From assembly GCF_900638305.1 (NCBI RefSeq), contig NZ_LR134506.1, forward strand, positions 62,001 through 126,000: 64,000 nucleotides of DNA, written 5' to 3'. The translations under genes and the position numbers were made by a program. The notes under the pieces were generated by a model, which did no database searches, was not told where the DNA came from, and worked only from the letters and a program-made list of their open reading frames with translations. Source of the DNA: Porphyromonas cangingivalis. GTDB lineage: Bacteria > Bacteroidota > Bacteroidia > Bacteroidales > Porphyromonadaceae. Positions 1-64,000 of the stretch are shown here, piece by piece. Position 1 is the first letter of the stretch, and each line of letters begins with the position of its first letter.

Positions 1-632
1 AGGCTGTCGTGAACTTCTTGGCTCTTCTTGGTTGGAATCCCGGTGACGATACCGAGATGATGTCTATGGACACACTTATTTTGAAGTTTGACCTCAGCCG
101 TTGTAGCAAGAGTGGTGCGAAGTTTGACTATGAAAAAGGTAAGTGGTTCAACCACAAATATATTCAAGAGTACTCATTGCCCGCCCTTGTGGAGGCTTGT
201 ATGCCTTATTGTGTGAAGGCGGGATTGAATCCTGCTCCGGAGCGTCTCTCTTCGGCACTTGAGTTGATAAGAGACCGTATCACTCTGCTTCCTGATGTGG
301 TCGAACAAGTCGCATTCTTGTTTGAAGCTCCTGTGACTTATGACGAAAAGACAGTCCAGAAGCGTTGGAAAGCGGAAACGCCTGCGCAGATGAAGTCCGC
401 TTGTGAGATGTTGGGTGCGTTATCTGATTTTAGCTCGGCCAATATAGAGACTAAGATAAAAGAATGGATCGAGGCTAATGGATATGGCATGGGGGCCGTG
501 ATGAATGCTTTGCGCCTTGCTCTTGTCGGAGCGTCCAAAGGTCCGCACATCAACGATATCATCGCGTTCTTGGGCAAAGATGAAACCATCGCTCGTCTAC
601 AACGCAGTATAGCAACTATTACTGTGGCCTGA
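1..632 (+). CDS. gltX: Glutamate--tRNA ligase, C-terminal part (5' end outside window)
   Basis: This is the C-terminal ~210 residues of glutamyl-tRNA synthetase, which charges tRNA-Glu. The frame is open from the window edge (codons from base 3), so the gene begins before the window and the GTG at 9 is not a start. The segment carries the family block around VNFLALLGWNPGDD, then DLSRCSKSGAKFDYEK and KWFNHKYI, which lie just after the catalytic domain, followed by the helical anticodon-binding region. It ends 30 bp before the Kdo transferase gene, so the two may share a transcript. Identification rests on recalled family motifs and is strong. Confidence 0.93.
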   Translation, partial: AVVNFLALLGWNPGDDTEMMSMDTLILKFDLSRCSKSGAKFDYEKGKWFNHKYIQEYSLPALVEACMPYCVKAGLNPAPERLSSALELIRDRITLLPDVVEQVAFLFEAPVTYDEKTVQKRWKAETPAQMKSACEMLGALSDFSSANIETKIKEWIEANGYGMGAVMNALRLALVGASKGPHINDIIAFLGKDETIARLQRSIATITVA

Positions 633-662
633 AATAGCAAAGAAAAGGACACTCTATAACTT

Positions 663-1922
663 ATGAGATCCCTCTCGATGAACATCTATGATATGACACT
701 GAAGGCTTACTTTGGTGTCATTCGTCTTATAGCCTCGCGTCATCGCAAGGCTGGACTGATGACAAGTGGTCGAAAAGGACTGCTCGACAAGCTCAGAGCA
801 CAACGAAAGCCCGGTGATCGTTATATATGGATCCATGCTTCATCCCTCGGAGAGTTTGAGCAGGGGAGACCTTTGATAGAAAAGCTCAAGGAGAAACACC
901 CCGAGTACAAGATCTGTCTCACCTTCTTCTCACCGTCCGGCTATGAGGTACGTAAGGACTATCCCTTGGCAGATATTGTCACCTACATCCCCTACGACAC
1001 ATCATCGGATCTCAGGCCTTTCATTGATATCCTTTCGCCCGAGAAGGCGATATTCATCAAGTATGAGATCTGGCTCAATACCCTCTTCTACCTCAAAGAA
1101 AAAGGGATCCCGACTTATCTGATCTCTGCAATCTTCCGTCCGACACAGATATTCTTCAAGTTTTATGGGAGGATCTTTCGAGATGCTTTGCGCTGTTATT
1201 CTTGGATCTTTGTCCAGAATGAGGACTCTTTCAAGCTCCTGAAAAGTATTGGTGTAGATGGTTTGTCTATAGCTGGGGATACTCGTACCGATAGAGTATG
1301 GGACATCAAGAACAATGCCAAAGATGATGCCTTTGTCGAGGCTTTCGTTGGTGAAGCACACGCACAAGGACAAAAAGTCATGATGGTCGGAAGTTCATGG
1401 GAGGAGGACGAGAGGGTTTATCTCCCTGCTCTGATCCATGATGACAGGTGGCGAGTGATCATCGTGCCACACGAGATTACGGAAAAGCACATAAAGAGCA
1501 TAAGAGATACCGTACCCAATAGTATCAATGTCGCTCTGCACACAGAGAGCCCGACAGTCGAAGCCTTGAAGGAGACACGAGTCCTCATTGTCGATCGTAT
1601 GGGGCTGTTGTCGTCACTCTATAAGTACACCGATATGGCTTATATCGGTGGGGGATTTGGTAGGGGTATTCATAATACTCTCGAAGCTGCGGTGTATGAT
1701 TGTCCTATACTCTTTGGCCCCAACCATCATAAGTTTATGGAGGCCAAAGCTCTCTTAGCTTGTGGCGCGGCATTTTCTGTCAACTCGACAGAAGACGTGA
1801 TCGCATACCTCAATCTCCTTTTTGATGAAAACGCCCGACAGAGCATCGGAGCGAAAGCCGGAGCATATATCCGATCCAACCTTGGATCCACCGACATTAT
1901 CATCAAGGGGATTTTCAAATAG
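663..1922 (+). CDS. waaA: 3-deoxy-D-manno-octulosonic acid (Kdo) transferase
   Basis: The enzyme transfers Kdo from CMP-Kdo to lipid A precursor at the inner face of the inner membrane, starting the LPS core. The 419-residue length is normal for WaaA. Family blocks seen are IWIHASSLGEFEQ near residue 55, the IFIKYEIW block near 135, FVQNEDSFKLL and GDTRTDR near 200, and YIGGGFGRGIHNTLEAAVY near 325, which marks the nucleotide-sugar site of GT-B enzymes. The start could be 663 or the in-frame ATG at 678. An N-terminal hydrophobic stretch is consistent with membrane association. Confidence 0.92.
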   Translation: MRSLSMNIYDMTLKAYFGVIRLIASRHRKAGLMTSGRKGLLDKLRAQRKPGDRYIWIHASSLGEFEQGRPLIEKLKEKHPEYKICLTFFSPSGYEVRKDYPLADIVTYIPYDTSSDLRPFIDILSPEKAIFIKYEIWLNTLFYLKEKGIPTYLISAIFRPTQIFFKFYGRIFRDALRCYSWIFVQNEDSFKLLKSIGVDGLSIAGDTRTDRVWDIKNNAKDDAFVEAFVGEAHAQGQKVMMVGSSWEEDERVYLPALIHDDRWRVIIVPHEITEKHIKSIRDTVPNSINVALHTESPTVEALKETRVLIVDRMGLLSSLYKYTDMAYIGGGFGRGIHNTLEAAVYDCPILFGPNHHKFMEAKALLACGAAFSVNSTEDVIAYLNLLFDENARQSIGAKAGAYIRSNLGSTDIIIKGIFK

Positions 1923-1955
1923 TTGTTTTTTTACCTTTAGTTAATCACAAGAGTT

Positions 1956-2888
1956 ATGAGCCTTCTTAATATCGATAAGACGAAAGCCATAGGGCATATT
2001 GCCATCCTTGGAGCAAACATCGCTTTTGCCGTTAATATCCCTATTGCCAAGACTCTCGTAGGGCCTGAGGGGATTCATCCGCTGGCTATTTCGTTTTTTC
2101 GATTTACGGGAGCAATGATTTGTTTTTGGCTCGTGTCTCTTCTTCTTCCTCGTGAGAAGGTCTCAAAGAAAGATCTCATCAAGCTCTTTTTTGCCGGTTT
2201 GTGTGCCGTCGGGATCAACCAAGTCCTATTTGCTGTAGCATTGGAGTACACGACGCCACTTGATATCGCTCTCATCAATACCACAGGACCCATCTTTACT
2301 CTCCTCATGGCGACCCTCATTATAAAAGAGCCACTCACTCCACTCAAGGGAGTCGGCGTGGGTTTGGGTGCTGTCGGTGCTGTTTGGCTTGCTCTCCTCT
2401 CCAATAGCTCTGAAGGTACCGAAAGTGGAGGGGTACACACTATTGGTATCATCCTTGTGGCCATAAGCGTCTTGGCCTATGCCATTTATCTTACACTCTT
2501 CAAGGATGTCATCAATAAGTACCATCCCATTACTTTGATGAAGTGGATGTTTACCTTCGCTTTTGTCCTCACGACACCTTTCTTCTTTCCTTTGGTGCTC
2601 AAGTCCGATTTGGGAAGCAAGTCACCTGAGTTTTTCTTTAGTTTGAGCTATGTTGTCGTGTTCGCAACATTCGTCGCCTATCTATTGATCCCCATATCTC
2701 AGAAGAGACTCCGTCCTACTGTCATCAGTATGTATATCTATATTCAGCCTCTCATTGCCGGGGTCGTGTCTATAGCCGTCGGCATGGATGTCTGGCATTG
2801 GAGTAGGGTGCCTGCGATCTTGCTCATCTTTGTCGGAGTTTATCTTGTGACACAAAGTAAAAGCAAGCAGGATCTCCGACAGACCTAA
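1956..2888 (+). CDS. EamA-family (DMT superfamily) transporter
   Basis: This 310-residue protein has about ten hydrophobic segments arranged as two EamA repeats. The first covers roughly residues 13-150 and has the AFAVNIPIAKTLVG and ALEYTTPLDIALINTTGPIFT blocks typical of drug/metabolite transporters. The second covers roughly 165-300. Members export or import amino acids, metabolites or drugs, and the substrate cannot be told from sequence. It lies 33 bp after waaA and 46 bp before the purine permease, so co-transcription is possible. Family call firm, function open. Confidence 0.85.
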   Translation: MSLLNIDKTKAIGHIAILGANIAFAVNIPIAKTLVGPEGIHPLAISFFRFTGAMICFWLVSLLLPREKVSKKDLIKLFFAGLCAVGINQVLFAVALEYTTPLDIALINTTGPIFTLLMATLIIKEPLTPLKGVGVGLGAVGAVWLALLSNSSEGTESGGVHTIGIILVAISVLAYAIYLTLFKDVINKYHPITLMKWMFTFAFVLTTPFFFPLVLKSDLGSKSPEFFFSLSYVVVFATFVAYLLIPISQKRLRPTVISMYIYIQPLIAGVVSIAVGMDVWHWSRVPAILLIFVGVYLVTQSKSKQDLRQT

Positions 2889-2934
2889 AGACGATAAAAA
2901 CACAATAAAATTATACCTATCCTAATTCTATCTT

Positions 2935-4254
2935 ATGAACCAAACACCATCTACTGATCTGATCTATTCGGTGGACGACAGACCACCCTTTAAGGATGCC
3001 CTCTTTGCTGCGCTTCAGCATCTTTTGGCCATCTTTGTTGCGATCATCACACCACCTCTCATCATTGCGGATGCTCTTTCGCTTGATCCTGAGACCAAGG
3101 CATTCCTCATTTCTATGGCACTCTTTGTGTCAGGTATCTCCACGTTCGTCCAATGTAGAGGCGTCGGGGGGATAGGGGCACGACTTCTGTGTGTGCAGGG
3201 GACAAGTTTTTCGTTTATCAGTCCTATTATCAGTGCCGGACTTGCAGGAGGATTGCCACTTATTTTTGGTTGTACCATTGCGGCTGCTCCCATTGAAATG
3301 ATCGTAAGTCGGATATTCAAGTATGTCAAGCACATCGTTACACCCATCGTTTCGGGCACCGTTGTTCTTCTTATCGGGTTATCTCTGATCAAGGTCGGAG
3401 TTGTCGCTTGTGGCGGTGGTTTTGATGCCATGGGAGACGGCACATTTGGGCATTGGCACAACCTGCTTGTGGCTGGATCTGTCCTTGTTTCGGTCTTGTT
3501 CTTTAACAAGATGAACAACAAATACCTTCGCATGAGCTCCATAGTCCTTGGTATCATTGTCGGTTATATCGTAGCCATGTCCCTTGGCATGGTGGACTAC
3601 TCGCTTATTGAAGGAGCTAAGACCTGGAAGCTCAATGCTCCTCTCCCATTTAAGTACGGTTTTAAGTTCGAATGGGGACACTTCATCGCCCTTGGCATCA
3701 TTTATCTCATTACAGCCATTGAGGCTTCCGGAGACGTTACTGCCAATTCGATGATCTCCGGTCTCAAGATCAGTGGCGACAGTTATCTCAAAAGGGTATC
3801 GGGAGGAGTCATGGCAGATGGCTTCAACTCTCTCCTCGCCGGGGTATTCAACTCTTTCCCCAACTCCATCTTTGCCCAAAACAATGGTATCATACAGCTT
3901 ACCGGTGTAGCCAGTCGTTATGTCGGTTATTTCATCGCAGCTATGCTTGTCATTCTTGGATTATTTCCACAAGTCGGAGTGATCTTCTCCATGATGCCCG
4001 ATCCGGTACTTGGCGGGGCGACCTTACTCATGTTTGGCACTGTTGCGGCTGCAGGTATCCGCATCTTGGCTTCTCAAGAAATCGACCGTAGAGCCATCAT
4101 GGTTATAGCTCTCAGTCTCTCTATGGGGCTCGGCGTAGAGTTGGTTCCCGAGATTGTCAAAGCCCTTCCCGAAGGTGTCCGTGGCATCTTCTCATCAGGG
4201 ATCTCTACCGGTGGTCTTGTAGCGATCATCTCCAACACTATCTTCAGAAAATAA
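2935..4254 (+). CDS. NCS2 nucleobase permease, probably xanthine/purine
   Basis: This 439-residue membrane protein belongs to the nucleobase:cation symporter-2 family. The family's short loop motif appears as VQGTSFSFISPI near residue 90, and the second half carries the AIEASGDVTANSMISG block near 265 with its substrate-binding acidic residue. The xanthine phosphoribosyltransferase gene starts 18 bp downstream, so import of xanthine (or xanthine plus guanine) followed by trapping as XMP is the natural reading. The second NCS2 gene of the window (18153) is of the uracil type and clearly different in sequence. Confidence 0.87.
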   Translation: MNQTPSTDLIYSVDDRPPFKDALFAALQHLLAIFVAIITPPLIIADALSLDPETKAFLISMALFVSGISTFVQCRGVGGIGARLLCVQGTSFSFISPIISAGLAGGLPLIFGCTIAAAPIEMIVSRIFKYVKHIVTPIVSGTVVLLIGLSLIKVGVVACGGGFDAMGDGTFGHWHNLLVAGSVLVSVLFFNKMNNKYLRMSSIVLGIIVGYIVAMSLGMVDYSLIEGAKTWKLNAPLPFKYGFKFEWGHFIALGIIYLITAIEASGDVTANSMISGLKISGDSYLKRVSGGVMADGFNSLLAGVFNSFPNSIFAQNNGIIQLTGVASRYVGYFIAAMLVILGLFPQVGVIFSMMPDPVLGGATLLMFGTVAAAGIRILASQEIDRRAIMVIALSLSMGLGVELVPEIVKALPEGVRGIFSSGISTGGLVAIISNTIFRK

Positions 4255-4272
4255 TAAGACATCCGATACATT

Positions 4273-4845
4273 ATGGAACTTCTTAAACAACGCATCAAGC
4301 AAGACGGTAAATGCTTCCCCGGCGGTATCCTAAAGGTCGATAACTTCATCAACCATCAGATGGATCCCGATCTGATGTATGAGATTGCATTAGAGTTCAA
4401 GAGACTGTACGAGGACTCCGGGGTCAATAAGATTGTCACGATTGAGGCCAGCGGTATCGCCCCCGCCATCATGACCGGATATGTGATGAAGTTGCCTGTC
4501 GTCTTCATCAAGAAGAAGCAACCCAAGACAATGGAAGACATGATCTCCACTGTCGTACACTCTTTTACGAAGGACAGAGACTATACCGTATGTATCTCCA
4601 AGAGTTTTTTGACGCCTGAAGACAAAGTCCTTTTTATAGACGACTTTTTGGCTTTTGGAAACGCAGCCTTGGGTGCAAAGAGTCTTATCGAACAGGCTGG
4701 AGCATCAGTCGTCGGTATGGGCTTCCTTATTGAGAAAGCATTTCAAGACGGTGGGCAAGCTCTCAGGGCACAGGGCGTACGAGTGGACTCACTCGCCATT
4801 ATCGATTCTTTGGACAACTGCTGTATATCATTCCAAGACGAATGA
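4273..4845 (+). CDS. xpt: Xanthine phosphoribosyltransferase
   Basis: The enzyme converts xanthine and PRPP to XMP in purine salvage. The 190 residues match the usual Xpt length. The N-terminus (MELLKQRI... and a [16 protein letters not shown] block) is typical, the PRPP loop region reads IEASGIAPA near residue 57, and the acidic PRPP-binding block is [14 protein letters not shown] near residue 120. Located 18 bp after the permease and followed by a strong terminator hairpin, so permease and xpt form a two-gene salvage unit. No purine riboswitch was recognised upstream of the pair. Confidence 0.93.
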
Positions 4846-4868
4846 CGACGGTCTGATAGTATAATAAA

Positions 4869-4910
4869 CGAAAAGAGAGAAGCTCAGTCGAGCTTCTCTC
4901 TTTTTCGTTT
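4869..4910. terminator. Bidirectional terminator after xpt / beside tRNA-Val
   Basis: Near-perfect inverted repeat with arms GAGAGAAGCT and AGCTTCTCTC, flanked by AAACGAAAA on the left and TTTTTCGTTT on the right. It can end xpt on the plus strand and the tRNA-Val transcript on the minus strand. Confidence 0.85.
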
Positions 4911-4913
4911 AAG

Positions 4914-4988
4914 TGAACCTTGGCGGACTCGAACCGCCGACCCCTACCCTGTCAAGGTAGTGCTCTAAACCAACTGAGCTAAAGATTC
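4914..4988 (-). tRNA. tRNA-Val (anticodon GAC)
   Basis: Read on the minus strand, the acceptor arms GAATCTT and AAGGTTC pair fully (one G-U). The D arm is GCTC/GAGC, the anticodon stem CTACC/GGTAG encloses the loop TTGACAG with anticodon GAC, and the T arm GGCGG/CCGCC encloses TTCGAGT. Discriminator base A; no CCA is encoded. GAC reads the Val codons GUC and GUU. The three bases before the anticodon arm and the variable loop are of normal length. Confidence 0.93.
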
Positions 4989-5310
4989 ATCGGCGCAAAG
5001 TTAGACAATCCCTTTAATATAGACAAGTTTTATATGATGTTTTTTTCTGAATGCAGGTTCAATAGTGCATTTCATCAGTGATATTCTCCTTAGCTTCTTC
5101 TGATGCTCTCTCATTGCCTTATTGTATATTTGGGTTGTTAAAAATAATTTTTATTGGTTGATTTACAATATAATATGTTATATTTGTATAGCTTTTGCCA
5201 ATCTGTTTGTGCCGGAAATGAAAAACAAATGCACTGTATTTTGGAATTAGGGCAGAAATGAAAAACTCAATAATAATTTATCTTACTACCTCAAAAAAGA
5301 CTAAAAAACG
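4989..5310. other. Intergenic region upstream of the OmpA-like gene
   Basis: About 320 bp that are A+T-rich. It holds a good promoter for the 5311 gene (5158-5186) and the region upstream of tRNA-Val on the other strand. A long untranslated leader (about 120 bp) would follow from the promoter. I see no gene or RNA family in it. Confidence 0.6.
5158..5186 (+). promoter_or_regulatory. Bacteroidota-type promoter for 5311 gene
   Basis: TTG at 5158-5160, an 18-bp spacer, then TATATTTG at 5179-5186, matching the TTG / TAnnTTTG consensus of the Bacteroidota primary sigma factor. Confidence 0.6.
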
Positions 5311-7191
5311 ATGAGAAAGATGACTAAAAAATGGTCTCACATAAGAGGGATACTTTTGTGTGGGCTCCTGCTTCTGAGTGGCAATATCACTCTATCATTC
5401 GCTCAGAAAGCTGGGGAAGTCACTACCACGACGAAATGTTGTTCGAAAGATTCGAGAGGGTATTGGTATATCGGTGGAGAGCTCTTCTCGCCATATTACT
5501 TCGGAGATCTATATTCGATTTCAGATAAGAAGTTTCACTTCGGGCTCGGAGGACAGCTCAAGTTTGGGCGTCAGTTTTTGCCGATATTTGGCTTGGAGAT
5601 GAATGTGGGGTATGGTCAAAACTCAGCTTCGGCATCAAGTTACCAACACAGTTACATCTTGGGTCTGCATGACAGCTATGTTTATTATCCCTACACCATG
5701 ATAGATGGGATTGTGTACACGCCCATTAAAGACATATTTGGTGAGCAGGGGATCAATAGTAATGACATAAGCATGAAAGGTATTGGTTTCGACAAGATCA
5801 GAAGTGATATCCGTATGGTGCAGACTTCTGTCAATGCAGTTCTTAACCTCAACCGTCTATTTTCACTCTCAGCTGCTCGTCATGATCAGCCTGTGATGCT
5901 CTTGCTCAAACCTGGGCTTTATTTCAGCCATTTCAAGTCGACGGTAGTGGAGGATGCCGGAGGTAAGACTGTCGCTCCGAATGTCAATAAAGCACTTACT
6001 TTCGGTGCCGGAGGAGACCTATCCGTGCGCTTTAATCTCTCTTCGAGATGGGGACTGGAGCTGACAAACAGGTTCATCTGGGAGATGGATAGAGCCATCG
6101 ACGGTGTGCTGTCTGCCAAGAGGGCATACGACGACTATTCATGGCAACCTGCTGTGTCTGTGCTCTATAAATTCGGACATAAAAACAGGACAAAGAAGTG
6201 CACACGAGTAGCGACTCCTCCTGCTCCTGCGGCTCCTCCCGTTGTGAGCAAACCTAAGTATGAGGTCTTCTATCCCGATGCAGTGGCCAAGATCGTCCCA
6301 AAGCAGAGGGCACACTCGGCAACCATTTCACTCACCTATCCACTCAACAAAACAAACATTGAGCCGAATCTTGCGAACAATAAGGCGGAACTCAATCGTA
6401 TCGAAAACGAACTCCAACGCTTCCTCAATGACTCTGACCTCACGATACGTGGCATTGTTATCGATGGCTATGCCTCTCCCGAAGGTGAATTGAAGCATAA
6501 TCTAAGGCTTGCTGAAGGGCGTGCCAAGTCTCTTGTCGACTATGTGCAAGGCCGAGCTATGCTCCCGAGAGAGTTGTTCAAGATCGGTGTGGCAGAAGAG
6601 AACTGGGAGGGGTTGAAGTCTGCTGTCCAAGCAAGCTCTTTACCTAATAAGAGTGCTATTCTGACCATCTTGTCAGGGACAGATGTAGATGTCCGTAAGG
6701 CTGAGATGAAGGCTGTGGCAGGCTATTCACAAATGCTTAGGGAGATCTATCCTTCTTTACGCTTGAGCAGATATACTGTTTCTTATGATATCCGAGGCTT
6801 TCATCCCTCCGAAGCCAAAGAGCGTATCAAGACCGATCCGACCAGCCTCAGTCCCGAAGAGATCTATACCGTGGCTCAGTTGTATGCCAAGGACACGCCC
6901 GAGTACAGAGAGGTGATACAGATATTGGACAGTCTCTATGGAGGCAGTGACCTTGCTCTTACACTTCAAGGGGTGGCAAAAGTGGAGGCCGGACTCTATG
7001 ATGATGCCATCCGTATCCTTTCTGAGGTAAAGCAAAAGACTCCTGCTGTGATCAATGCTTTGGGGATTGCCCTCGCTACAAGGGGGGATCACAGATCGGC
7101 ACAACAGTACTTCGACTCTGTCAGCGACAAGAGTGAGGTCGCAAAGAGAAACATATCGCAATTGAATCAGTATATCCAAGCATCAAAATAA
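5311..7191 (+). CDS. OmpA-like outer membrane protein with C-terminal repeat region
   Basis: A 626-residue exported protein. A signal peptide ends near residue 31 (SFA-Q). Residues ~48-295 are rich in alternating aromatic/polar strands (for example YWYIGGELFSPYYFG, QPAVSVLYKFGHK) and look like an outer-membrane barrel. A Pro/Ala linker lies at about 297-312. An OmpA-like peptidoglycan-binding segment follows at about 335-420, with IDGYASPEGELKHNLRLAEGRA as core, and the last ~120 residues resemble tetratricopeptide helices. The overall design recalls OmpA-family proteins that accompany surface fimbria/adhesin genes in Bacteroidales. The lipoprotein gene starts 4 bp after its stop, so the two are translated together. 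Exact role unknown. Confidence 0.75.
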   Translation: MRKMTKKWSHIRGILLCGLLLLSGNITLSFAQKAGEVTTTTKCCSKDSRGYWYIGGELFSPYYFGDLYSISDKKFHFGLGGQLKFGRQFLPIFGLEMNVGYGQNSASASSYQHSYILGLHDSYVYYPYTMIDGIVYTPIKDIFGEQGINSNDISMKGIGFDKIRSDIRMVQTSVNAVLNLNRLFSLSAARHDQPVMLLLKPGLYFSHFKSTVVEDAGGKTVAPNVNKALTFGAGGDLSVRFNLSSRWGLELTNRFIWEMDRAIDGVLSAKRAYDDYSWQPAVSVLYKFGHKNRTKKCTRVATPPAPAAPPVVSKPKYEVFYPDAVAKIVPKQRAHSATISLTYPLNKTNIEPNLANNKAELNRIENELQRFLNDSDLTIRGIVIDGYASPEGELKHNLRLAEGRAKSLVDYVQGRAMLPRELFKIGVAEENWEGLKSAVQASSLPNKSAILTILSGTDVDVRKAEMKAVAGYSQMLREIYPSLRLSRYTVSYDIRGFHPSEAKERIKTDPTSLSPEEIYTVAQLYAKDTPEYREVIQILDSLYGGSDLALTLQGVAKVEAGLYDDAIRILSEVKQKTPAVINALGIALATRGDHRSAQQYFDSVSDKSEVAKRNISQLNQYIQASK

Positions 7192-7195
7192 AGTC

Positions 7196-9283
7196 ATGAA
7201 AATAAAACAGATATCTATTCTGACAATCCTATCCTTGCTCCTTTCGATGACTGTCGGGAGCTGTTACAAGGAGGATGTCAATACACTATACAGTCGCCAG
7301 TATGCACTTGCAGGTAGCCTCAAGGCACTGAATGAGCAGGTAAATAAGGTCAATGAAAACATTTCAAACATAAGGGAAATCATTCAGATCCTCGAGAATA
7401 AAGAGCCCATTTCTGCCCTTGAGTATGATATTGTCACCAAGCCTGATCATAGCAAAGATACGATAGGTGTAAAGGTAACCATAGGTACCAAGCAGATCTA
7501 TATACCATTCGGTCGTGATGGTAAGGACGGCAAGGATGGCAAAGATGGAGAGACACCCCAGGTCGAAATAGGTTCTAATGGAAACTGGTTCGTAAACGGC
7601 AAAGATACCGGTGTACCTGCTACAGGACAAGATGGCAAAACACCTAAAATTGGTGCTATGCAAGACCCTGACAATCCTACAGACGAGAACTTCTATTGGA
7701 CGATCTCTTACGGAGATGGCAAGCCCCCTGTCTTCATCTTGGATGCCAACGGTAATAAAATCAAAGCTAATGGCTCTAAGGGAGATAAAGGAGACAAGGG
7801 AGACAAGGGCGATCAAGGTGAAAAGGGGAATGATGGCGTCAATAGCCCCATCACTGGGATTACGATCGAGCCGGATGGAACTGTTGTGATCCATACGACA
7901 CTGCCTATCGGAGATGTAAGATTGCCCGGTAAGGAGCAGACTTTGTTTGACATCAAGCCCGAGAAGTCCCTCCTCAACGGTGCAGATGCTTCTGCACGAT
8001 TTGATGAGCCTACTCGTTCTTTGATGTTTGAGGAAATTGCTGAAGAAATCGAGTTCCCATTTGAGAAGTCGGACAAACTTACGACTGTATATGCTGCTCT
8101 CCCAAGAGGGTGGGAGTACCGTATCGATCAGGCTGCTAAGAAGATCTATGTCACCTCTCCAAAGATGGGTTGGGGGCCTGATACCCCTCACACGGCAGAG
8201 GCTATATTCTTTGCCCGAGATGCGGATGGTAAGACTTACTCTCGTAATCTCAATCTGAAACTGAAGACAAAGATCTTCCTTAACTACTTCTTCAACGATA
8301 ACCCTAAGGTGCCTATTTACAAGTCAAATACACCATACAATACGCTCACATTCTCTGCAAACAAGACGACTACTCACGTCACGAGATGGCATGAGCTGGA
8401 TGCCAACGGAGAATTCAAAGTCCCTTCTCCGGCTCCTGTGTCTTATCAACTCGGAAGCTCGGATAATGCCATACTCCTTGAGAAGCTCAGACAAGATGTG
8501 TATCGAGGTTTTGATAAGCCGGCTACAATGGACAATAGTAATTTTGCTGTTGTGGACTTTTTCTACGACAACGAGTATATAACCTATGCATCCTATCAAC
8601 CGGAGACAACTCCGAACAACGCTATACTCGTCAATAGGAAAGTCGATGCCAACAATCCAAATCCTCATGGGATCATATATCAAGAACCTGTGCCATGGGA
8701 TACATATGCGTCCTATTCCACATTCTTCTCCGGTAACAACTCGGATCGCTTCACAGTCCGTCTTCAGAGAGTCACGCAGAAGGTGAGGTTGAGATGTAAG
8801 TCTCCCAAGAAACTCCTCGGTCTTGCTTCCAGCGATGATTTTGATCTGAGTAGAGTCGTGCTCAAGATCCCTACTACCACAGCAATGCAGAATGGGCAGG
8901 GAAAGCACCATCTAGGTAAATTCTCCGTTACCAAAGTGAATAAGGATCTGAGAGATAAGGATGGTAATCCTATTCTTAAGTATGACAGCAGTACTGAGAT
9001 GCTTACAGCGGAGTTTGCAACCTTCTTGCCAAGCCAAACCATGCACTATGCCTTTGTGGTGGAGTACACCAAGCAAGATGGGAGTCTTGTGAAGAAGACC
9101 TTGATACGATCAAATTACCCATTTTCTCTTCCCTCCGGAGGTAATGTGATTACATTCAACTACAATTACAAAGTCCCTGAGCATACAGGGCTAAACACAT
9201 TCCAAGTTTTTACTCCGGGGGCCGGCACTACAACCACAGACATGACTGTACGTAATCCTCTACCTAACGAACGGGAATGGTGA
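7196..9283 (+). CDS. Surface lipoprotein with coiled coil and collagen-like Gly-X-Y runs
   Basis: This 695-residue protein has a lipobox ending at Cys23 (VGSC) and then a heptad-like segment at ~35-72 (SLKALNEQVNKVNENISNI) that probably forms a coiled coil. Two collagen-like blocks follow: about five Gly-X-Y triplets at 106-120 (GRD, GKD repeats, GET) and seven or more at 193-214 (GSK, GDK repeats, GDQ, GEK, GND). This N-terminal plan matches the DUF4988 / PL29-lyase-N-terminal-like proteins of Bacteroidales. The remaining ~450 residues are beta-rich and I do not recognise them; I see no lyase motif. It follows the OmpA-like gene by 4 bp and is closed by a terminator. A surface adhesin or fibre protein is the likely role, by inference. 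Confidence 0.72.
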   Translation: MKIKQISILTILSLLLSMTVGSCYKEDVNTLYSRQYALAGSLKALNEQVNKVNENISNIREIIQILENKEPISALEYDIVTKPDHSKDTIGVKVTIGTKQIYIPFGRDGKDGKDGKDGETPQVEIGSNGNWFVNGKDTGVPATGQDGKTPKIGAMQDPDNPTDENFYWTISYGDGKPPVFILDANGNKIKANGSKGDKGDKGDKGDQGEKGNDGVNSPITGITIEPDGTVVIHTTLPIGDVRLPGKEQTLFDIKPEKSLLNGADASARFDEPTRSLMFEEIAEEIEFPFEKSDKLTTVYAALPRGWEYRIDQAAKKIYVTSPKMGWGPDTPHTAEAIFFARDADGKTYSRNLNLKLKTKIFLNYFFNDNPKVPIYKSNTPYNTLTFSANKTTTHVTRWHELDANGEFKVPSPAPVSYQLGSSDNAILLEKLRQDVYRGFDKPATMDNSNFAVVDFFYDNEYITYASYQPETTPNNAILVNRKVDANNPNPHGIIYQEPVPWDTYASYSTFFSGNNSDRFTVRLQRVTQKVRLRCKSPKKLLGLASSDDFDLSRVVLKIPTTTAMQNGQGKHHLGKFSVTKVNKDLRDKDGNPILKYDSSTEMLTAEFATFLPSQTMHYAFVVEYTKQDGSLVKKTLIRSNYPFSLPSGGNVITFNYNYKVPEHTGLNTFQVFTPGAGTTTTDMTVRNPLPNEREW

Positions 9284-9322
9284 TGAACAGTTAGTTCCTT
9301 TAATAAATCATGAATTTTGCCG

Positions 9323-9365
9323 GAGGGTGTGTCAAAATTGGACTTTTGGCACACCCTCTTTTTCT
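9323..9365 (+). terminator. Terminator after collagen-like lipoprotein gene
   Basis: Inverted repeat with arms GAGGGTGTGTCAAAA and TTTTGGCACACCCTC followed by TTTTTC. The arm resembles those of the hairpins at 11142 and 13263. Confidence 0.85.
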
Positions 9366-9593
9366 TCGTTCACAGTTCCAATCTATCTGCCTGTACTGAG
9401 ATGGGTGATACACTTTTGTTCGAAGCCAATGTCACAGATAGTATAGCAAGTTAGGAGGGCAATGAGTGGCATGTAGAGGTAGAGATGAATGAGTGTGCCC
9501 CCTTCAGCCTATGATAGCTCCTGATGATAGTTGCTTGTGATAGATGATATTACTTCCGTAGCGATAAGGGGTGCGACTCTGAGAATCTGTATA
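9366..9593. other. Intergenic spacer between two convergent terminators
   Basis: About 230 bp between the terminators of the lipoprotein operon and kbl. I see no open frame with coding character and no RNA family in it. Confidence 0.5.
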
Positions 9594-9640
9594 AAAAAAG
9601 AACCCTAAAAGTTTTTGTTTGGCTTTTAGGGTTCTTTTTT
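9594..9640 (-). terminator. Terminator after kbl
   Basis: Arms AAAGAACCCTAAAAG and CTTTTAGGGTTCTTT, with a T-run on the minus strand (A-run at 9591-9599) and also T6 on the plus strand, so it can act in both directions. Confidence 0.85.
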
Positions 9641-9657
9641 GTGTTTTGTGTTTATCC

Positions 9658-10857
9658 TTACTTGATCACGCCAAGCTCTTTACCAACCTTGATGAAGGCT
9701 TCGATAGCCTTGTCAAGGTGCTTGCGATCATGAGCCGCAGAAAGCTGTACGCGGATGCGAGCTTCGCCCTTTGGTACAACTGGGTAGTAGAAGCCTGTCA
9801 CGTAGATACCTTCGTCGAGGAGACGAGCTGCATACTTCTGTGATAGAGGTGCATCGTAGAGCATGACAGCGCAGATGGCTGACTGTGTAGGCTTGATGTC
9901 GAAACCTGCAGCAGTCATCTTGTCACGGAAGTAAGTAACGTTTTCCATCAGCTTGGTGTGAAGGTCGTTGCTCTCTTCGAGCATCTTGAACATCTCGATA
10001 CCTGCGCCTACGACTGCGGGTGGGATCGAGTTTGAGAAGAGGTATGGACGTGAACGCTGGCGGAGCATCTCGATGATCTCCTTGCGACCTGTCGTAAATC
10101 CACCTACTGCTCCACCAAAAGCCTTTCCGAGTGTGCCGGTGTGGATGTCTACACGGCCGTAGACATTGTACTGTTCGGCAACACCACGACCGGTCTTGCC
10201 CACGACACCTGCCGAGTGACATTCGTCTACCATCACGAGGGCATCGTACTTCTCTGCCAAGTCGCAGATCTTGTCCATAGGTGCGACATTACCGTCCATA
10301 GAGAAGACACCGTCGGTGACGATGATGCGGAATCTCTGTGCTTGTGCTTCTTGGAGGCACTTTTCGAGCTCTTCCATATTAGCATTTGCAAAACGGTATC
10401 TCTTAGCCTTACAGAGACGGACTCCGTCGATGATGGATGCGTGGTTGAGACTGTCAGAGATGATAGCATCTTCTTCGGTGAATAGCGGCTCGAATACACC
10501 ACCGTTGGCATCAAAGCAAGCGGCATAGAGGATGGTATCTTCTGTCTTGAAGTAGTTGGAGATGGCCTTCTCAAGTTGCTTGTGGATGTCTTGTGTACCG
10601 CAGATGAAGCGTACAGATGACATACCAAAGCCGTGGGTATCCATCGCCTTCTTTGCTGCGTCGATCAGACGAGGGTTGTCTGATAGACCGAGGTAGTTGT
10701 TGGCACAGAAGTTAAGGACTTCTTTTTCTTGACCGTTGTCATTGACTTTGATCTCAGCGGTCTGAGCACTGATGATGATGCGCTCTTCTTTGTAGAGACC
10801 GGCGTTGCGGATCTCTTTGATCTCATTTTGGAGATGTTCTTGGATCTTTCCGTACAT
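9658..10857 (-). CDS. kbl: 2-amino-3-ketobutyrate CoA ligase (glycine C-acetyltransferase)
   Basis: This PLP enzyme joins glycine and acetyl-CoA reversibly to 2-amino-3-ketobutyrate and, with threonine dehydrogenase, degrades threonine. The 399 residues agree with Kbl of other bacteria. Blocks visible are NFCANNYLGLSD near 49-60, DSLNHASIIDG near 135, DECHSAGVVG at 211-220, and the PLP lysine K245 in TGTLGKAFGG. Related enzymes (serine palmitoyltransferase, KAS-type oxoamine synthases) share the fold; the start MYGKIQEHLQ and length favour Kbl. Monocistronic, flanked by terminators; no tdh is visible nearby. Confidence 0.9.
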   Translation of the reverse strand: MYGKIQEHLQNEIKEIRNAGLYKEERIIISAQTAEIKVNDNGQEKEVLNFCANNYLGLSDNPRLIDAAKKAMDTHGFGMSSVRFICGTQDIHKQLEKAISNYFKTEDTILYAACFDANGGVFEPLFTEEDAIISDSLNHASIIDGVRLCKAKRYRFANANMEELEKCLQEAQAQRFRIIVTDGVFSMDGNVAPMDKICDLAEKYDALVMVDECHSAGVVGKTGRGVAEQYNVYGRVDIHTGTLGKAFGGAVGGFTTGRKEIIEMLRQRSRPYLFSNSIPPAVVGAGIEMFKMLEESNDLHTKLMENVTYFRDKMTAAGFDIKPTQSAICAVMLYDAPLSQKYAARLLDEGIYVTGFYYPVVPKGEARIRVQLSAAHDRKHLDKAIEAFIKVGKELGVIK

Positions 10858-11141
10858 AGTGATTGGATATATGTTTGGTTAGTATTTTTCCGGGCATAAA
10901 GGTACGTATTATTTGTCTTACTCGCAGTCACTCGTTGTCGAAAATCAAAAGCGGATCGACGACTGCCCTGCGAAGTCTCACGAAATAGATGGTCTGCTCT
11001 GTACGGTCGAGTAGAGGGGGAGACGAATTGTCGGGATTTTATTGCAAAGACCTCTGCCTTGTCCACCTAAAAAATGGTGGGTAAACTACGACCTCATGTA
11101 CGATGTTCGTTTTCTCTTTTACATGTATGCCGAGACCATAC
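10858..11141. other. Intergenic region upstream of kbl
   Basis: About 280 bp between the kbl start and the terminator of the Cys-rich gene. A weak -7-like element (TACCTTTA on the minus strand, 10897-10904) may drive kbl. Nothing else is recognised. Confidence 0.4.
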
Positions 11142-11185
11142 AAAACAGGGTGTGCCAAGTTTTTTACTTTGACACACCCTGTTTG
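11142..11185 (-). terminator. Terminator after Cys-rich repeat gene
   Basis: Arms CAGGGTGTGCCAAGT and ACTTTGACACACCCTG around a T6 loop; A-rich on its left, giving a U-run on the minus strand. Confidence 0.75.
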
Positions 11186-11222
11186 TTCCTTCTGTATCCA
11201 AGGATTTTATGCGGAGATGATA

Positions 11223-11570
11223 TTACTTCTTTCCGCAGTCCTTGCTACATTCTGCCGGGTTGCTACATTCTTTCTTTTCGCAAGCACTCTTGTCTTTGCA
11301 GCACTCTTCCTTTTCAGCGTGCTTTTTGCTCTTGCAACACTCTTTCTTTTCGCCGTGCTTTTTGTCCTTGCAACAGTCTTTCTTTTCACCCTTGTCGGCG
11401 TGATGCTTGTCCTTGCAGCAGTCTTTCTTTTCTCCCTTTTCGGCATGCTTCTTATCCTTGCAGCATTCCTTCTTTGTTTCTTCCTTCTTTACGGGAGTCT
11501 GAGCGTATGCATTACCTGCGGCAATGAAACCGAATGTCAGCACGAGGCTGAATAGTAGATTTTTGATCAT
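11223..11570 (-). CDS. Exported Cys/Lys/His-repeat protein, putative metal binder
   Basis: A 115-residue protein with a clear signal peptide (1-23, ending AYA-Q) and a mature part made almost only of Lys, Cys, Glu/Asp and His. The core unit is K-K-(E/D)-C-C-K-D-K-(K/H)-H-A-(E/D)-K, repeated four times and then decaying into a fifth CC pair and single cysteines. In total there are 14 Cys, ten of them as CC pairs, and five His. Such composition suits thiol/imidazole metal coordination (Cu, Zn, Cd) or redox buffering in the periplasm. I know no named family. It stands alone, with its own promoter (11622-11652) and terminator. Function is inference. Confidence 0.75.
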   Translation of the reverse strand: MIKNLLFSLVLTFGFIAAGNAYAQTPVKKEETKKECCKDKKHAEKGEKKDCCKDKHHADKGEKKDCCKDKKHGEKKECCKSKKHAEKEECCKDKSACEKKECSNPAECSKDCGKK

Positions 11571-11621
11571 TGTTTCTGTCTTTTTGTATTATTAACTCAT
11601 AAGACCATTACGGTCACTGCA

Positions 11622-11652
11622 CAAAAATAAAGTAAATCATCGTGTTTGGCAA
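11622..11652 (-). promoter_or_regulatory. Promoter of Cys-rich repeat gene
   Basis: On the minus strand TTG (11652-11650), 20-bp spacer, TATTTTTG (11629-11622), about 50 bp upstream of the start codon. Confidence 0.6.
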
Positions 11653-11862
11653 GCATCGACCTGCATTTTAACTACATGTAGGTATGAGTCACCTCTTCTC
11701 ATGTGTTCAGGGCTCCTGGTACTTGTTGTGAAAAAGGCGGCATTCTTTCGGACGATAAAATCCTTACAGTGGAGTGGGGCTTGCGGTTATGTACCGACCT
11801 TATAGCTTTTTTCAGATGTCGACCTGTGTACTGCATCGCGATCCTGTGGTGAGATGTCGATC

Positions 11863-11893
11863 TTGTTATATCTCTGTGTTTTTATTAAATTTG
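11863..11893 (+). promoter_or_regulatory. Promoter of transglutaminase-like lipoprotein gene
   Basis: TTG 11863-11865, 20-bp spacer, TAAATTTG 11886-11893. Its position puts transcription start near 11900, which supports the start codon at 11997 rather than 11895. Confidence 0.6.
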
Positions 11894-11996
11894 CATGTCC
11901 TTCTTGTTGAATAGGGAGGATAAGATAAATTGTAACACGGTGCCGCGCATGTCCAAAAGCATGAGATCTGCGCCCACAAATCATCTGAATACTATT

Positions 11997-13229
11997 ATGA
12001 GAAAGTCAAAATGGTTGATGCTCCTTGTCGGAGCTTTGTTATTGAATGCTTGTCAGTCTGCTCCCTCGGTTGTGGAGAAGGAGGGGGGAGATGTTGAGGA
12101 GACTTTGCTTTTCCCCAAGCCTGATAATTCTGTCGAACTCAAAGGGTCTCCTGCCGAACGTGTACTGGCTCTCCTCAGTAGTCAGACTTTTAAAGAAGTC
12201 TTACCTCTTGGAGAGACGCAGATCACTCAAGAGCAGTTGGAGGAGATAAAGGCTTTCACCGATGCTCTTGTAAAAGAACATGGGGCGAAGACCCAAAAGG
12301 AAAAGCATCAAGTCCTCTTCAAATGGATCGGCCGGCATGTTAAGTATGGACATGTGTATGATCCTAAGATACCGGACTATAACAGTGCTTACACTACCTT
12401 CAAGTACAAAAACGCAATCTGTCAAGGGTACTCGAACCTTCTGAAGGTATTCTGTCACACTCAGGGTATCTCGGCACCTGTTGTGAATGGGTTGGCGAGG
12501 TTCAACACCCTTGGTAACCCCTTTGGGCATGCATGGAACTATGTCCTCCTCGATGGTCGATGGTATGTCTCGGATGCGACCAACAAAATCTTTTATGAAG
12601 CTGACGACAAGGGACGATTCAACTTCCTCTTGCCTGAGCGTCTTGACTTCAACCTTTGGGAGGATGACTCCATGGTCTATGCGTATGAAAAAAGGGAGAT
12701 CACCGTCCTTCGTGTCAAAGCACCTTCGTCCGGAAATAAACTTGTCGTGCCTTACAGTGTCGGAGGGTTTCAAATATCAAACTTCAACCCCGAAAGTCTC
12801 CCTAAGACCGTACAGGAGGTTTATCTCGGCAGCAATATCAAGTATATCGGCACAGAAGACAGTAGAAGACTGATCGATTCGGGAGGTGAGATAAGTAAGA
12901 TTTCTGTCGATCCGACCAATCCTCACCTCGAAGAATACAAGGGGACGATATACCCTAAAGGTCAAGGAGCGACCGATGTCCCCATCCTGATACCTGCACG
13001 ACTCAAGCATATTCAACTAAAGCCACTCAAGGTCGTGGGCAAGAATGTTATCAACGCTCATCAAGGAGTGGAGGTGCTGACATTTGCCGAGGGGACAGAG
13101 GTCATCGAAGACTATGCTGTCGAGGCTTGTCCTCAGCTTGTTACGGTACACCTCCCAAAGTCTGTGAAGAGTGTATCGCCTCAAGCCTTCTACAACTGTA
13201 ATCCTGCTCTCAAGGTGGTGAGACCGTAA
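11997..13229 (+). CDS. Transglutaminase-like lipoprotein with C-terminal LRR-type repeat
   Basis: A 410-residue lipoprotein. I start it at 11997 because the signal peptide MRKSKWLMLLVGALLLNAC with lipid Cys19 begins there. The transglutaminase-like catalytic triad is visible: Cys142 in NAICQGYSNLLK, His178 in GHAWNYV and Asp193 in WYVSDAT, as in cysteine-protease-like transglutaminase-core proteins. The C-terminal ~150 residues (LTFAEGTEVIEDYAVEAC, LVTVHLPKSVKSVSPQAF) match BspA-type leucine-rich repeats, which often mediate surface binding in oral Bacteroidota. It may be a surface peptidase or cross-linking enzyme; the substrate is unknown. Own promoter and terminator. Confidence 0.8.
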   Translation: MRKSKWLMLLVGALLLNACQSAPSVVEKEGGDVEETLLFPKPDNSVELKGSPAERVLALLSSQTFKEVLPLGETQITQEQLEEIKAFTDALVKEHGAKTQKEKHQVLFKWIGRHVKYGHVYDPKIPDYNSAYTTFKYKNAICQGYSNLLKVFCHTQGISAPVVNGLARFNTLGNPFGHAWNYVLLDGRWYVSDATNKIFYEADDKGRFNFLLPERLDFNLWEDDSMVYAYEKREITVLRVKAPSSGNKLVVPYSVGGFQISNFNPESLPKTVQEVYLGSNIKYIGTEDSRRLIDSGGEISKISVDPTNPHLEEYKGTIYPKGQGATDVPILIPARLKHIQLKPLKVVGKNVINAHQGVEVLTFAEGTEVIEDYAVEACPQLVTVHLPKSVKSVSPQAFYNCNPALKVVRP

Positions 13230-13262
13230 TACTTCCAGGGTGATGAGGCCCGCTATAAAAGC

Positions 13263-13310
13263 AGAGGGAGTGTCAAATCAAATACGTTTGACACTCCCTC
13301 TCTTTCTTTT
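13263..13310. terminator. Bidirectional terminator between lipoprotein gene and nagB
   Basis: Arms GAGGGAGTGTCAAA and TTTGACACTCCCTC followed by a T-rich tract; placed between convergent genes. Confidence 0.8.
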
Positions 13311-13324
13311 TATGACTTGTTCTG

Positions 13325-14116
13325 TCAGTTATTGGCTCTTTCGATGTCCTTGAAGTAACGATAAGTGCCCACTTTGAGCTCTACTGTAGAGTCCTCATCG
13401 CAGACGATGATACCTTTAGGGTGAAGTTGAAGTGCCGTGATGGTCCACATCTGATTGACGCTACCTTCGATCCCTTGCTTCAAGGCAAGTGCCTTGTTGT
13501 GCCCATTTACCAAGATCATCACCTCACGAGCATCCAAGATCGTACCGACGCCGACAGTGACTGCTGTGGTAGGTACTTTTGATGTGTCGTTGTCGAAGAA
13601 TCTTGAGTTGGCAATGATTGTGTCTGTCGTAAGAGTCTTCACTCTAGTACGGCTGGCGAGGGACGATCCCGGTTCGTTGAACGCGATGTGTCCGTCAGGG
13701 CCTATGCCACCCACGAAGAGCTCGATACCACCCAGAGCTTTGATCTTCTCCTCATATCTCAGACACTCTGCCTCCATGTCGGCTGCGTTGCCATCAAGGA
13801 TGTTGACATTCTCAGCAGGGATGTCTATGTGATTGAAGAAGTTCGTCCACATGAAGGTGTGATAACTCTGTTCGTGGTCACGAGGAATACCTATATACTC
13901 ATCCATATTGAAGGTGATGACATGGCGAAACGACACCTTGCCTGCCTTATGGAGTTCGATGAGACGAGCATACATCCCCAATGGGGACGATCCCGTAGGT
14001 AGCCCAAGGACAAATGGCTTGTCGGCCGTAGGATTGCTCTCGTTGATCTTACGAGCCACATAGTCACCTGCCCACACCCCTACTTCATCTTTGTTTGATT
14101 TAATGATTACTCTCAC
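13325..14116 (-). CDS. nagB: Glucosamine-6-phosphate deaminase
   Basis: The enzyme converts glucosamine-6-phosphate to fructose-6-phosphate and ammonia in amino-sugar use. The 263 residues match the short NagB form. Seen are [15 protein letters not shown] near 39-53 (phosphate loop), [21 protein letters not shown] near 69-89 with the catalytic Asp, and the [17 protein letters not shown] block near 136-152. It follows the flavodiiron gene by 22 bp on the same strand, so it is probably the last gene of an lgt-FDP-nagB transcript. Confidence 0.93.
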
Positions 14117-14138
14117 TTTGCTGTAGTTTTTTGTTGTT

Positions 14139-15338
14139 TTACTTTCGTTCGGCGATGAGACGTTCAGCCATCACACGACCAAGTTCCCATGCAGCGGCTT
14201 CTTGGTCACCGTTCATGGACATTTTGATCTCCACAGGATTGCCGACACACTCCCACTTCATGGTTTCGCCGAATGGGATGAGCTTCTTCACAGCTGCACC
14301 ATTCCAAGTGTAGCCACCGAAGCAAGAGTAGAGGCGGTTGGGGATCAAGCGACCTTGGAGCTTGGTCAACAAGCTGTCGATCTCAGGGTAAAGCTCATTA
14401 TTGTATGTAGGCGAACCGATGATGAGTCCTCTGTAACGGAACACGTCCGCGATGATGTACGAAGCATGAGACTTCGATACGTTGTGAAGGACTACCTTCG
14501 AGATGCCATGCGCAGCGAGCGAACGTCCGATGACCTCTGCCACCTCTTCCGTGTGACCGTACATCGAGCCGTAAGCCACTACGACACCTTCCTCTCCTTC
14601 GTAACGGCTCAACCTGTCGTATAGAGAGATGATCTCTGCCTTGTGTGTGCGCCACACCGGACCGTGGGTCGAACAGATCGTGTCTATCTCTATGCCCGAA
14701 GCCTTTGCAAGAGCCTTTTGTGTGAATGTCCCATACTTACCCACGATGTTGGAGTAGTAGCGATATACCTCTTGGAGATACTTCTCACGACAGACTTGAT
14801 CGTCGAAGATACCGCCATCGACGGTACCGAACGAACCGAAAGCATCTGCAGAGAAAAGAGTCTTTTCCTTGGGATCGTAAGTAAACATCACCTCTGGCCA
14901 GTGTACCATAGGTGCGAAGACGAACTTCAACGTGCGGCTTCCTATGTTCAGCTCACCTCCGTCTTCGACCTCAAGGCAGTTGGTGTTGATGCCGAAATAT
15001 CCCATGACCATGTCGAGGGTCTTCTTGTTACCCACGATCTGCACATCAGGATACTTAGTGCGAAGCAAGGCGATCGATCCCGAATGGTCAGGCTCCATGT
15101 GGTTTACGATAAGGTAATGCAGGGGCGCACCTTCGAGAGCCGACTCCAAGCGTTGGAGGAAGCGTTCGGAGTAACAGATATCTACCGTATCAAGGAGTAC
15201 GTTTTTCTCATCCTTGATGAGGTACGAGTTATAAGCCACACCGTTGGGTATAGGCCAAAGACCTTCGAAAAGTTCTTTGGTACGATCATTGACTCCGAGA
15301 TAATAGGTCGAGTCGTTGACTTTGGGTAGGAAGTTCAT
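14139..15338 (-). CDS. Flavodiiron protein (FprA-type O2/NO reductase)
   Basis: This cytoplasmic 399-residue protein reduces O2 to water or NO to N2O, protecting anaerobes. The N-terminal metallo-beta-lactamase-like domain carries the diiron ligands H80-x-E82-x-D84-H85 ([10 protein letters not shown]), H146, D165 and H225. The C-terminal flavodoxin domain has the FMN loop [12 protein letters not shown] at 256-267 and [11 protein letters not shown]. No rubredoxin domain is fused, so electrons must come from a separate rubredoxin or similar. Located 35 bp after lgt, 22 bp before nagB. Confidence 0.9.
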
Positions 15339-15373
15339 ATTTCTAATGAGTTTGTATTGATTGATATTAGTTT

Positions 15374-16204
15374 TTATTTCGTTGATTGAGTTTTACGAGT
15401 GCTGTACACGATGGAAGCCACACCGACGATCACGAATGGGATGCTTAGGAGTTGCCCCATGTTGAGGGTCATATCTGCTTCGAACGCACTTTGGTTGTTT
15501 TTGAGGAACTCGATGAAGAATCGAGACCCAAAGACACAGACCATGAAGACCCCGAAGATGAAGCCCTCACGCTTCTGAGCCCCTTTGACCCAGTACAACC
15601 ACATACAAAGCAAGAACGTGATGAGGTAGCATAGGGCTTCGTACAACTGTGTCGGATGTGACGGATCGGAGAATATCGGCTCTGCGCCATGCTGCCAAGC
15701 CGGGATATTTGTGATGAATCTGAACGCCCATGGCACATCCGTCACATGACCATAGATCTCATGGTTCATGAGATTACCCAGACGGATCATCGTCGCCACG
15801 ATACCCGTGGGCACGGCCACACGGTCAAACGCCCAAAGGATGCTCTTGTGGCTCACCTTGCGTGAGTACCACCACAGACCGAGGATCACCCCTATCGTGC
15901 CACCGTGACTGGCAAGGCCTCCGTTCCAAGTCTTGAATATCTCAAGCGGATTAGCGAGGTAGTACCCGGGGTCATAGAAGAGACAATGTCCCAAGCGTGC
16001 TCCCACGACAGTCCCGATCACGACGGAGTAGAAGAGCGAAGCCAGCCACTTTTCGGGCAACTGCTCATGCTGCCACATCTTGGTGATCAGCCAATATCCG
16101 ATGACGATAAGCCCCACAGCAAAGAAGATGCTGTACCAGCCTATACGGACACCCATTATCTCGGCAATGATAGGATCAACGGTCCATGTTACGACATTCA
16201 TCAT
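15374..16204 (-). CDS. lgt: Prolipoprotein diacylglyceryl transferase
   Basis: This inner-membrane enzyme transfers diacylglyceryl from phosphatidylglycerol to the lipobox cysteine of prolipoproteins. I start at 16204 (MMNVVTW). The longer open frame to 16327 would begin upstream of the -7 promoter element at 16308-16315. Several membrane segments are clear, and the Lgt signature is present: GARLGHCLFYDP near residue 81, the GGLASHGGTIG block near 104, and RLGNLMNHEIYG near 150 with the conserved Arg-Asn pair. It serves the many lipoproteins encoded in this window. First gene of a probable lgt-FDP-nagB operon. Confidence 0.92.
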   Translation of the reverse strand: MMNVVTWTVDPIIAEIMGVRIGWYSIFFAVGLIVIGYWLITKMWQHEQLPEKWLASLFYSVVIGTVVGARLGHCLFYDPGYYLANPLEIFKTWNGGLASHGGTIGVILGLWWYSRKVSHKSILWAFDRVAVPTGIVATMIRLGNLMNHEIYGHVTDVPWAFRFITNIPAWQHGAEPIFSDPSHPTQLYEALCYLITFLLCMWLYWVKGAQKREGFIFGVFMVCVFGSRFFIEFLKNNQSAFEADMTLNMGQLLSIPFVIVGVASIVYSTRKTQSTK

Positions 16205-16307
16205 AGTGCTACGATACTTGACTTTTAAGATCTTGCCCGGCATCCCATGATGTGCCGGAATGTTATCTAAAAAAATACCTGTGAGCTCCAACGGCGTCAC
16301 ATCTGTA

Positions 16308-16315
16308 CAAAGATA
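16308..16315 (-). promoter_or_regulatory. lgt -7 element
   Basis: TATCTTTG on the minus strand, about 100 bp upstream of the chosen lgt start; no clear TTG at -33. Confidence 0.4.
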
Positions 16316-16501
16316 GCTATAATCCACGAATTATATTTCTGTATTTCTCTTGTACTTTTGTGACTGAACGCTTTCATGACGAAGTTTACCATGATTTAGG
16401 TAAGAGACTGTATTTCGGAGCGGGACAGAAAACATTCCGGTGAGCGACAGAAAGGATTCTGTCCTTGCTCAGACTTTCGGCTCTTCAGCCTCTGTGCAAA
16501 T

Positions 16502-16589
16502 CAAAGCATAGGATCCTCAAAATCGAATCATACGACTCGATGCAACAAGTCTTACGACTTTCGTCATCGAGTCCTACGACCTTTTTTTC
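16502..16589 (+). repeat. 22-bp-period tandem repeat array (site 1)
   Basis: Three copies of a 13-bp core, CGARTCNTACGAC with at most one mismatch, start at 16524, 16546 and 16568, exactly 22 bp apart. A decayed fourth copy starts at 16502. Each core is followed by a less conserved 9-bp tail, and the array ends in a T-tract. The same core recurs near 37970/39328 and at 53400-53453. Confidence 0.75.
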
Positions 16590-16627
16590 TGCCATCAAAA
16601 AATCCTTTCGGTGAGGCAAAATGCCGT

Positions 16628-16649
16628 TTTTCGACACCGGCGTCGAAAA
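16628..16649. promoter_or_regulatory. Palindrome upstream of tyrS
   Basis: TTTTCGAC and GTCGAAAA enclose a 6-bp ACCGGC centre. It lies 28 bp before the tyrS -7 element and could be an operator or a small hairpin. No repressor family is suggested by the sequence. Confidence 0.35.
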
Positions 16650-16676
16650 CTTATGACAAGATTGGGGGCTTTTGAG

Positions 16677-16684
16677 TATCTTTG
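16677..16684 (+). promoter_or_regulatory. tyrS -7 element
   Basis: TATCTTTG about 48 bp before the tyrS start codon. Confidence 0.45.
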
Positions 16685-16731
16685 TACGATACGTAAAAAG
16701 TAAAATCAATCACAATACATAGACTTAGACA

Positions 16732-18030
16732 ATGAAGATCAACTTTGTAGAAGAGCTCCGCTGGAGAGGCATGATCAATGATATGATGCCGGGGACAGAG
16801 GAGATACTCTCCAAGGAAATGGTATCTGCATACGTGGGTATAGACCCTACGGCAGACTCTCTCCACATCGGACACCTCGTGAGTGTCATGATGCTCAAGC
16901 ACCTCCAACGTGCCGGTCATCGTCCTATCGCCGTCATCGGTGGTGCGACAGGGATGATCGGTGATCCTTCTATGAAATCTGCCGAACGCAACCTCCTCGA
17001 CATCGACACACTCCGTAACAATCAGACGGCGATCGGTGAGCAGCTCAAGAAGTTCCTCGACTTTGACAGCAAGGAGCCGAATGCAGCAAAGTTGGTGAAC
17101 AACTACGACTGGATGAAGGACTTTTCGTTCCTTGATTTCATCCGTGACATCGGTAAGCACATCACTGTCAATTATATGATGGCGAAGGACTCGGTGAAGA
17201 AACGTCTTTCGGGCGAAGGTAACAGCGGATTGTCTTTCACAGAGTTTTCGTACCAACTCCTTCAGGGCTATGACTTCCTCTACCTCTATGAGCATGAGGG
17301 CGTGAGACTTCAGATGGGGGGATCGGATCAGTGGGGTAATATCACCACGGGCTCCGAGCTCATCCGTCGCAAGATCCAAGGCGAGGCGTACGCGCTTACC
17401 TGCCCCCTTATCACAAAGGCTGATGGTGGTAAGTTCGGGAAGACCGAGAGCGGAAACATCTGGCTTGATCGTCGTTATACGAGTCCGTATAAATTCTACC
17501 AGTTTTGGCTCAATGTCAGCGACGATGATGCCGCAAAGTACATCAAGATATTCACGACTCTTACCCAAGAGGAGATCGCAGCCCTCGAAGCCGAGCAGGC
17601 TACCGCTCCTCACCTCCGTCCGCTTCAGAAGCGTCTTGCTGAGGAAGTGACCGTCATGGTTCACTCTCGTGAGGACTATGAGACTGTGGTGAAGGCTTCG
17701 GAAATCCTCTTCGGCTCCGGTACCAAGTCCACGATGGGAGATATCGACGAGGCGACATTCCTCTCTGTATTTGAAGGTGTGCCCATGGCTGAGGTTTCGG
17801 CCGATAAGTTCGACGGAGAGACTCCGCTCTTGGATCTGCTCGTGGAGGACTGCGGGTTTTTCCCATCCAAGGGCGAACTCCGTAAGCTCATCAAGAGTGG
17901 TGGTGTGAGTGTCAATAAAGAGAAGGTGCAGGATGAGCGTTGCAATGTCTCCGGGGACGACCTCATCAATGGCAAGTACATGATCGTACAACGTGGTCGT
18001 AAAAATTATTTTCTCGTCAAGGTTGCCTAA
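16732..18030 (+). CDS. tyrS: Tyrosine--tRNA ligase
   Basis: A class I synthetase that charges tRNA-Tyr. The 432 residues match the bacterial TyrRS form. The HIGH motif appears in [12 protein letters not shown] near residue 43, the tyrosine/ATP blocks as [11 protein letters not shown] and [11 protein letters not shown] near 200, and the KMSKS loop as KFGKTESG near 233. A C-terminal S4 RNA-binding domain ([18 protein letters not shown]) follows. A promoter element precedes it and a strong hairpin follows, so it is probably monocistronic. Confidence 0.95.
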
Positions 18031-18072
18031 AACATCGAGGCTCTCATGATACAAGAAGCGATATAGTAATAG

Positions 18073-18118
18073 ATAGGGTGATGCAGTTACAACGGTAACT
18101 ACATCACCCTATTTTTTT
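18073..18118 (+). terminator. Terminator after tyrS
   Basis: Arms ATAGGGTGATG(C)AGTTAC and GTAACT(A)CATCACCCTAT with an AACG loop, followed by T7. Confidence 0.85.
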
Positions 18119-18152
18119 GAATGAACAACACCTAAAACATATATAACAACAA

Positions 18153-19373
18153 ATGGAACAACACGACACAATCTCCACCCTCACGCCTGTCAGGAAAGGT
18201 ATCGTGGGTGTGCAGTTTTTATTTGTAGCTTTCGGAGCTACCGTACTTGTCCCTCTGCTCGTGGGGTTGGATCCCTCGACAGCACTCTTCTCAGCCGGGG
18301 TAGGTACACTGATCTTTCACTTGGTCACCAAGGGTAAAGTCCCCATCTTCTTAGGTAGTAGTTTTGCCTTCATTGCTCCACTCATCAAGGCGACAGAACT
18401 TTACGGACTTGAGGGGGCTCTCTTCGGCATTCTCGGAGTGGGGCTTGTCTATCTCATCATGAGTGCCCTCGTCAAGGCTCAGGGGGTAAACGTCATCCGT
18501 AAGCTCTTCCCTCCGGTGGTTATCGGTCCGGTGATCATACTCATCGGTCTGAGTCTCTCCTCCGCGGGGGTCAATATGGCAAAGACGGATTGGCTACTTG
18601 CGCTCATCTCTTTGGCCGTAGCCGTTTTGGTGACGATCTATGCCAAGGGTCTACTCAAGTTGATACCGATCTTCTGCGGTATTGCTGTGGGCTGTGTCGT
18701 GGCTGCCATCATGGGTAAGATGGATATGTCTGCCGTGGCGGATGCTCCATGGTTCGGACTTCCGAAGCTCGCCATCCCCAAGACTTTTTCGTGGGAGCCT
18801 ATCCTATTTATGATACCGGTGGCTATCGCTCCTGTGATAGAGCATATCGGTGACGTGTATGTGGTCAATACCGTGACAGGCAAGGACTTTGTCAAAGATC
18901 CGGGCTTGCACCGTACCCTTCTCGGTGACGGTCTTGCTTGTATGGCTGCGAGCATCATGGGTGGTCCTCCTGTGACAACTTATTCGGAAGTGACCGGTGC
19001 GATGTCTCTCACCAAGGTCACCGATCCTGCAGTCATTCGCATCGCTGCGGTGACAGGCATCATCTTCTCCCTTATCGGTAAGGTGAGTGCGCTACTCAAG
19101 AGCATCCCCGAAGCAGTATTGGGAGGGATCATGCTCCTACTTTTCGGGACAATCGCAAGTACAGGTATCGTCAATCTTATGTACAACAAGATCAACATGA
19201 CCGACACTCGCAACATCGTTATCGTTTCTATCACGCTCACCCTCGGTATTGGAGGTGCTGTGGTCAACTATGGAAACTTCACCCTCTCCGGCATCGGTCT
19301 ATCGGCGGTGGTCGCAGTATTGCTTAATCTCATCCTGCCCAAACCCAAGGTAGAAAAGTCAGAAGAGAAGTAA
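18153..19373 (+). CDS. uraA: Uracil permease (NCS2 family)
   Basis: A 406-residue membrane symporter for uracil. The N-terminal GVQFLFVAFGATVLVPLLVG block, the FLGSSFAFIAP loop near residue 68 and the IEHIGDVYVVN block near 232, which carries the uracil-binding Glu, are typical of UraA. The C-terminal half repeats the fold. It is separate from the xanthine-type permease at 2935 and has no phosphoribosyltransferase partner in the window. Confidence 0.92.
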   Translation: MEQHDTISTLTPVRKGIVGVQFLFVAFGATVLVPLLVGLDPSTALFSAGVGTLIFHLVTKGKVPIFLGSSFAFIAPLIKATELYGLEGALFGILGVGLVYLIMSALVKAQGVNVIRKLFPPVVIGPVIILIGLSLSSAGVNMAKTDWLLALISLAVAVLVTIYAKGLLKLIPIFCGIAVGCVVAAIMGKMDMSAVADAPWFGLPKLAIPKTFSWEPILFMIPVAIAPVIEHIGDVYVVNTVTGKDFVKDPGLHRTLLGDGLACMAASIMGGPPVTTYSEVTGAMSLTKVTDPAVIRIAAVTGIIFSLIGKVSALLKSIPEAVLGGIMLLLFGTIASTGIVNLMYNKINMTDTRNIVIVSITLTLGIGGAVVNYGNFTLSGIGLSAVVAVLLNLILPKPKVEKSEEK

Positions 19374-19397
19374 GAGAAGCAGTTAGTGCTTCTGAAA

Positions 19398-19456
19398 AAG
19401 AAACTCACCCTTAGAGTGGTCGATGTCCGACTTGCCACTCTAAGGGTGAGTTTCGT
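19398..19456. terminator. Bidirectional terminator between uraA and UPF0597 gene
   Basis: Long arms AAACTCACCCTTAGAGTGG and CCACTCTAAGGGTGAGTTT around a 15-nt loop between convergent genes. Confidence 0.85.
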
Positions 19457-19475
19457 TTTGTATCTGATTCTTGGA

Positions 19476-20792
19476 TCAGTTTTTGTGTGTCATGATGTGA
19501 AGGACGTGCTTGTCTGTCTCTGTCATGGCATCACGTCCTATGCTTGTAAGGTTGTCGATGCTACGGTCGACATCGTCATCGACGACACCTTCGTTGCTGG
19601 TGACGACCTTTTGCTCCATGGCAAGGAGGGAAGAGAGCATCGCTGAGCTCACGCCACTGGTAACCTTGAGACTGCAACTGGGTTTTGCCCCGTCGCAGAT
19701 CATCCCTGTGAGGTTGCCGACCATGTTTTTGATCGCAAAGCCGACTTGTTCGCGCGAGCCTCCCATGAGATAAGTGATACCGCTTGCACTTCCTGTCGAA
19801 GCCACTACACAACCGCATAGTGCGGAGAGGCGTCCGAGCTTCTGCTTGATGTATATGACCATGAGGTTGCTGAGCATGAGGGCACGTATCTTTTGTTCCT
19901 CGGATACATTTTCATGTTCGGCAAAGCTGAGTACCGGTAGTGTGGCCGTGATACCTTGATTGCCACTTCCTGAATTGCTCATCACCGTCACCGGTGCACC
20001 ATCCATACGGGCATCACAAGCTGCGCTGGTGTAGGTGAGGAGATGGGTGTAAGCGGTGTTGCCGAGATACTTCTTGCCGAGAGGCCCCTGGATCATGCGA
20101 CCTACGCTGTGCCCGTAGTTACCCTTGAGCGAATACTCGGCAGCCCCACGATTGAGGCGTGCCGCTTCGAGGATGAAGTCGATCTCCTCAAGAGGCATCT
20201 CTGTCGCAAAGTCGTAGACCATGTTGAAGGTCAATGGGATATCCTGCTCTTGATTTGCGGGATGCTCTTCACTGCATGCCACCTCTCCCTCTCCGGTCGA
20301 AGGAGCCTCTATTTCGAACACTTTATTGTCTAACGTAAGTCTCTTCAGACTTGTGTGGATCTTCTCGATGATGGCATTTGCCTTGTGTCCGTCTGCGGAT
20401 GTCAGGGTCGCCTCGATATAAAGCTTGTCCACATCACCATCCTTGAGAGAGATGTCGATGATGTTTTGATCCAAAAGTGCACGAGCTTGGGCAAACTGCT
20501 CAGCCGAAAAACCATCCAATACCTTCAGCTCCTTCTCCGGAGCAGCAATGACTGCTCCAAGGGCGATAGCAATCGGAAGACCGATCATACCTGTGCCCGG
20601 TATGCCGACCCCCATCGCATTTTTAAGGACATTGGCACTGAGTTCGAGCTTGATCTGTGTCGGAAGTGTCCCCAGAGCTTTGGCGGCATAAGCCACTGTG
20701 AGTGCCACTGCTACGGGTTCGGTACATCCTGTCGCAGGGATGACCTCTCTCTGTATCATCTTGATGATATCCAGCTGTGTTTGTCTTTCCAT
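19476..20792 (-). CDS. UPF0597 / L-cysteine desulfidase-like protein
   Basis: A 438-residue protein of the UPF0597 family, related to the alpha subunit of iron-sulfur L-serine dehydratase; E. coli CyuA and archaeal L-cysteine desulfidase belong here. The substrate block REVIPATGCTEPVAVAL with its conserved Cys lies at ~15-31, and the C-terminal half has GCVVASTGSASGITYLMGG and MICDGAKPSCSLK, whose cysteines are candidates for an Fe-S cluster. The likely reaction is L-cysteine to pyruvate, H2S and ammonia (by homology), which suits an amino-acid fermenter. It stands alone on its strand. Confidence 0.82.
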   Translation of the reverse strand: MERQTQLDIIKMIQREVIPATGCTEPVAVALTVAYAAKALGTLPTQIKLELSANVLKNAMGVGIPGTGMIGLPIAIALGAVIAAPEKELKVLDGFSAEQFAQARALLDQNIIDISLKDGDVDKLYIEATLTSADGHKANAIIEKIHTSLKRLTLDNKVFEIEAPSTGEGEVACSEEHPANQEQDIPLTFNMVYDFATEMPLEEIDFILEAARLNRGAAEYSLKGNYGHSVGRMIQGPLGKKYLGNTAYTHLLTYTSAACDARMDGAPVTVMSNSGSGNQGITATLPVLSFAEHENVSEEQKIRALMLSNLMVIYIKQKLGRLSALCGCVVASTGSASGITYLMGGSREQVGFAIKNMVGNLTGMICDGAKPSCSLKVTSGVSSAMLSSLLAMEQKVVTSNEGVVDDDVDRSIDNLTSIGRDAMTETDKHVLHIMTHKN

Positions 20793-21221
20793 AATAAAAT
20801 AGAGAGTATAGTGTTTTGAGTATCTTCTATGCTTTTCGATTTAACGTACAAATATACATACATATCTACAAATAAGGTCTTCCGACCCTCGTTAAATAAT
20901 TTCAATTCACCGAAGGACTGTTTTTTTCGCCTTTCGGACATGGGCAGAAAGTGCTCTAAAAGTAGTGGCATCAAGGTCATTCGGTACGAGGCATCCAATT
21001 CTTTTCTTTACCTTGATACGTTTGTCCATGCGAAGGGGAGACTATCTCGGTGTGGCTCTCTTCTCCTCAGGGTCGGTATAATATAAATGACAGGTAGTGT
21101 GCTTACTTCTTGTGATTTTAGGCTTCATCAGTCCCATTTATCCCCAATAAATAGCTATCTTTATGTGTTGTTTAGCTGACAGACACGATTAACAACTCGT
21201 AAAGAAAACACAGAACTATAT
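20793..21221. other. Divergent intergenic region before epimerase operon
   Basis: About 430 bp, A+T-rich near the UPF0597 start. A -7-like TATATTTG on the minus strand (20856-20849) may serve that gene and a weaker TATCTTTA at 21156-21163 the plus-strand operon. An 85-codon open frame inside shows no coding character. Confidence 0.45.
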
Positions 21222-22124
21222 ATGGAGACTTTATTGATAACCGGTGCTGAGGGGATGATAGCCAACCACTTCGCTACGCTGTATGATGGGAAGTACAACA
21301 TCCGTTTTTTGAGTCGTCGCCCTGTCGGGCCTAATGTCTATCATTGGGATCCCGCCACGGGTATCATCGATCCTGCGGCTCTTGAGGGGGTCGATCATGT
21401 TCTGCATCTTTCGGGGGCAAGTCTCTTCGGTCATCGCTGGACTACTCGTTATCGCAACGAAATCATCTCCAGCAGAGCCGATGCCATTACTCTCATTGCT
21501 TCCGCTCTGATGGCACAAGGCATCCGTCTCTCATCATTTGTCTCCGTCTCTGCCACCGGGTATTATGGTATGGACACAGAGGACGAACTCATGTACGAGA
21601 CCTCCAAGCCCGGCAAAGACTTCGTCTCCAAGGTCTGTCTTGCGTGGGAGGAAGAGGCAGAGTTGCTTCATGTCGAGAACCTTGCCGAGAGGGTCGTGAT
21701 CCTAAGACTCGGACTCGTCTTCAGCCACTACTTCGGAGCACTGCCTTATATGGCGAAGGGCTGTCGCATGGGTGTGGCGAGTATCCTTGGTACAGGCAAA
21801 CAGTATGTGCCTTGGATCCATGTCAATGACCTCTGTCGGATGTTTCACTTCGTGATCCAAAATCCATTTGCACATGGCGTCTACAATGCAGTAGCACCCG
21901 AAAAGGTGACGTATAGAGATGTTGTATCTACCTTGGCACAGCTCCATACCGGTCGTGCTTGCGAAGTATGGGTGCCCAGCCCGATCATACGTCTTTTCTA
22001 CGGTGAGGCAAGTGATCTCCTGCTCAAGGGTAACAGAGTGTCTTGTGAGAAGATAGAGGAAGCCGGATTCGAATTTTTGCACCCTGAGTTGGAAGAGGCC
22101 TTGGAGCACATCTATCAGCTATGA
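21222..22124 (+). CDS. TIGR01777-type NAD(P)-dependent epimerase
   Basis: A 300-residue Rossmann-fold protein of the extended short-chain dehydrogenase type. The N-terminal dinucleotide loop reads LLITGAEGMIANHF, a variant of the usual GGTGFIG. The family blocks VDHVLHLSGASLFGHRWT near 66 and the SVSATGYYG stretch near 109 are present, the latter with the catalytic Tyr region, as is VPWIHVNDLC. Such proteins occur beside cell-division or sugar genes; the substrate is unknown. Its stop overlaps the next start by 4 bp (ATGA). Confidence 0.82.
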   Translation: METLLITGAEGMIANHFATLYDGKYNIRFLSRRPVGPNVYHWDPATGIIDPAALEGVDHVLHLSGASLFGHRWTTRYRNEIISSRADAITLIASALMAQGIRLSSFVSVSATGYYGMDTEDELMYETSKPGKDFVSKVCLAWEEEAELLHVENLAERVVILRLGLVFSHYFGALPYMAKGCRMGVASILGTGKQYVPWIHVNDLCRMFHFVIQNPFAHGVYNAVAPEKVTYRDVVSTLAQLHTGRACEVWVPSPIIRLFYGEASDLLLKGNRVSCEKIEEAGFEFLHPELEEALEHIYQL

Positions 22125-22831
22125 CCCGAGGACGCCTTTATCTTATCCCCATATCGCTTGGAGATGCTCCTGTGGAGCGTTATCAGCCGGGAGAGAATCT
22201 CCGCATCTTGTCTCAACTCACGACCTTTGTCGTCGAGAATGCCAAGACCGCAAGGCAGTACATTAAATCCGTCTTGCCCGAATCCAAAATTTCTGAGCTC
22301 ACTATATATGAGGTGGACAAGCACAACGGGTATGCTTATCCCGTCGAAGTGATGCAGGCTCTGCTCTCGGGTACTGACGTGGGATTGATGTCCGAAGCCG
22401 GATGTCCTGCCGTCGCCGATCCCGGTAGTCTGATCGTCAAGGAGGCTCACCTCAAGGGGGTACAGGTCGTTCCGCTCGTGGGCCCATCATCCATCCTTCT
22501 TTCTCTGATGGCTTCCGGCTTCAGTGGGCAGAGGTTTACATTCTTGGGTTATCTACCTATTGACGACAAGAAGCGTAAAAACTTGTTTGCAGATATGGCA
22601 CATAGGGTGCGTGCCTATGGAGAGACTCAGATCTTCATAGAGACACCGTACCGAAATGACAAACTCATCGCAGAGCTTTGTAAGACCTTGCCTGATGCCA
22701 TGCACTTATGTGTGGCCGTAGATCTCACGACGGCGGGGGAAGAGATACATAGACACTCCATCAAGGAGTGGAAGAAGGTGGCCTCAGGGATCAGCTTGCA
22801 CAAACGTCCTGCGATATTCCTTATCGGCTGA
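22121..22831 (+). CDS. RsmI-like SAM-dependent (tetrapyrrole-methylase fold) methyltransferase
   Basis: A 236-residue protein of the tetrapyrrole methylase superfamily, similar to RsmI, which 2'-O-methylates C1402 of 16S rRNA. The first strand and substrate loop GRLYLIPISLGD, the VGLMSEAGCPAVADPGS SAM block near 87 and the VPLVGPSSILLSLMASGF block near 118 are clear. It is shorter than E. coli RsmI (~285), lacking the C-terminal extension; Bacteroidota carry such a second, short paralogue. The exact target is therefore uncertain. Overlaps the epimerase gene by 4 bp. Confidence 0.85.
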   Translation: MTRGRLYLIPISLGDAPVERYQPGENLRILSQLTTFVVENAKTARQYIKSVLPESKISELTIYEVDKHNGYAYPVEVMQALLSGTDVGLMSEAGCPAVADPGSLIVKEAHLKGVQVVPLVGPSSILLSLMASGFSGQRFTFLGYLPIDDKKRKNLFADMAHRVRAYGETQIFIETPYRNDKLIAELCKTLPDAMHLCVAVDLTTAGEEIHRHSIKEWKKVASGISLHKRPAIFLIG

Positions 22832-22868
22832 GTGATGAGCCGTCGTCTTACTTAACGAGTATCGTCAG

Positions 22869-24131
22869 ATGGGATTTTTACATCGGTTTATAGCCAATAG
22901 GTTTCTGTATCGAGAAGGATCGGACGGAGGACGAAAGAGTCTTCCTGTCGTGCGTATATCGGCCATCGGTATTGCGCTCGGAGTGGTGCTGATACTACTC
23001 TCGATATTCATAGTCCGGGGATTCAAGCTGGAGATAAGGGATCGCATCAACGGTTTTGTCGGGCATCTCAAAATCTTTCATCCCGACAACGCACATAATC
23101 AATACACACAGCCCCTGCTTACGCCTTCAGCCTTGTTGGGCGAGATGAGAGCGATCATAACTCCCATCGACCCTAAGGGGGTGGTCTATACCTTTGCAGA
23201 TCAGATGGGAGTGATCAAGACCGACTCCACGTACAGCGGTGTGATCATCCATGGTGTGGACAGTCTGTATGATGCTGAATTCTTCAAAAAATACCTTTTG
23301 AGAGGAGAGTGTCCTACGTTCGGATCGGACGAAGGCAGTCGCATCTTGATCTCCTCCTATGTCGCCAACTATCTGGATGTCGATGTGGGGCAAACAGTGA
23401 TGACTTACTTCTTTGACGGAGAAAGGCTGAAGGTGCGTAAGTTCGATATCGCAGGTGTGTACCGCACCGGATTCAAGGATTATGACGAGAACATTGCGAT
23501 CGGAAATATCCGAGATGTCAGAAGTATCCTTGATTGGAGTGAAGAGCAGTCGGGTGGGGTAGAGGTCAAACTCTCCGATGATCGCCTCTCCGATAGTGTC
23601 TATGACAATCTCTATGACCTCCTTCTGCAGCGTGTCAATACCGGTGGCGAACGATATACCATGCTTACCGCGAGGGATATGAATCCCGCCATGTACGGTT
23701 GGGTCGATCTCTTGGACACCAATGTCCGCCTTATCCTCATCCTCATGATCACTGTCGCGGCCATGACGATGATCACGGGTGTCATCGTCATCATCCTCGA
23801 ACGCGTACGAGCCATAGCCACCCTCAAGGCCTTGGGACAACGTAATCATTCGCTCCGACAGGTCTTTCATCATGTGGCCGTACGTATCCTCCTCAAGGGT
23901 CTGCTTTGGGGCAATGCTGTTGCCCTCCTGATCGGAGCTTTGCAAAGCCACTTCAAGTTGGTCAAGCTCGATGCCGCTCAGTATTATATCGACTATGTCC
24001 CGATACACATCTCCATTTGGGCGATACTGCTCACCAACCTCATTACGATAGTAGCACTCTACTTGATCATCTTCGTCCCGACGATGATCATTGCGAATAT
24101 CCGTCCTGCCGAAGGGGTGCGGTTCGACTGA
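22869..24131 (+). CDS. LolC/LolE-type ABC transporter permease
   Basis: A 420-residue FtsX/MacB-fold permease with one N-terminal membrane segment (~28-52), a large periplasmic domain (~55-280) and three C-terminal segments (~285-410). The end ITGVIVIILERVRAIATLKALGQRN is the coupling-helix region of lipoprotein-releasing systems. It probably extracts outer-membrane lipoproteins from the inner membrane with a LolD ATPase encoded elsewhere. Its place in a run with cell-envelope genes fits. Confidence 0.82.
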   Translation: MGFLHRFIANRFLYREGSDGGRKSLPVVRISAIGIALGVVLILLSIFIVRGFKLEIRDRINGFVGHLKIFHPDNAHNQYTQPLLTPSALLGEMRAIITPIDPKGVVYTFADQMGVIKTDSTYSGVIIHGVDSLYDAEFFKKYLLRGECPTFGSDEGSRILISSYVANYLDVDVGQTVMTYFFDGERLKVRKFDIAGVYRTGFKDYDENIAIGNIRDVRSILDWSEEQSGGVEVKLSDDRLSDSVYDNLYDLLLQRVNTGGERYTMLTARDMNPAMYGWVDLLDTNVRLILILMITVAAMTMITGVIVIILERVRAIATLKALGQRNHSLRQVFHHVAVRILLKGLLWGNAVALLIGALQSHFKLVKLDAAQYYIDYVPIHISIWAILLTNLITIVALYLIIFVPTMIIANIRPAEGVRFD

Positions 24132-24186
24132 TCGAGATGCAGTCTCGACAGTGCCGGAGTGGCCTGTCCCACTGGAGTTTTTTATC

Positions 24187-24194
24187 TATCTTTG
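24187..24194 (+). promoter_or_regulatory. Internal -7 element before GT90 gene
   Basis: TATCTTTG about 53 bp before the GT90 start at 24247; no clear -33 TTG. May give an extra start inside the operon. Confidence 0.35.
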
Positions 24195-24246
24195 TTTGTC
24201 AGAGCCCAAGGCCGGACTCTTCTGTGTATTTGCAAAACAAGACATC

Positions 24247-25227
24247 ATGAAGTTACGCCAACGTTTGTCATATACGTTCAACAGTGGGAAGAATCCCAAA
24301 TTCGTCTACTATATCCGTAGTTATGCTCGTCTCTTGGTTCCTCAAGCATGGTGTCGAAGTCGTCTCAACAGCCTATTGGCTCGTGTGGCAAAACGCCCGG
24401 ACAAGGACTATATCATGCGACGTGTCGAGTATTACAATGCTCTCACGCCGACTCTGCTTCCTGCCGATGCACCTCGGCTCCGTGATCATCGTATGGGAGA
24501 GAATAAGGTTTACTTCTTCGATACTTACGAGTACACCAGATATTTTGATGATGATCTCCGATGGGCTTTTCTTCCCGGAGATGTTACTCATGTCCCCGAT
24601 GTGCCTTCGATAGTGAAGAGTCGTCCTCTTACTCCCGATAATGCCAACTCGGTCGTGATGAAACTGGATAAGGTGAGGCACTTCACTTTCATCAAGGATC
24701 GCAAGTCTTTCACGGAGAAGATGGACAAGGTCATCTTCAGAGGAAAGACCGAAGACAAGGAGTCTCGCATCCGATTTATGCAGATGTACTTCGATCATCC
24801 GATGTGCGATCTCGGAGATGTCTCGCATAGTTGTCCGCAGCATGAGTGGATCGTGGAGAAGATGACCCTCAGGGCGCACTTGGACTACAAGTTTGTGATG
24901 GCACTGGAGGGGATAGATGTCGCAAGCAATCTGAAGTGGATCATGTCGTCCAACTCTCTTGCCGTCATGCCCAAGCCCACTTGTGAGACTTGGTTCATGG
25001 AGGGTACTTTGATTCCGAACCATCACTATGTCGAGATCAAGCCCGACTTCTCCGACTTGGAGGAGCGTGTGCGTTATTATATCGACCACCCCGATGAGGC
25101 GCAACGGATCATAGAGAATGCCAACGCTTATGTCCGACAGTTTTGGGATAAGGAGCGAGAGGATCTCATCTCACTATTGGTCTTGCAGAAGTATTTCGAG
25201 CAGACCAATCCGGGATACAAGAAATAA
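24247..25227 (+). CDS. GT90-family (LpsA/CAP10-like) glycosyltransferase
   Basis: A 326-residue protein that resembles lipopolysaccharide-modifying glycosyltransferases of family 90. Visible are VIFRGKTEDKESRIRFM near 160, where the family binds the nucleotide-sugar, then the block DYKFVMALEGIDVASNLKWIMSSNSLAVMPKP near 215-246. The start at 24247 (MKLRQRLSYTF) is preferred; the longer open frame from 24091 overlaps the permease gene and would start before the promoter element. Likely acts on LPS core or a surface glycan at the cytoplasmic face; acceptor unknown. Confidence 0.78.
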   Translation: MKLRQRLSYTFNSGKNPKFVYYIRSYARLLVPQAWCRSRLNSLLARVAKRPDKDYIMRRVEYYNALTPTLLPADAPRLRDHRMGENKVYFFDTYEYTRYFDDDLRWAFLPGDVTHVPDVPSIVKSRPLTPDNANSVVMKLDKVRHFTFIKDRKSFTEKMDKVIFRGKTEDKESRIRFMQMYFDHPMCDLGDVSHSCPQHEWIVEKMTLRAHLDYKFVMALEGIDVASNLKWIMSSNSLAVMPKPTCETWFMEGTLIPNHHYVEIKPDFSDLEERVRYYIDHPDEAQRIIENANAYVRQFWDKEREDLISLLVLQKYFEQTNPGYKK

Positions 25228-25247
25228 ACATACATATCCATACCGCG

Positions 25248-26237
25248 ATGGAACTGATACACAAGGTAAACATCCCCAAGCGTGCACAGGGCTACGACCA
25301 CACGACGAGATTCAGTCTATGGGGTTCGTGCTTTTCGTCCGAACTCACTGCGTACCTTCAAGACAACCTTTTCACCGTCCACCCTTCTCCCTTCGGCATC
25401 ATGTACAACCCGGCCTCAATAGCAAAGGGACTGCAGAGGGTGCTGGAGGGAAAAGCTTTCGATGAGAGCGAACTCTTCGAGCAAGATGGTATTTGGTACA
25501 GCAATATGCACCATGGGGATTATGCTTCGCACGATAAGGGGCTTGCCCTGAGTCGTATCAATGAGGACTTGGAACATCTAAAGAATGTGCTCAAGGACAT
25601 CAATGTGTGGGTATTTACTTTTGGTACTTCGTACATCTATGAGGAGGTGAAGACCTCGGAGGTCGTCAATAACTGTCACCGTCGTCCGGCCAAAGACTTC
25701 TCACGTCGCCGACTTTCGGTCGAAGAGATCGTCTCTCTCTGGAAACCTTTGGTCGCAAGACTGCAAGAGGCTGGAGGCGAAGTGATCTTCACCGTCAGTC
25801 CGATCTGCCACTATCGGGACGGTGCACATGAGAGTCGTCTGGGCAAGGCTGTCCTCCTTTTGGCCATCGATGCCCTGCAGGAGGAGTCCTCTCGGGTGGG
25901 GTACTTTCCCTCGTATGAGATCATGATGGACGAGCTCCGAGACTATCGCTTCTATGCCGAAGACCTCGTTCACCCATCTCCCACGGCGGTACGATACATC
26001 ATGGAGCGTTTTGCCGAGACTCATATCGATGCCCTTGCGACAGAGAGCATCCTCACACGCTGGTCAGCCCTTCGTAAACTCCTGGCACATAGCCCGATGA
26101 CGACACATCCCGATCGTCTGAGGGCTCATTACTTTTCACTTCTTGAGAAGTTGGAGGCTTTCCGAGCAGAGTGCCCCAACGAAATGATACAGAAGTCCAT
26201 CACACAAGTACAATCCTCTTTGGCGCAAATACGATGA
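25248..26237 (+). CDS. GSCFA-domain protein
   Basis: A 329-residue protein whose N-terminus contains the family name motif, SLWGSCFSSELTAYL near residue 24, followed by PSPFGIMYNPASIA. These proteins have an SGNH-hydrolase-like fold; a serine/glycine block (GSCF), VFTFGTSYIY near 121 and DLVHPSPTAVRYI near 243 (Asp-x-x-His) support a hydrolase or esterase with a Ser/Asp-His catalytic set. Function is not established for the family. It sits between GT90 and MurF-Alr with a 4-bp overlap to the latter, suggesting an envelope glycan role. Confidence 0.82.
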   Translation: MELIHKVNIPKRAQGYDHTTRFSLWGSCFSSELTAYLQDNLFTVHPSPFGIMYNPASIAKGLQRVLEGKAFDESELFEQDGIWYSNMHHGDYASHDKGLALSRINEDLEHLKNVLKDINVWVFTFGTSYIYEEVKTSEVVNNCHRRPAKDFSRRRLSVEEIVSLWKPLVARLQEAGGEVIFTVSPICHYRDGAHESRLGKAVLLLAIDALQEESSRVGYFPSYEIMMDELRDYRFYAEDLVHPSPTAVRYIMERFAETHIDALATESILTRWSALRKLLAHSPMTTHPDRLRAHYFSLLEKLEAFRAECPNEMIQKSITQVQSSLAQIR

Positions 26238-28708
26238 ATGCTTATCCACTATCAACGATCGCTACGATATTAGGTGCGACATTTACTCTTCCCTCGGATC
26301 CGATGATAGACATATTGCTGACAGATAGCCGTTCGCTCACTTATCCCGAGCGTACTCTATTTTTTGCCATAGTCACGCACAAGGGGAATGGTCATGACTA
26401 CATCGATGATCTGTATGCCAAGGGGGTAAGATCTTTCGTCGTTTCCGAGAGACAGCATTCTGCGAAGTATCCGGAGGCTTTCTTCATCGAGGTGCCCGAC
26501 GTGCTGAGGGCCTTGCAGCAAGTAGCTACAGCCCATCGTGGATCCTTGAAGATGCCTGTGGTGGGGATTACGGGAAGTAATGGAAAGACCACACTCAAAG
26601 AGATATTGTATCAGTTGCTTCACTCTCGTATGAGGGTGGGACGCTCACCTAAGAGTTACAACTCTTCGATAGGAGTTCCGCTTTCTCTCTGGAGTATACA
26701 GCAGACTGACGAGATAGCTTTCATCGAGGCCGGTATATCTCTTCCCAATGAGATGGAGGTATTGGCGAAGATGATATCGCCTACATTTGGGATCATCACG
26801 AATATAGGTGAGGCACATCAGGAGAACTTCTCTTCTCTTCGACATAAATGTCTCGAAAAGCTCAAACTCTTTGCGGATACAGAGACGATAGTTTACTGTG
26901 CCGATGACGAGCTCATCCGGGAAGGACTGGAGGACTCGGGGCTTCTCTCAAGAGCCATCGGCTGGAGTCGTAAGGATCGGAGTGCTCCGGTCTTTGTCCG
27001 TTCGGTCGAGACAGAGCGTGATTATACTCTCCTTCGTCTTTCCATCCGAGGGGGTGAGGAGACTTATCGCATCTCCTATACCGACGAGGGCTCGATACAT
27101 GATGTCCTTTTGGCGATAACTTTTTTGCAGAAAGTTTGTCCCGAAGTCTTGTCGGACAAGGATGCGTTTGCACATCTCGACCCCATATCTATGCGTCTCG
27201 AAGTCATCGAGGGTAATGATGAGATGATGCTCATCAATGATACCTACAATTCCGACTTCGACTCCTTCAGCATAGCCCTCGACTATATGACTCGCCGTAA
27301 TACTGAGGCAAGGCCTACCGTGCTCATCGTGTCGGACATCCATGAGAGTGGGACTCCGCCTGCGACTCTTTATGCTCGTATGGCGGAGCTTGTCGCACGG
27401 CATGAGATCTCTGAGGTCTATGCCATTGGTGACGAACTGCAGGAGCACAGACAGTTTTTCTCCGTTCCCACGACGTGCTATCGTAGTACCGATGACTTCA
27501 TTGCCTCCTTGCCACGTACAGACTTGCATGGGAAGGTCGTCCTCCTCAAAGGGGCAAGATCTGCGAGGTTCGAGAAGATCGTTCGGACGCTCGAAAAGAG
27601 GACTCATCAGACGATTCTCGACGTCAATCTCAGCAACCTCGTTCACAACTTCAATCACTACAAGGCGAGAGTCCCTCAAGGGACACGCATTGTCTGCATG
27701 GTCAAAGCTTTTGGTTATGGCGTCGGCTCTTATGAGATAGCACGTACGCTCCAGGAACAAAGATGTGATTACCTTGCGGTAGCTGTCGTCGATGAGGGCA
27801 AGGCTCTAAGAGAAAAGGGAATAAGTATGCCTATCATGGTCATGAATCCTGAACGCTCAGCTTTTGCCCGACTTATAGAGTACAGACTCCAACCCGAGAT
27901 ATACAGTCTCTCTCTCCTCGAAGACTTCATCAAGGTTGCGGATGCCCTTGGTGAGCATCATTATCCGATACACCTTAAATGGGATACCGGTATGCACCGA
28001 ATGGGACTTGACCCCGGGATGATTGATGACCTCTTGGCTTTGCTGCAGCAGACCTCCTCAGTACGTGTGGCTTCGATCTTCACCCATCTGGCGGTGGCCG
28101 ATGACAAGACTGAGGATGCTTTTACTCTACAACAGTTGTCCAAGCTCCAAGGGGTCTCACACCGACTTTCTGCAGAGTTGCCCTATCCCTTCTATACCCA
28201 TGCTCTGAATACGGCTGGTATTACGAGATTTGCCGATCATGCCATGGACATGGTACGCTTGGGGATCGGGCTTTACGGAATTTCGCCCATAGCTGACGAA
28301 GCTGAAGGACTACGCCCTGTCGCAGGGTTGCGTACCGTGATCCTCCAAGTGCAGAATGTCCCGGCAGAAGATACCATTGGTTATGGACGGAGGGGGAAAG
28401 TGTCTCGTCCTTCACGTATAGCTGTCATCCCGATCGGCTATGCGGATGGTATAGACCGCAAGCTCGGCAATGGTAACATCTCCTTCCGCACGGCAGATGG
28501 TACACTTGTCCCTACAATCGGCAACATCTGTATGGATACCCTCATGCTCGATGTCACCGACGCCCCTTCTGCGATCGAAGGTGCAGAAATCACGGTCTTC
28601 GATGACACCTTACCCATCGAACGCATATCCGACAAGATCGGAACCATCCCTTATGAGATTCTCTCCCGCCTATCTCCACGTGTCGCCCGACGTTACTTCA
28701 ACGAGTAA
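26234..28708 (+). CDS. Bifunctional MurF ligase / alanine racemase fusion
   Basis: An 824-residue fusion. Residues 1-~450 are MurF, the UDP-MurNAc-tripeptide:D-Ala-D-Ala ligase, with the ATP loop GITGSNGKTT at 111-120, YNSSIGVPLSLW, and ITNIGEAHQENF. Residues ~455-824 are alanine racemase, with the PLP lysine in CMVKAFGYGVG near 491 and the second catalytic Tyr in DTIGYGRRG near 717. This fusion is frequent in Bacteroidota: one polypeptide makes D-Ala and uses D-Ala-D-Ala in peptidoglycan synthesis. The start at 26234 overlaps the GSCFA stop (ATGA), preferred over 26171. Confidence 0.93.
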   Translation: MNAYPLSTIATILGATFTLPSDPMIDILLTDSRSLTYPERTLFFAIVTHKGNGHDYIDDLYAKGVRSFVVSERQHSAKYPEAFFIEVPDVLRALQQVATAHRGSLKMPVVGITGSNGKTTLKEILYQLLHSRMRVGRSPKSYNSSIGVPLSLWSIQQTDEIAFIEAGISLPNEMEVLAKMISPTFGIITNIGEAHQENFSSLRHKCLEKLKLFADTETIVYCADDELIREGLEDSGLLSRAIGWSRKDRSAPVFVRSVETERDYTLLRLSIRGGEETYRISYTDEGSIHDVLLAITFLQKVCPEVLSDKDAFAHLDPISMRLEVIEGNDEMMLINDTYNSDFDSFSIALDYMTRRNTEARPTVLIVSDIHESGTPPATLYARMAELVARHEISEVYAIGDELQEHRQFFSVPTTCYRSTDDFIASLPRTDLHGKVVLLKGARSARFEKIVRTLEKRTHQTILDVNLSNLVHNFNHYKARVPQGTRIVCMVKAFGYGVGSYEIARTLQEQRCDYLAVAVVDEGKALREKGISMPIMVMNPERSAFARLIEYRLQPEIYSLSLLEDFIKVADALGEHHYPIHLKWDTGMHRMGLDPGMIDDLLALLQQTSSVRVASIFTHLAVADDKTEDAFTLQQLSKLQGVSHRLSAELPYPFYTHALNTAGITRFADHAMDMVRLGIGLYGISPIADEAEGLRPVAGLRTVILQVQNVPAEDTIGYGRRGKVSRPSRIAVIPIGYADGIDRKLGNGNISFRTADGTLVPTIGNICMDTLMLDVTDAPSAIEGAEITVFDDTLPIERISDKIGTIPYEILSRLSPRVARRYFNE

Positions 28709-28861
28709 CTCTTTTTTCCTCATCACAAAGAAGACTTACTTTTCGGAATACTGAAAAAGTTGATAGTAGAAGTGTAGAATGAGGAAATTAAGCCCGAAGA
28801 TTTTTGCTTTCGGGGATATCTTTATATTGATGACTATCAATTGAAGCCTGTAAAAATAAAT

Positions 28862-28893
28862 AGCACGGCATGGATGATCCCCATGCCGTGCTG
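28862..28893 (-). terminator. Terminator of the BACON/subtilase operon
   Basis: Arms AGCACGGCATGG and CCATGCCGTGCT with a 7-nt loop; the A-rich left flank gives a U-run on the minus strand, so it mainly ends the operon of 28977-37276. Confidence 0.75.
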
Positions 28894-28976
28894 TAAAATG
28901 TATTATTATCCGATAACTGTAACCTTTATTTAATGCTAACGTAAAAGTAAAAGGTTACGAGAAAGGTGTATCTAGA

Positions 28977-29909
28977 CTACAAGGACCAAGTAAGCCCTAA
29001 ACGAATCATATTAAATTCATTAAGCTTGTGCTTGTCATAGGCCCCATCTAGTGAGATACCTTTATAGTTGAGGCCTAACCCCAAGGTCAATATATTGCCA
29101 TAAGGAGACAATATGTAACCACTGCGAATACTTAATATCTTTCCAGGACATACTTCTCCTCCGAAATTATAGATCAACCTTTTGTCTTCGTTACCTGTAA
29201 ACAAATATCGGATACCTGCTCCAAAGGTGAGATTGCGTCCTTTCAAGATAGTTACACTACTTCCAAGTCTAGCGAGTGTGGGTTGCTTGAAGCTCTCTCC
29301 AGACTTTGCATACTTCACGTTAGAGCCAAAATTCTCCACAGAGAAACCTAACATGAAGTCTCCAAAGTTGTCAGAAAAACCGAGCCTACGATAGTCAGCC
29401 CCCAGAGATGCTGTCACAACATCAGCTGTCACCGAGTTGTAAGATTGTAGATACCCTATACGTCCCCAACCGGAAAAACTCTCTCCAAAAAGACGGGTAT
29501 AACCTAAATCCACGGCCCAGTCTCGTGGATGGATGCTTCCACGTGTGACACCTTGGGCATTGATATAAGGTACCTCCATACCTCCTAAGTAACGCCAACC
29601 TAAGTAAAACCCTTGGTATTGATCCAAGCGATATCCCGCTGAAGCTTGGTGATATGTGATGCGATGAGCATCTGTATGAGGGCGGACTCCTATCTGATAG
29701 CTGAACCGTAAACTTCTGGTACCATACAATAGGCTGGTTGGGGTTGAATAGAAGCTACTATGAATGCTGTGGATAGGATTTACTCCGGCCATACCAGCCG
29801 AGCGCATATCATTTCCCATGCCCAAAATGGGAAGGGTTTGTGTCTGAGCACTTAATGTCGTGCCCAAAGCGTAGAGACCCAGACATAACAATATGAATTT
29901 CTTTATCAT
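28977..29909 (-). CDS. PorV/PorQ-like outer-membrane barrel
   Basis: A 310-residue protein with a signal peptide (~1-21, LSA-Q) and a barrel-like mature part that ends in an aromatic-rich strand (MIRLGLTWSL). The N-terminal motif GMGNDMRSAGMAG, and FSVENFGSNVKY, QPTLARLGSS and SIRSGYILSP later, resemble the PorV/PorQ family of FadL-like barrels linked to type IX secretion. It is shorter than PorV (~390) and may be a dedicated partner of the subtilase encoded just before it (15-bp gap). It is not obviously PorV or PorQ itself. Confidence 0.65.
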   Translation of the reverse strand: MIKKFILLCLGLYALGTTLSAQTQTLPILGMGNDMRSAGMAGVNPIHSIHSSFYSTPTSLLYGTRSLRFSYQIGVRPHTDAHRITYHQASAGYRLDQYQGFYLGWRYLGGMEVPYINAQGVTRGSIHPRDWAVDLGYTRLFGESFSGWGRIGYLQSYNSVTADVVTASLGADYRRLGFSDNFGDFMLGFSVENFGSNVKYAKSGESFKQPTLARLGSSVTILKGRNLTFGAGIRYLFTGNEDKRLIYNFGGEVCPGKILSIRSGYILSPYGNILTLGLGLNYKGISLDGAYDKHKLNEFNMIRLGLTWSL

Positions 29910-29924
29910 AAACTATTTGTGATG

Positions 29925-32681
29925 TTAGCGTTTGATGAATGATTGACGATATTCTTTACCCTCTGCGTCTACTCGCAAGATATAAGTGCCCGTAGACAAG
30001 CTACGAACATCTAGTTGAGAGACTGGTTGGCCTTCCGGAAGTGCTATTGTACGACTCAATGCTTCTTCTCCTGATAATGTGAAGATTTGAACGAAAGCCT
30101 GACGCAAGTGTGAGGCAAAACGTATGTTTAACGTAGCGCTGACCGGTATCGGATAAATAACATGTACCAGCTCGTCTTTGACCACTTCTATCTCGAAAAT
30201 GGCTTTAGCTTGCATCCCCTTGGGGTCTGTTGCAGTAATCTCCAGAGCGGTACGTCCAAGGGCTGTCCCACTGACAGTCATGATGGCATCTTCTATGATG
30301 GCTGTTGCATTGCTTGTACCGATATTGCGCACTGTGTACTTGAGGATATCCTTGTTTGCATCAGAGAAGTAAGTGCTGAGATCTATCTTCAGAGGATTTC
30401 GGGATATAGGCAGATAAGCTTTTTCAAATGATTTAATCTGCTTAGGTGCCATGTTTTGATATATTTCAAACTCAATATCTTTCTCTGCTCTGCCTCCGAG
30501 TTCATCAGTAACAACAATCTTGACCTTATATGAGCCTTGTGTGACGACAACTCGGAAATGTAGCTTGAGTTGATCGTTCACGCGCTCTACAGTCACTCCA
30601 TGTGACGGTCCTTCGATTTTATGAGTCCATTTGTGCCCGTCAGGGTCAGATACGGATAGCTTGAGGTCATAACTATCATTGTCGGAGAGACGGATCGCCT
30701 GATGATCGGGGACCGTAATCACAGGATTGTGATTGGATAGAGTTTTTCCCTCCTCGAAGATCGGTTCGCTGACGTTACCCCATCTGTCGTATGCTTCGAT
30801 AGCCAAGTAGTAGTGAGTATCAGGCTTGAGACCTTTCAATTGATAACTTATTATATCTCCTATCTTGGCTGCGGGCTTGGGGACTGTTACTTTATGCACC
30901 TTGACAAACTTTTCTTTGCTCAAGGGCTCTTTGTCCACATAGATGTTGTAACCAAATGCTTTTTGATCGTCGGCATCTGCTGCTACGTACCAAGTCAGAT
31001 CGAGTCCTGTATGAGCAGAAGTGACTTTGTCCCAACGAACGATTTCAGGGGCAGTGGTGGATACTTTTCCTGATATGGCTGCTGCAGCATCTATATAGCC
31101 TATGCCCAAACGTCCGGCATACTCAGGGTTCATCACATTTATATCCACGGCGGAAATGGCGGTCTTGAGACGTTTGATTAGCTCGTCCGCGGTGAATCCC
31201 TGCCCCCCAAACTTAGATACAATCAGGGCTGCAATACCAGACACATGAGGACAAGCCATTGAGGTGCCTTGCATGTAACCATATTCATTGTTCGGAAGTG
31301 TGCTAAGTACTTGCCCTCTGTGTTGATAAATATCTCCACCAGGAGCCATTATGCTTATCCAGTCTCCGCGGTTGGAATATGGAGAAACTCGGAAGTCTGT
31401 ACTCATAGCAGACACAGACACTACTTTGCTATAGGAGGCAGGTGCGGCCATGTAGTCTGTACCTTCATTACCCGCAGCAAAGATCACTACTCCACCCTTC
31501 ATCGGAGAGTTAGGTAACTGATTGCCTTGCTCATCACATCCGGCATTCTTGATGAAGTAGTCGATAGCTTCTTTGGTGGAGAGCGGGATCCTTGTTGAGC
31601 CTGGCGTCCCCCAGGAGTTTTGGCTGATTACGGCTCCATTGTCTGCCCCATACTTAATGGCTTGTGCAAATCCACTACCTTTCAACTTCTTGTCTCTGGG
31701 ATCTACATCAAATGTCTGGCAGGACATAAGCTTTACTCCGGAGCCGATCTCACCGTTACCGCCTGCCACACCACATACACCGATGCCGTTGTTGTTGCGT
31801 GCAGCCACAGTCCCGGCTACGTGTGTCCCGTGATCAACCGGGTTTATAGTTCCTTCTCTAAGGTAGAAGTTATAGCCATAAATATCATCGACATGCCCAT
31901 TACCATCATCGTCTTTACCTTTTACTCCATTGAGCTCTGCCTCGTTGATATACATATTATCTTTGAGGTCTTCGTGCTTGACATCGATACCTCCGTCCAC
32001 GATGGATACGATCACTTCTGACTTCCCGGACTCATTCTTCCAGGCTTCAAATAGATTGATATCGGCTCCGACCTTGGATCTGATGAGGCTCCCATCGTTA
32101 TGATAGTGCCATTGCCCGGGTAGCATAGGATCATTCATCGGCAGTGTGGTAGCACTTCTCAAGCTTCTGACTTGCCCCATCTCAAATTTTACAGCCTTTG
32201 TCTGAGGAATCTTGGGAGTATACACAAGCTCTGTAGCTGTGACACCTGATGACTTCTCAATCAATGCCATTGCTCTGTCACGCGCAGCCATGAGTTCGGC
32301 TTCCGAGCCTTCATTCTCGAGAGTGATATCATACCAAAGATGCAACCCGGCACGTCTGGTACGTTCCTCATATTTTCCCGCATGAGGAAAAACTCGCTCC
32401 ATATGCGTAGCTTTGATCTCCTCAAGTATTGGTATAGAGTGAGTTTCCGACTTGTTTGCAGACTCTCGTTGTTCTTGGAGCAGATGTTCTATCCTTTCTC
32501 CTTCTACTTCAGAGAAGCGAACACGAATTACATTGGGTAATGTTTCTTCGGTATTGTCCACAATTGTTTCTATTGCCAATTGTTCCGGATCTTGAACCGG
32601 AAGATCTAGATCGTCCTGACGACAACCACCCAGAGTCATCGAAACTCCAAGCAGTGTCAAGAGAATATATTTTTTGTTCAT
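29925..32681 (-). CDS. Subtilisin-like (S8) protease, lipobox plus T9SS sorting domain
   Basis: A 918-residue protease precursor. An N-terminal lipobox ends at Cys20 (LGGC) followed by acidic residues, as in surface-exported lipoproteins. A propeptide-like segment spans ~48-175. The S8 catalytic set is Asp229 (IVDGGID), His287 (HGTHVAG), oxyanion Asn355 (QNSWG) and Ser474 (GTSMACPHVSG). A fibronectin-III-like segment (~545-660) and cadherin-like beta segments follow. The last ~75 residues (YPIPVSATLNIRF ... TGTYILRVDAEGKEYRQSFIKR region) are a type A T9SS C-terminal signal. The combination of lipobox and T9SS domain is unusual. It is the fourth gene of the BACON operon. Confidence 0.88.
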   Translation of the reverse strand: MNKKYILLTLLGVSMTLGGCRQDDLDLPVQDPEQLAIETIVDNTEETLPNVIRVRFSEVEGERIEHLLQEQRESANKSETHSIPILEEIKATHMERVFPHAGKYEERTRRAGLHLWYDITLENEGSEAELMAARDRAMALIEKSSGVTATELVYTPKIPQTKAVKFEMGQVRSLRSATTLPMNDPMLPGQWHYHNDGSLIRSKVGADINLFEAWKNESGKSEVIVSIVDGGIDVKHEDLKDNMYINEAELNGVKGKDDDGNGHVDDIYGYNFYLREGTINPVDHGTHVAGTVAARNNNGIGVCGVAGGNGEIGSGVKLMSCQTFDVDPRDKKLKGSGFAQAIKYGADNGAVISQNSWGTPGSTRIPLSTKEAIDYFIKNAGCDEQGNQLPNSPMKGGVVIFAAGNEGTDYMAAPASYSKVVSVSAMSTDFRVSPYSNRGDWISIMAPGGDIYQHRGQVLSTLPNNEYGYMQGTSMACPHVSGIAALIVSKFGGQGFTADELIKRLKTAISAVDINVMNPEYAGRLGIGYIDAAAAISGKVSTTAPEIVRWDKVTSAHTGLDLTWYVAADADDQKAFGYNIYVDKEPLSKEKFVKVHKVTVPKPAAKIGDIISYQLKGLKPDTHYYLAIEAYDRWGNVSEPIFEEGKTLSNHNPVITVPDHQAIRLSDNDSYDLKLSVSDPDGHKWTHKIEGPSHGVTVERVNDQLKLHFRVVVTQGSYKVKIVVTDELGGRAEKDIEFEIYQNMAPKQIKSFEKAYLPISRNPLKIDLSTYFSDANKDILKYTVRNIGTSNATAIIEDAIMTVSGTALGRTALEITATDPKGMQAKAIFEIEVVKDELVHVIYPIPVSATLNIRFASHLRQAFVQIFTLSGEEALSRTIALPEGQPVSQLDVRSLSTGTYILRVDAEGKEYRQSFIKR

Positions 32682-32699
32682 TGCCTTTTGGGGTTATAA

Positions 32700-34214
32700 T
32701 TATGGTGTAACACTCATTGTGACGGATGCCTTCCCTGACTCCATTACCACTTTTATGTTGTATGAGTTGCCGGTCTCCGGGTTATTGAAGATATGTCCTT
32801 CTCCGCTTTTTCCCAGATATTTCATTTTGGATTTGGTGCATAGTTGCATAAATTCATCCGTGAGATAGTAAATGCCGTCCTTCTCCCAGAAGAACTTATT
32901 TGTGTCGCTTGCTCTGAACTTGAGTGAAAGTCCTGTGATCTTTTCTCGTCCTTGATCATCGGCAGATGCTTTGAGAGTATAGGTGCTTTTTTCAGGCGCA
33001 AGTGGTTCGGTAGATGTGTAATATATGGTGCGAGTCTTGGAGAATGTACTCACCACACCATCCTTTTTGGTTGTGACACCACCATTGGCTGTTTCCCATT
33101 CATAAATTTTATCCTTGTCATAGTCAACCCATCCAGGAACATTGGAGAGACGACCGGGTAGCTCCTCAAATGTAGGAAATGCTTCCTTCTGATTAGGGAG
33201 GTAAGTGTACAGGATGTGGACGTCCTCACTGTTGTAACTTAGCTTCAGCTCGGCCATCATCTCCATTTTCTTATTAAAGAACCTCCCCGATCCTTCATCT
33301 GGTACAAAGCCATGCTCAATCAGAAAGTCCACAAATTCATCATATACACTCTCCAGCTGATAAAGATTACTGTAAGCATAGGCTTGAGTCATCTTGTCAT
33401 CGACGAAGCGATATTCCATACGAGTGAAGAGTTTACTCTTGGTTACAAACTTACACATGTCCTTATTGATAGCCCCATAAGCACCTGAGTTGTCTCCGGG
33501 TATCCCGACGACGGTACTCTTACGAGCTACCTCAAAGTCTATGAGAGGGTCTATGCTTGTCCCAAACTCCAAGTATGGCAGAATGATGAACATGATCCCT
33601 TTTTGAGTAATCTTCACTGCAAAATTGTCTCCGGTATTGACATCTCTGACTAATATACTCGCAGATCTGTCAGGGCGTTCTTCTGTTTCTGCTACCGTGA
33701 CTTGGATCTCACCCTTGACAATGTTGGAACGTGCTGTCACCCAGTCATCGGAAGATAAGACCACCCAGTTCTTACTATTGGTATACACGGGTATCACAAA
33801 TCTTGATCCCCATTGATCTATCTGAAACTCTGTTTTGCTTGTGTAAATTGACCCATTGGGGTTGTCGGTACTCGTAGTCTGTTTTACAAGGACTTGCTCT
33901 GTGACTAAACCCATGGTGACGATGACTGTGGCCACACGTTCGTATTCTGTGTGATTGACTTTCGCCTTCAAGTGGATCTTGTTTTCAGATTTTGTACACT
34001 CGAGCCAGTCTGAGGATGTGATACAGTTCCATGAGCCTTTAGTTGTCACATTGATGTCGATCTCTCTATTGCTATTGTTGAGAACTACTTCTTTTTGGGA
34101 CAGAGAGAGTTCTGCAGAATTCTCCTCATCCAAAAGTATGTCTCTCGTGCAACCGGATAACCCCATGGTAAGTAGACCAACCAGGGCTATGATGTATTTA
34201 AGTAAATGTTTCAT
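32700..34214 (-). CDS. BACON-domain lipoprotein, paralogue 3
   Basis: A 504-residue lipoprotein (lipid Cys22, LSGC). Two BACON-like beta-sandwich domains occupy ~35-115 and ~125-205, recognised by the pattern of a Trp/Ser-Asp-Trp loop (TSSDWLEC, SSDDWVTA) and strand ends VLVKQ and VKITQKG. After them comes a conserved block FIILPYLEFG ... FEVARKS and a ~290-residue C-terminal region shared with the two neighbouring paralogues, which I do not recognise. BACON domains often bind carbohydrate or mucin or act as spacers. It ends 18 bp before the subtilase. Confidence 0.8.
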   Translation of the reverse strand: MKHLLKYIIALVGLLTMGLSGCTRDILLDEENSAELSLSQKEVVLNNSNREIDINVTTKGSWNCITSSDWLECTKSENKIHLKAKVNHTEYERVATVIVTMGLVTEQVLVKQTTSTDNPNGSIYTSKTEFQIDQWGSRFVIPVYTNSKNWVVLSSDDWVTARSNIVKGEIQVTVAETEERPDRSASILVRDVNTGDNFAVKITQKGIMFIILPYLEFGTSIDPLIDFEVARKSTVVGIPGDNSGAYGAINKDMCKFVTKSKLFTRMEYRFVDDKMTQAYAYSNLYQLESVYDEFVDFLIEHGFVPDEGSGRFFNKKMEMMAELKLSYNSEDVHILYTYLPNQKEAFPTFEELPGRLSNVPGWVDYDKDKIYEWETANGGVTTKKDGVVSTFSKTRTIYYTSTEPLAPEKSTYTLKASADDQGREKITGLSLKFRASDTNKFFWEKDGIYYLTDEFMQLCTKSKMKYLGKSGEGHIFNNPETGNSYNIKVVMESGKASVTMSVTP

Positions 34215-34235
34215 ATTGTTGGGTATCCTATAGGG

Positions 34236-35696
34236 TTAGACTTTGCGATTAACTTGAAACTTGATCTTCAGCATCTTAGGAGATTCTTTCCCTTTTTCAG
34301 GATATGGGTGCTTTACTTGCTCTATGATCATTTCGGTCTTATTATCCGAAGATACGTAGCCATATCTGAGCTTGACCTCTGAGTAATAGATGAAGTTAAA
34401 CTTATCCTTACGAATAGCCTTACGTAATTCTCTTGTGAGGTAAGTTTTCAGGTTGTCTGCGGTGTACATGTATTTAGGTATGTTTTCATAGTAATGAATA
34501 GCCTCAATCAATGTCCCTGAGGAAGCAAAGTAGTATACATGTAGCTCTTCTTTACCATCATCGGAAGAGCGAAATACAAGTCTTCTTCCTTCCTTTGACA
34601 GACTTGCTACATACTCTCTACCCATGTCACTTTGAGACTTCTTGATTTGATCTATTGTTGTGACATTGAGCTCTATATCTTCCAGTGGCAGGGCATCAAT
34701 CGGCTGTATGACTCCCTTTTCTATAGGATAATATGTATAAAGGACATGGTTGGATTTAAGCTCTGCCTCTGATTGGTGTTTTGTTGAGTAATAAATATCA
34801 TTACCTTCGTGATCGAATCCTTCATTCGACAGATACTTGTAGAAGTCTTTCTTGTCATCATCGGAAGCCATCTTCCTGGCATCGAAAAATACCTGACTAC
34901 TCGTGATAGTCTCGTCTATATCTACTGTATATACTATGTTACGGAAAAGCGGACTGATCGTCTCGAACTTGTACACCGGGTTGTACTCCGTAGGTCTTTG
35001 TATGAGTTTACTCTTACGATTGGTTTCGAACTCTATAAGTTCTTCCTTGCTACCTTCATAGTTTGTAAACGGAAGGATATGATAGATCATACCTTTCTGT
35101 ACAACCTGAAATCCCTGCTTGATACCGGATGTAGTCTCTGTGACAGTGATAGTAGCATTTCTATCGTATCGAGTGTCATTCGCGATAATCTTGAGTAAGA
35201 TCTGATCGTCTGTATATTTTGGGATGGCCTCAACCCAAGTCTCACTCGACTCCACGAACCATGTGCTTACATTGGTATTGACATCTACCAATATCTCTGC
35301 TCCTCGCTGATCAATCATATCGGGCTGATTGCTTAGCTCCAAAGTCGCTGATGTTCCACGTTGTTCCACGTCGAAGCTGTACACTTGATCAGCAGCGATA
35401 ACTTGTACCTTCGTTTCTCTAGAGGCTGGGCTGATGTTGGCCGAAGCGGATAGTACCATTTCACGTCCTGATGCCTTTACTTGTAGCCAAGAGGCTTTGG
35501 ATATGCAGGTCCACCCTTCTATGTTAGTTTGTACAGAGATGCGATGCTCAGTCGCAGTTGCCTGAAGTGTCAGAAGTCCATCTTGAGATACGATCAATTC
35601 AGTATCTTGCTTTGGAGGAGACACCTGCTCGTCTCTACACGAAGTGGTACATAGAGATGTGGCTAAGATAAGAGCCACTATCAGATAATATTTCAT
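34236..35696 (-). CDS. BACON-domain lipoprotein, paralogue 2
   Basis: A 486-residue lipoprotein whose signal peptide ends TTSC at Cys20 (a less perfect lipobox). The plan equals that of its neighbours: two BACON-like domains at ~32-112 and ~115-200 (SKASWLQV and SSETWVEA loops), then YHILPFTNYEGS ... EFETNRKS and the shared C-terminal region. It overlaps paralogue 1 by 4 bp and is 21 bp from paralogue 3, so translation is probably coupled. Function unknown; an inhibitor, anchor or substrate-binding partner of the co-encoded subtilase is possible. Confidence 0.78.
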   Translation of the reverse strand: MKYYLIVALILATSLCTTSCRDEQVSPPKQDTELIVSQDGLLTLQATATEHRISVQTNIEGWTCISKASWLQVKASGREMVLSASANISPASRETKVQVIAADQVYSFDVEQRGTSATLELSNQPDMIDQRGAEILVDVNTNVSTWFVESSETWVEAIPKYTDDQILLKIIANDTRYDRNATITVTETTSGIKQGFQVVQKGMIYHILPFTNYEGSKEELIEFETNRKSKLIQRPTEYNPVYKFETISPLFRNIVYTVDIDETITSSQVFFDARKMASDDDKKDFYKYLSNEGFDHEGNDIYYSTKHQSEAELKSNHVLYTYYPIEKGVIQPIDALPLEDIELNVTTIDQIKKSQSDMGREYVASLSKEGRRLVFRSSDDGKEELHVYYFASSGTLIEAIHYYENIPKYMYTADNLKTYLTRELRKAIRKDKFNFIYYSEVKLRYGYVSSDNKTEMIIEQVKHPYPEKGKESPKMLKIKFQVNRKV

Positions 35697-37276
35697 AGCT
35701 CTACGTTTGTGATGTTAGTACTTATTTTGTTATTGTTTTCCGATTCTGAGGGAACAGCGGATCGTAATGACGCATTTGTTGTCTTCGGCATCGGGATATA
35801 GTTTATCCGCATCAATCTGCGAGCCCCCATTACTATGGTTCTGACGATGATTATTACTTCCTTGTTTGTGTTCTTAAAGTAATAACCCCTATTGTTCGGA
35901 TAGAAGTACATAAACTCAAATCCCTCGCGCTTTAGCAAATCTTTGAATTCATTGGTCAAATACTCCATACCTCCATGTCTGTATACCCCTAGCTTGTAAT
36001 CTGTATAGAAGTACAGATATCCTGATACCACAAGCTTCTCCGGATCCGGAGACTTACTGATATTATCGAAGAAATATCCTCTGGCATAGAATGGATCATC
36101 CACAAAGAAGAGTGGTAAACGGTACAATTTAGAAAACTCTTCATCGTACTTACCCCCATGGGCGTTTTCCCAGGCTTCGACATCTTGGACTGTAGCCTCG
36201 CCAAATCGTAGTATTCCGGTCTCTAAATCAGTAAGAGTCGGCATCGGAGCCGGTTGTTCTACTATAGGCCGACAGAATATGACTGATACATCTTTCTGCA
36301 GATCTTTGTCATGGATCGCATATATCGACATGTCGATCTTCTTTTCCTTATGGATATATACGAGTATACCTTTGGTACGACCATCCATAGGAGTAATACG
36401 CTCAAATCCTTGACTTACGAGAAAATCATGGTATTCATTGGTATAAGGGATATTCCTGTCACCTATAAGGGTAGTGGCTTGTAACTTATCAGTACCATAG
36501 TTTTCAAACTCGTATGTTATGAACTGGAAAGACTTGCTCACACTCAGGAAGGTATAGCCCCTATCTCCGACATCAGGATTGGGGGTACCTGCCAATTTAC
36601 TCTTACGAGCAAGCTCTCTCTTCTGTATATTATCAAAACTCATACCCCAGTCCGAAAAGGGCAGGTAGAAGTTTAGTTGACCATCTTGTTTGACTTTGAT
36701 TGTAGTATTTTGACCACCTGCTGAGACAATGATGTCAGCAGTACGAGCATTTGTAGTCTCATTCGCCTTGACCTTTACGACAAGTTCTGCTACTCGAGGA
36801 CGAGCGACAACTTTTATCCACTCTTCTGATGGTTGCTGCACGACCCAATCGGTGGCATTGGATTTGATTATGAGCCTCATCTGTCCCTCCTCCTCTCCAA
36901 AAGCAACCACTGCGGGATCTGTTTCTACTACTAATGTGGGGTAGCCAGCCTGTTCTATCTGCAGAGTCCTTTTGATACCCGAGGAGACGACCAATATTTG
37001 AGCTTTGCGTACATTAAGGGTTTCATTGGATTTTGCATTGATCACGAGATAGTCGCCGGCATGCTTAGCCTCCAGCCAGTCAGCATTACTTGTGGCTGCC
37101 CACTGCCCCTGACTTGAATTCACAGCGATAATCCTTTCGCTGGTGCCAGACTCCAGTTGTATCACTTCATCGGCGTCAATCTTGAGCCAAGAAGAAGTGT
37201 CAATACTGTCTTTCTGACATGAGGATATGAGTAATAAAAGACTCAATATCCCTGAAAAGAATACAGATGTTTTCAT
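35693..37276 (-). CDS. BACON-domain lipoprotein, paralogue 1
   Basis: A 527-residue lipoprotein (Cys20, LLISSC), the first gene of the operon. Two BACON-like domains at ~32-112 and ~115-205 (SNADWLEA loop; EEWIKV loop; ends LQIEQAG and IKVKQDG), then FYLPFSDWG ... RELARKSKL and the shared C-terminal region. The block containing DFLxxxGF followed by charged residues recurs in all three paralogues. The C-terminus is longer than in the others (Asn/Ser-rich tail). The 4-bp ATGA overlap with paralogue 2 indicates one transcript. Confidence 0.8.
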   Translation of the reverse strand: MKTSVFFSGILSLLLLISSCQKDSIDTSSWLKIDADEVIQLESGTSERIIAVNSSQGQWAATSNADWLEAKHAGDYLVINAKSNETLNVRKAQILVVSSGIKRTLQIEQAGYPTLVVETDPAVVAFGEEEGQMRLIIKSNATDWVVQQPSEEWIKVVARPRVAELVVKVKANETTNARTADIIVSAGGQNTTIKVKQDGQLNFYLPFSDWGMSFDNIQKRELARKSKLAGTPNPDVGDRGYTFLSVSKSFQFITYEFENYGTDKLQATTLIGDRNIPYTNEYHDFLVSQGFERITPMDGRTKGILVYIHKEKKIDMSIYAIHDKDLQKDVSVIFCRPIVEQPAPMPTLTDLETGILRFGEATVQDVEAWENAHGGKYDEEFSKLYRLPLFFVDDPFYARGYFFDNISKSPDPEKLVVSGYLYFYTDYKLGVYRHGGMEYLTNEFKDLLKREGFEFMYFYPNNRGYYFKNTNKEVIIIVRTIVMGARRLMRINYIPMPKTTNASLRSAVPSESENNNKISTNITNVEL

Positions 37277-37696
37277 TTCATAGATGTGATTTTAGTGTTG
37301 AAATAGAAAATATAATTAATATCAAATACAATATACCCATGATACCGAGATGAGAAAGCCCAAGGATTATCCTGAGCAGCACTTTTTCCCCGGATATTAT
37401 TCAAATTTTAGGTCAATTCTTTTAGCTTACGATCAGACATACTTCCAGGGTTGGAGGATATTTTCTGATAAGTAAATAGTGGTGTTTCATATAAGACTTG
37501 CTTATATGGTAGCAAGAGCCGGCGCAAAGGTGTTAAAAATATTTTGACTCTCCAAGGTCAATTTGTTAAAACTCGAAGTCCTGCCGAGTTTTTAACTATT
37601 GCTGCTTGCTAAATTTTTCAACAGGTAACAGTAGCCCTTGCATGCTTGGTGAATAGGTTATCAAAGTCTACGCTTCAGATCAGTGAGCCCCCAACA
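37277..37696. other. A+T-rich leader region of the BACON operon
   Basis: About 420 bp upstream of the first BACON gene. It should contain the operon promoter, but I do not find a clean TAnnTTTG/TTG pair on the minus strand. No gene is recognised. Confidence 0.4.
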
Positions 37697-37747
37697 AAAA
37701 AATAAACTGCCCCCCAAAAGTTTTGTGTCGAACTTTTGGGGGCAGTT
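37697..37747 (-). terminator. Minus-strand terminator with no intact gene in front
   Basis: Arms AACTGCCCCCAAAAGTT-like and AACTTTTGGGGGCAGTT; A7 on the left gives a U-run on the minus strand. It would end a transcript coming from 37748-37999, where no intact gene exists. Confidence 0.7.
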
Positions 37748-37999
37748 CAGCTAATATAACACACAATGTCTTTTCCTTATGTTGAATCTACGTTTTCTTA
37801 GATCGAATTGATCTTGAACTATGCTTCGGTGCCCCTCAATGGTCTCGTCTATGGAGCTTTAGCTCTCCTAGTTTGACCATGCGATACGATTTCTCATCTT
37901 TCTTCTGCTTTATTCGAATCTTGGTTTGCTGCAGCAAGACCTGTAATGAAGTCGTTGGAGGGTCGGAAACGAGTCTTACGATCTTTGAAAACGAATCAT
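37748..37999 (-). pseudogene. Possible degraded gene remnant
   Basis: About 250 bp that read as basic, Lys/Arg/Gln-rich peptide on the minus strand, but in different frames: one stretch contains IRIKQKKDEKSYRMVKLGEL, another DLRKRRFNIRKRHCVLY ending at a stop just before the terminator at 37697. The frame break, the orphan terminator and the neighbouring IS suggest the 3' end of a decayed gene, possibly a transposase. The evidence is weak. Confidence 0.3.
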
Positions 38000-38100
38000 G
38001 GTAGTGTCCGAAAAAGTGTGTAAGAGTAGTTGTTTTCCTTTTTTACCACAGGGGCATGCCCCTGTGGTAAAAACTTTGTGGTTTTGTTGTTATTATCCAT

Positions 38101-39252
38101 TTATTTAATCTTCCACTCTTGAAAGTAGGGCAACCTCCTAGCATAAGTTCTCTCAGTCATCTCTCGGGCAACAGATCCTAAGAGGAATACGACGGCATCA
38201 GCCGAGGGGAGAGCCCCACGCATACGTAACGTGCGCTTATAGTTGCGATTGAGACGCTCCACCCAATTCGTTGAGTAAATCATACGACGAACCTCCTCCG
38301 GGTACCTCAGATAGGTGAAGTAGCCTATATTGCGAGGGGAAGACAGAGAGAGTAAACTTCTGTAATTCTTGCCCCAACGCTCTGCAAATGTACATAATTT
38401 CTCAAATGCCTTGATGGGAGTAAGTCCTGTATCCAGAATAGGGAATAAGTCATCCAACTCCTGCTTCATCTGAGCTTTATCCCTCTTTGACACGGCGTTA
38501 AGTGCTTGTCGTTTGAAATGAACAACACATAACTGATGAGCTGCCTGAGGGAAAGCCGAGCAAATAGCGCGTTCAATACCCTGTAAGGCATCTGAGATAA
38601 TCAGGTCTATGTGTTCTACGCCCCGAGTTTTGAGAGCTTTCAACTCCACTTCCCAATTCAATGCTCCCTCTGTGGGATGATTCACCACACAAAGCACCTC
38701 GCGGCTACCATCAGGAAGCAAGCCCAGCATCGTGTAGTAGGCCTCCTTAGAGACACTATCCTCTCGCCGAGTAAAGGCAAACGTCGCATCAATGTATACT
38801 GCCAAATAGTGGGGCGACAATTTGCGTTCTAACCACTCGTATATCTCTGCTTTACTCGTGTTGGAGAGGAAGCTGACTTGCTGTTTACTATAGTGATGAC
38901 CATAGAGGCGTTCGCACACCGTGCCAATATCTTCGCACGAAAGTCCTCGGGTATAAAGTTCATGGAAGAGGAGGGCGCGTTCGCTTTCCTGATGGGAGAG
39001 GATGCCCAAAATCAGGGGCTGAAAATTCCCTGAACGAGTACGTGGAATGCGAAGCTCAAAGCTACAGCCATAGCCCCGCCATCGACGGGGACGGAAACCA
39101 TTGCACTGTTCACCTTTATGTTCTTGGACAAAAAGAGAACGTTCTTGCTTGGAGAAGGTGTTCAATAATACACGAATAAGTTCGTTAATACCTGACTCCG
39201 ATGACAGCATTTCCGAAATAAATGCCGACTTTTGTGATGATGTAAGCTCCAT
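38101..39252 (-). CDS. IS256-family (mutator-type) transposase
   Basis: A 383-residue DDE transposase. The start at 39252 (MELTSSQ) is chosen because a TAAATTTG -7 element at 39289-39282 would put transcription start after the GTG at 39282. Catalytic candidates are Asp in YLAVYIDATFAF, Asp in DLIISDALQGIERA and Glu in the NWVERLNRNYK block; the C(2)H block HQLCVVHFKRQ lies between the last two. The reading frame is intact across the full family length, so the element may be active. Confidence 0.9.
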   Translation of the reverse strand: MELTSSQKSAFISEMLSSESGINELIRVLLNTFSKQERSLFVQEHKGEQCNGFRPRRWRGYGCSFELRIPRTRSGNFQPLILGILSHQESERALLFHELYTRGLSCEDIGTVCERLYGHHYSKQQVSFLSNTSKAEIYEWLERKLSPHYLAVYIDATFAFTRREDSVSKEAYYTMLGLLPDGSREVLCVVNHPTEGALNWEVELKALKTRGVEHIDLIISDALQGIERAICSAFPQAAHQLCVVHFKRQALNAVSKRDKAQMKQELDDLFPILDTGLTPIKAFEKLCTFAERWGKNYRSLLSLSSPRNIGYFTYLRYPEEVRRMIYSTNWVERLNRNYKRTLRMRGALPSADAVVFLLGSVAREMTERTYARRLPYFQEWKIK

Positions 39253-39281
39253 TGTTCTTAGTTTGTTTTTTGTTCTTACCA

Positions 39282-39289
39282 CAAATTTA
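39282..39289 (-). promoter_or_regulatory. Transposase -7 element
   Basis: TAAATTTG on the minus strand inside the IS, 30 bp before the chosen transposase start. Confidence 0.45.
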
Positions 39290-39413
39290 AGAGCTACGGG
39301 GCTTACACACTTTTTTAGGACAGTATCCGAATCATACGACTTTCGTCATCAAGTCATAGGACCTTTTTGATCCATTTCGGTATGCTTATTGCTTTGAGGG
39401 CTCGTCATAATGC

Positions 39414-39453
39414 CACGAGGGTCAGTCGAAAGTTTTTTCGACCGACCCTCGTG
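39414..39453 (-). terminator. Hairpin after V-ATPase operon
   Basis: Arms CACGAGGGTCxGTCGAAA-like and TCGACCGACCCTCGTG around a T6 loop, 28 bp after the ntpK stop; no strong U-run follows on the minus strand. Confidence 0.5.
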
Positions 39454-39480
39454 AGTCGTTTTACGAATATGGTTTGTCTA

Positions 39481-39945
39481 TCAGACTGCTGCAGAAGGAA
39501 GAGCCAAGAAGGTCAAGATCGCAACGAGAAGACCCAAGATCGCATAAAGCTCTGGGAACACGGCCATGACCATACTTGGGACAAGGACGTTGTGTCCTGA
39601 AGCGACTCCTGCGATACCTTCGGCACATACTTGAGACTGACGGATAGCTGAGATGAGTGCGAGGACGCCGAGTGCAACACCTGCACCGAGGATAGCCCAT
39701 GCCGCCAAGGTAGACATACCTTCAAAGATCTTTGACTGTACGAGGAAGAAGCCTACGAAGCCATAAAGACCTTGAGATGATGGGAGAGCTGCAAGACCGA
39801 TATACTTACCCATCTGTGTGGGATCTTTCTTCATACCGCCTACGACAGCCTTACCACTGATGGTGATACCGATACTACTACCTACACCCGAAAGGATGAC
39901 CATGAGGGCAACACCCAAGTAAGCTAACATTAAGTTTGTGTCCAT
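39481..39945 (-). CDS. V-type ATPase subunit K (rotor ring)
   Basis: A 154-residue membrane protein made of two fused c-type hairpins, the rotor subunit that carries the ion. The second hairpin has the ion-binding Glu132 in FPELYAILG. The first has LPSSQGLYGF with Ser57-Gln58, and Gln103/Gln105 precede VCAEGIAGVA. Comparison from memory with Enterococcus hirae NtpK (Leu/Thr/Gln, Gln, Glu) suggests Na+ rather than H+ binding. Last gene of the operon. Confidence 0.9.
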   Translation of the reverse strand: MDTNLMLAYLGVALMVILSGVGSSIGITISGKAVVGGMKKDPTQMGKYIGLAALPSSQGLYGFVGFFLVQSKIFEGMSTLAAWAILGAGVALGVLALISAIRQSQVCAEGIAGVASGHNVLVPSMVMAVFPELYAILGLLVAILTFLALPSAAV

Positions 39946-39987
39946 AATTCTAATAAGAGATTTGATTGTTATTTATAAGTTTTGTTT

Positions 39988-41853
39988 TTATTGATCTTGT
40001 GTGAGACTATTCTTTTTCAGTGGAGCATATGCTTGTCCTCCACCCTCGAAGTCGGAATTGTTGAAGTACTCCACGAATATGAGTCGTACAGGGTGAACGA
40101 GCGAACCGATCATCGCAAGCCCGAAGTTGATCGTATGCCCAATGAGCAAGATGATCAGCATCGGAAGCCAACGCACATACATCGGTATCCCATCGGTCAT
40201 TGAGATGGCCAAGGTGTTGAATACATTACCAAGTATGGCTCCCGTAAGTCCGATCGCAAAGAGTCGGATGTATGAGAGAGAGTCACCGAGGAGACCCGAC
40301 GCTGTGTTGTAAGCTGTCCAGAGAGAGCTGCCGATGTTGAAGAAGATACTTTTACCCGGGCTGTTGAAAAATAGCATGATGACAGCACAACAGCCGGCTA
40401 TACTGTAAAGTATGTAGTTGACATAGGTGGGTAACTGAAGATCGACTTGTGGCAGTCCGAAGAGGACGATGGCGAGCATCACGATGATGAAGATGACCCA
40501 AGCAAAAGGGGATAGAGCATGCCTTGTCCCTTTCTGTACTTTGACTTTGTATGCTCCGACAAATTTCGCGACAATGATCTGTACCAAACCTACGGCAATG
40601 GCAATGATCATCATATTGTCAGATGAAATGAAGAATTGTCGCACTGCCGCAAGTGCTTCTACTTTTGCGAGTTCGATGCCAAAGAACGACCCTGAGAAAA
40701 AACCGATGACAGCTGCTGCTCCTCCTAACCACTGAAAGAGAGAGAGGACAGGCTTCAGATTGTCCTTCGCTTTCACTTTGAAGATCGAACAAAGGATAAG
40801 TAGGAAGAGTCCATAACCTGCGTCTCCAAAGCACATGGCGAAGAAGAGCATGAAGAATGGTGCTACAAACGGGGTCGGATCTATCTCGTGATAGTTCGGA
40901 AGAGAGAAGAGTTTGACGATGGGCTCGAAGACCTTAACAAAGAAGTTATTCTTGAGTTTCACCGGCACGTCATCGGTTTCCTTGATTTCCAACTGTGTGT
41001 AAGCGTATCCTTCAGTATCAAGGGCTTTTTCCAGGTCTTCGGACTGTTCAGCAGGAATGTATCCTTCGAGGACGATGAGGGCGTCATCAAACATGGCTTC
41101 TCCCTGCAAGAGGGCATTGCTCATGTTGTAGACATCTTCGAGCTCGGAGAGATGCCTTTCCATCACTGACTTGTCGTGCGAGAGGTAGACAAGGGATTCT
41201 CTCAGACGTGCTGTCTCTTCTGTGATTTCAGAGATCTCTCGCTCGATGTCGGATAGACTGCGCATAGGGAGGTCTACCTTCTCAGCCGATATCTTCGGAG
41301 ACATGCCTGTGGGGGTGACGGTCACAAAGCTCGCAATACGTCTGGCATCGCTGATGATGATGGCGCCGTACTGCTCTTCCCACTCAGGTTTGTATTGAGG
41401 GAGAGGCACGCTCCAAAATCTTATCTCTTGACCTGCATCGGCAAGGCGCTTGAGGAGCTGTGGATCGAAGTCTCCCCAAATCTTGAGTTCCCCTTTGAGT
41501 TGATTGAGCTCGTTGACTTTCTTTTGGTTGGTCTCGATCTCTGTATCAATCGTCGCGATGGTCTCGATATATTTCTGTGCCGTGCTGAAGCTGTCGTGTG
41601 AGACATGGAGGTATTCGCTTACGGGCTTAAGGTCATCAGCCGTGATACCTGCGCTGCTCCACATCGTATTCATCCGATCGATGGTGGCACGTATCTGCTT
41701 TTGCTCCGCAAGGAGAGCCTTTATCTCCTCGACTTGCTTGGTGTCGTTATTTTGACGTATGTGAACGACACCCAAGTCTCTGAGCCGAACAAGGAAATCT
41801 GAGTGCTCTTTATGAAAAATCAAGAAAGAGTACTTATTCATCTTAATAATCAT
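39988..41853 (-). CDS. V-type ATPase subunit I (membrane stator)
   Basis: A 621-residue subunit a/I homologue. The N-terminal ~310 residues are cytoplasmic and helical with long coiled-coil stretches (EIETNQKKVNELNQLKGEL, EISEITEETARLRESL). The C-terminal half has about seven membrane segments from MLFFAMCFGDAGYGLFLL onward, including the SYIRLFAIGLTG segment with the conserved Arg that faces the rotor. It forms the ion half-channels with subunit K. Its start overlaps the subunit D stop by 4 bp; the ATG at 41841 is an alternative. Confidence 0.9.
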   Translation of the reverse strand: MIIKMNKYSFLIFHKEHSDFLVRLRDLGVVHIRQNNDTKQVEEIKALLAEQKQIRATIDRMNTMWSSAGITADDLKPVSEYLHVSHDSFSTAQKYIETIATIDTEIETNQKKVNELNQLKGELKIWGDFDPQLLKRLADAGQEIRFWSVPLPQYKPEWEEQYGAIIISDARRIASFVTVTPTGMSPKISAEKVDLPMRSLSDIEREISEITEETARLRESLVYLSHDKSVMERHLSELEDVYNMSNALLQGEAMFDDALIVLEGYIPAEQSEDLEKALDTEGYAYTQLEIKETDDVPVKLKNNFFVKVFEPIVKLFSLPNYHEIDPTPFVAPFFMLFFAMCFGDAGYGLFLLILCSIFKVKAKDNLKPVLSLFQWLGGAAAVIGFFSGSFFGIELAKVEALAAVRQFFISSDNMMIIAIAVGLVQIIVAKFVGAYKVKVQKGTRHALSPFAWVIFIIVMLAIVLFGLPQVDLQLPTYVNYILYSIAGCCAVIMLFFNSPGKSIFFNIGSSLWTAYNTASGLLGDSLSYIRLFAIGLTGAILGNVFNTLAISMTDGIPMYVRWLPMLIILLIGHTINFGLAMIGSLVHPVRLIFVEYFNNSDFEGGGQAYAPLKKNSLTQDQ

Positions 41854-42461
41854 ATGTCGAGCACCTCCTGTTCTTTTTTCTCTATATTAGCACGCATGAT
41901 CTTCTGAGATGCTTTTGATAGAGATTCTTCGTCTTCGAGGTATCTCTTGATCTTTCGGATAGCATCTTGATAGCCGGGGATCTGAACCTTCTCAAAGAGG
42001 TTTACCTTCTGAGTGGTCTTCTTCCGAGCATGCTCAAGCAATTGTAGCTTTAGGCGTGTAAACTCGGCTTCGATCCCCACTTCGGCAAGACCTCTGATGA
42101 GGCTCATCCCCTCCATGAACCAAGAAGGACTGTCAGTCAGACTGAACGGTCGCACATCATACTCGACACCTTCGAGTACAGGGATAAGTACCCCTGCAAT
42201 CTTACGTGTCGACATACGGACATCTTTGACGCTGATGAGTGAGGCGTCGAACTCGTTCCAAAGTGCTACCATGCTGTCATAGGACTGCATGTGCTCCTCC
42301 AGCTGACGCTCAAGTATCTCAGCCTTGTCCTTGGTTCGCTTGACTTCCATACGCAAGGCACTCTCCTTACTTTTGATAGTAGGGAGTGCGCGCACACGTA
42401 TCTTGAGCTGCTTCTCCTGTTGCTGAAGAGAGGTCTTGTTGTATTGAAATTTGATTGCCAT
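41850..42461 (-). CDS. V-type ATPase subunit D (central shaft)
   Basis: A 203-residue, almost wholly helical protein with the typical N-terminal FQYNKTSLQQQEKQLKIRVRAL helix and a C-terminal helix ending EEDSLSKASQKIMRANIEKK-like. The two long helices form the rotating shaft inside A3B3. Located 12 bp after subunit B and overlapping subunit I by 4 bp. Confidence 0.88.
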   Translation of the reverse strand: MAIKFQYNKTSLQQQEKQLKIRVRALPTIKSKESALRMEVKRTKDKAEILERQLEEHMQSYDSMVALWNEFDASLISVKDVRMSTRKIAGVLIPVLEGVEYDVRPFSLTDSPSWFMEGMSLIRGLAEVGIEAEFTRLKLQLLEHARKKTTQKVNLFEKVQIPGYQDAIRKIKRYLEDEESLSKASQKIMRANIEKKEQEVLDI

Positions 42462-42473
42462 GACAGAGTAGGA

Positions 42474-43796
42474 TTACTTGGATGGCCAATATTTGTCGAC
42501 AAATTCTTGACGGATGTTCACTTCCTCGGGAGAGAAGTGGTCGGCGAAGAGGTTCCACGCCGTGTCAAGCATAGCGGTTGTGTTCTGATTTACGTCGATA
42601 GCCAAAAGACTGTTGGAGTATTCTCTTGCAAACGCAAGCGAACGCTCATCGTAGTCTGTGAGGTCAAAACCGTTCTCCAACTTAGTTTGGGCATTCGCAG
42701 CATCGGCATAAAGGCGTACAGCGGCATTCATCACTTGTGGGTGATCTGCTCTTGTGTCTTTACCGATCACAAGTTGTTTGAGGCGCGAAAGGCTTCGGAA
42801 TGGGTCGACGATGACCTTACCTATTTCACTGTCACGACGTAAGTACAACTGTCCTTCGGTGATATACCCGGTGTTGTCGGGTACTGCGTGAGTGATGTCT
42901 CCGCCCGAAAGCGTTGTCACCGCAATGATGGTGATAGAGCCACCTGATGGAAATTGTACCGCCTTTTCGTAGATCTTCGCAAGGTCTGAGTAAAGCGACC
43001 CCGGCATAGCATCCTTCGATGGGATCTGATCCATCTTGTTGGATACGATTGCGAGAGCGTCAGCATAGTTGGTCATGTCCGTAAGAAGGACAAGCACCTT
43101 TTCATGCTTTTCGACCGCAAAGTACTCTGCTGCGGCAAGTGCCATGTCCGGGATCAGGACACGCTCGATGGATGGGTCTTCTGTCGTGTTGATGAAGCTC
43201 ACGATACGGTCGAGAGCACCTGCGTTGGAGAAGGTGTTCTTGAAGTAAAGGTAGTCGTCGTTGGTGAGTCCCATCCCTCCAAGGATGATCTTGTCCGACT
43301 CTGCACGGAGCGCAACGGTAGCCATGACTTGGTTGAATGGTTGATCCGGATCGGCAAAGAATGGGATCTTTTGTCCGGTGACCAACGTGTTGTTGAGGTC
43401 AATGCCCGATATCCCCGTAGCGATGAGTTCGGATGGCTGTTCGCGGCGAACAGGGTTCACCGAAGGTCCTCCGATCTCTATTTCTTCTCCTTCAAGTTCA
43501 GGGCCTCCGTCAATGGGATCACCATAAGCGTTAAGGAACCGTCCGGCGAGATTTTCACTGACTTTCAACGAGGGGGACTTGCCAAGGAAGACGACCTCGG
43601 CATTGGTTCGAATATCTTCTGTCCCGGCGAATACCTGAAGGGTCACTTCATCTCCTTGGATGCTCACGACCTGAGCGAGCTTACCATCTATGGTTGCCAA
43701 CTCATCATAGCCCACACCTTGGGCATTTAGAGCACAGGTTGCCTTTGTTATCTTTGAAATCTTTGTATATATCTTTTGAAATGCCTTTGTAGCCAT
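42474..43796 (-). CDS. V-type ATPase subunit B
   Basis: A 440-residue non-catalytic nucleotide-binding subunit. The A-type Walker loop is absent, as expected. Family blocks are LNAYGDPIDGG near 88, RREQPSELIATGISGID near 117, TGQKIPFFADPDQPFNQV near 140, and PSLYSDLA-like (PGSLYSDLAKIYEKA) near 258 with ITHAVPDNTGYITEGQLYL near 304. It alternates with subunit A in the soluble head. Starts 20 bp after subunit A. Confidence 0.92.
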   Translation of the reverse strand: MATKAFQKIYTKISKITKATCALNAQGVGYDELATIDGKLAQVVSIQGDEVTLQVFAGTEDIRTNAEVVFLGKSPSLKVSENLAGRFLNAYGDPIDGGPELEGEEIEIGGPSVNPVRREQPSELIATGISGIDLNNTLVTGQKIPFFADPDQPFNQVMATVALRAESDKIILGGMGLTNDDYLYFKNTFSNAGALDRIVSFINTTEDPSIERVLIPDMALAAAEYFAVEKHEKVLVLLTDMTNYADALAIVSNKMDQIPSKDAMPGSLYSDLAKIYEKAVQFPSGGSITIIAVTTLSGGDITHAVPDNTGYITEGQLYLRRDSEIGKVIVDPFRSLSRLKQLVIGKDTRADHPQVMNAAVRLYADAANAQTKLENGFDLTDYDERSLAFAREYSNSLLAIDVNQNTTAMLDTAWNLFADHFSPEEVNIRQEFVDKYWPSK

Positions 43797-43816
43797 AACT
43801 TTTACTCTTCTGTAGG

Positions 43817-45601
43817 TTACTTCATTTCAGGAGTGGCGACAGCTTCCTCCATTAGTCTCTCTTGGAGAAGTGAGACAAGCTGAGCCTCATACTTCTCAAA
43901 CTGTTCGCTCCTGAACTCGCTATAGTTCATCTGCTTCAAGATGTTGATGATACGCTTGAAGAATTCGCTGACTTCGTTGAACTCTTCGAAGCGGAACTTC
44001 ATGTTACAGATATCTATGACCTTCTTGAGCATCACTTCTTGACGTTCGAGAGGTGTGACACAGTCGATGTCGTCAAAAGCGTCTTGCTGAAGGATCACAA
44101 AGTCGATGAGCTCGGACTTCCAAAAGATCTCGTGGTATTCTACGGGTACACCATCATCACCGAGGATGTTGATCTGCTCCGCAATTTCCTTACCTCTGTG
44201 CATACGAGTCTTGGCTTCATTGACCATGGGGATCCAATTTTCTCCCACGAGTTCGGTGATGTACTCTTCGAACTCAGGATACTCCAAGTACTTAGAGTAA
44301 CTATCAATCGGATTGACAGCAGGATATCTCTTCCGGTCGGCACGAGCCTGCTCAAGGGCGTAGAAACAGCGTGCCACCTTCTTCGTATTCTCTGTCACAG
44401 GCTCCTTGAGGTTACCACCGGCAGGAGAAACAGTTCCGATGAAGGTCACTGATCCTGTCTTACCATTTTTGAGTTGGACATATCCGGCACGAGCGTAGAA
44501 GTTGGCAATGATTGCCGACAAGTCCATCGGGAAGGCATCAGGACCCGGAAGTTCTTCCAGACGGTTGGACATCTCTCTAAGTGCTTGAGCCCAGCGAGAA
44601 GTCGAGTCCGCCATGAGAAGCACCTTGAGACCCATCGCACGATAATATTCAGCTATTGTCATCGCCGTATAGACAGAGGCCTCACGAGCCGCCACTGGCA
44701 TATTTGAAGTGTTCGCAATGATGATTGTACGCTCCATGAGCTTGCGACCGGTGTGAGGATCTACGAGTTCGGGAAACTCCTTGAAGATCTCCACAATCTC
44801 ATTAGCACGTTCACCACAAGCGGCAATGATCACAATATCCGCTTCTGCTTGTTTGGAGATAGCGTGCTGCAAGACTGTCTTACCTGTACCGAAAGGTCCG
44901 GGGATAAATCCGGTACCTCCCTCCACGATGGGGTTCATCGTATCGATGATGCGCACCCCTGTTTCAAGGAGTTTGTATGGTCTTGGTTTGTCTACGTGCA
45001 CGAGGATAGGTTTCTTCACCGGCCAACGCTGTACCATCGATACTTCAATGTCTTTGCCTTGTGCATCTGTGAGTACTGCCACGACATGATCTACGACATA
45101 GTCTCCCTCTGCCACGATACTCTTTACCTTGTACGACCCTTCGAGGGCAAAGGGCGTCATGATGCGGTGGGGTTGGAAGTTTTCATCCACCTCTCCGAGC
45201 CAAGAGCCGGCCACTACAGTATCTCCCTCTTTGGCAAGGGGGACGAAGTGCCACTTCTTTTCTCTATCGAGAGGGTCGGTATAGTCTCCTCTTTTGAGGA
45301 ATACGCCCTCCATCTTATCAAGGTCATTTTGGAGTCCGTCGAAGTTTTTCGACAACATCCCCGGTCCCAACTGCACTTCGAGCATGTGTTGCTCAAAAGT
45401 AGCTTCATCACCGACCTTCATTCCTCTGGTACTGTCAAAGACCTGGACATAAGCATTCTTGCCGATGACCTTGATGACTTCGGCCATAAGTGCCCTACCA
45501 CGTACAGAGACAAAACAGATCTCATTTTGTGCTACCGGACCGTCGACCTCGATGGTGACGAGGTTCGATACGATCCCTTTCACGACGCCTTTAGTTTTCA
45601 T
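43817..45601 (-). CDS. V-type ATPase catalytic subunit A
   Basis: A 594-residue catalytic subunit. The nucleotide loop GPFGTGKT lies at 235-242 and the catalytic Glu in AACGERANEIVEI follows near 262. The A-specific non-homologous insert (~110-190) is present, and SRWAQALREMSNRLEELPG near 340 contains contact residues for the neighbouring subunit. Hydrolysis or synthesis of ATP drives the rotary ion pump. A 158-bp gap separates it from the DUF2764 gene, longer than other gaps in the operon. Confidence 0.94.
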   Translation of the reverse strand: MKTKGVVKGIVSNLVTIEVDGPVAQNEICFVSVRGRALMAEVIKVIGKNAYVQVFDSTRGMKVGDEATFEQHMLEVQLGPGMLSKNFDGLQNDLDKMEGVFLKRGDYTDPLDREKKWHFVPLAKEGDTVVAGSWLGEVDENFQPHRIMTPFALEGSYKVKSIVAEGDYVVDHVVAVLTDAQGKDIEVSMVQRWPVKKPILVHVDKPRPYKLLETGVRIIDTMNPIVEGGTGFIPGPFGTGKTVLQHAISKQAEADIVIIAACGERANEIVEIFKEFPELVDPHTGRKLMERTIIIANTSNMPVAAREASVYTAMTIAEYYRAMGLKVLLMADSTSRWAQALREMSNRLEELPGPDAFPMDLSAIIANFYARAGYVQLKNGKTGSVTFIGTVSPAGGNLKEPVTENTKKVARCFYALEQARADRKRYPAVNPIDSYSKYLEYPEFEEYITELVGENWIPMVNEAKTRMHRGKEIAEQINILGDDGVPVEYHEIFWKSELIDFVILQQDAFDDIDCVTPLERQEVMLKKVIDICNMKFRFEEFNEVSEFFKRIINILKQMNYSEFRSEQFEKYEAQLVSLLQERLMEEAVATPEMK

Positions 45602-45759
45602 TACTTGGATATTGTATCTTGTGTTTTTTTATTTCAAATGTTTCTAAAGTCTGCACGCCTCACTTCACGCCGAAGCCATGCTGTAATAAAGACTCTGTAA
45701 TGGACAAAAGCCAGATAGCATTGTGGCATGATCCGGCTTCTGCACGCTACTTTACCCTG

Positions 45760-46644
45760 TTATTTCTTTGTCCTCTGCACAAAGTCGGCAAGCTCCTCTC
45801 TTCCTTCTTTTTTCAGACCCATAATGATCTCACGGAAGCGTGCCATGCCCTGCTCTTTATCGAGTGAGACCCACCGTTCGAGTATCTGAAGTTTGAGGAG
45901 ATAAGCCAGCATGGCATTGATCGAGAAGGAGTCCGAGAAGGTGACTTCTTCCAGCATTCTCCACTTGAACGCATCGAGACGTCTCTCCCTGTGCATAGGT
46001 TCGTTCTCTTCTCCTATCTTTATGATTTCGTTCATCATCTCACCTTCCTTGAGATCCGAGATGTCACTCCAAATGCCTGATTTGATGATCTCCACTATTT
46101 CGTTGGAGCCGACGAGGTATTTGGCAGGATCGAGGTCATACTTCTTTGCTGTGAGTGAAGCCAAGATATTATTGAGATTGAGATTCATTTCAAACCATCC
46201 TTTGAGGAAAGTGTTCGCTTTGCTTCTCACATACTCTTGGTACAGCTCTGCCAACTTGTCTTCGATGAACAACACCCCCTTTTCATACTTCTCCCCGAGG
46301 TACTCGCGCACGAAAGTCACCATATATTCCGGTGTGCCTTCCGGGATGGGCAAGCGATCCTGCTTGTCCTCGAGGCTTTCGCTACGCACGGCTTCCACGA
46401 GGGTGCGCAGATGAGCTTCTCCAAGGGCAAGGGGCATATACAGTGCAGGCATGGGGCGATCTTTGAGGATGGCGACGAGCACTCTGTTGTCTCCTCTGAG
46501 GAGGATGAGGTCTATCTGCTTTTGGTCTGACGATGAGGCCTGTCCTTTGAGTTCCTCCACAAACTCCGCAGTCGAGTAGTCGATCTTAGTATCGTCTATC
46601 AACAGATCGGGTAGGGAGGCACCTAAGGTATAATAGTTAGCCAT
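45760..46644 (-). CDS. DUF2764 protein of the V-ATPase operon (subunit C-like candidate)
   Basis: A 294-residue, mostly helical acidic protein starting MANYYTLGASLPDLLID. It sits between the genes for subunits E and A. The same slot is filled by a conserved but poorly described gene in chlamydial and spirochaetal V-ATPase operons, as I recall them. No recognisable C, F or G subunit gene is in the operon, so this protein may play the part of subunit C (the collar between rotor and shaft) in a diverged form. That role is inference from gene order; the family call is from its start motif and context. Confidence 0.8.
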   Translation of the reverse strand: MANYYTLGASLPDLLIDDTKIDYSTAEFVEELKGQASSSDQKQIDLILLRGDNRVLVAILKDRPMPALYMPLALGEAHLRTLVEAVRSESLEDKQDRLPIPEGTPEYMVTFVREYLGEKYEKGVLFIEDKLAELYQEYVRSKANTFLKGWFEMNLNLNNILASLTAKKYDLDPAKYLVGSNEIVEIIKSGIWSDISDLKEGEMMNEIIKIGEENEPMHRERRLDAFKWRMLEEVTFSDSFSINAMLAYLLKLQILERWVSLDKEQGMARFREIIMGLKKEGREELADFVQRTKK

Positions 46645-46656
46645 AGGGATGTGTGT

Positions 46657-47265
46657 TTATTGCTCTTGAGTATTGCCAAACAAGAACGCTCTGAGCTTGG
46701 GGCGCAAAAAGTCCTTGAAGTACTCTGCAAAGGCTTCTTTACCCACGACGACTTTGTAAGAGCCATTTTGAGGCATGATCTCGAACGAGTGAGCCTTGCC
46801 ACTCACTTGATCTATACGGATACCATGCTCAAGAGTCTCTTTGATCTCGTTTTTGAAAAACTCCTCCAACTTTGCGGCGTCTTCGGTCTTCACGACGACA
46901 TCCTGTCCTTTTGCCCACTGGGTCGCCATATCCTTTACTATCCCATAGAGGAGCGCAGGGTCTGCAAAAGCCTTGTCTATCGATGTCTTGATCACTTGTT
47001 CGTTGATCATGTCTGTCACCTGAGTGCGAAGGGCTTCGATAGCCTGATTAGTGCCGAGACGTAGTTCGGCCTCTGCATTTTCCTTGACCTCGGCAGCCTT
47101 CTTTTCGGCATCCTGCACGAGACGTGTTGCTTGTTCTTTAGCGTCAGACAAGATTTTTTCGCTCTGTGCCTGCGCCTTTGTTAGGATTTCTTCTGCCTCT
47201 GAAGACGCTTTTTGGACGCCCTCTTGATAGATCTTGTTGGCTAACTCTTGTACTTTATTATCCAT
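46657..47265 (-). CDS. V-type ATPase subunit E (peripheral stalk)
   Basis: A 202-residue protein. The N-terminal half is a long helix rich in Lys, Glu, Ala and Gln (NKIYQEGVQKASSEAEEIL, RLVQDAEKKAAEVKENAEAE), which forms the stator stalk with subunit G in other V-ATPases. The C-terminal half has the globular fold that contacts subunit B. First gene of the operon, 12 bp ahead of the DUF2764 gene. No subunit G partner gene is seen; the stalk may be a homodimer or use an unrecognised gene elsewhere. Confidence 0.85.
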   Translation of the reverse strand: MDNKVQELANKIYQEGVQKASSEAEEILTKAQAQSEKILSDAKEQATRLVQDAEKKAAEVKENAEAELRLGTNQAIEALRTQVTDMINEQVIKTSIDKAFADPALLYGIVKDMATQWAKGQDVVVKTEDAAKLEEFFKNEIKETLEHGIRIDQVSGKAHSFEIMPQNGSYKVVVGKEAFAEYFKDFLRPKLRAFLFGNTQEQ

Positions 47266-47505
47266 AATAGAATTACTTAAACGAACAGTTGTAGGAGTGT
47301 AGATGCAGCAACCTCTTTGATCAAAGGTCGGCTGAAATACGACATTTACAAAGATAAAAAAAAACCTTAAACAATAATTCTCTTACTCTACATATATGCA
47401 ATGTCGCAAAAAATATTGTTTCTCATAGCTTTGGGAGTGAGATGGTCAGATGGTCTCTCATGGTAATCCTTACGCCCGTTATGTCAGAGAGGATGGGCGG
47501 ACAAG
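47266..47505. other. V-ATPase operon promoter region
   Basis: About 240 bp. On the minus strand TATCTTTG at 47356-47349 is a plausible -7 element, about 85 bp before subunit E; a TTG lies only 15 bp further upstream. The rest shows no gene. Confidence 0.45.
47349..47356 (-). promoter_or_regulatory. V-ATPase operon -7 element
   Basis: TATCTTTG on the minus strand; -33 element weak or badly spaced. Confidence 0.4.
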
Positions 47506-47550
47506 GACAAAAAGGAGAGCCTCAAAGGAGTAAGACTTTGAGGCTCTCGG
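47506..47550 (-). terminator. Terminator after mutB
   Basis: Arms GAGAGCCTCAAAG and CTTTGAGGCTCTC with an 8-nt loop; A-rich left side supplies a short U-run on the minus strand. Confidence 0.75.
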
Positions 47551-47574
47551 AAAACTACTATTCGAGCTTGAGGG

Positions 47575-49725
47575 TTATTCTTGCTCAAGTAGGATTTTCA
47601 TTAGTTCGACGGCTGCTTTTGCGACCGAAGTGCCGGGGCCGAAGATGGCTGCAACACCGGCCTTGTACAAGAAGTCATAGTCTTGGGCCGGGATGACCCC
47701 TCCGGCGATCACGATGATGTCCGGGCGACCGAGCTTCTTTAGCTCTTCGATCACTTGAGGTACGAGGGTCTTGTGACCTGCTGCAAGAGAGGAGACACCC
47801 ATGATGTGGACGTCGTTCTCTACCGCTTGGCGAGCAGCTTCGGCAGGGGTTTGGAAGAGGGGTCCCATATCTACGTCGAAGCCGCAGTCCGCATAGCCCG
47901 TAGCCACGACTTTTGCACCACGGTCGTGCCCATCCTGCCCCATTTTTGCGATCATAATACGAGGCTGGCGACCTTCTCTTTTCGCAAACTCTTCGACCAA
48001 CTTACATGCTTGGATGAAGTCGGCATCTTGTTTTGTCTCTTGTGAATACACGCCTGAAATAGTTCTGATTACAGCTTTATAACGTCCTACAACCTCTTCG
48101 CAAGCATCTGAGATCTCTCCGAGCGAAGCCCGCACCTTTGCGGCCTTGACCGCCAAGTCGAGGAGGTTGCCCTTGCCTGTGCGCACACTTTCGGTGATGG
48201 CTGCAAGAGCTTCCTTCACTGCGTTTTCGTCACGGTTGGCTCTCAGCTGTTGGAGGAGCTTGATCTGCTCTTCACGTACGGCGGTATTGTCGATTTCGAG
48301 GATGTCGATGGGGGCTTCCTTTTCGAGGCGATACTTGTTGACACCTACGATTGTCTGTGCGTTGGAGTCGATACGAGCCTGTGTTCGTGCCGCCGCTTCT
48401 TCGATGCGGAGCTTGGGCAGACCGGTCTCGATGGCTTTGGCCATCCCCCCCATACTTTCGATCTCTTGGATATGCGCCCATGCCTTGTGAGCGATCTCGT
48501 GAGTCAATGCTTCGACATAGTAAGAGCCTCCCCATGGGTCGATCTCCTTACATACAAGGGTCTCTTCTTGGATGTATATCTGAGTGTTACGTGCGATACG
48601 TGCAGAGAAATCCGTAGGGAGGGCGATAGCCTCGTCGAGGGCGTTGGTGTGTAGAGACTGGGTGTGTCCGAGAGCGGCAGCCATAGCCTCGATACAGGTG
48701 CGACCCACATTGTTGAATGGATCTTGCTCTGTGAGCGACCATCCTGATGTCTGTGAGTGTGTACGGAGAGCCAGAGACTTTGGATTCTTGGCATCGAAGC
48801 TCTGTACGATCTTTGCCCAAAGCATACGTGCAGCCCTCATCTTGGCAATCTCCATGAAGTGGTTCATGCCGATAGCCCAGAAGAACGATAGACGTGGTGC
48901 AAACTTGTCCACCTCGATACCTGCCTTGATCCCTGCACGAAGGTATTCGAGACCGTCAGAGAGGGTGTAAGCCATCTCGATGTCGCAAGTCGCCCCAGCC
49001 TCTTGCATGTGATAGCCGGAGATGGAGATCGAGTTGAACTTAGGCATATTCTGTGACGTGTACTCGAAGATATCTGCAATGATACGCATGCTGAATTCGG
49101 GTGGGTAGATGTAGGTGTTACGCACCATGAATTCCTTTAGGATGTCGTTCTGGATCGTCCCTGCCATCTCCTCCAGCTGAGCCCCTTGCTCCAGACCTGC
49201 ATTGATATAGAATGCAAGGACGGGAAGTACAGCTCCGTTCATGGTCATGGAGACAGACATCTTGTTGAGGGGAATACCGTCGAAGAGCACTTTCATGTTT
49301 TCGAGCGAACAGATCGATACCCCGGCCTTACCTACGTCGCCTACGACACGCTCATGATCCGCATCGTAACCTCTATGTGTCGCCAAGTCGAAGGCTACCG
49401 AAAGTCCCTTCTGACCCGAAGCGAGATTGCGACGGTAGAAGGCATTCGACTCTTCTGCTGTCGAGAACCCCGCATACTGGCGGATCGTCCAAGGACGCAT
49501 GGCATACATCCCACTGTAAGGACCTCTGAGATAAGGAGGCAGACCGGACACGTAGTCAAGATGCTCCATACCCTTGAGGTCTTCTTCGGTATAGACAGAC
49601 TTTACTTTTATCTGTTCGGGAGTCTCCCAGTTATGTTCGATATTATTCTTTGCAACGAATTCAGCCAAAGAGGGTTGTCCCCACTTGCCATCGTTGATGT
49701 TGATGTTCTTATATGTTGGTCTCAT
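47575..49725 (-). CDS. mutB: Methylmalonyl-CoA mutase, large (alpha) subunit
   Basis: This adenosylcobalamin enzyme interconverts succinyl-CoA and (R)-methylmalonyl-CoA, part of propionate formation. The 716 residues match MutB. The N-terminal barrel shows the [21 protein letters not shown] block near 67, where CoA binds, and the B12 domain near residue 590 has [19 protein letters not shown] with the lower axial ligand His in DGHDRG, then [21 protein letters not shown] and IVIAGGVIP. Follows mutA by 30 bp; together they form the heterodimer. Confidence 0.95.
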
Positions 49726-49755
49726 GTGAAAATAGTCTGATGGTTAGTAAATAAG

Positions 49756-51627
49756 TCAGCCCTTGATATTGAGAAGTTGTTGAAACTTGGTCAATGTTTC
49801 AAGGACATTAACTTTCACATGGATGAAGTGTTCGATGCCTTTGGATTGAAGCTCTTCCATACAAGCTGGTGCTCCGGCGATGACGAGAGGCACTCTTCCT
49901 GCGATGATGTCGAAGGCTTGTGGACCGAACTCCGCATATTCATCATCTGACGAACACAGCGTGATGATGTCTGCGCCGGCTGCCATTGCTGCATCCACGC
50001 CCTCTTGTACAGTCTTGAAGCCGAGGTTATCGATGACTTCGTAGCCTGCACAAGCGAAGAAGTTGGATGAGAACTGTGACCTTGCAAGTCTCATTGCCAG
50101 ATTACCGATCGTCAGCATAAATACCTTAGGACGCTTCGTCGCAGCTTCTGTAGAGAGTCTGAGTGCCTCAAAGTCCGAAGCCCCACGGCTCAAGTCGAGT
50201 GGTGTGACACTTGCCATCTTTTCACACCCACAAGAGTGCCTGCCATCCGATGTCGCAAGTCTGTCGTTTGCCGTCTCGTTGAAGTTGGGGAAGATATTTG
50301 TGCCGAGGAGGGCTTCTCTTCTCGTCGCCACAGCCTTGTGTCTCTCTGTGTTGGACTTATTGATTGCCTCCTGGATGATGCCCTTGTCCGCCATTGCCGC
50401 AAAGCCTCCGTTGTCTTCGACTTCGAGGAAGAGCTTCCATGCTTGATGAGCTATGGCATCGGTGAGATGTTCTATGTAGTACGAACCACCGGAAGGATCC
50501 ACTACTTTGTCGAAGTGTGACTCCTCTTTGAGGAGGAGCTGTTGGTTGCGAGCGATGCGCTCAGAGAACTCATCTGCATCCTTGTAGACAATATCGAAAG
50601 GCAAGACATTCAACGAGTGCACCCCTGCTATGGCTGCAGACATGGCTTCGGTCTGAGTACGGAGGAGATTGACATAAGCATCGTAGACGGTCTTGTTCCA
50701 TCTGTTGGTCTCCGCATTGATGATGAGCCTTGATGTTTGATCGGATGCGCCATTGTTCTTTGCGATAAGTGCCCACAGCCAGCGAGCGGCTCTGAACTTA
50801 GCGATTTCCATGAAGTAGTTCGATCCGATACCGAGGTCAAACCTGATCTTACGAGCCACTTCATCGACAGACAGTCCGCATTGCTCCACGAGGGTGACGA
50901 TCACATCAGCACCTGCAGCAAGGCTGTAGCCAAGTTCTTGGTGGATGTAAGCCCCGGCGTTAGCCATGTCTACCCCTTTGATGTTGATACAAGTATATTG
51001 TTTGAGAGGGGCTGTTGCGACGATCAAGTCTTGGGCTATCCGGATCCACTCGTCTGTCGCCACGCCCTTCAACATTTGTTTTTTGAATACCTCAAAGCCT
51101 ATTGAACCCACGCATTTGTCAAGGTCTTTTGTCTTCTCTGACAGGGTCTCTACGACCATGCCTGCGAGCTTGACGACGACCGAACGACAAGAGTAAAAGT
51201 TGAGCTCCACTGCCGTGACATCTATCCCATCAAGCAGGGTGAGAAGAGACTCTTTAGATATATGTGCATGTTTCAGGTGGAGGCCGAAGGAGGTTGTGCC
51301 ACAAGCCAGTGCCTTTTTCATCTTTGCGTTGGCCTCAGTGAGGTCAGTGATCGAAAGATCTTGTCTCACGTACCATTCGTTGCTTGCCTTGATCCCCCTT
51401 ATATAAGGAAACTCTCCCGGCAAGGTGTCCTTGGACTTGAGGTCTGCGATATCCTCTCTTCGGTAGAAGGGATTGACTTTGAACCCCTCGGTCGTCTTCC
51501 AGACAAGTTTTTTCTCAAAGTCGGCTCCTTTCAGGTCCGCATTGATCTTGTCCATCCATTCTTGGGTAGAGACCGGAGGGAATACAGCAAATAATTTCTC
51601 GTTTTCCATATTCATGTTGCTGTCCAA
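49756..51627 (-). CDS. mutA: Methylmalonyl-CoA mutase, small (beta) subunit
   Basis: The 623-residue, non-catalytic partner of MutB. The barrel is diverged and the C-terminal B12-like domain (KVFMLTIGNLAMRLARSQFSSNFF region) has Asn-Leu-Ala-Met-Arg where MutB has the cobalamin ligand motif DGHDRG, so it does not bind B12. This is the usual difference between the two subunits. First gene of the mutAB pair; no epimerase or meaB gene lies next to it and no cobalamin riboswitch was seen upstream. Confidence 0.93.
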   Translation of the reverse strand: MDSNMNMENEKLFAVFPPVSTQEWMDKINADLKGADFEKKLVWKTTEGFKVNPFYRREDIADLKSKDTLPGEFPYIRGIKASNEWYVRQDLSITDLTEANAKMKKALACGTTSFGLHLKHAHISKESLLTLLDGIDVTAVELNFYSCRSVVVKLAGMVVETLSEKTKDLDKCVGSIGFEVFKKQMLKGVATDEWIRIAQDLIVATAPLKQYTCINIKGVDMANAGAYIHQELGYSLAAGADVIVTLVEQCGLSVDEVARKIRFDLGIGSNYFMEIAKFRAARWLWALIAKNNGASDQTSRLIINAETNRWNKTVYDAYVNLLRTQTEAMSAAIAGVHSLNVLPFDIVYKDADEFSERIARNQQLLLKEESHFDKVVDPSGGSYYIEHLTDAIAHQAWKLFLEVEDNGGFAAMADKGIIQEAINKSNTERHKAVATRREALLGTNIFPNFNETANDRLATSDGRHSCGCEKMASVTPLDLSRGASDFEALRLSTEAATKRPKVFMLTIGNLAMRLARSQFSSNFFACAGYEVIDNLGFKTVQEGVDAAMAAGADIITLCSSDDEYAEFGPQAFDIIAGRVPLVIAGAPACMEELQSKGIEHFIHVKVNVLETLTKFQQLLNIKG

Positions 51628-51927
51628 ATTATGTGTTATTTAGGGTCTATCGATGTCGGGGTAAGGAGGACGGAAGGATACGGCTTTCCCTATGCCAAGT
51701 ATCCCTTTTCCCTTCACACCAACATCCACAAAGTAAGTCAAAAAAAATGATAATCGATACAGCTTCCTCATTATTTCGTGTCCTAAATACCTAATATGTG
51801 TGAGTATATCTCATGGCGAAATGCCGGGAAAGCCTCTCGAACAAATACAACGAGGAAACGTCTCAATCGAAAAATTGAAGGCGTTTCCTCGTCTCATCTG
51901 ATCACTATGTCTTACGATGTCTCTTGC
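51628..51927. other. Spacer between mutA and eno
   Basis: About 300 bp upstream of mutA and downstream of eno, both on the minus strand. It carries the eno terminator hairpin and should hold the mutA promoter; the best -7 match (TTACTTTG, minus strand) has one mismatch. No gene or riboswitch is recognised. Confidence 0.45.
51850..51895 (-). terminator. Hairpin after eno
   Basis: Arms ACGAGGAAACG and CGTTTCCTCGT with a 21-nt interior that contains a small A/T stem. Placed 33 bp after the eno stop. Confidence 0.6.
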
Positions 51928-53211
<1,284 letters not shown>

Positions 53212-53298
53212 TTATAATTTCTATATTAAAGTGATATTTGTGGAACTACCCCCCTTTCCTGAGAGGTGAGGAATACCTTCCGTATATTTTCTATTGCA

Positions 53299-53306
53299 CA
53301 AAGTTA
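53299..53306 (-). promoter_or_regulatory. eno -7 element
   Basis: TAACTTTG on the minus strand, about 90 bp before eno; no well-spaced -33 TTG. Confidence 0.4.
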
Positions 53307-53399
53307 GTAATTTGTGCGCAATTCGTAAAATGCCAAGCTCATTGACTCTTTTTCGAGAGATAAAATAAAAAAATGAGGATTCTGATCCGATCAAAAAAA

Positions 53400-53453
53400 G
53401 TCGTAAGATTCGATGAGGAAAGTCGTAAGACTCGATTTATCGAATCTTACGAC
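53400..53453. repeat. 22-bp-type repeat (site 3) with a palindrome
   Basis: Two inverted copies of the CGARTCNTACGAC core (53400-53412 and 53422-53434, 22 bp apart) and one direct copy (53441-53453). The last two face each other and form a long perfect-looking hairpin with a short loop. Confidence 0.75.
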
Positions 53454-53574
53454 TTGTTTTGTCGTGTCCATAGACTTTGGTTTTTGTCATTCTTGATCAC
53501 GATTTTTTCCCTGACTCACTCTCCTTTGGGCTGAATTATTTCGTGAAAAAAGGTGAATGTAAATTGTTTCTGTT

Positions 53575-53582
53575 TAACTTTG
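53575..53582 (+). promoter_or_regulatory. -7 element for 53808 gene
   Basis: TAACTTTG about 225 bp before the start codon; a long leader would follow. Confidence 0.35.
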
Positions 53583-53807
53583 CCATGACTTGACTTGGTA
53601 GTCAAGCCTTCTGTGTACTATGAATACATCAAGGGGAGGGATATCTTCGGGGGATTTGGAGAGACTCTTGCAGTGTTGCGGCTGTTCAATATTTCGTATT
53701 CGGCTATTGATAGTCTCGGTAGATCGTTCTCGTCCATCTCAGAGCCGGTTGTGCATAGACTTTGTAATGACACAATGATTTTACCTGATTAAATGCTCAA
53801 AGGAACT

Positions 53808-54491
53808 ATGAAAAGAAAAACATTGTTGCGCCCCCTTGTTGTAGGAATGATTGCGACAGCCGGTACAAACCTGATGATGGCCCAAACAAACAAGAACCCT
53901 CAACTCACAAAAGAAGGCCGTACGATCGAAGAGATTGTCCCCGAAGGTTGGGAGGAGCAGCACGTAAAAGGTGACCTCAACAAGGATGGAATTGAAGATA
54001 TTGTATTGGTAGTCTTGCCCAATGACCCTGCACATATCAAGACAAGAGAAGACGGCTTTCAATTCAACTTTAATCCCAAGTATCTTGCTGTGTATTTCGG
54101 ATCGCCCTCCGGTGTGTATAAGTGCTTCAAGGTGTGGGATAAGGCTATCCCCAGACGTGAAGATGAATATATGGAATCCAATGCTGATATATTAATAACA
54201 CCCAAGGGGGTGATGGACATCCGTATTTCTTTTTGGGCAAGTATGGGGACAGCCGGTACCGGAGGCACAACATACAGATATAGATTTCAGTCGGGAGACT
54301 TCTATCTCATCGGTGAGGAGTGCTCTTGGTTCAATCGGATGAGCGGAGAAGGTGAGAGAACCAGTATCAATTATCTGACCGGACAACGGAATGTCACTAC
54401 AGGGAACATGATCGAAAATACAGGTATGAGGACCCGAAAGGAGAGATTCAAGAAAGAACCTTTACGTCTCTTGGGTTCATTCACGATGTGA
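53808..54491 (+). CDS. Exported protein of unknown function
   Basis: A 227-residue protein starting MKRKTLLRPLVVG with a signal peptide ending near residue 26 (MMA-Q); an ATG five codons upstream (53793) is possible but gives a worse signal peptide. The mature part includes HVKGDLNKDGIEDIVLVVLP, which resembles an FG-GAP/EF-hand-like D-x-N-x-D-G calcium loop (DLNKDGIED), found in integrin-like repeat proteins. I recognise no enzyme motif. Own promoter element and terminator, so it is a single-gene unit. Confidence 0.7.
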   Translation: MKRKTLLRPLVVGMIATAGTNLMMAQTNKNPQLTKEGRTIEEIVPEGWEEQHVKGDLNKDGIEDIVLVVLPNDPAHIKTREDGFQFNFNPKYLAVYFGSPSGVYKCFKVWDKAIPRREDEYMESNADILITPKGVMDIRISFWASMGTAGTGGTTYRYRFQSGDFYLIGEECSWFNRMSGEGERTSINYLTGQRNVTTGNMIENTGMRTRKERFKKEPLRLLGSFTM

Positions 54492-54553
54492 GTGTGTAGT
54501 AGTCCTTCAGAAGATCGAGAGTTTCTCTATCAATATAGTATAATGTGTTGTCG

Positions 54554-54597
54554 AATAGAGGGAAGGTCATCAAGAATACCTTCTCTCTATTCTTTTT
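54554..54597 (+). terminator. Terminator after 53808 gene
   Basis: Arms AATAGAGGGAAGGT and ACCTTCTCTCTATT followed by CTTTTT. Confidence 0.85.
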
Positions 54598-54618
54598 GTG
54601 GTGTGCGAAGTGGTCGTT

Positions 54619-54655
54619 ATATGTAGGTATTTTAAGCCTGATTTTACCTATATGT
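54619..54655. promoter_or_regulatory. Inverted repeat upstream of TonB receptor
   Basis: ATATGTAGGTA and TACCTATATGT, 15 bp apart, about 40 bp before the receptor start. The placement suits an operator or a transcript hairpin. The regulator is unknown. Confidence 0.35.
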
Positions 54656-54693
54656 TGTGATTTGCAGCCATCCGAAGTCTTTCTAAATTCGCT

Positions 54694-57453
54694 GTGATGA
54701 AAAATATGTGTCTACTATGGGCTTTTGTTCTCGCTTCCGTTTTACGCTGTGGTGTGAGCATTGCTTCTGTGCAAAAGGAGGTGACAAAGCCCCCTCGTCT
54801 TTTCAAAGGGATTGTCTTGGATGCGGAGACGAAGGGTGCTTTACCTATGGCTGTAGTCGAGGTTGAGGAACTGGAGTTGCGTTTAAGAACCGGATCGGAC
54901 GGAAGGTTTCAGATACGTCTGCTCCAACCGGATAAGAAATATACCCTTCGGATCTCCTACTTGGGATACAAGCCTTTCGACACTGAGGTCGCCCTCGGTG
55001 GAGATAAGGAAGCGACCTTTATGCTTCACCCCTCTTCTTACGCTTTGGAGGGTATTCAGGTGCAGGGGACAAGGTCCGCCAAACAGACCGGGCATACGAA
55101 AATCAGTAAAACGGCTCTTGACTATCTTCAGCCTACGGGATTGCAGGATGCCCTCCTCCTCACGCCGGGTGGACTCGTGCGTAATCCGGGGCTCAGAGGT
55201 GTCCAACAGATCCAGATGAGAGAGACGAGGACTTCCGCGAATAGTGCTTTGGGTACCACCATTGTATTGGATGATGCCCCCATATCCAATGACTCCAACC
55301 TGCAAGGGATGGGGAATCACAATCAAGCTTTATCTGAGAAAAGCACTATGAACAGAGGGATAGATCTCCGAGAGATATCCATAGACCACATAGAGAGTAT
55401 AGAGGTGATACAAGGCATCCCCTCCGTGAGGTATGGAAATCTCACCAGTGGAGTGGTGGTACTGAACACCAAGATGGGGCGAACCCCTTGGGAGGTACGA
55501 GCCCAAGCCGATCCCTATACCAAACTCTTCTCCTTGGGCAAAGGATACAACCTGAACAAGCAACACAATCTCTATGGAGGGGTGGATTATGCACACTCCT
55601 TGGGTAATATCGTCAATCCCATAGCGGGTTACCGTCGTATAACGGCACTTTTGAAACATTCGTACTCCGGACAAGGGGAATGGAGACCCGGCACATCTCT
55701 GTCTTTGGCTTATACTGGGACTTTGGATCAGAAGAAGTTCGATCCGGAGATCATGACTTCTCGTGAGGTGTATCGCAATACTTATGACCGCTTTACACTC
55801 AATGGTCGATTCTCTCTTCGTCCTCAGATGGTTTTTTGGGAGCAGATAGAAGGTACTTTAGCTCTTTCCTACACCCACGACTTGGTACATCAAGAGAGGT
55901 ATATATCCCCTCAAAGCACACTTGTCCAGCCTATGCTGAAAGATACCGGAGAGGGAGAGGGGGCTTATCTCCCACCGACATATTTCTCTGTATTCAAGAC
56001 GGACGGCAGGCCGTTTGAACTTTTTTCGCAGGTGAGATCCACTCATCGTTTCATGCGAGAGAGATGGAGTGGTACGTTGATGCTTGGAGCCGAGCTACGT
56101 GTCGAGAAAAACTTCGGCTTGGGTACTGTTTATGATCCTCTTTTGCCTCCCAACCCCGGTAGTCCTTTATCCTCTCGCCCCATTGCGTATAAAGATATTC
56201 CGGCAAGGATCCCCCTCGCATTCTTTGCTGAGCAGACGCTTAGATTTTATCTCAAAAATGGTTGGAAAGCAGAGGCTCGTGCAGGACTGAGGGCTACTCA
56301 GGATTTAGCTCTCCGTAAAGCCGATAGCTATCTCTCGAAACGTTTCTTGGTAGAACCCAGGGCACAGCTCTCTATCACCGCTCCTGAGGTTGAGATTGCT
56401 GGCTCAAGCTTTAAGAGTAGCATCTTTGGGGGATATGGAAGTCATCTGAAGATGCCTACTTCGGGTTATCTCTATCCTGAAAGGGCTTACATCGACTTGG
56501 TAGAGGCCAACTATTACCACGACAAGCCGGAAAACAGGCTCTTATGGGTGCGTACTTATGTGGTGGATCGTCTCAATCCATCTCTCCGCCCCAATAGGGA
56601 GGATAAGTTCGAGCTCGGTGTGAATATGAATTGGAAAGGGGCCGAATTGAGTATCAATCTCTTCAGACATCTCACCACCGCAGGGTTTGAAAATCGTTCA
56701 CAGCTGCTCTATACACCATACAATAGATATACCTATGATGGTGTGGTGGGAGAGGACAAGCCTACACTTGATCTCTTCAATAAGGAGAGGATACACATCA
56801 CATCTGCTTACTCCACACCGGACAACAGTGTCAAAGTCCTTAAAAGAGGAGTCGAATATGTGTTTCGTTTTCCAAGAATAGAAAGCCTTAAAACCAATAT
56901 CACGGTACAAGGGGCATGGTATAAGACTCTTTACGGCAACAGTCTGCCTACGGCTTATAGACCTTCGACGGTATTCGATGGAAAAAGCTTTCCTTATGTA
57001 GGATTTTATCGAGGACAAAATGATACGGATACAGAAAGACTTCATACTCTTGTGCGTACAGATACGCACATCCCTTACCTCAAGATGATATTCTCTTGCA
57101 ACCTTCAGACGATTTGGTTTACAGCCCGCCAAGATATACCATACGGTGGAATACCGGAGTATTGGGTCGATGAGTATGGGAAAAGGCACCACGGAAGTAC
57201 TCTTGACAAGAATGATACGTTGCAGAAACAGCTCTTCATACCTGTGCCGGACCATCTATTCGAACGCTGGGCCGAACCTCTCTCTGTCTCTCTCAATCTG
57301 AAGATGACGAAGGAGATAGGAAAGAGATTGAAAGTCTCCTTCTACATAAATAATCTGATCACCTACGACCCGATATATGAGTCGAACCTAAAAACAACGC
57401 ACCAGGCATGGCGTACGCCGTTCTTTGGGAGCGAGATCCGTTTGCGTTTATAA
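54694..57453 (+). CDS. TonB-dependent outer-membrane receptor
   Basis: A 919-residue receptor. After a signal peptide (~1-25) comes a carboxypeptidase-regulatory-like domain (~38-110; FKGIVLDAETKGALPMAVVEVEE, GSDGRFQI, LRISYLGYKPF). The plug follows at ~120-240, with IEVIQGIPSVRYGNLTSGVVVLNTK as its signature end, and then a 22-strand-type barrel ending in a terminal aromatic strand region (GSEIRLRL). It imports a substrate using TonB energy. It is followed 43 bp later by a DUF4876 lipoprotein and then a DUF6850 barrel, not by a SusD-like gene, so it is not a typical glycan utilisation pair. Confidence 0.9.
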   Translation: MMKNMCLLWAFVLASVLRCGVSIASVQKEVTKPPRLFKGIVLDAETKGALPMAVVEVEELELRLRTGSDGRFQIRLLQPDKKYTLRISYLGYKPFDTEVALGGDKEATFMLHPSSYALEGIQVQGTRSAKQTGHTKISKTALDYLQPTGLQDALLLTPGGLVRNPGLRGVQQIQMRETRTSANSALGTTIVLDDAPISNDSNLQGMGNHNQALSEKSTMNRGIDLREISIDHIESIEVIQGIPSVRYGNLTSGVVVLNTKMGRTPWEVRAQADPYTKLFSLGKGYNLNKQHNLYGGVDYAHSLGNIVNPIAGYRRITALLKHSYSGQGEWRPGTSLSLAYTGTLDQKKFDPEIMTSREVYRNTYDRFTLNGRFSLRPQMVFWEQIEGTLALSYTHDLVHQERYISPQSTLVQPMLKDTGEGEGAYLPPTYFSVFKTDGRPFELFSQVRSTHRFMRERWSGTLMLGAELRVEKNFGLGTVYDPLLPPNPGSPLSSRPIAYKDIPARIPLAFFAEQTLRFYLKNGWKAEARAGLRATQDLALRKADSYLSKRFLVEPRAQLSITAPEVEIAGSSFKSSIFGGYGSHLKMPTSGYLYPERAYIDLVEANYYHDKPENRLLWVRTYVVDRLNPSLRPNREDKFELGVNMNWKGAELSINLFRHLTTAGFENRSQLLYTPYNRYTYDGVVGEDKPTLDLFNKERIHITSAYSTPDNSVKVLKRGVEYVFRFPRIESLKTNITVQGAWYKTLYGNSLPTAYRPSTVFDGKSFPYVGFYRGQNDTDTERLHTLVRTDTHIPYLKMIFSCNLQTIWFTARQDIPYGGIPEYWVDEYGKRHHGSTLDKNDTLQKQLFIPVPDHLFERWAEPLSVSLNLKMTKEIGKRLKVSFYINNLITYDPIYESNLKTTHQAWRTPFFGSEIRLRL

Positions 57454-57496
57454 GTAAGTTGCTAATTTTTAATCATAAACAGTAAAAGTAAAATTC

Positions 57497-58945
57497 ATGA
57501 AGCAGATTAAATTTCTTTTGGTTGCGATGCTAATGGCATTGGCAACTGTGGGATGTAAGAAAGACCTCGAGGAGGTGATTTACAAGAATCTTGCCGTTTC
57601 TTTCACTCTCCCTGAGGGTGTTGAAGGAAGTCTTGACAATGTAACGCTCAAGTTTGTAAACAAGAATACAAATAATGAGATCGTTCTGAACAATCTCAAA
57701 AGTAATGAGAAACATATCGTAAAGCTACAGTTGGGCAACTATGACATCAGTGCAGAGGGAAGCAAGGATGAAAAGCATAAATACAGTGCAACCCTCAAAG
57801 ACTTCGCTGTCACAGAAGGGCTGGTGCTACTTTCCCTTGATCTCAAAAGAGAGATTCCAGGAAATACAGCTGTGGTAAACTTCTCTTTCAAAATGCCTGA
57901 GGGGGATAAAAATGTCTTGGACAATATCTCACTCAAGCTCCTCAACAAGGATACGGGTAAGGAGATCCAAGTGACAGGGATCAATAGTGACAAATCAACC
58001 GAAGAGCTGATCCCTTACGGTGTGTATGACATTACAGCTGAGGGTAGCCTCAAGACAACATACACATACACCGCTTTACTTTCGGATGTGGCTGTTACTT
58101 CCGAGACTAAGAATATCGTAATGGATATGTTGCTCAGTCATATGGGGAGTACGTTTGTGATACGTGAGATATTTTACAGTGGTGCTACAAACAACAAGAC
58201 AAAGAAGAGTTACAACTTTGCACACTATCTTGTCCTTCACAACAATTCGGATGAGACACTATATGCAGATAAGTTGGTATTTGTAGGAACTGCCTCAAAT
58301 ACCGCAATTCCGAGTGATAAGTATCGTGAATATCTGCCTAATGAAGTTGTCGCGGACTTTGCATTCATGATACCGGGAGATGGTACGAAATATCCCGTGG
58401 AGCCGGGTAAGCAGATTGTGATCTGTATGGAGGCTAAGAACCACAATGAGATTGCGAGCAATGCTCCCGACTTGTCGAAGAAAGCAGACTTCGAGTGGTA
58501 TGAGCCTAATGATAAGTACCAGTTGACAGATAATCCTGATGTCCCTAATATGGAGATTATTTTCAAGACGAGCGCATCTATTACTTCTTTACATGTGTCG
58601 GGACTTACTTCCTACTTCATCTTTAAGTTGAACATGAGCAAGGAAGAGTTGTTTGAGAAGCATGCGAAGATGTTCCCATACAATAATCCTAAATTCCCTC
58701 CCATCAAGAGGCCTGTCATACCGACCTCTTGGATATTGGACGGTGTAGAGCTTTTCAAGACTGAAAATGGTATAACAAAAGCATTGCCTTCGTCTGTGGA
58801 TAAGACTCACACTTTTTGTTCGGCGACAGGTAAGGGTTTCACCATACAACGCAAGACAACCAATAAGGACAATAGAGTTGTATGTGTAGATACCAATGAT
58901 TCTAAAAATGACTTTGAGAGAGATAAACCATCTTCTCTTCTGTAA
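57497..58945 (+). CDS. DUF4876 lipoprotein
   Basis: A 482-residue lipoprotein (Cys20 in TVGC). Residues ~28-115 and ~120-210 are two similar beta-rich repeats (AVSFTLPEGVEGSLDNVTLKFVNK; VNFSFKMPEGDKNVLDNISLKLLNK), each with a repeated NYDISAEGS / VYDITAEGS block. The rest (~215-482) begins FVIREIFYSGATNNKTKK and resembles the DUF4876 region. It is probably the surface partner of the receptor encoded upstream. Substrate unknown. Confidence 0.78.
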   Translation: MKQIKFLLVAMLMALATVGCKKDLEEVIYKNLAVSFTLPEGVEGSLDNVTLKFVNKNTNNEIVLNNLKSNEKHIVKLQLGNYDISAEGSKDEKHKYSATLKDFAVTEGLVLLSLDLKREIPGNTAVVNFSFKMPEGDKNVLDNISLKLLNKDTGKEIQVTGINSDKSTEELIPYGVYDITAEGSLKTTYTYTALLSDVAVTSETKNIVMDMLLSHMGSTFVIREIFYSGATNNKTKKSYNFAHYLVLHNNSDETLYADKLVFVGTASNTAIPSDKYREYLPNEVVADFAFMIPGDGTKYPVEPGKQIVICMEAKNHNEIASNAPDLSKKADFEWYEPNDKYQLTDNPDVPNMEIIFKTSASITSLHVSGLTSYFIFKLNMSKEELFEKHAKMFPYNNPKFPPIKRPVIPTSWILDGVELFKTENGITKALPSSVDKTHTFCSATGKGFTIQRKTTNKDNRVVCVDTNDSKNDFERDKPSSLL

Positions 58946-58971
58946 GCCGAAACAATCAATTTGACTAAATT

Positions 58972-59018
58972 GCCAAGCCGTCACCTCTTCCTGAATAAAT
59001 GGAAGAGGTGGACTTGGC
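58972..59018. other. Stable stem-loop between DUF4876 and DUF6850 genes
   Basis: GCCAAG(CCGT)CACCTCTTCC pairs with GGAAGAGGTG(GA)CTTGGC around a 9-nt loop. No U-run follows on the plus strand, so it may stabilise or divide the mRNA rather than end it. It lies 14 bp before the next start. Confidence 0.55.
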
Positions 59019-59032
59019 TTAAATAAAAAAGT

Positions 59033-60622
59033 ATGGTGTTGCTGAGAGTGATTCTTCCAAGCAGAAGCATAATATTTCTGTTGCTGTGTATCTTGCCGGG
59101 ATTTTTATCAGGCTTCCATGCTTCTGCTCAGCAGAAGAGGGGAGACTCTCTCTCTTTGGCTCTTGATTGGATCTGGAGAAGTGACTCTCTGCATTATCTC
59201 GTGGGTGAGCAGTTCCGCCTGCCTTCGCTTGTTGTTTTTGCTCCTGAGGGAAAACCTTCTGATGTGGGTGTTTCTTATGCCTCAAAAAGCTTCTATCCGA
59301 GGTCTTTGTCCTCTATCCCAAAAAGAGAAGAGTCTTATCTGCTTTTTGCTCAAGGTGCAAAAGATGGCAGGCGATTTGCCTTGAGAGGAGTCGCGCAATT
59401 CAGAAAAAAACGAGAGCAAGATCTGTCACATAATCTGAGCAATCATTCAGATCGCTTCTATCCATTCATTGTTGCGGATACCGTAAGGCAGGAGACAAAG
59501 TCGGAGATCTATACTCTCTCTTTCGATGTGGGATATAGATTGAATCGTCTTTTTTCTATCGGGTTATCTGCCGGATATGAGGGGGAGCTCCGTTATAGCA
59601 GAAAAGATCCGCGAGTACAAAATCTATCTTCGATCGTTGATGCTACATCTTCTGTGAGTGTCGATCTTGATCGTTTCGGTATCCTGACGACAGGTGCTGC
59701 AATACAAAAGGAGATACAGCAGCTCAGTTATAGTGTTTTGGTACCACACTCTTCTCAGCCCATATATATAATGAGGCCTCTTGGCGAATACAACTTCAGG
59801 CATTCGGGAAAGAATGATAATGGGGCTTACCGTCACAAATACACGGCTTTGTCCGGACAAGGAGCATGGGTACTGCCTGCCCGAAATGTACTACTCGGTC
59901 TCTCTTATATCCGAACAACTTCCCTTTTGGAGACGAAGGATGCAGGTGTTTATCTCAGTGAACTTAGAGGACGAAGCATCAGTGTTGATCTTCAAGCAGA
60001 TGTTTGGCGTTGGAATAGATCTCGTCTGTCCTTACTCGGTACATACACTACTCAAACCAAAGAGGGAGAAGAGAGGATATACAAGAGAGTGCAGATCGAC
60101 GAACACAGTTCTTTGACCAAGCCGGTATTGGTCGCCTCCCAGCAGAACTATACCGAGTCTCAGTACGATGTCACTGTCGGGGGACGATGGTTGGCACATT
60201 TTTCCAACAGCATCTTTTCTCTGTCGCTGAGCTACGAGAAGCAGTACTTCAATGCGCGTCATCTTAGTGAGCCTTTGCTCTCCTCCTTTGCCAAAAATAG
60301 TATCTCTCCGAGCTTGAGCTTACGTTGGAAGAGCCCGGGCAAAACACTGTACAGCCATACGATATTCAGAAGCAGACATCTTATTTCCGGACATCACGAA
60401 CAGAAACTCAATAGAGACCAACCCACATACATAATAGAGCAAGATCGTTTGCTCCTCCGATGCGGAGCGGATGATACATACTCTCTCCTACAAGAGTTCA
60501 GGCTACCGATAGGCGTGAAGAAGCAAAATGCCGTCCTCCTGGGAGGATCAATACAGATGCTTCATTGGCGAGGGTTGGGACAGACTCTTGAGGGTGTGTG
60601 TCACATCGCATATTCATTCTGA
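59033..60622 (+). CDS. DUF6850-like outer-membrane barrel
   Basis: A 529-residue exported protein with a signal peptide ending near 33 (ASA-Q). The mature part is beta-rich with regularly spaced aromatic residues (YRLNRLFSIGLSAGYEGEL, ISVDLQADVWRWNRS, IFSLSLSYEKQYF) and ends with an aromatic strand (CHIAYSF), typical of an outer-membrane barrel. A DUF6850-like barrel following a TonB receptor and a DUF4876 lipoprotein is a recurrent Bacteroidales arrangement as I recall it. Role unknown; a co-transporter or assembly partner is possible. Confidence 0.7.
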   Translation: MVLLRVILPSRSIIFLLLCILPGFLSGFHASAQQKRGDSLSLALDWIWRSDSLHYLVGEQFRLPSLVVFAPEGKPSDVGVSYASKSFYPRSLSSIPKREESYLLFAQGAKDGRRFALRGVAQFRKKREQDLSHNLSNHSDRFYPFIVADTVRQETKSEIYTLSFDVGYRLNRLFSIGLSAGYEGELRYSRKDPRVQNLSSIVDATSSVSVDLDRFGILTTGAAIQKEIQQLSYSVLVPHSSQPIYIMRPLGEYNFRHSGKNDNGAYRHKYTALSGQGAWVLPARNVLLGLSYIRTTSLLETKDAGVYLSELRGRSISVDLQADVWRWNRSRLSLLGTYTTQTKEGEERIYKRVQIDEHSSLTKPVLVASQQNYTESQYDVTVGGRWLAHFSNSIFSLSLSYEKQYFNARHLSEPLLSSFAKNSISPSLSLRWKSPGKTLYSHTIFRSRHLISGHHEQKLNRDQPTYIIEQDRLLLRCGADDTYSLLQEFRLPIGVKKQNAVLLGGSIQMLHWRGLGQTLEGVCHIAYSF

Positions 60623-60743
60623 CAGTTTCAAGATTTTAGATCTTTTTTTGCCTTCAAGCTTACCACATTATCATTTGTCATGATAGGTGCTATTGAAATC
60701 TCGTATAAATGTCGGTCTGATTAGATTGTTTCTGAAAAAAAGT

Positions 60744-60751
60744 TATATTTG
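60744..60751 (+). promoter_or_regulatory. tnaA -7 element
   Basis: TATATTTG about 73 bp before tnaA; a TTG at 60726-60728 gives a 15-bp spacer, shorter than usual. Confidence 0.45.
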
Positions 60752-60811
60752 TAATTGGAGCAATCGTTATTGCGCTGAAAAACTAATACTACACTATTTT
60801 AATACACCTAA

Positions 60812-62209
<1,398 letters not shown>

Positions 62210-62236
62210 TGCGATTTGCATAGAAAATATGATACA

Positions 62237-62275
62237 AAAGAGACCCTTCACAATAGCGTGGAGGGTCTCTTTTTG
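62237..62275 (+). terminator. Terminator after tnaA
   Basis: Arms AAAGAGACCCTTCAC-like and GTGGAGGGTCTCTTT, followed by TTG; short U-run. Confidence 0.8.
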
Positions 62276-62321
62276 CTTAAATCGGAAGCCTATAATTCGG
62301 TGATATATTGAGAGAAAACCG

Positions 62322-62329
62322 TATCTTTG
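62322..62329 (+). promoter_or_regulatory. cysS -7 element
   Basis: TATCTTTG 23 bp before the chosen cysS start; its position rules out the in-frame start at 62308. Confidence 0.45.
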
Positions 62330-62352
62330 TGGCGCAGAATTCACAAAAAGTT

Positions 62353-63849
62353 ATGAAGGATCAGAAAAAAGAGCTCCTTAGAGCACAATTCAATATCTAT
62401 AACACTCGTAAACGTTCTAAAGAATTATTCACACCCAAACACTCTCCTCATGTGGGGATGTATGTCTGTGGACCTACCGTCTATGGGGATGCGCACTTGG
62501 GACACGCTCGTCCTGCGGTGACATTTGACTTGTTGTTCAGATACCTTCAGCATTTGGGCTACAAGGTACGCTACGTCAGGAATATCACTGATGTCGGGCA
62601 TCTTGAACATGATGCTGATGAAGGTGAGGATAAGATCGCGAAGAAGGCTCGTCTCGAACAGATCGAGCCGATGGAAGTAGTGCAGTATTACTTGACTCGT
62701 TACCATAGGGATATGGATCGTCTCAATGTCCTTCCTCCTTCTATCGAGCCTATGGCGAGCGGACACATCATCGAGCAGATCGAGCTGGTCAAGCAGATCC
62801 TCGACAAGGGCTATGCGTACGAGAGTGAGGGGTCGGTGTACTTCGATGTTGAGAGGTACAACAAGGATCATAAGTATGGTATCCTCTCGGGACGGAATGT
62901 GGATGAGATGCTTGCTACAACACGAGAACTTGATGGTCAGTCCGAGAAACGCAACTTTGCCGACTTTGCTCTTTGGAAGAATGCGAAGCCCGAACACATT
63001 ATGAGATGGCCTTCTCCTTGGGGTACCGGCTTTCCCGGTTGGCACTGTGAGTGTACGGCCATGGGATATAAGTATCTTGGTGACAGCTTCGATATACATG
63101 GTGGCGGGATGGATCTCATCTTTCCACACCATGAGTGTGAGATCGCTCAAGCTGTGGCCTCACACGGTAAGGAGATTGTGGACTACTGGATGCACAATAA
63201 CATGGTCACAGTCAATGGTCAAAAGATGGGTAAAAGTCTCGGTAACTTCATCACTCTTGAGGAGTTCTTCAACGGTACACATCCGCTTCTCGAGCAGGCT
63301 TATGCTCCGATGACGATACGTTTCTTCATGCTTCAAGCGCATTATCGTTCGACCGTGGACTTCAGTAATGAGGCATTGCAGGCTTCGGCAAAGGGTCTTG
63401 AGAGACTTTTGGATGCTTATGCTGCTCTTCAGACCCTCACAGGGGGAGAAACCAATGAGCAACTCCCAGACTATGAGACTGAGTGCTATGCCGCTCTTAA
63501 CGATGACCTCAACAGTCCGATGGTCATTGCTCAGCTCTTCGATGCCACTCGTCGTATCAATGCGGCCAAAGCCGGTGAGTATGCGCTTTCGAGCGAACAA
63601 ATAGAGACCCTCAAAGGGTTGTTTGACACATTCCTCTTTGATATTCTTGGGATGCAACAAGCCGGCACTGCCGTAAACACCGGACATGAGAAGGCTTTCG
63701 CCGGAGCCATGCAGCTTTTGCTTGAGATCAGGCAAGATGCCAAGTCGAAAAAAGATTGGGCGACATCAGATAAGATCAGAGACGAGTTGGCAAAACTTGG
63801 CTTTGAGATCAAAGACACAAAGAATGGTGCAGAGTGGAAACTCTCTTGA
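62353..63849 (+). CDS. cysS: Cysteine--tRNA ligase
   Basis: A 498-residue class I synthetase. The start [13 protein letters not shown] at 62353 follows the promoter element at 62322-62329. The zinc-binding Cys and HIGH-like block read [22 protein letters not shown] near residue 37 (HLGH). Further zinc ligands are in GWHCECTAM near 228 and [10 protein letters not shown] near 253, and the KMSKS loop is KMGKSLGNF near 287. Bacterial length. The panD gene starts 58 bp downstream and may be co-transcribed. Confidence 0.95.
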
Positions 63850-63907
63850 TTGAGAAGTACCAGCACCACAAAAAACTTTTACAGAATACCCAACTACAAA
63901 CTATAAT

Positions 63908-64000
63908 ATGCTTATTCAAGTTTTAAAATCTAAGATCCACAGGGTCCATGTCACTGATGCCAACCTCGACTACATCGGTAGCATCACAATAGATCAGGAC
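63908..64000 (+). CDS. panD: Aspartate 1-decarboxylase, N-terminal part (runs out of window)
   Basis: The first 31 residues ([19 protein letters not shown] and YIGSITID) match the start of pyruvoyl-dependent aspartate decarboxylase, which makes beta-alanine for pantothenate and CoA. The self-cleavage site Gly24-Ser25 is present. The gene continues beyond base 64000. Confidence 0.9.

Follow-up and report, generated by a model that had tools for sequence, protein, structure and literature searches.

Why would a protease predicted to be a lipoprotein also carry the C-terminal domain (CTD) of a type IX secretion (T9SS) cargo, and be encoded directly beside a barrel of its own? The question is raised by an operon within a 64,000-nucleotide stretch of the Porphyromonas cangingivalis genome (termed here the window), in which an earlier note, made from the letters alone, had recognized three lipoproteins, a subtilase and a PorV/PorQ-like barrel. 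It proposed a dedicated surface protease complex, with a barrel that helps export and lipoproteins that might inhibit the protease, anchor it or present its substrate.

Genes and products of the window operon

The five genes, all on the minus strand, lie exactly where they had been placed, as an ORF check confirmed, and their tight spacing holds as well: the genes for lipoprotein A (527 aa; 35693..37276) and lipoprotein B (486 aa; 34236..35696) overlap by 4 bp, and gaps of 21, 18 and 15 bp separate, in turn, lipoprotein B from lipoprotein C (504 aa; 32700..34214), lipoprotein C from the subtilase (918 aa; 29925..32681), and the subtilase from the barrel (310 aa; 28977..29909). Directly past the last gene, on the same strand, is a terminator-like hairpin of 13 pairs with a T-rich tail (28862..28892), also anticipated by the note; the hairpin scan returned 12 terminator-like sites against a shuffle mean of 6.2, and this one counts only by its strength and position. 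Neither a TonB receptor nor a SusD is present among the five genes.

Each lipoprotein has a lipobox (ISS-C20 in A, TTS-C20 in B and LSG-C22 in C) and, by Pfam, the two BACON domains that had been ascribed to it. The common C-terminal region of about 290 residues is likewise real, and proves to be an internal duplication, the two halves of which align with each other (hhalign probability 95.8, E 7.8e-9); in lipoprotein C it spans residues 206-504 (32703..33599, minus strand) and is modelled as two tandem strands-helix-strands repeats. The model of lipoprotein C (pLDDT 91, pTM 0.68), predicted from an alignment of 61 lipoproteins, drew almost only Ig/BACON-type matches from Foldseek and VIA-align, mainly to residues 33-209. 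No inhibitor family matched the C-terminal region by sequence, and the fold search hardly reached that region. Among the 61 family members, Pfam matches beyond BACON were limited to one or two members each, and the window lipoproteins had no credible NCBIfam match. A protein search with the lipoprotein alignment, in which 7995 candidates were scored, yielded 10 proteins, too few to gauge the spread of the family.

The subtilase (S8 family) begins with a signal peptide and lipobox (LGG-C20, assigned by eye; 32622..32681), of which Cys20 is the predicted lipid anchor. This is followed by a Peptidase_S8_N domain (PF16361; residues 51-197, 32091..32531), likely to be the prodomain, and by the catalytic domain (PF00082; residues 221-508, 31158..32021), in which D229, H284 and S474, which we take from their motifs to be the catalytic triad, are invariant in all 38 copies of the cassette described below. 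The protein ends in a type A CTD (TIGR04183, 30.4 bits against a cut-off of 23; residues 842-918, 29928..30158), so that lipobox and T9SS signal, as the note had it, do occur together; the column of Lys917 holds Lys in 36 of the 38 copies, and the C-terminus reads SFIKR rather than KLIKK. The lipobox pattern recurs in every cassette subtilase, often with acidic residues shortly after the Cys, whereas most of 21 control T9SS type A cargo proteins have a leader without a lipobox. The subtilase falls below the cut-off of the dentilisin PrtP model (NF033595, 105.5 bits against 300).

The barrel belongs to the PorV family (NF033709, 115.4 bits against a cut-off of 90) and scores below the cut-offs for both canonical PorV (NF033710, 53.9 against 250) and PorQ (NF033711, 23.1 against 220). 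Its structure model, for which the alignment comprised 35 of the 38 cassette barrels, has 14 strands. In a tree including 13 of 25 canonical PorV and five of nine PorQ proteins, the 38 cassette barrels form a single clade that is sister to canonical PorV; since all fall outside the PorQ clade, their identification as PorQ was ruled out. By contrast with PorV, in which L5 is 40-48 residues long, cassette barrels have an L5 of 3-7 residues, and L3, L6 and L7 are also shorter, whereas L1, L2 and L4 retain their lengths. Among the NCBIfam models listed at E≤1 for these two proteins, from a collection that may lack type B CTD and PorP/SprF models, none was of either kind.

Cassettes across related genomes

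Seven PorV-family genes in the P. cangingivalis genome score over the cut-off, and because six of them directly adjoin its six full-length paralogous subtilases, the arrangement in the window, which is one of six such cassettes, is not due to chance. Across 41 related genomes we found 46 subtilases with the PF16361 domain, and in 38 cases the next gene downstream encodes a PorV-family protein; with one 201-aa open frame (G008 C5:327153) excluded from the CTD count, seven full-length subtilases are unlinked to PorV. All 38 linked subtilases carry a type A CTD (36 by model and two by eye), as opposed to none of the seven unlinked ones, a small set to which other families contribute two. Three of these seven nevertheless retain paired BACON lipoproteins, and the PorV-family barrel thus tracks the CTD rather than the protease as such. 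The proposal of a dedicated module was accordingly right in tying the barrel to the subtilase, and needs refinement in that the tie is to the CTD and not to the protease itself.

The co-occurrence that the note had suggested looking for extends to the lipoproteins: 37 of the 38 linked cassettes have a family member on the same strand no more than 9 kb away, and the remaining one (L051) has no match because its contig begins there. Up to four lipoprotein genes occur in a single cassette (L038), and lipoproteins and protease are co-inherited (r=0.82). However, four of the seven unlinked subtilases (L027, two at L028, and L029, with 21 bits) are without a clear lipoprotein-family neighbour, and the lipoproteins therefore do not follow every such protease. 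The set of 80 neighbours also takes in genes next to unlinked S8 subtilases, as well as five that were added manually (L012, L052, L039); the neighbours of L028 were omitted. Two of the 38 cassettes (L042 and L047) open with a TonB-receptor/SusD pair of the SusC/SusD type, which points to nutrient acquisition; no SusD match was found in the stretches examined for the other 36.

Secretion machinery and related pairs

The P. cangingivalis genome contains both Sov and canonical PorV, and yielded no PorU match, so that cleavage of the CTD by PorU is not expected. Sov is present in all 25 genomes of the family, including all 15 with cassettes, and in 14 of those 15 neither PorU nor PorQ exceeds its cut-off. 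One genome (G018) harbours two cassettes alongside PorU, PorQ and 29 CTD matches, and sortase loss is therefore not required. A Fisher test of cassettes against PorU (p = 3.4e-4) ignores kinship. Both are clumped on the tree, which was built quickly with a simple model and drew program warnings about long branches and uneven composition; because only two independent pairs remained, without significance, we describe the association with PorU loss as a pattern and not as an independent statistical correlation. In PorU-positive genomes, nine additional PorV-family genes are identified as PorQ by their model scores. Each of the 25 family genomes has a long, high-scoring PorV-family gene away from any cassette; because at least four CTD proteins occur outside cassettes in PorU-negative genomes (G008, G010, G013, G016), it is probable that canonical PorV continues to serve other cargo in those genomes.

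Related pairs also occur beyond the family; the cassette counts cover the 41 related genomes, and PorV-like proteins of the wider order are taken from among the matches listed in an order-wide search. In a genome estimated to be 99% complete (G119), the gene order is lipoprotein, S8 subtilase with a CTD over cut-off, PorV-like barrel and lipoprotein. Among the 14 genomes examined for Sov, this one had no match, and it had no second match to the PorV-like query at E≤1e-8 among the matches listed. Its subtilase-barrel pair does not fit an export step that relies on T9SS only. Phocaeicola massiliensis (L131) has an S8 protease with a lipobox and a PorV-like partner, the CTD match being below cut-off (16.2 against 23); mobile or phage origin was considered for this subtilase, and a viral-contig scan found nothing. 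A separate scan of genome contigs, queried with a single sequence and not with an alignment, recovered one locus only. Short orphan PorV-like proteins were left out of the cassette counts: the sequence retrieved from G209, G126 and G077 had no S8 match, nor was there one among the annotated genes around the orphan of Bacteroides finegoldii, and in G274 (L165) no PorV-like frame was recovered.

Shuttle, anchor or passenger

What the sequences show is that the cassette exists and recurs, that CTD and barrel go together, that the subtilase has a lipobox, that the barrel keeps the lengths of L1, L2 and L4 but has lost L5, and that Sov persists where PorU and PorQ do not exceed their cut-offs. We consider it fairly probable that the PorV-family barrel is the private shuttle and surface anchor of a single subtilase bearing both lipobox and type A CTD, in a genome with six such cassettes and no detected PorU. 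The protease would be lipidated and then brought to the outer membrane, where Sov (or a surface-lipoprotein route) may translocate it while the loops of the cassette barrel, and not canonical PorV, grip its CTD. With no PorU to cut it, the CTD would remain docked and the barrel would become the anchor; activation could strip off both the prodomain and the N-terminal lipid, as has been reported for PrtP of dentilisin, and the mature enzyme might then be held by its docked CTD and by the BACON lipoproteins of the cassette. The lipoproteins would be dentilisin-like partners that assist assembly or present substrate, and peptides set free by the protease may feed uptake. Should docking on Sov require L5, the shortness of this loop in cassette barrels would argue against the shuttle role. 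A broader formulation, in which part of T9SS has turned into an independent anchoring device with one barrel per protease, strikes us as rather doubtful: lineages that lost the sortase would use the type A CTD as a lasting plug for a private PorV-family barrel and no longer as a cleaved export tag, and at least one genome without detected Sov would have kept this device.

Several known systems resemble the cassettes in part. Type B CTD cargo genes are directly followed by the gene of their own barrel, as in SprB/SprF of F. johnsoniae and PG1035/PorP of P. gingivalis, and the cognate PorP/SprF barrel is reported to take its cargo from the translocon and anchor it (PMC12618676, PMC9143113). The cassettes share this arrangement, but their CTD is type A (TIGR04183), their barrel is of the PorV family and their cargo has a lipobox. 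Cognate PorV-like barrels are supposed to protect CTDs from cleavage (reviewed in PMC10202324), and in the attachment complex of P. gingivalis an uncleaved CTD stays on a PorV-family barrel in PorZ-PorQ and PorU-PorV; PorZ and PorU, however, are parts of the machinery, whereas the cassette cargo is a protease, paired with a barrel as many as six times in one genome, and 14 of the 15 cassette genomes lack PorU and PorQ matches over cut-off. Dentilisin of Treponema denticola (PrcB-PrcA-PrtP) is an acylated subtilase encoded after two lipoprotein genes, the products of which are thought to anchor the complex once the enzyme loses its acylated N-terminus (PMC8167434). In the cassettes, too, lipoprotein genes precede a subtilase with predicted acylation, but the available text mentions no CTD or barrel for dentilisin (PMC8167434), the PrtP cut-off is not reached, and the lipoproteins find no credible NCBIfam counterpart. 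SusCD-type nutrient loci and RagAB similarly combine surface lipoproteins and an enzyme in one operon, and two cassettes open with such a receptor pair, but the cassette enzyme is a protease that carries a CTD and is accompanied by a barrel.

The alternatives differ in what they make of the barrel and the lipoproteins. The pair might work outside T9SS altogether, the subtilase being an ordinary Bacteroidota surface lipoprotein with a CTD that is a docking tag only and no need of Sov, as the lipobox pattern and frequent acidic residues of cassette subtilases would allow. The Sov-negative subtilase-barrel pair of G119 and the lipobox-bearing P. massiliensis protease with its sub-threshold CTD point the same way, as does the control Bacteroides ihuae, which matches PorV_fam (below cut-off) and TIGR04183 but not Sov. 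We nonetheless judge this unlikely: Sov accompanies every cassette in the family, among the 14 genomes examined only G119 was found to combine such a pair with the lack of a Sov match, G203 from the same family as G119 has Sov, and a divergent Sov could escape detection.

Still less probable is that the lipoproteins inhibit the subtilase, as potempins do KLIKK proteases, while the barrel helps export. Adjacency to the protease gene and co-inheritance would be expected of inhibitors, yet no inhibitor family was matched at the sequence level, four inhibitors, the largest number of lipoprotein genes in a cassette, seem a great many for a single protease, SusC/SusD-type genes head two cassettes, and the CTD lacks a terminal KLIKK. 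The inhibitor role suggested in the earlier note was not supported, and dentilisin is a closer model than potempins for the role of the lipoproteins. We give least credence to the barrel as a superfluous PorV copy carried along by the operon while canonical PorV serves all CTDs: the non-cassette PorV-family gene in every family genome could supply that service, but the CTD pairing is without exception, the cassette barrels form one clade with its own loop pattern, and immediate adjacency is kept although the subtilases diverge to 33% identity with that of the window.

As far as the available portions of the literature describe them, type A CTD cargo proteins share one PorV shuttle, private shuttles belong to type B, and PorU cuts type A CTDs, attaching or releasing the cargo. 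In the literature searched, which lacked most subscription papers, no private PorV for type A cargo was described in the portions available, nor any multi-copy surface protease module of Porphyromonas-like bacteria with few other CTD proteins, and nothing was found that joins PorV, BACON and type IX secretion. A cassette genome may encode as many as six type A cargo proteins, every one with a PorV-family barrel to itself, and most of these genomes have neither PorU nor PorQ over cut-off. Should the barrel prove to be the anchor, it would determine the fate of the cargo, as has been argued for type B, and what a PorV-family protein needs for shuttling a CTD as opposed to holding it would become testable by comparing barrels with and without L5.

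The operon and its paralogues

Examination of the sequence bore out the earlier note's claim of five minus-strand genes at 28977..37276, encoding three BACON lipoproteins, a subtilase (S8) and a PorV-family barrel: the intergenic gaps are 15, 18 and 21 bp, plus one 4-bp overlap, and a terminator-like hairpin of 13 pairs lies directly 3' of the last gene. By Pfam, each lipoprotein has two BACON stretches, and the subtilase has PF16361 (S8_N, likely the prodomain), PF00082 and an Fn3-like region under cut-off. The subtilase also bears a lipobox (judged by eye) and a type A C-terminal domain (CTD) for type IX secretion above model cut-off, while the barrel scores above cut-off for NF033709 (PorV_fam) and far under the equivalog cut-offs of both PorV and PorQ. 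The source genome is one contig of 2.40 Mb, of which the window spans bases 62001-126000; the closest named record found, a metagenome-assembled genome of Porphyromonas sp., has a subtilase with 80% identity to the operon's.

The operon subtilase has five full-length paralogues in its own genome (37-48% identical; one further match is partial), and all six directly adjoin a PorV_fam gene, the seventh such gene above cut-off being the canonical PorV. These six cassettes hold 21 of the 23 BACON matches in the genome. All four TIGR04183 (type A CTD) matches at E<=0.001 are cassette subtilases; the remaining two cassette subtilases miss this limit in the genome search. An IS256-family transposase (window 38101-39282) lies just upstream of the operon, and by eye a look-alike flanks a second cassette (locus L008, 15705-16856), with a fragment in locus L017. 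Convergent with the operon is one long frame (window 26171-28708; 845 aa from GTG) that by eye reads as a MurF-alanine racemase fusion.

Conservation of the cassette

We surveyed 41 genomes (the source genome, 9 of its genus, 15 of the family and 16 of the order), in which 38 of 46 PF16361 matches had a same-strand PorV_fam gene 2226-2399 bases past the S8_N match. In these 38 cassettes, subtilase and barrel genes are at most 90 bp apart, down to a 1-bp overlap, and every subtilase copy retains D229, H284 and S474. Members of the BACON-lipoprotein family, one or more per cassette, lie on the same strand within 9 kb in 37, the sole exception beginning at a contig end. One homologous family comprises 67 of the 80 collected neighbour proteins, and each of the 61 members that were aligned gave a BACON hit at E<=0.05. 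Because S8 distances co-vary with those of PorV (r=0.81) and of the nearest lipoprotein (r=0.82; 33 of 38 cassettes usable), with 0 of 2000 shuffles as high in either case, and because nearest neighbours are concordant in 27 of 38, the cassette has mostly descended as a unit. TonB-receptor and SusD-type genes open two cassettes (L042, 6004-10715; L047, 1723-6375), and by eye a similar pair lies shortly 3' of the cassette at L019.

TIGR04183 matched 36 of the 38 linked subtilases at E<=0.1, and the CTD end motif is visible by eye in the other two. Seven full-length subtilases have no PorV neighbour; none of them matched even at E<=1, and the end motif is absent from the C-terminal end of each. 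Judged from sequence, barrel presence thus tracks the CTD, in an unlinked set that is small (n=7) and includes two from other families. Three of the seven (L030, L031, L032) keep two lipoprotein-family genes directly upstream, so the lipoproteins can remain where CTD and barrel are both missing; such neighbours are missing for the other four (L027, L028 twice, and L029, with a weak 21-bit match).

All 38 cassette subtilases show the lipobox pattern. Among 21 control CTD proteins, drawn from 97 CTD matches in three PorU-positive genomes, the script flagged three: two were judged false, being placed at residues 66-67, and the third also has a signal-peptidase-I-like site, as does the one flagged among four non-cassette CTD proteins of PorU-negative genomes. 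Two very large CTD proteins in two PorU-negative genomes (L104, 1388-7942, 2184 aa; L105, 1319-7852, 2177 aa) are without the pattern.

PorU, PorQ and Sov in the family

Of 25 family genomes, 9 have the sortase PorU above cut-off, and the genomes with PorQ above cut-off are these 9; neither is above cut-off in 14 of the 15 cassette genomes; G018 has two cassettes plus both, and G004 and G007 are without PorU and without a cassette. Weak PorU matches (17-23 bits) in G002, G009 and G014 proved to be CTDs of cassette subtilases. PorU-positive genomes have 23-45 CTD matches each and PorU-negative genomes 0-5, at least four of the latter's matches falling outside cassettes.

The translocon Sov is present in all 25, its best single match scoring 767-1346 bits in the window's genus versus 1723-3098 in the sister genus. 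In the window's genus Sov is strongly diverged, with long branches (source genome C1:1704500-1711700, L065; also L066-L074) and longest frames of 1985-2219 aa, versus 2236-2517 in the sister genus. All 15 cassette genomes, with G004 and G007, form one clade of the Sov tree (SH-aLRT 100). Because PorU-positive G018 is nested inside this clade, the cassette seems to predate PorU loss there; the association between cassette and PorU is a pattern drawn from few events on a quick tree and falls short of a significant correlation.

Occurrence outside the family and proposed mechanism

Outside the family, a lipobox subtilase with a PorV-like gene directly downstream occurs in Prevotella sp. oral taxon 299 (no match to TIGR04183 at E<=0.01), Phocaeicola massiliensis (CTD under cut-off) and the genomes G203 (two), G119 and G133, whose four subtilases all have a CTD above cut-off. 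Lipoprotein neighbours in G203 and G119 carry DUF4843, PKD_2 or Calx-beta domains in place of BACON. The strongest rival to our proposal is that the CTD/barrel pair works without Sov. G119 gave no Sov match, nor a second PorV match at E<=1e-8 among the matches listed; Sov is present in G203 and G133, and canonical PorV may be missing from G203. Among the matches listed for G203 (E<=1e-8, PorV-like query) are only two short S8-adjacent barrels (L163, L164).

Short orphan PorV-like genes without an S8 neighbour occur in G077 (L168, 5174-6106), where no Sov match was found, and in Bacteroides finegoldii (L170, 8926-9843), there adjoined by an amidase-like gene. Further short matches lie in three genomes of one family, all Sov-negative: G209 (L162, 5348-6349), G126 (L167, 2792-3790) and G274 (C5:67477-68403), with no S8 neighbour seen in L162 or L167.

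The literature searched yielded no description of such a cassette. According to PMC12618676, type A substrates share one common PorV, and type B substrates have cognate PorP/SprF shuttles, whose genes commonly follow immediately downstream. In the cassette, type A parts are arranged in the type B gene layout. Cognate PorV-like barrels are supposed to protect CTDs, PorZ/PorQ being an example (PMC10202324). We observe the cassette, its CTD/barrel pairing, the lipobox pattern, the loop lengths and the lack of PorU and PorQ above cut-off; the mechanism we propose is that the barrel would act as a private shuttle for a CTD that stays uncleaved, and then as its anchor, with the lipoproteins as probable partners. 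As the lipobox is N-terminal to the likely prodomain, prodomain removal would take the lipid too, so that the lipid may be lost upon activation; for dentilisin PrtP, PMC8167434 reports that the acylated N-terminus is lost.
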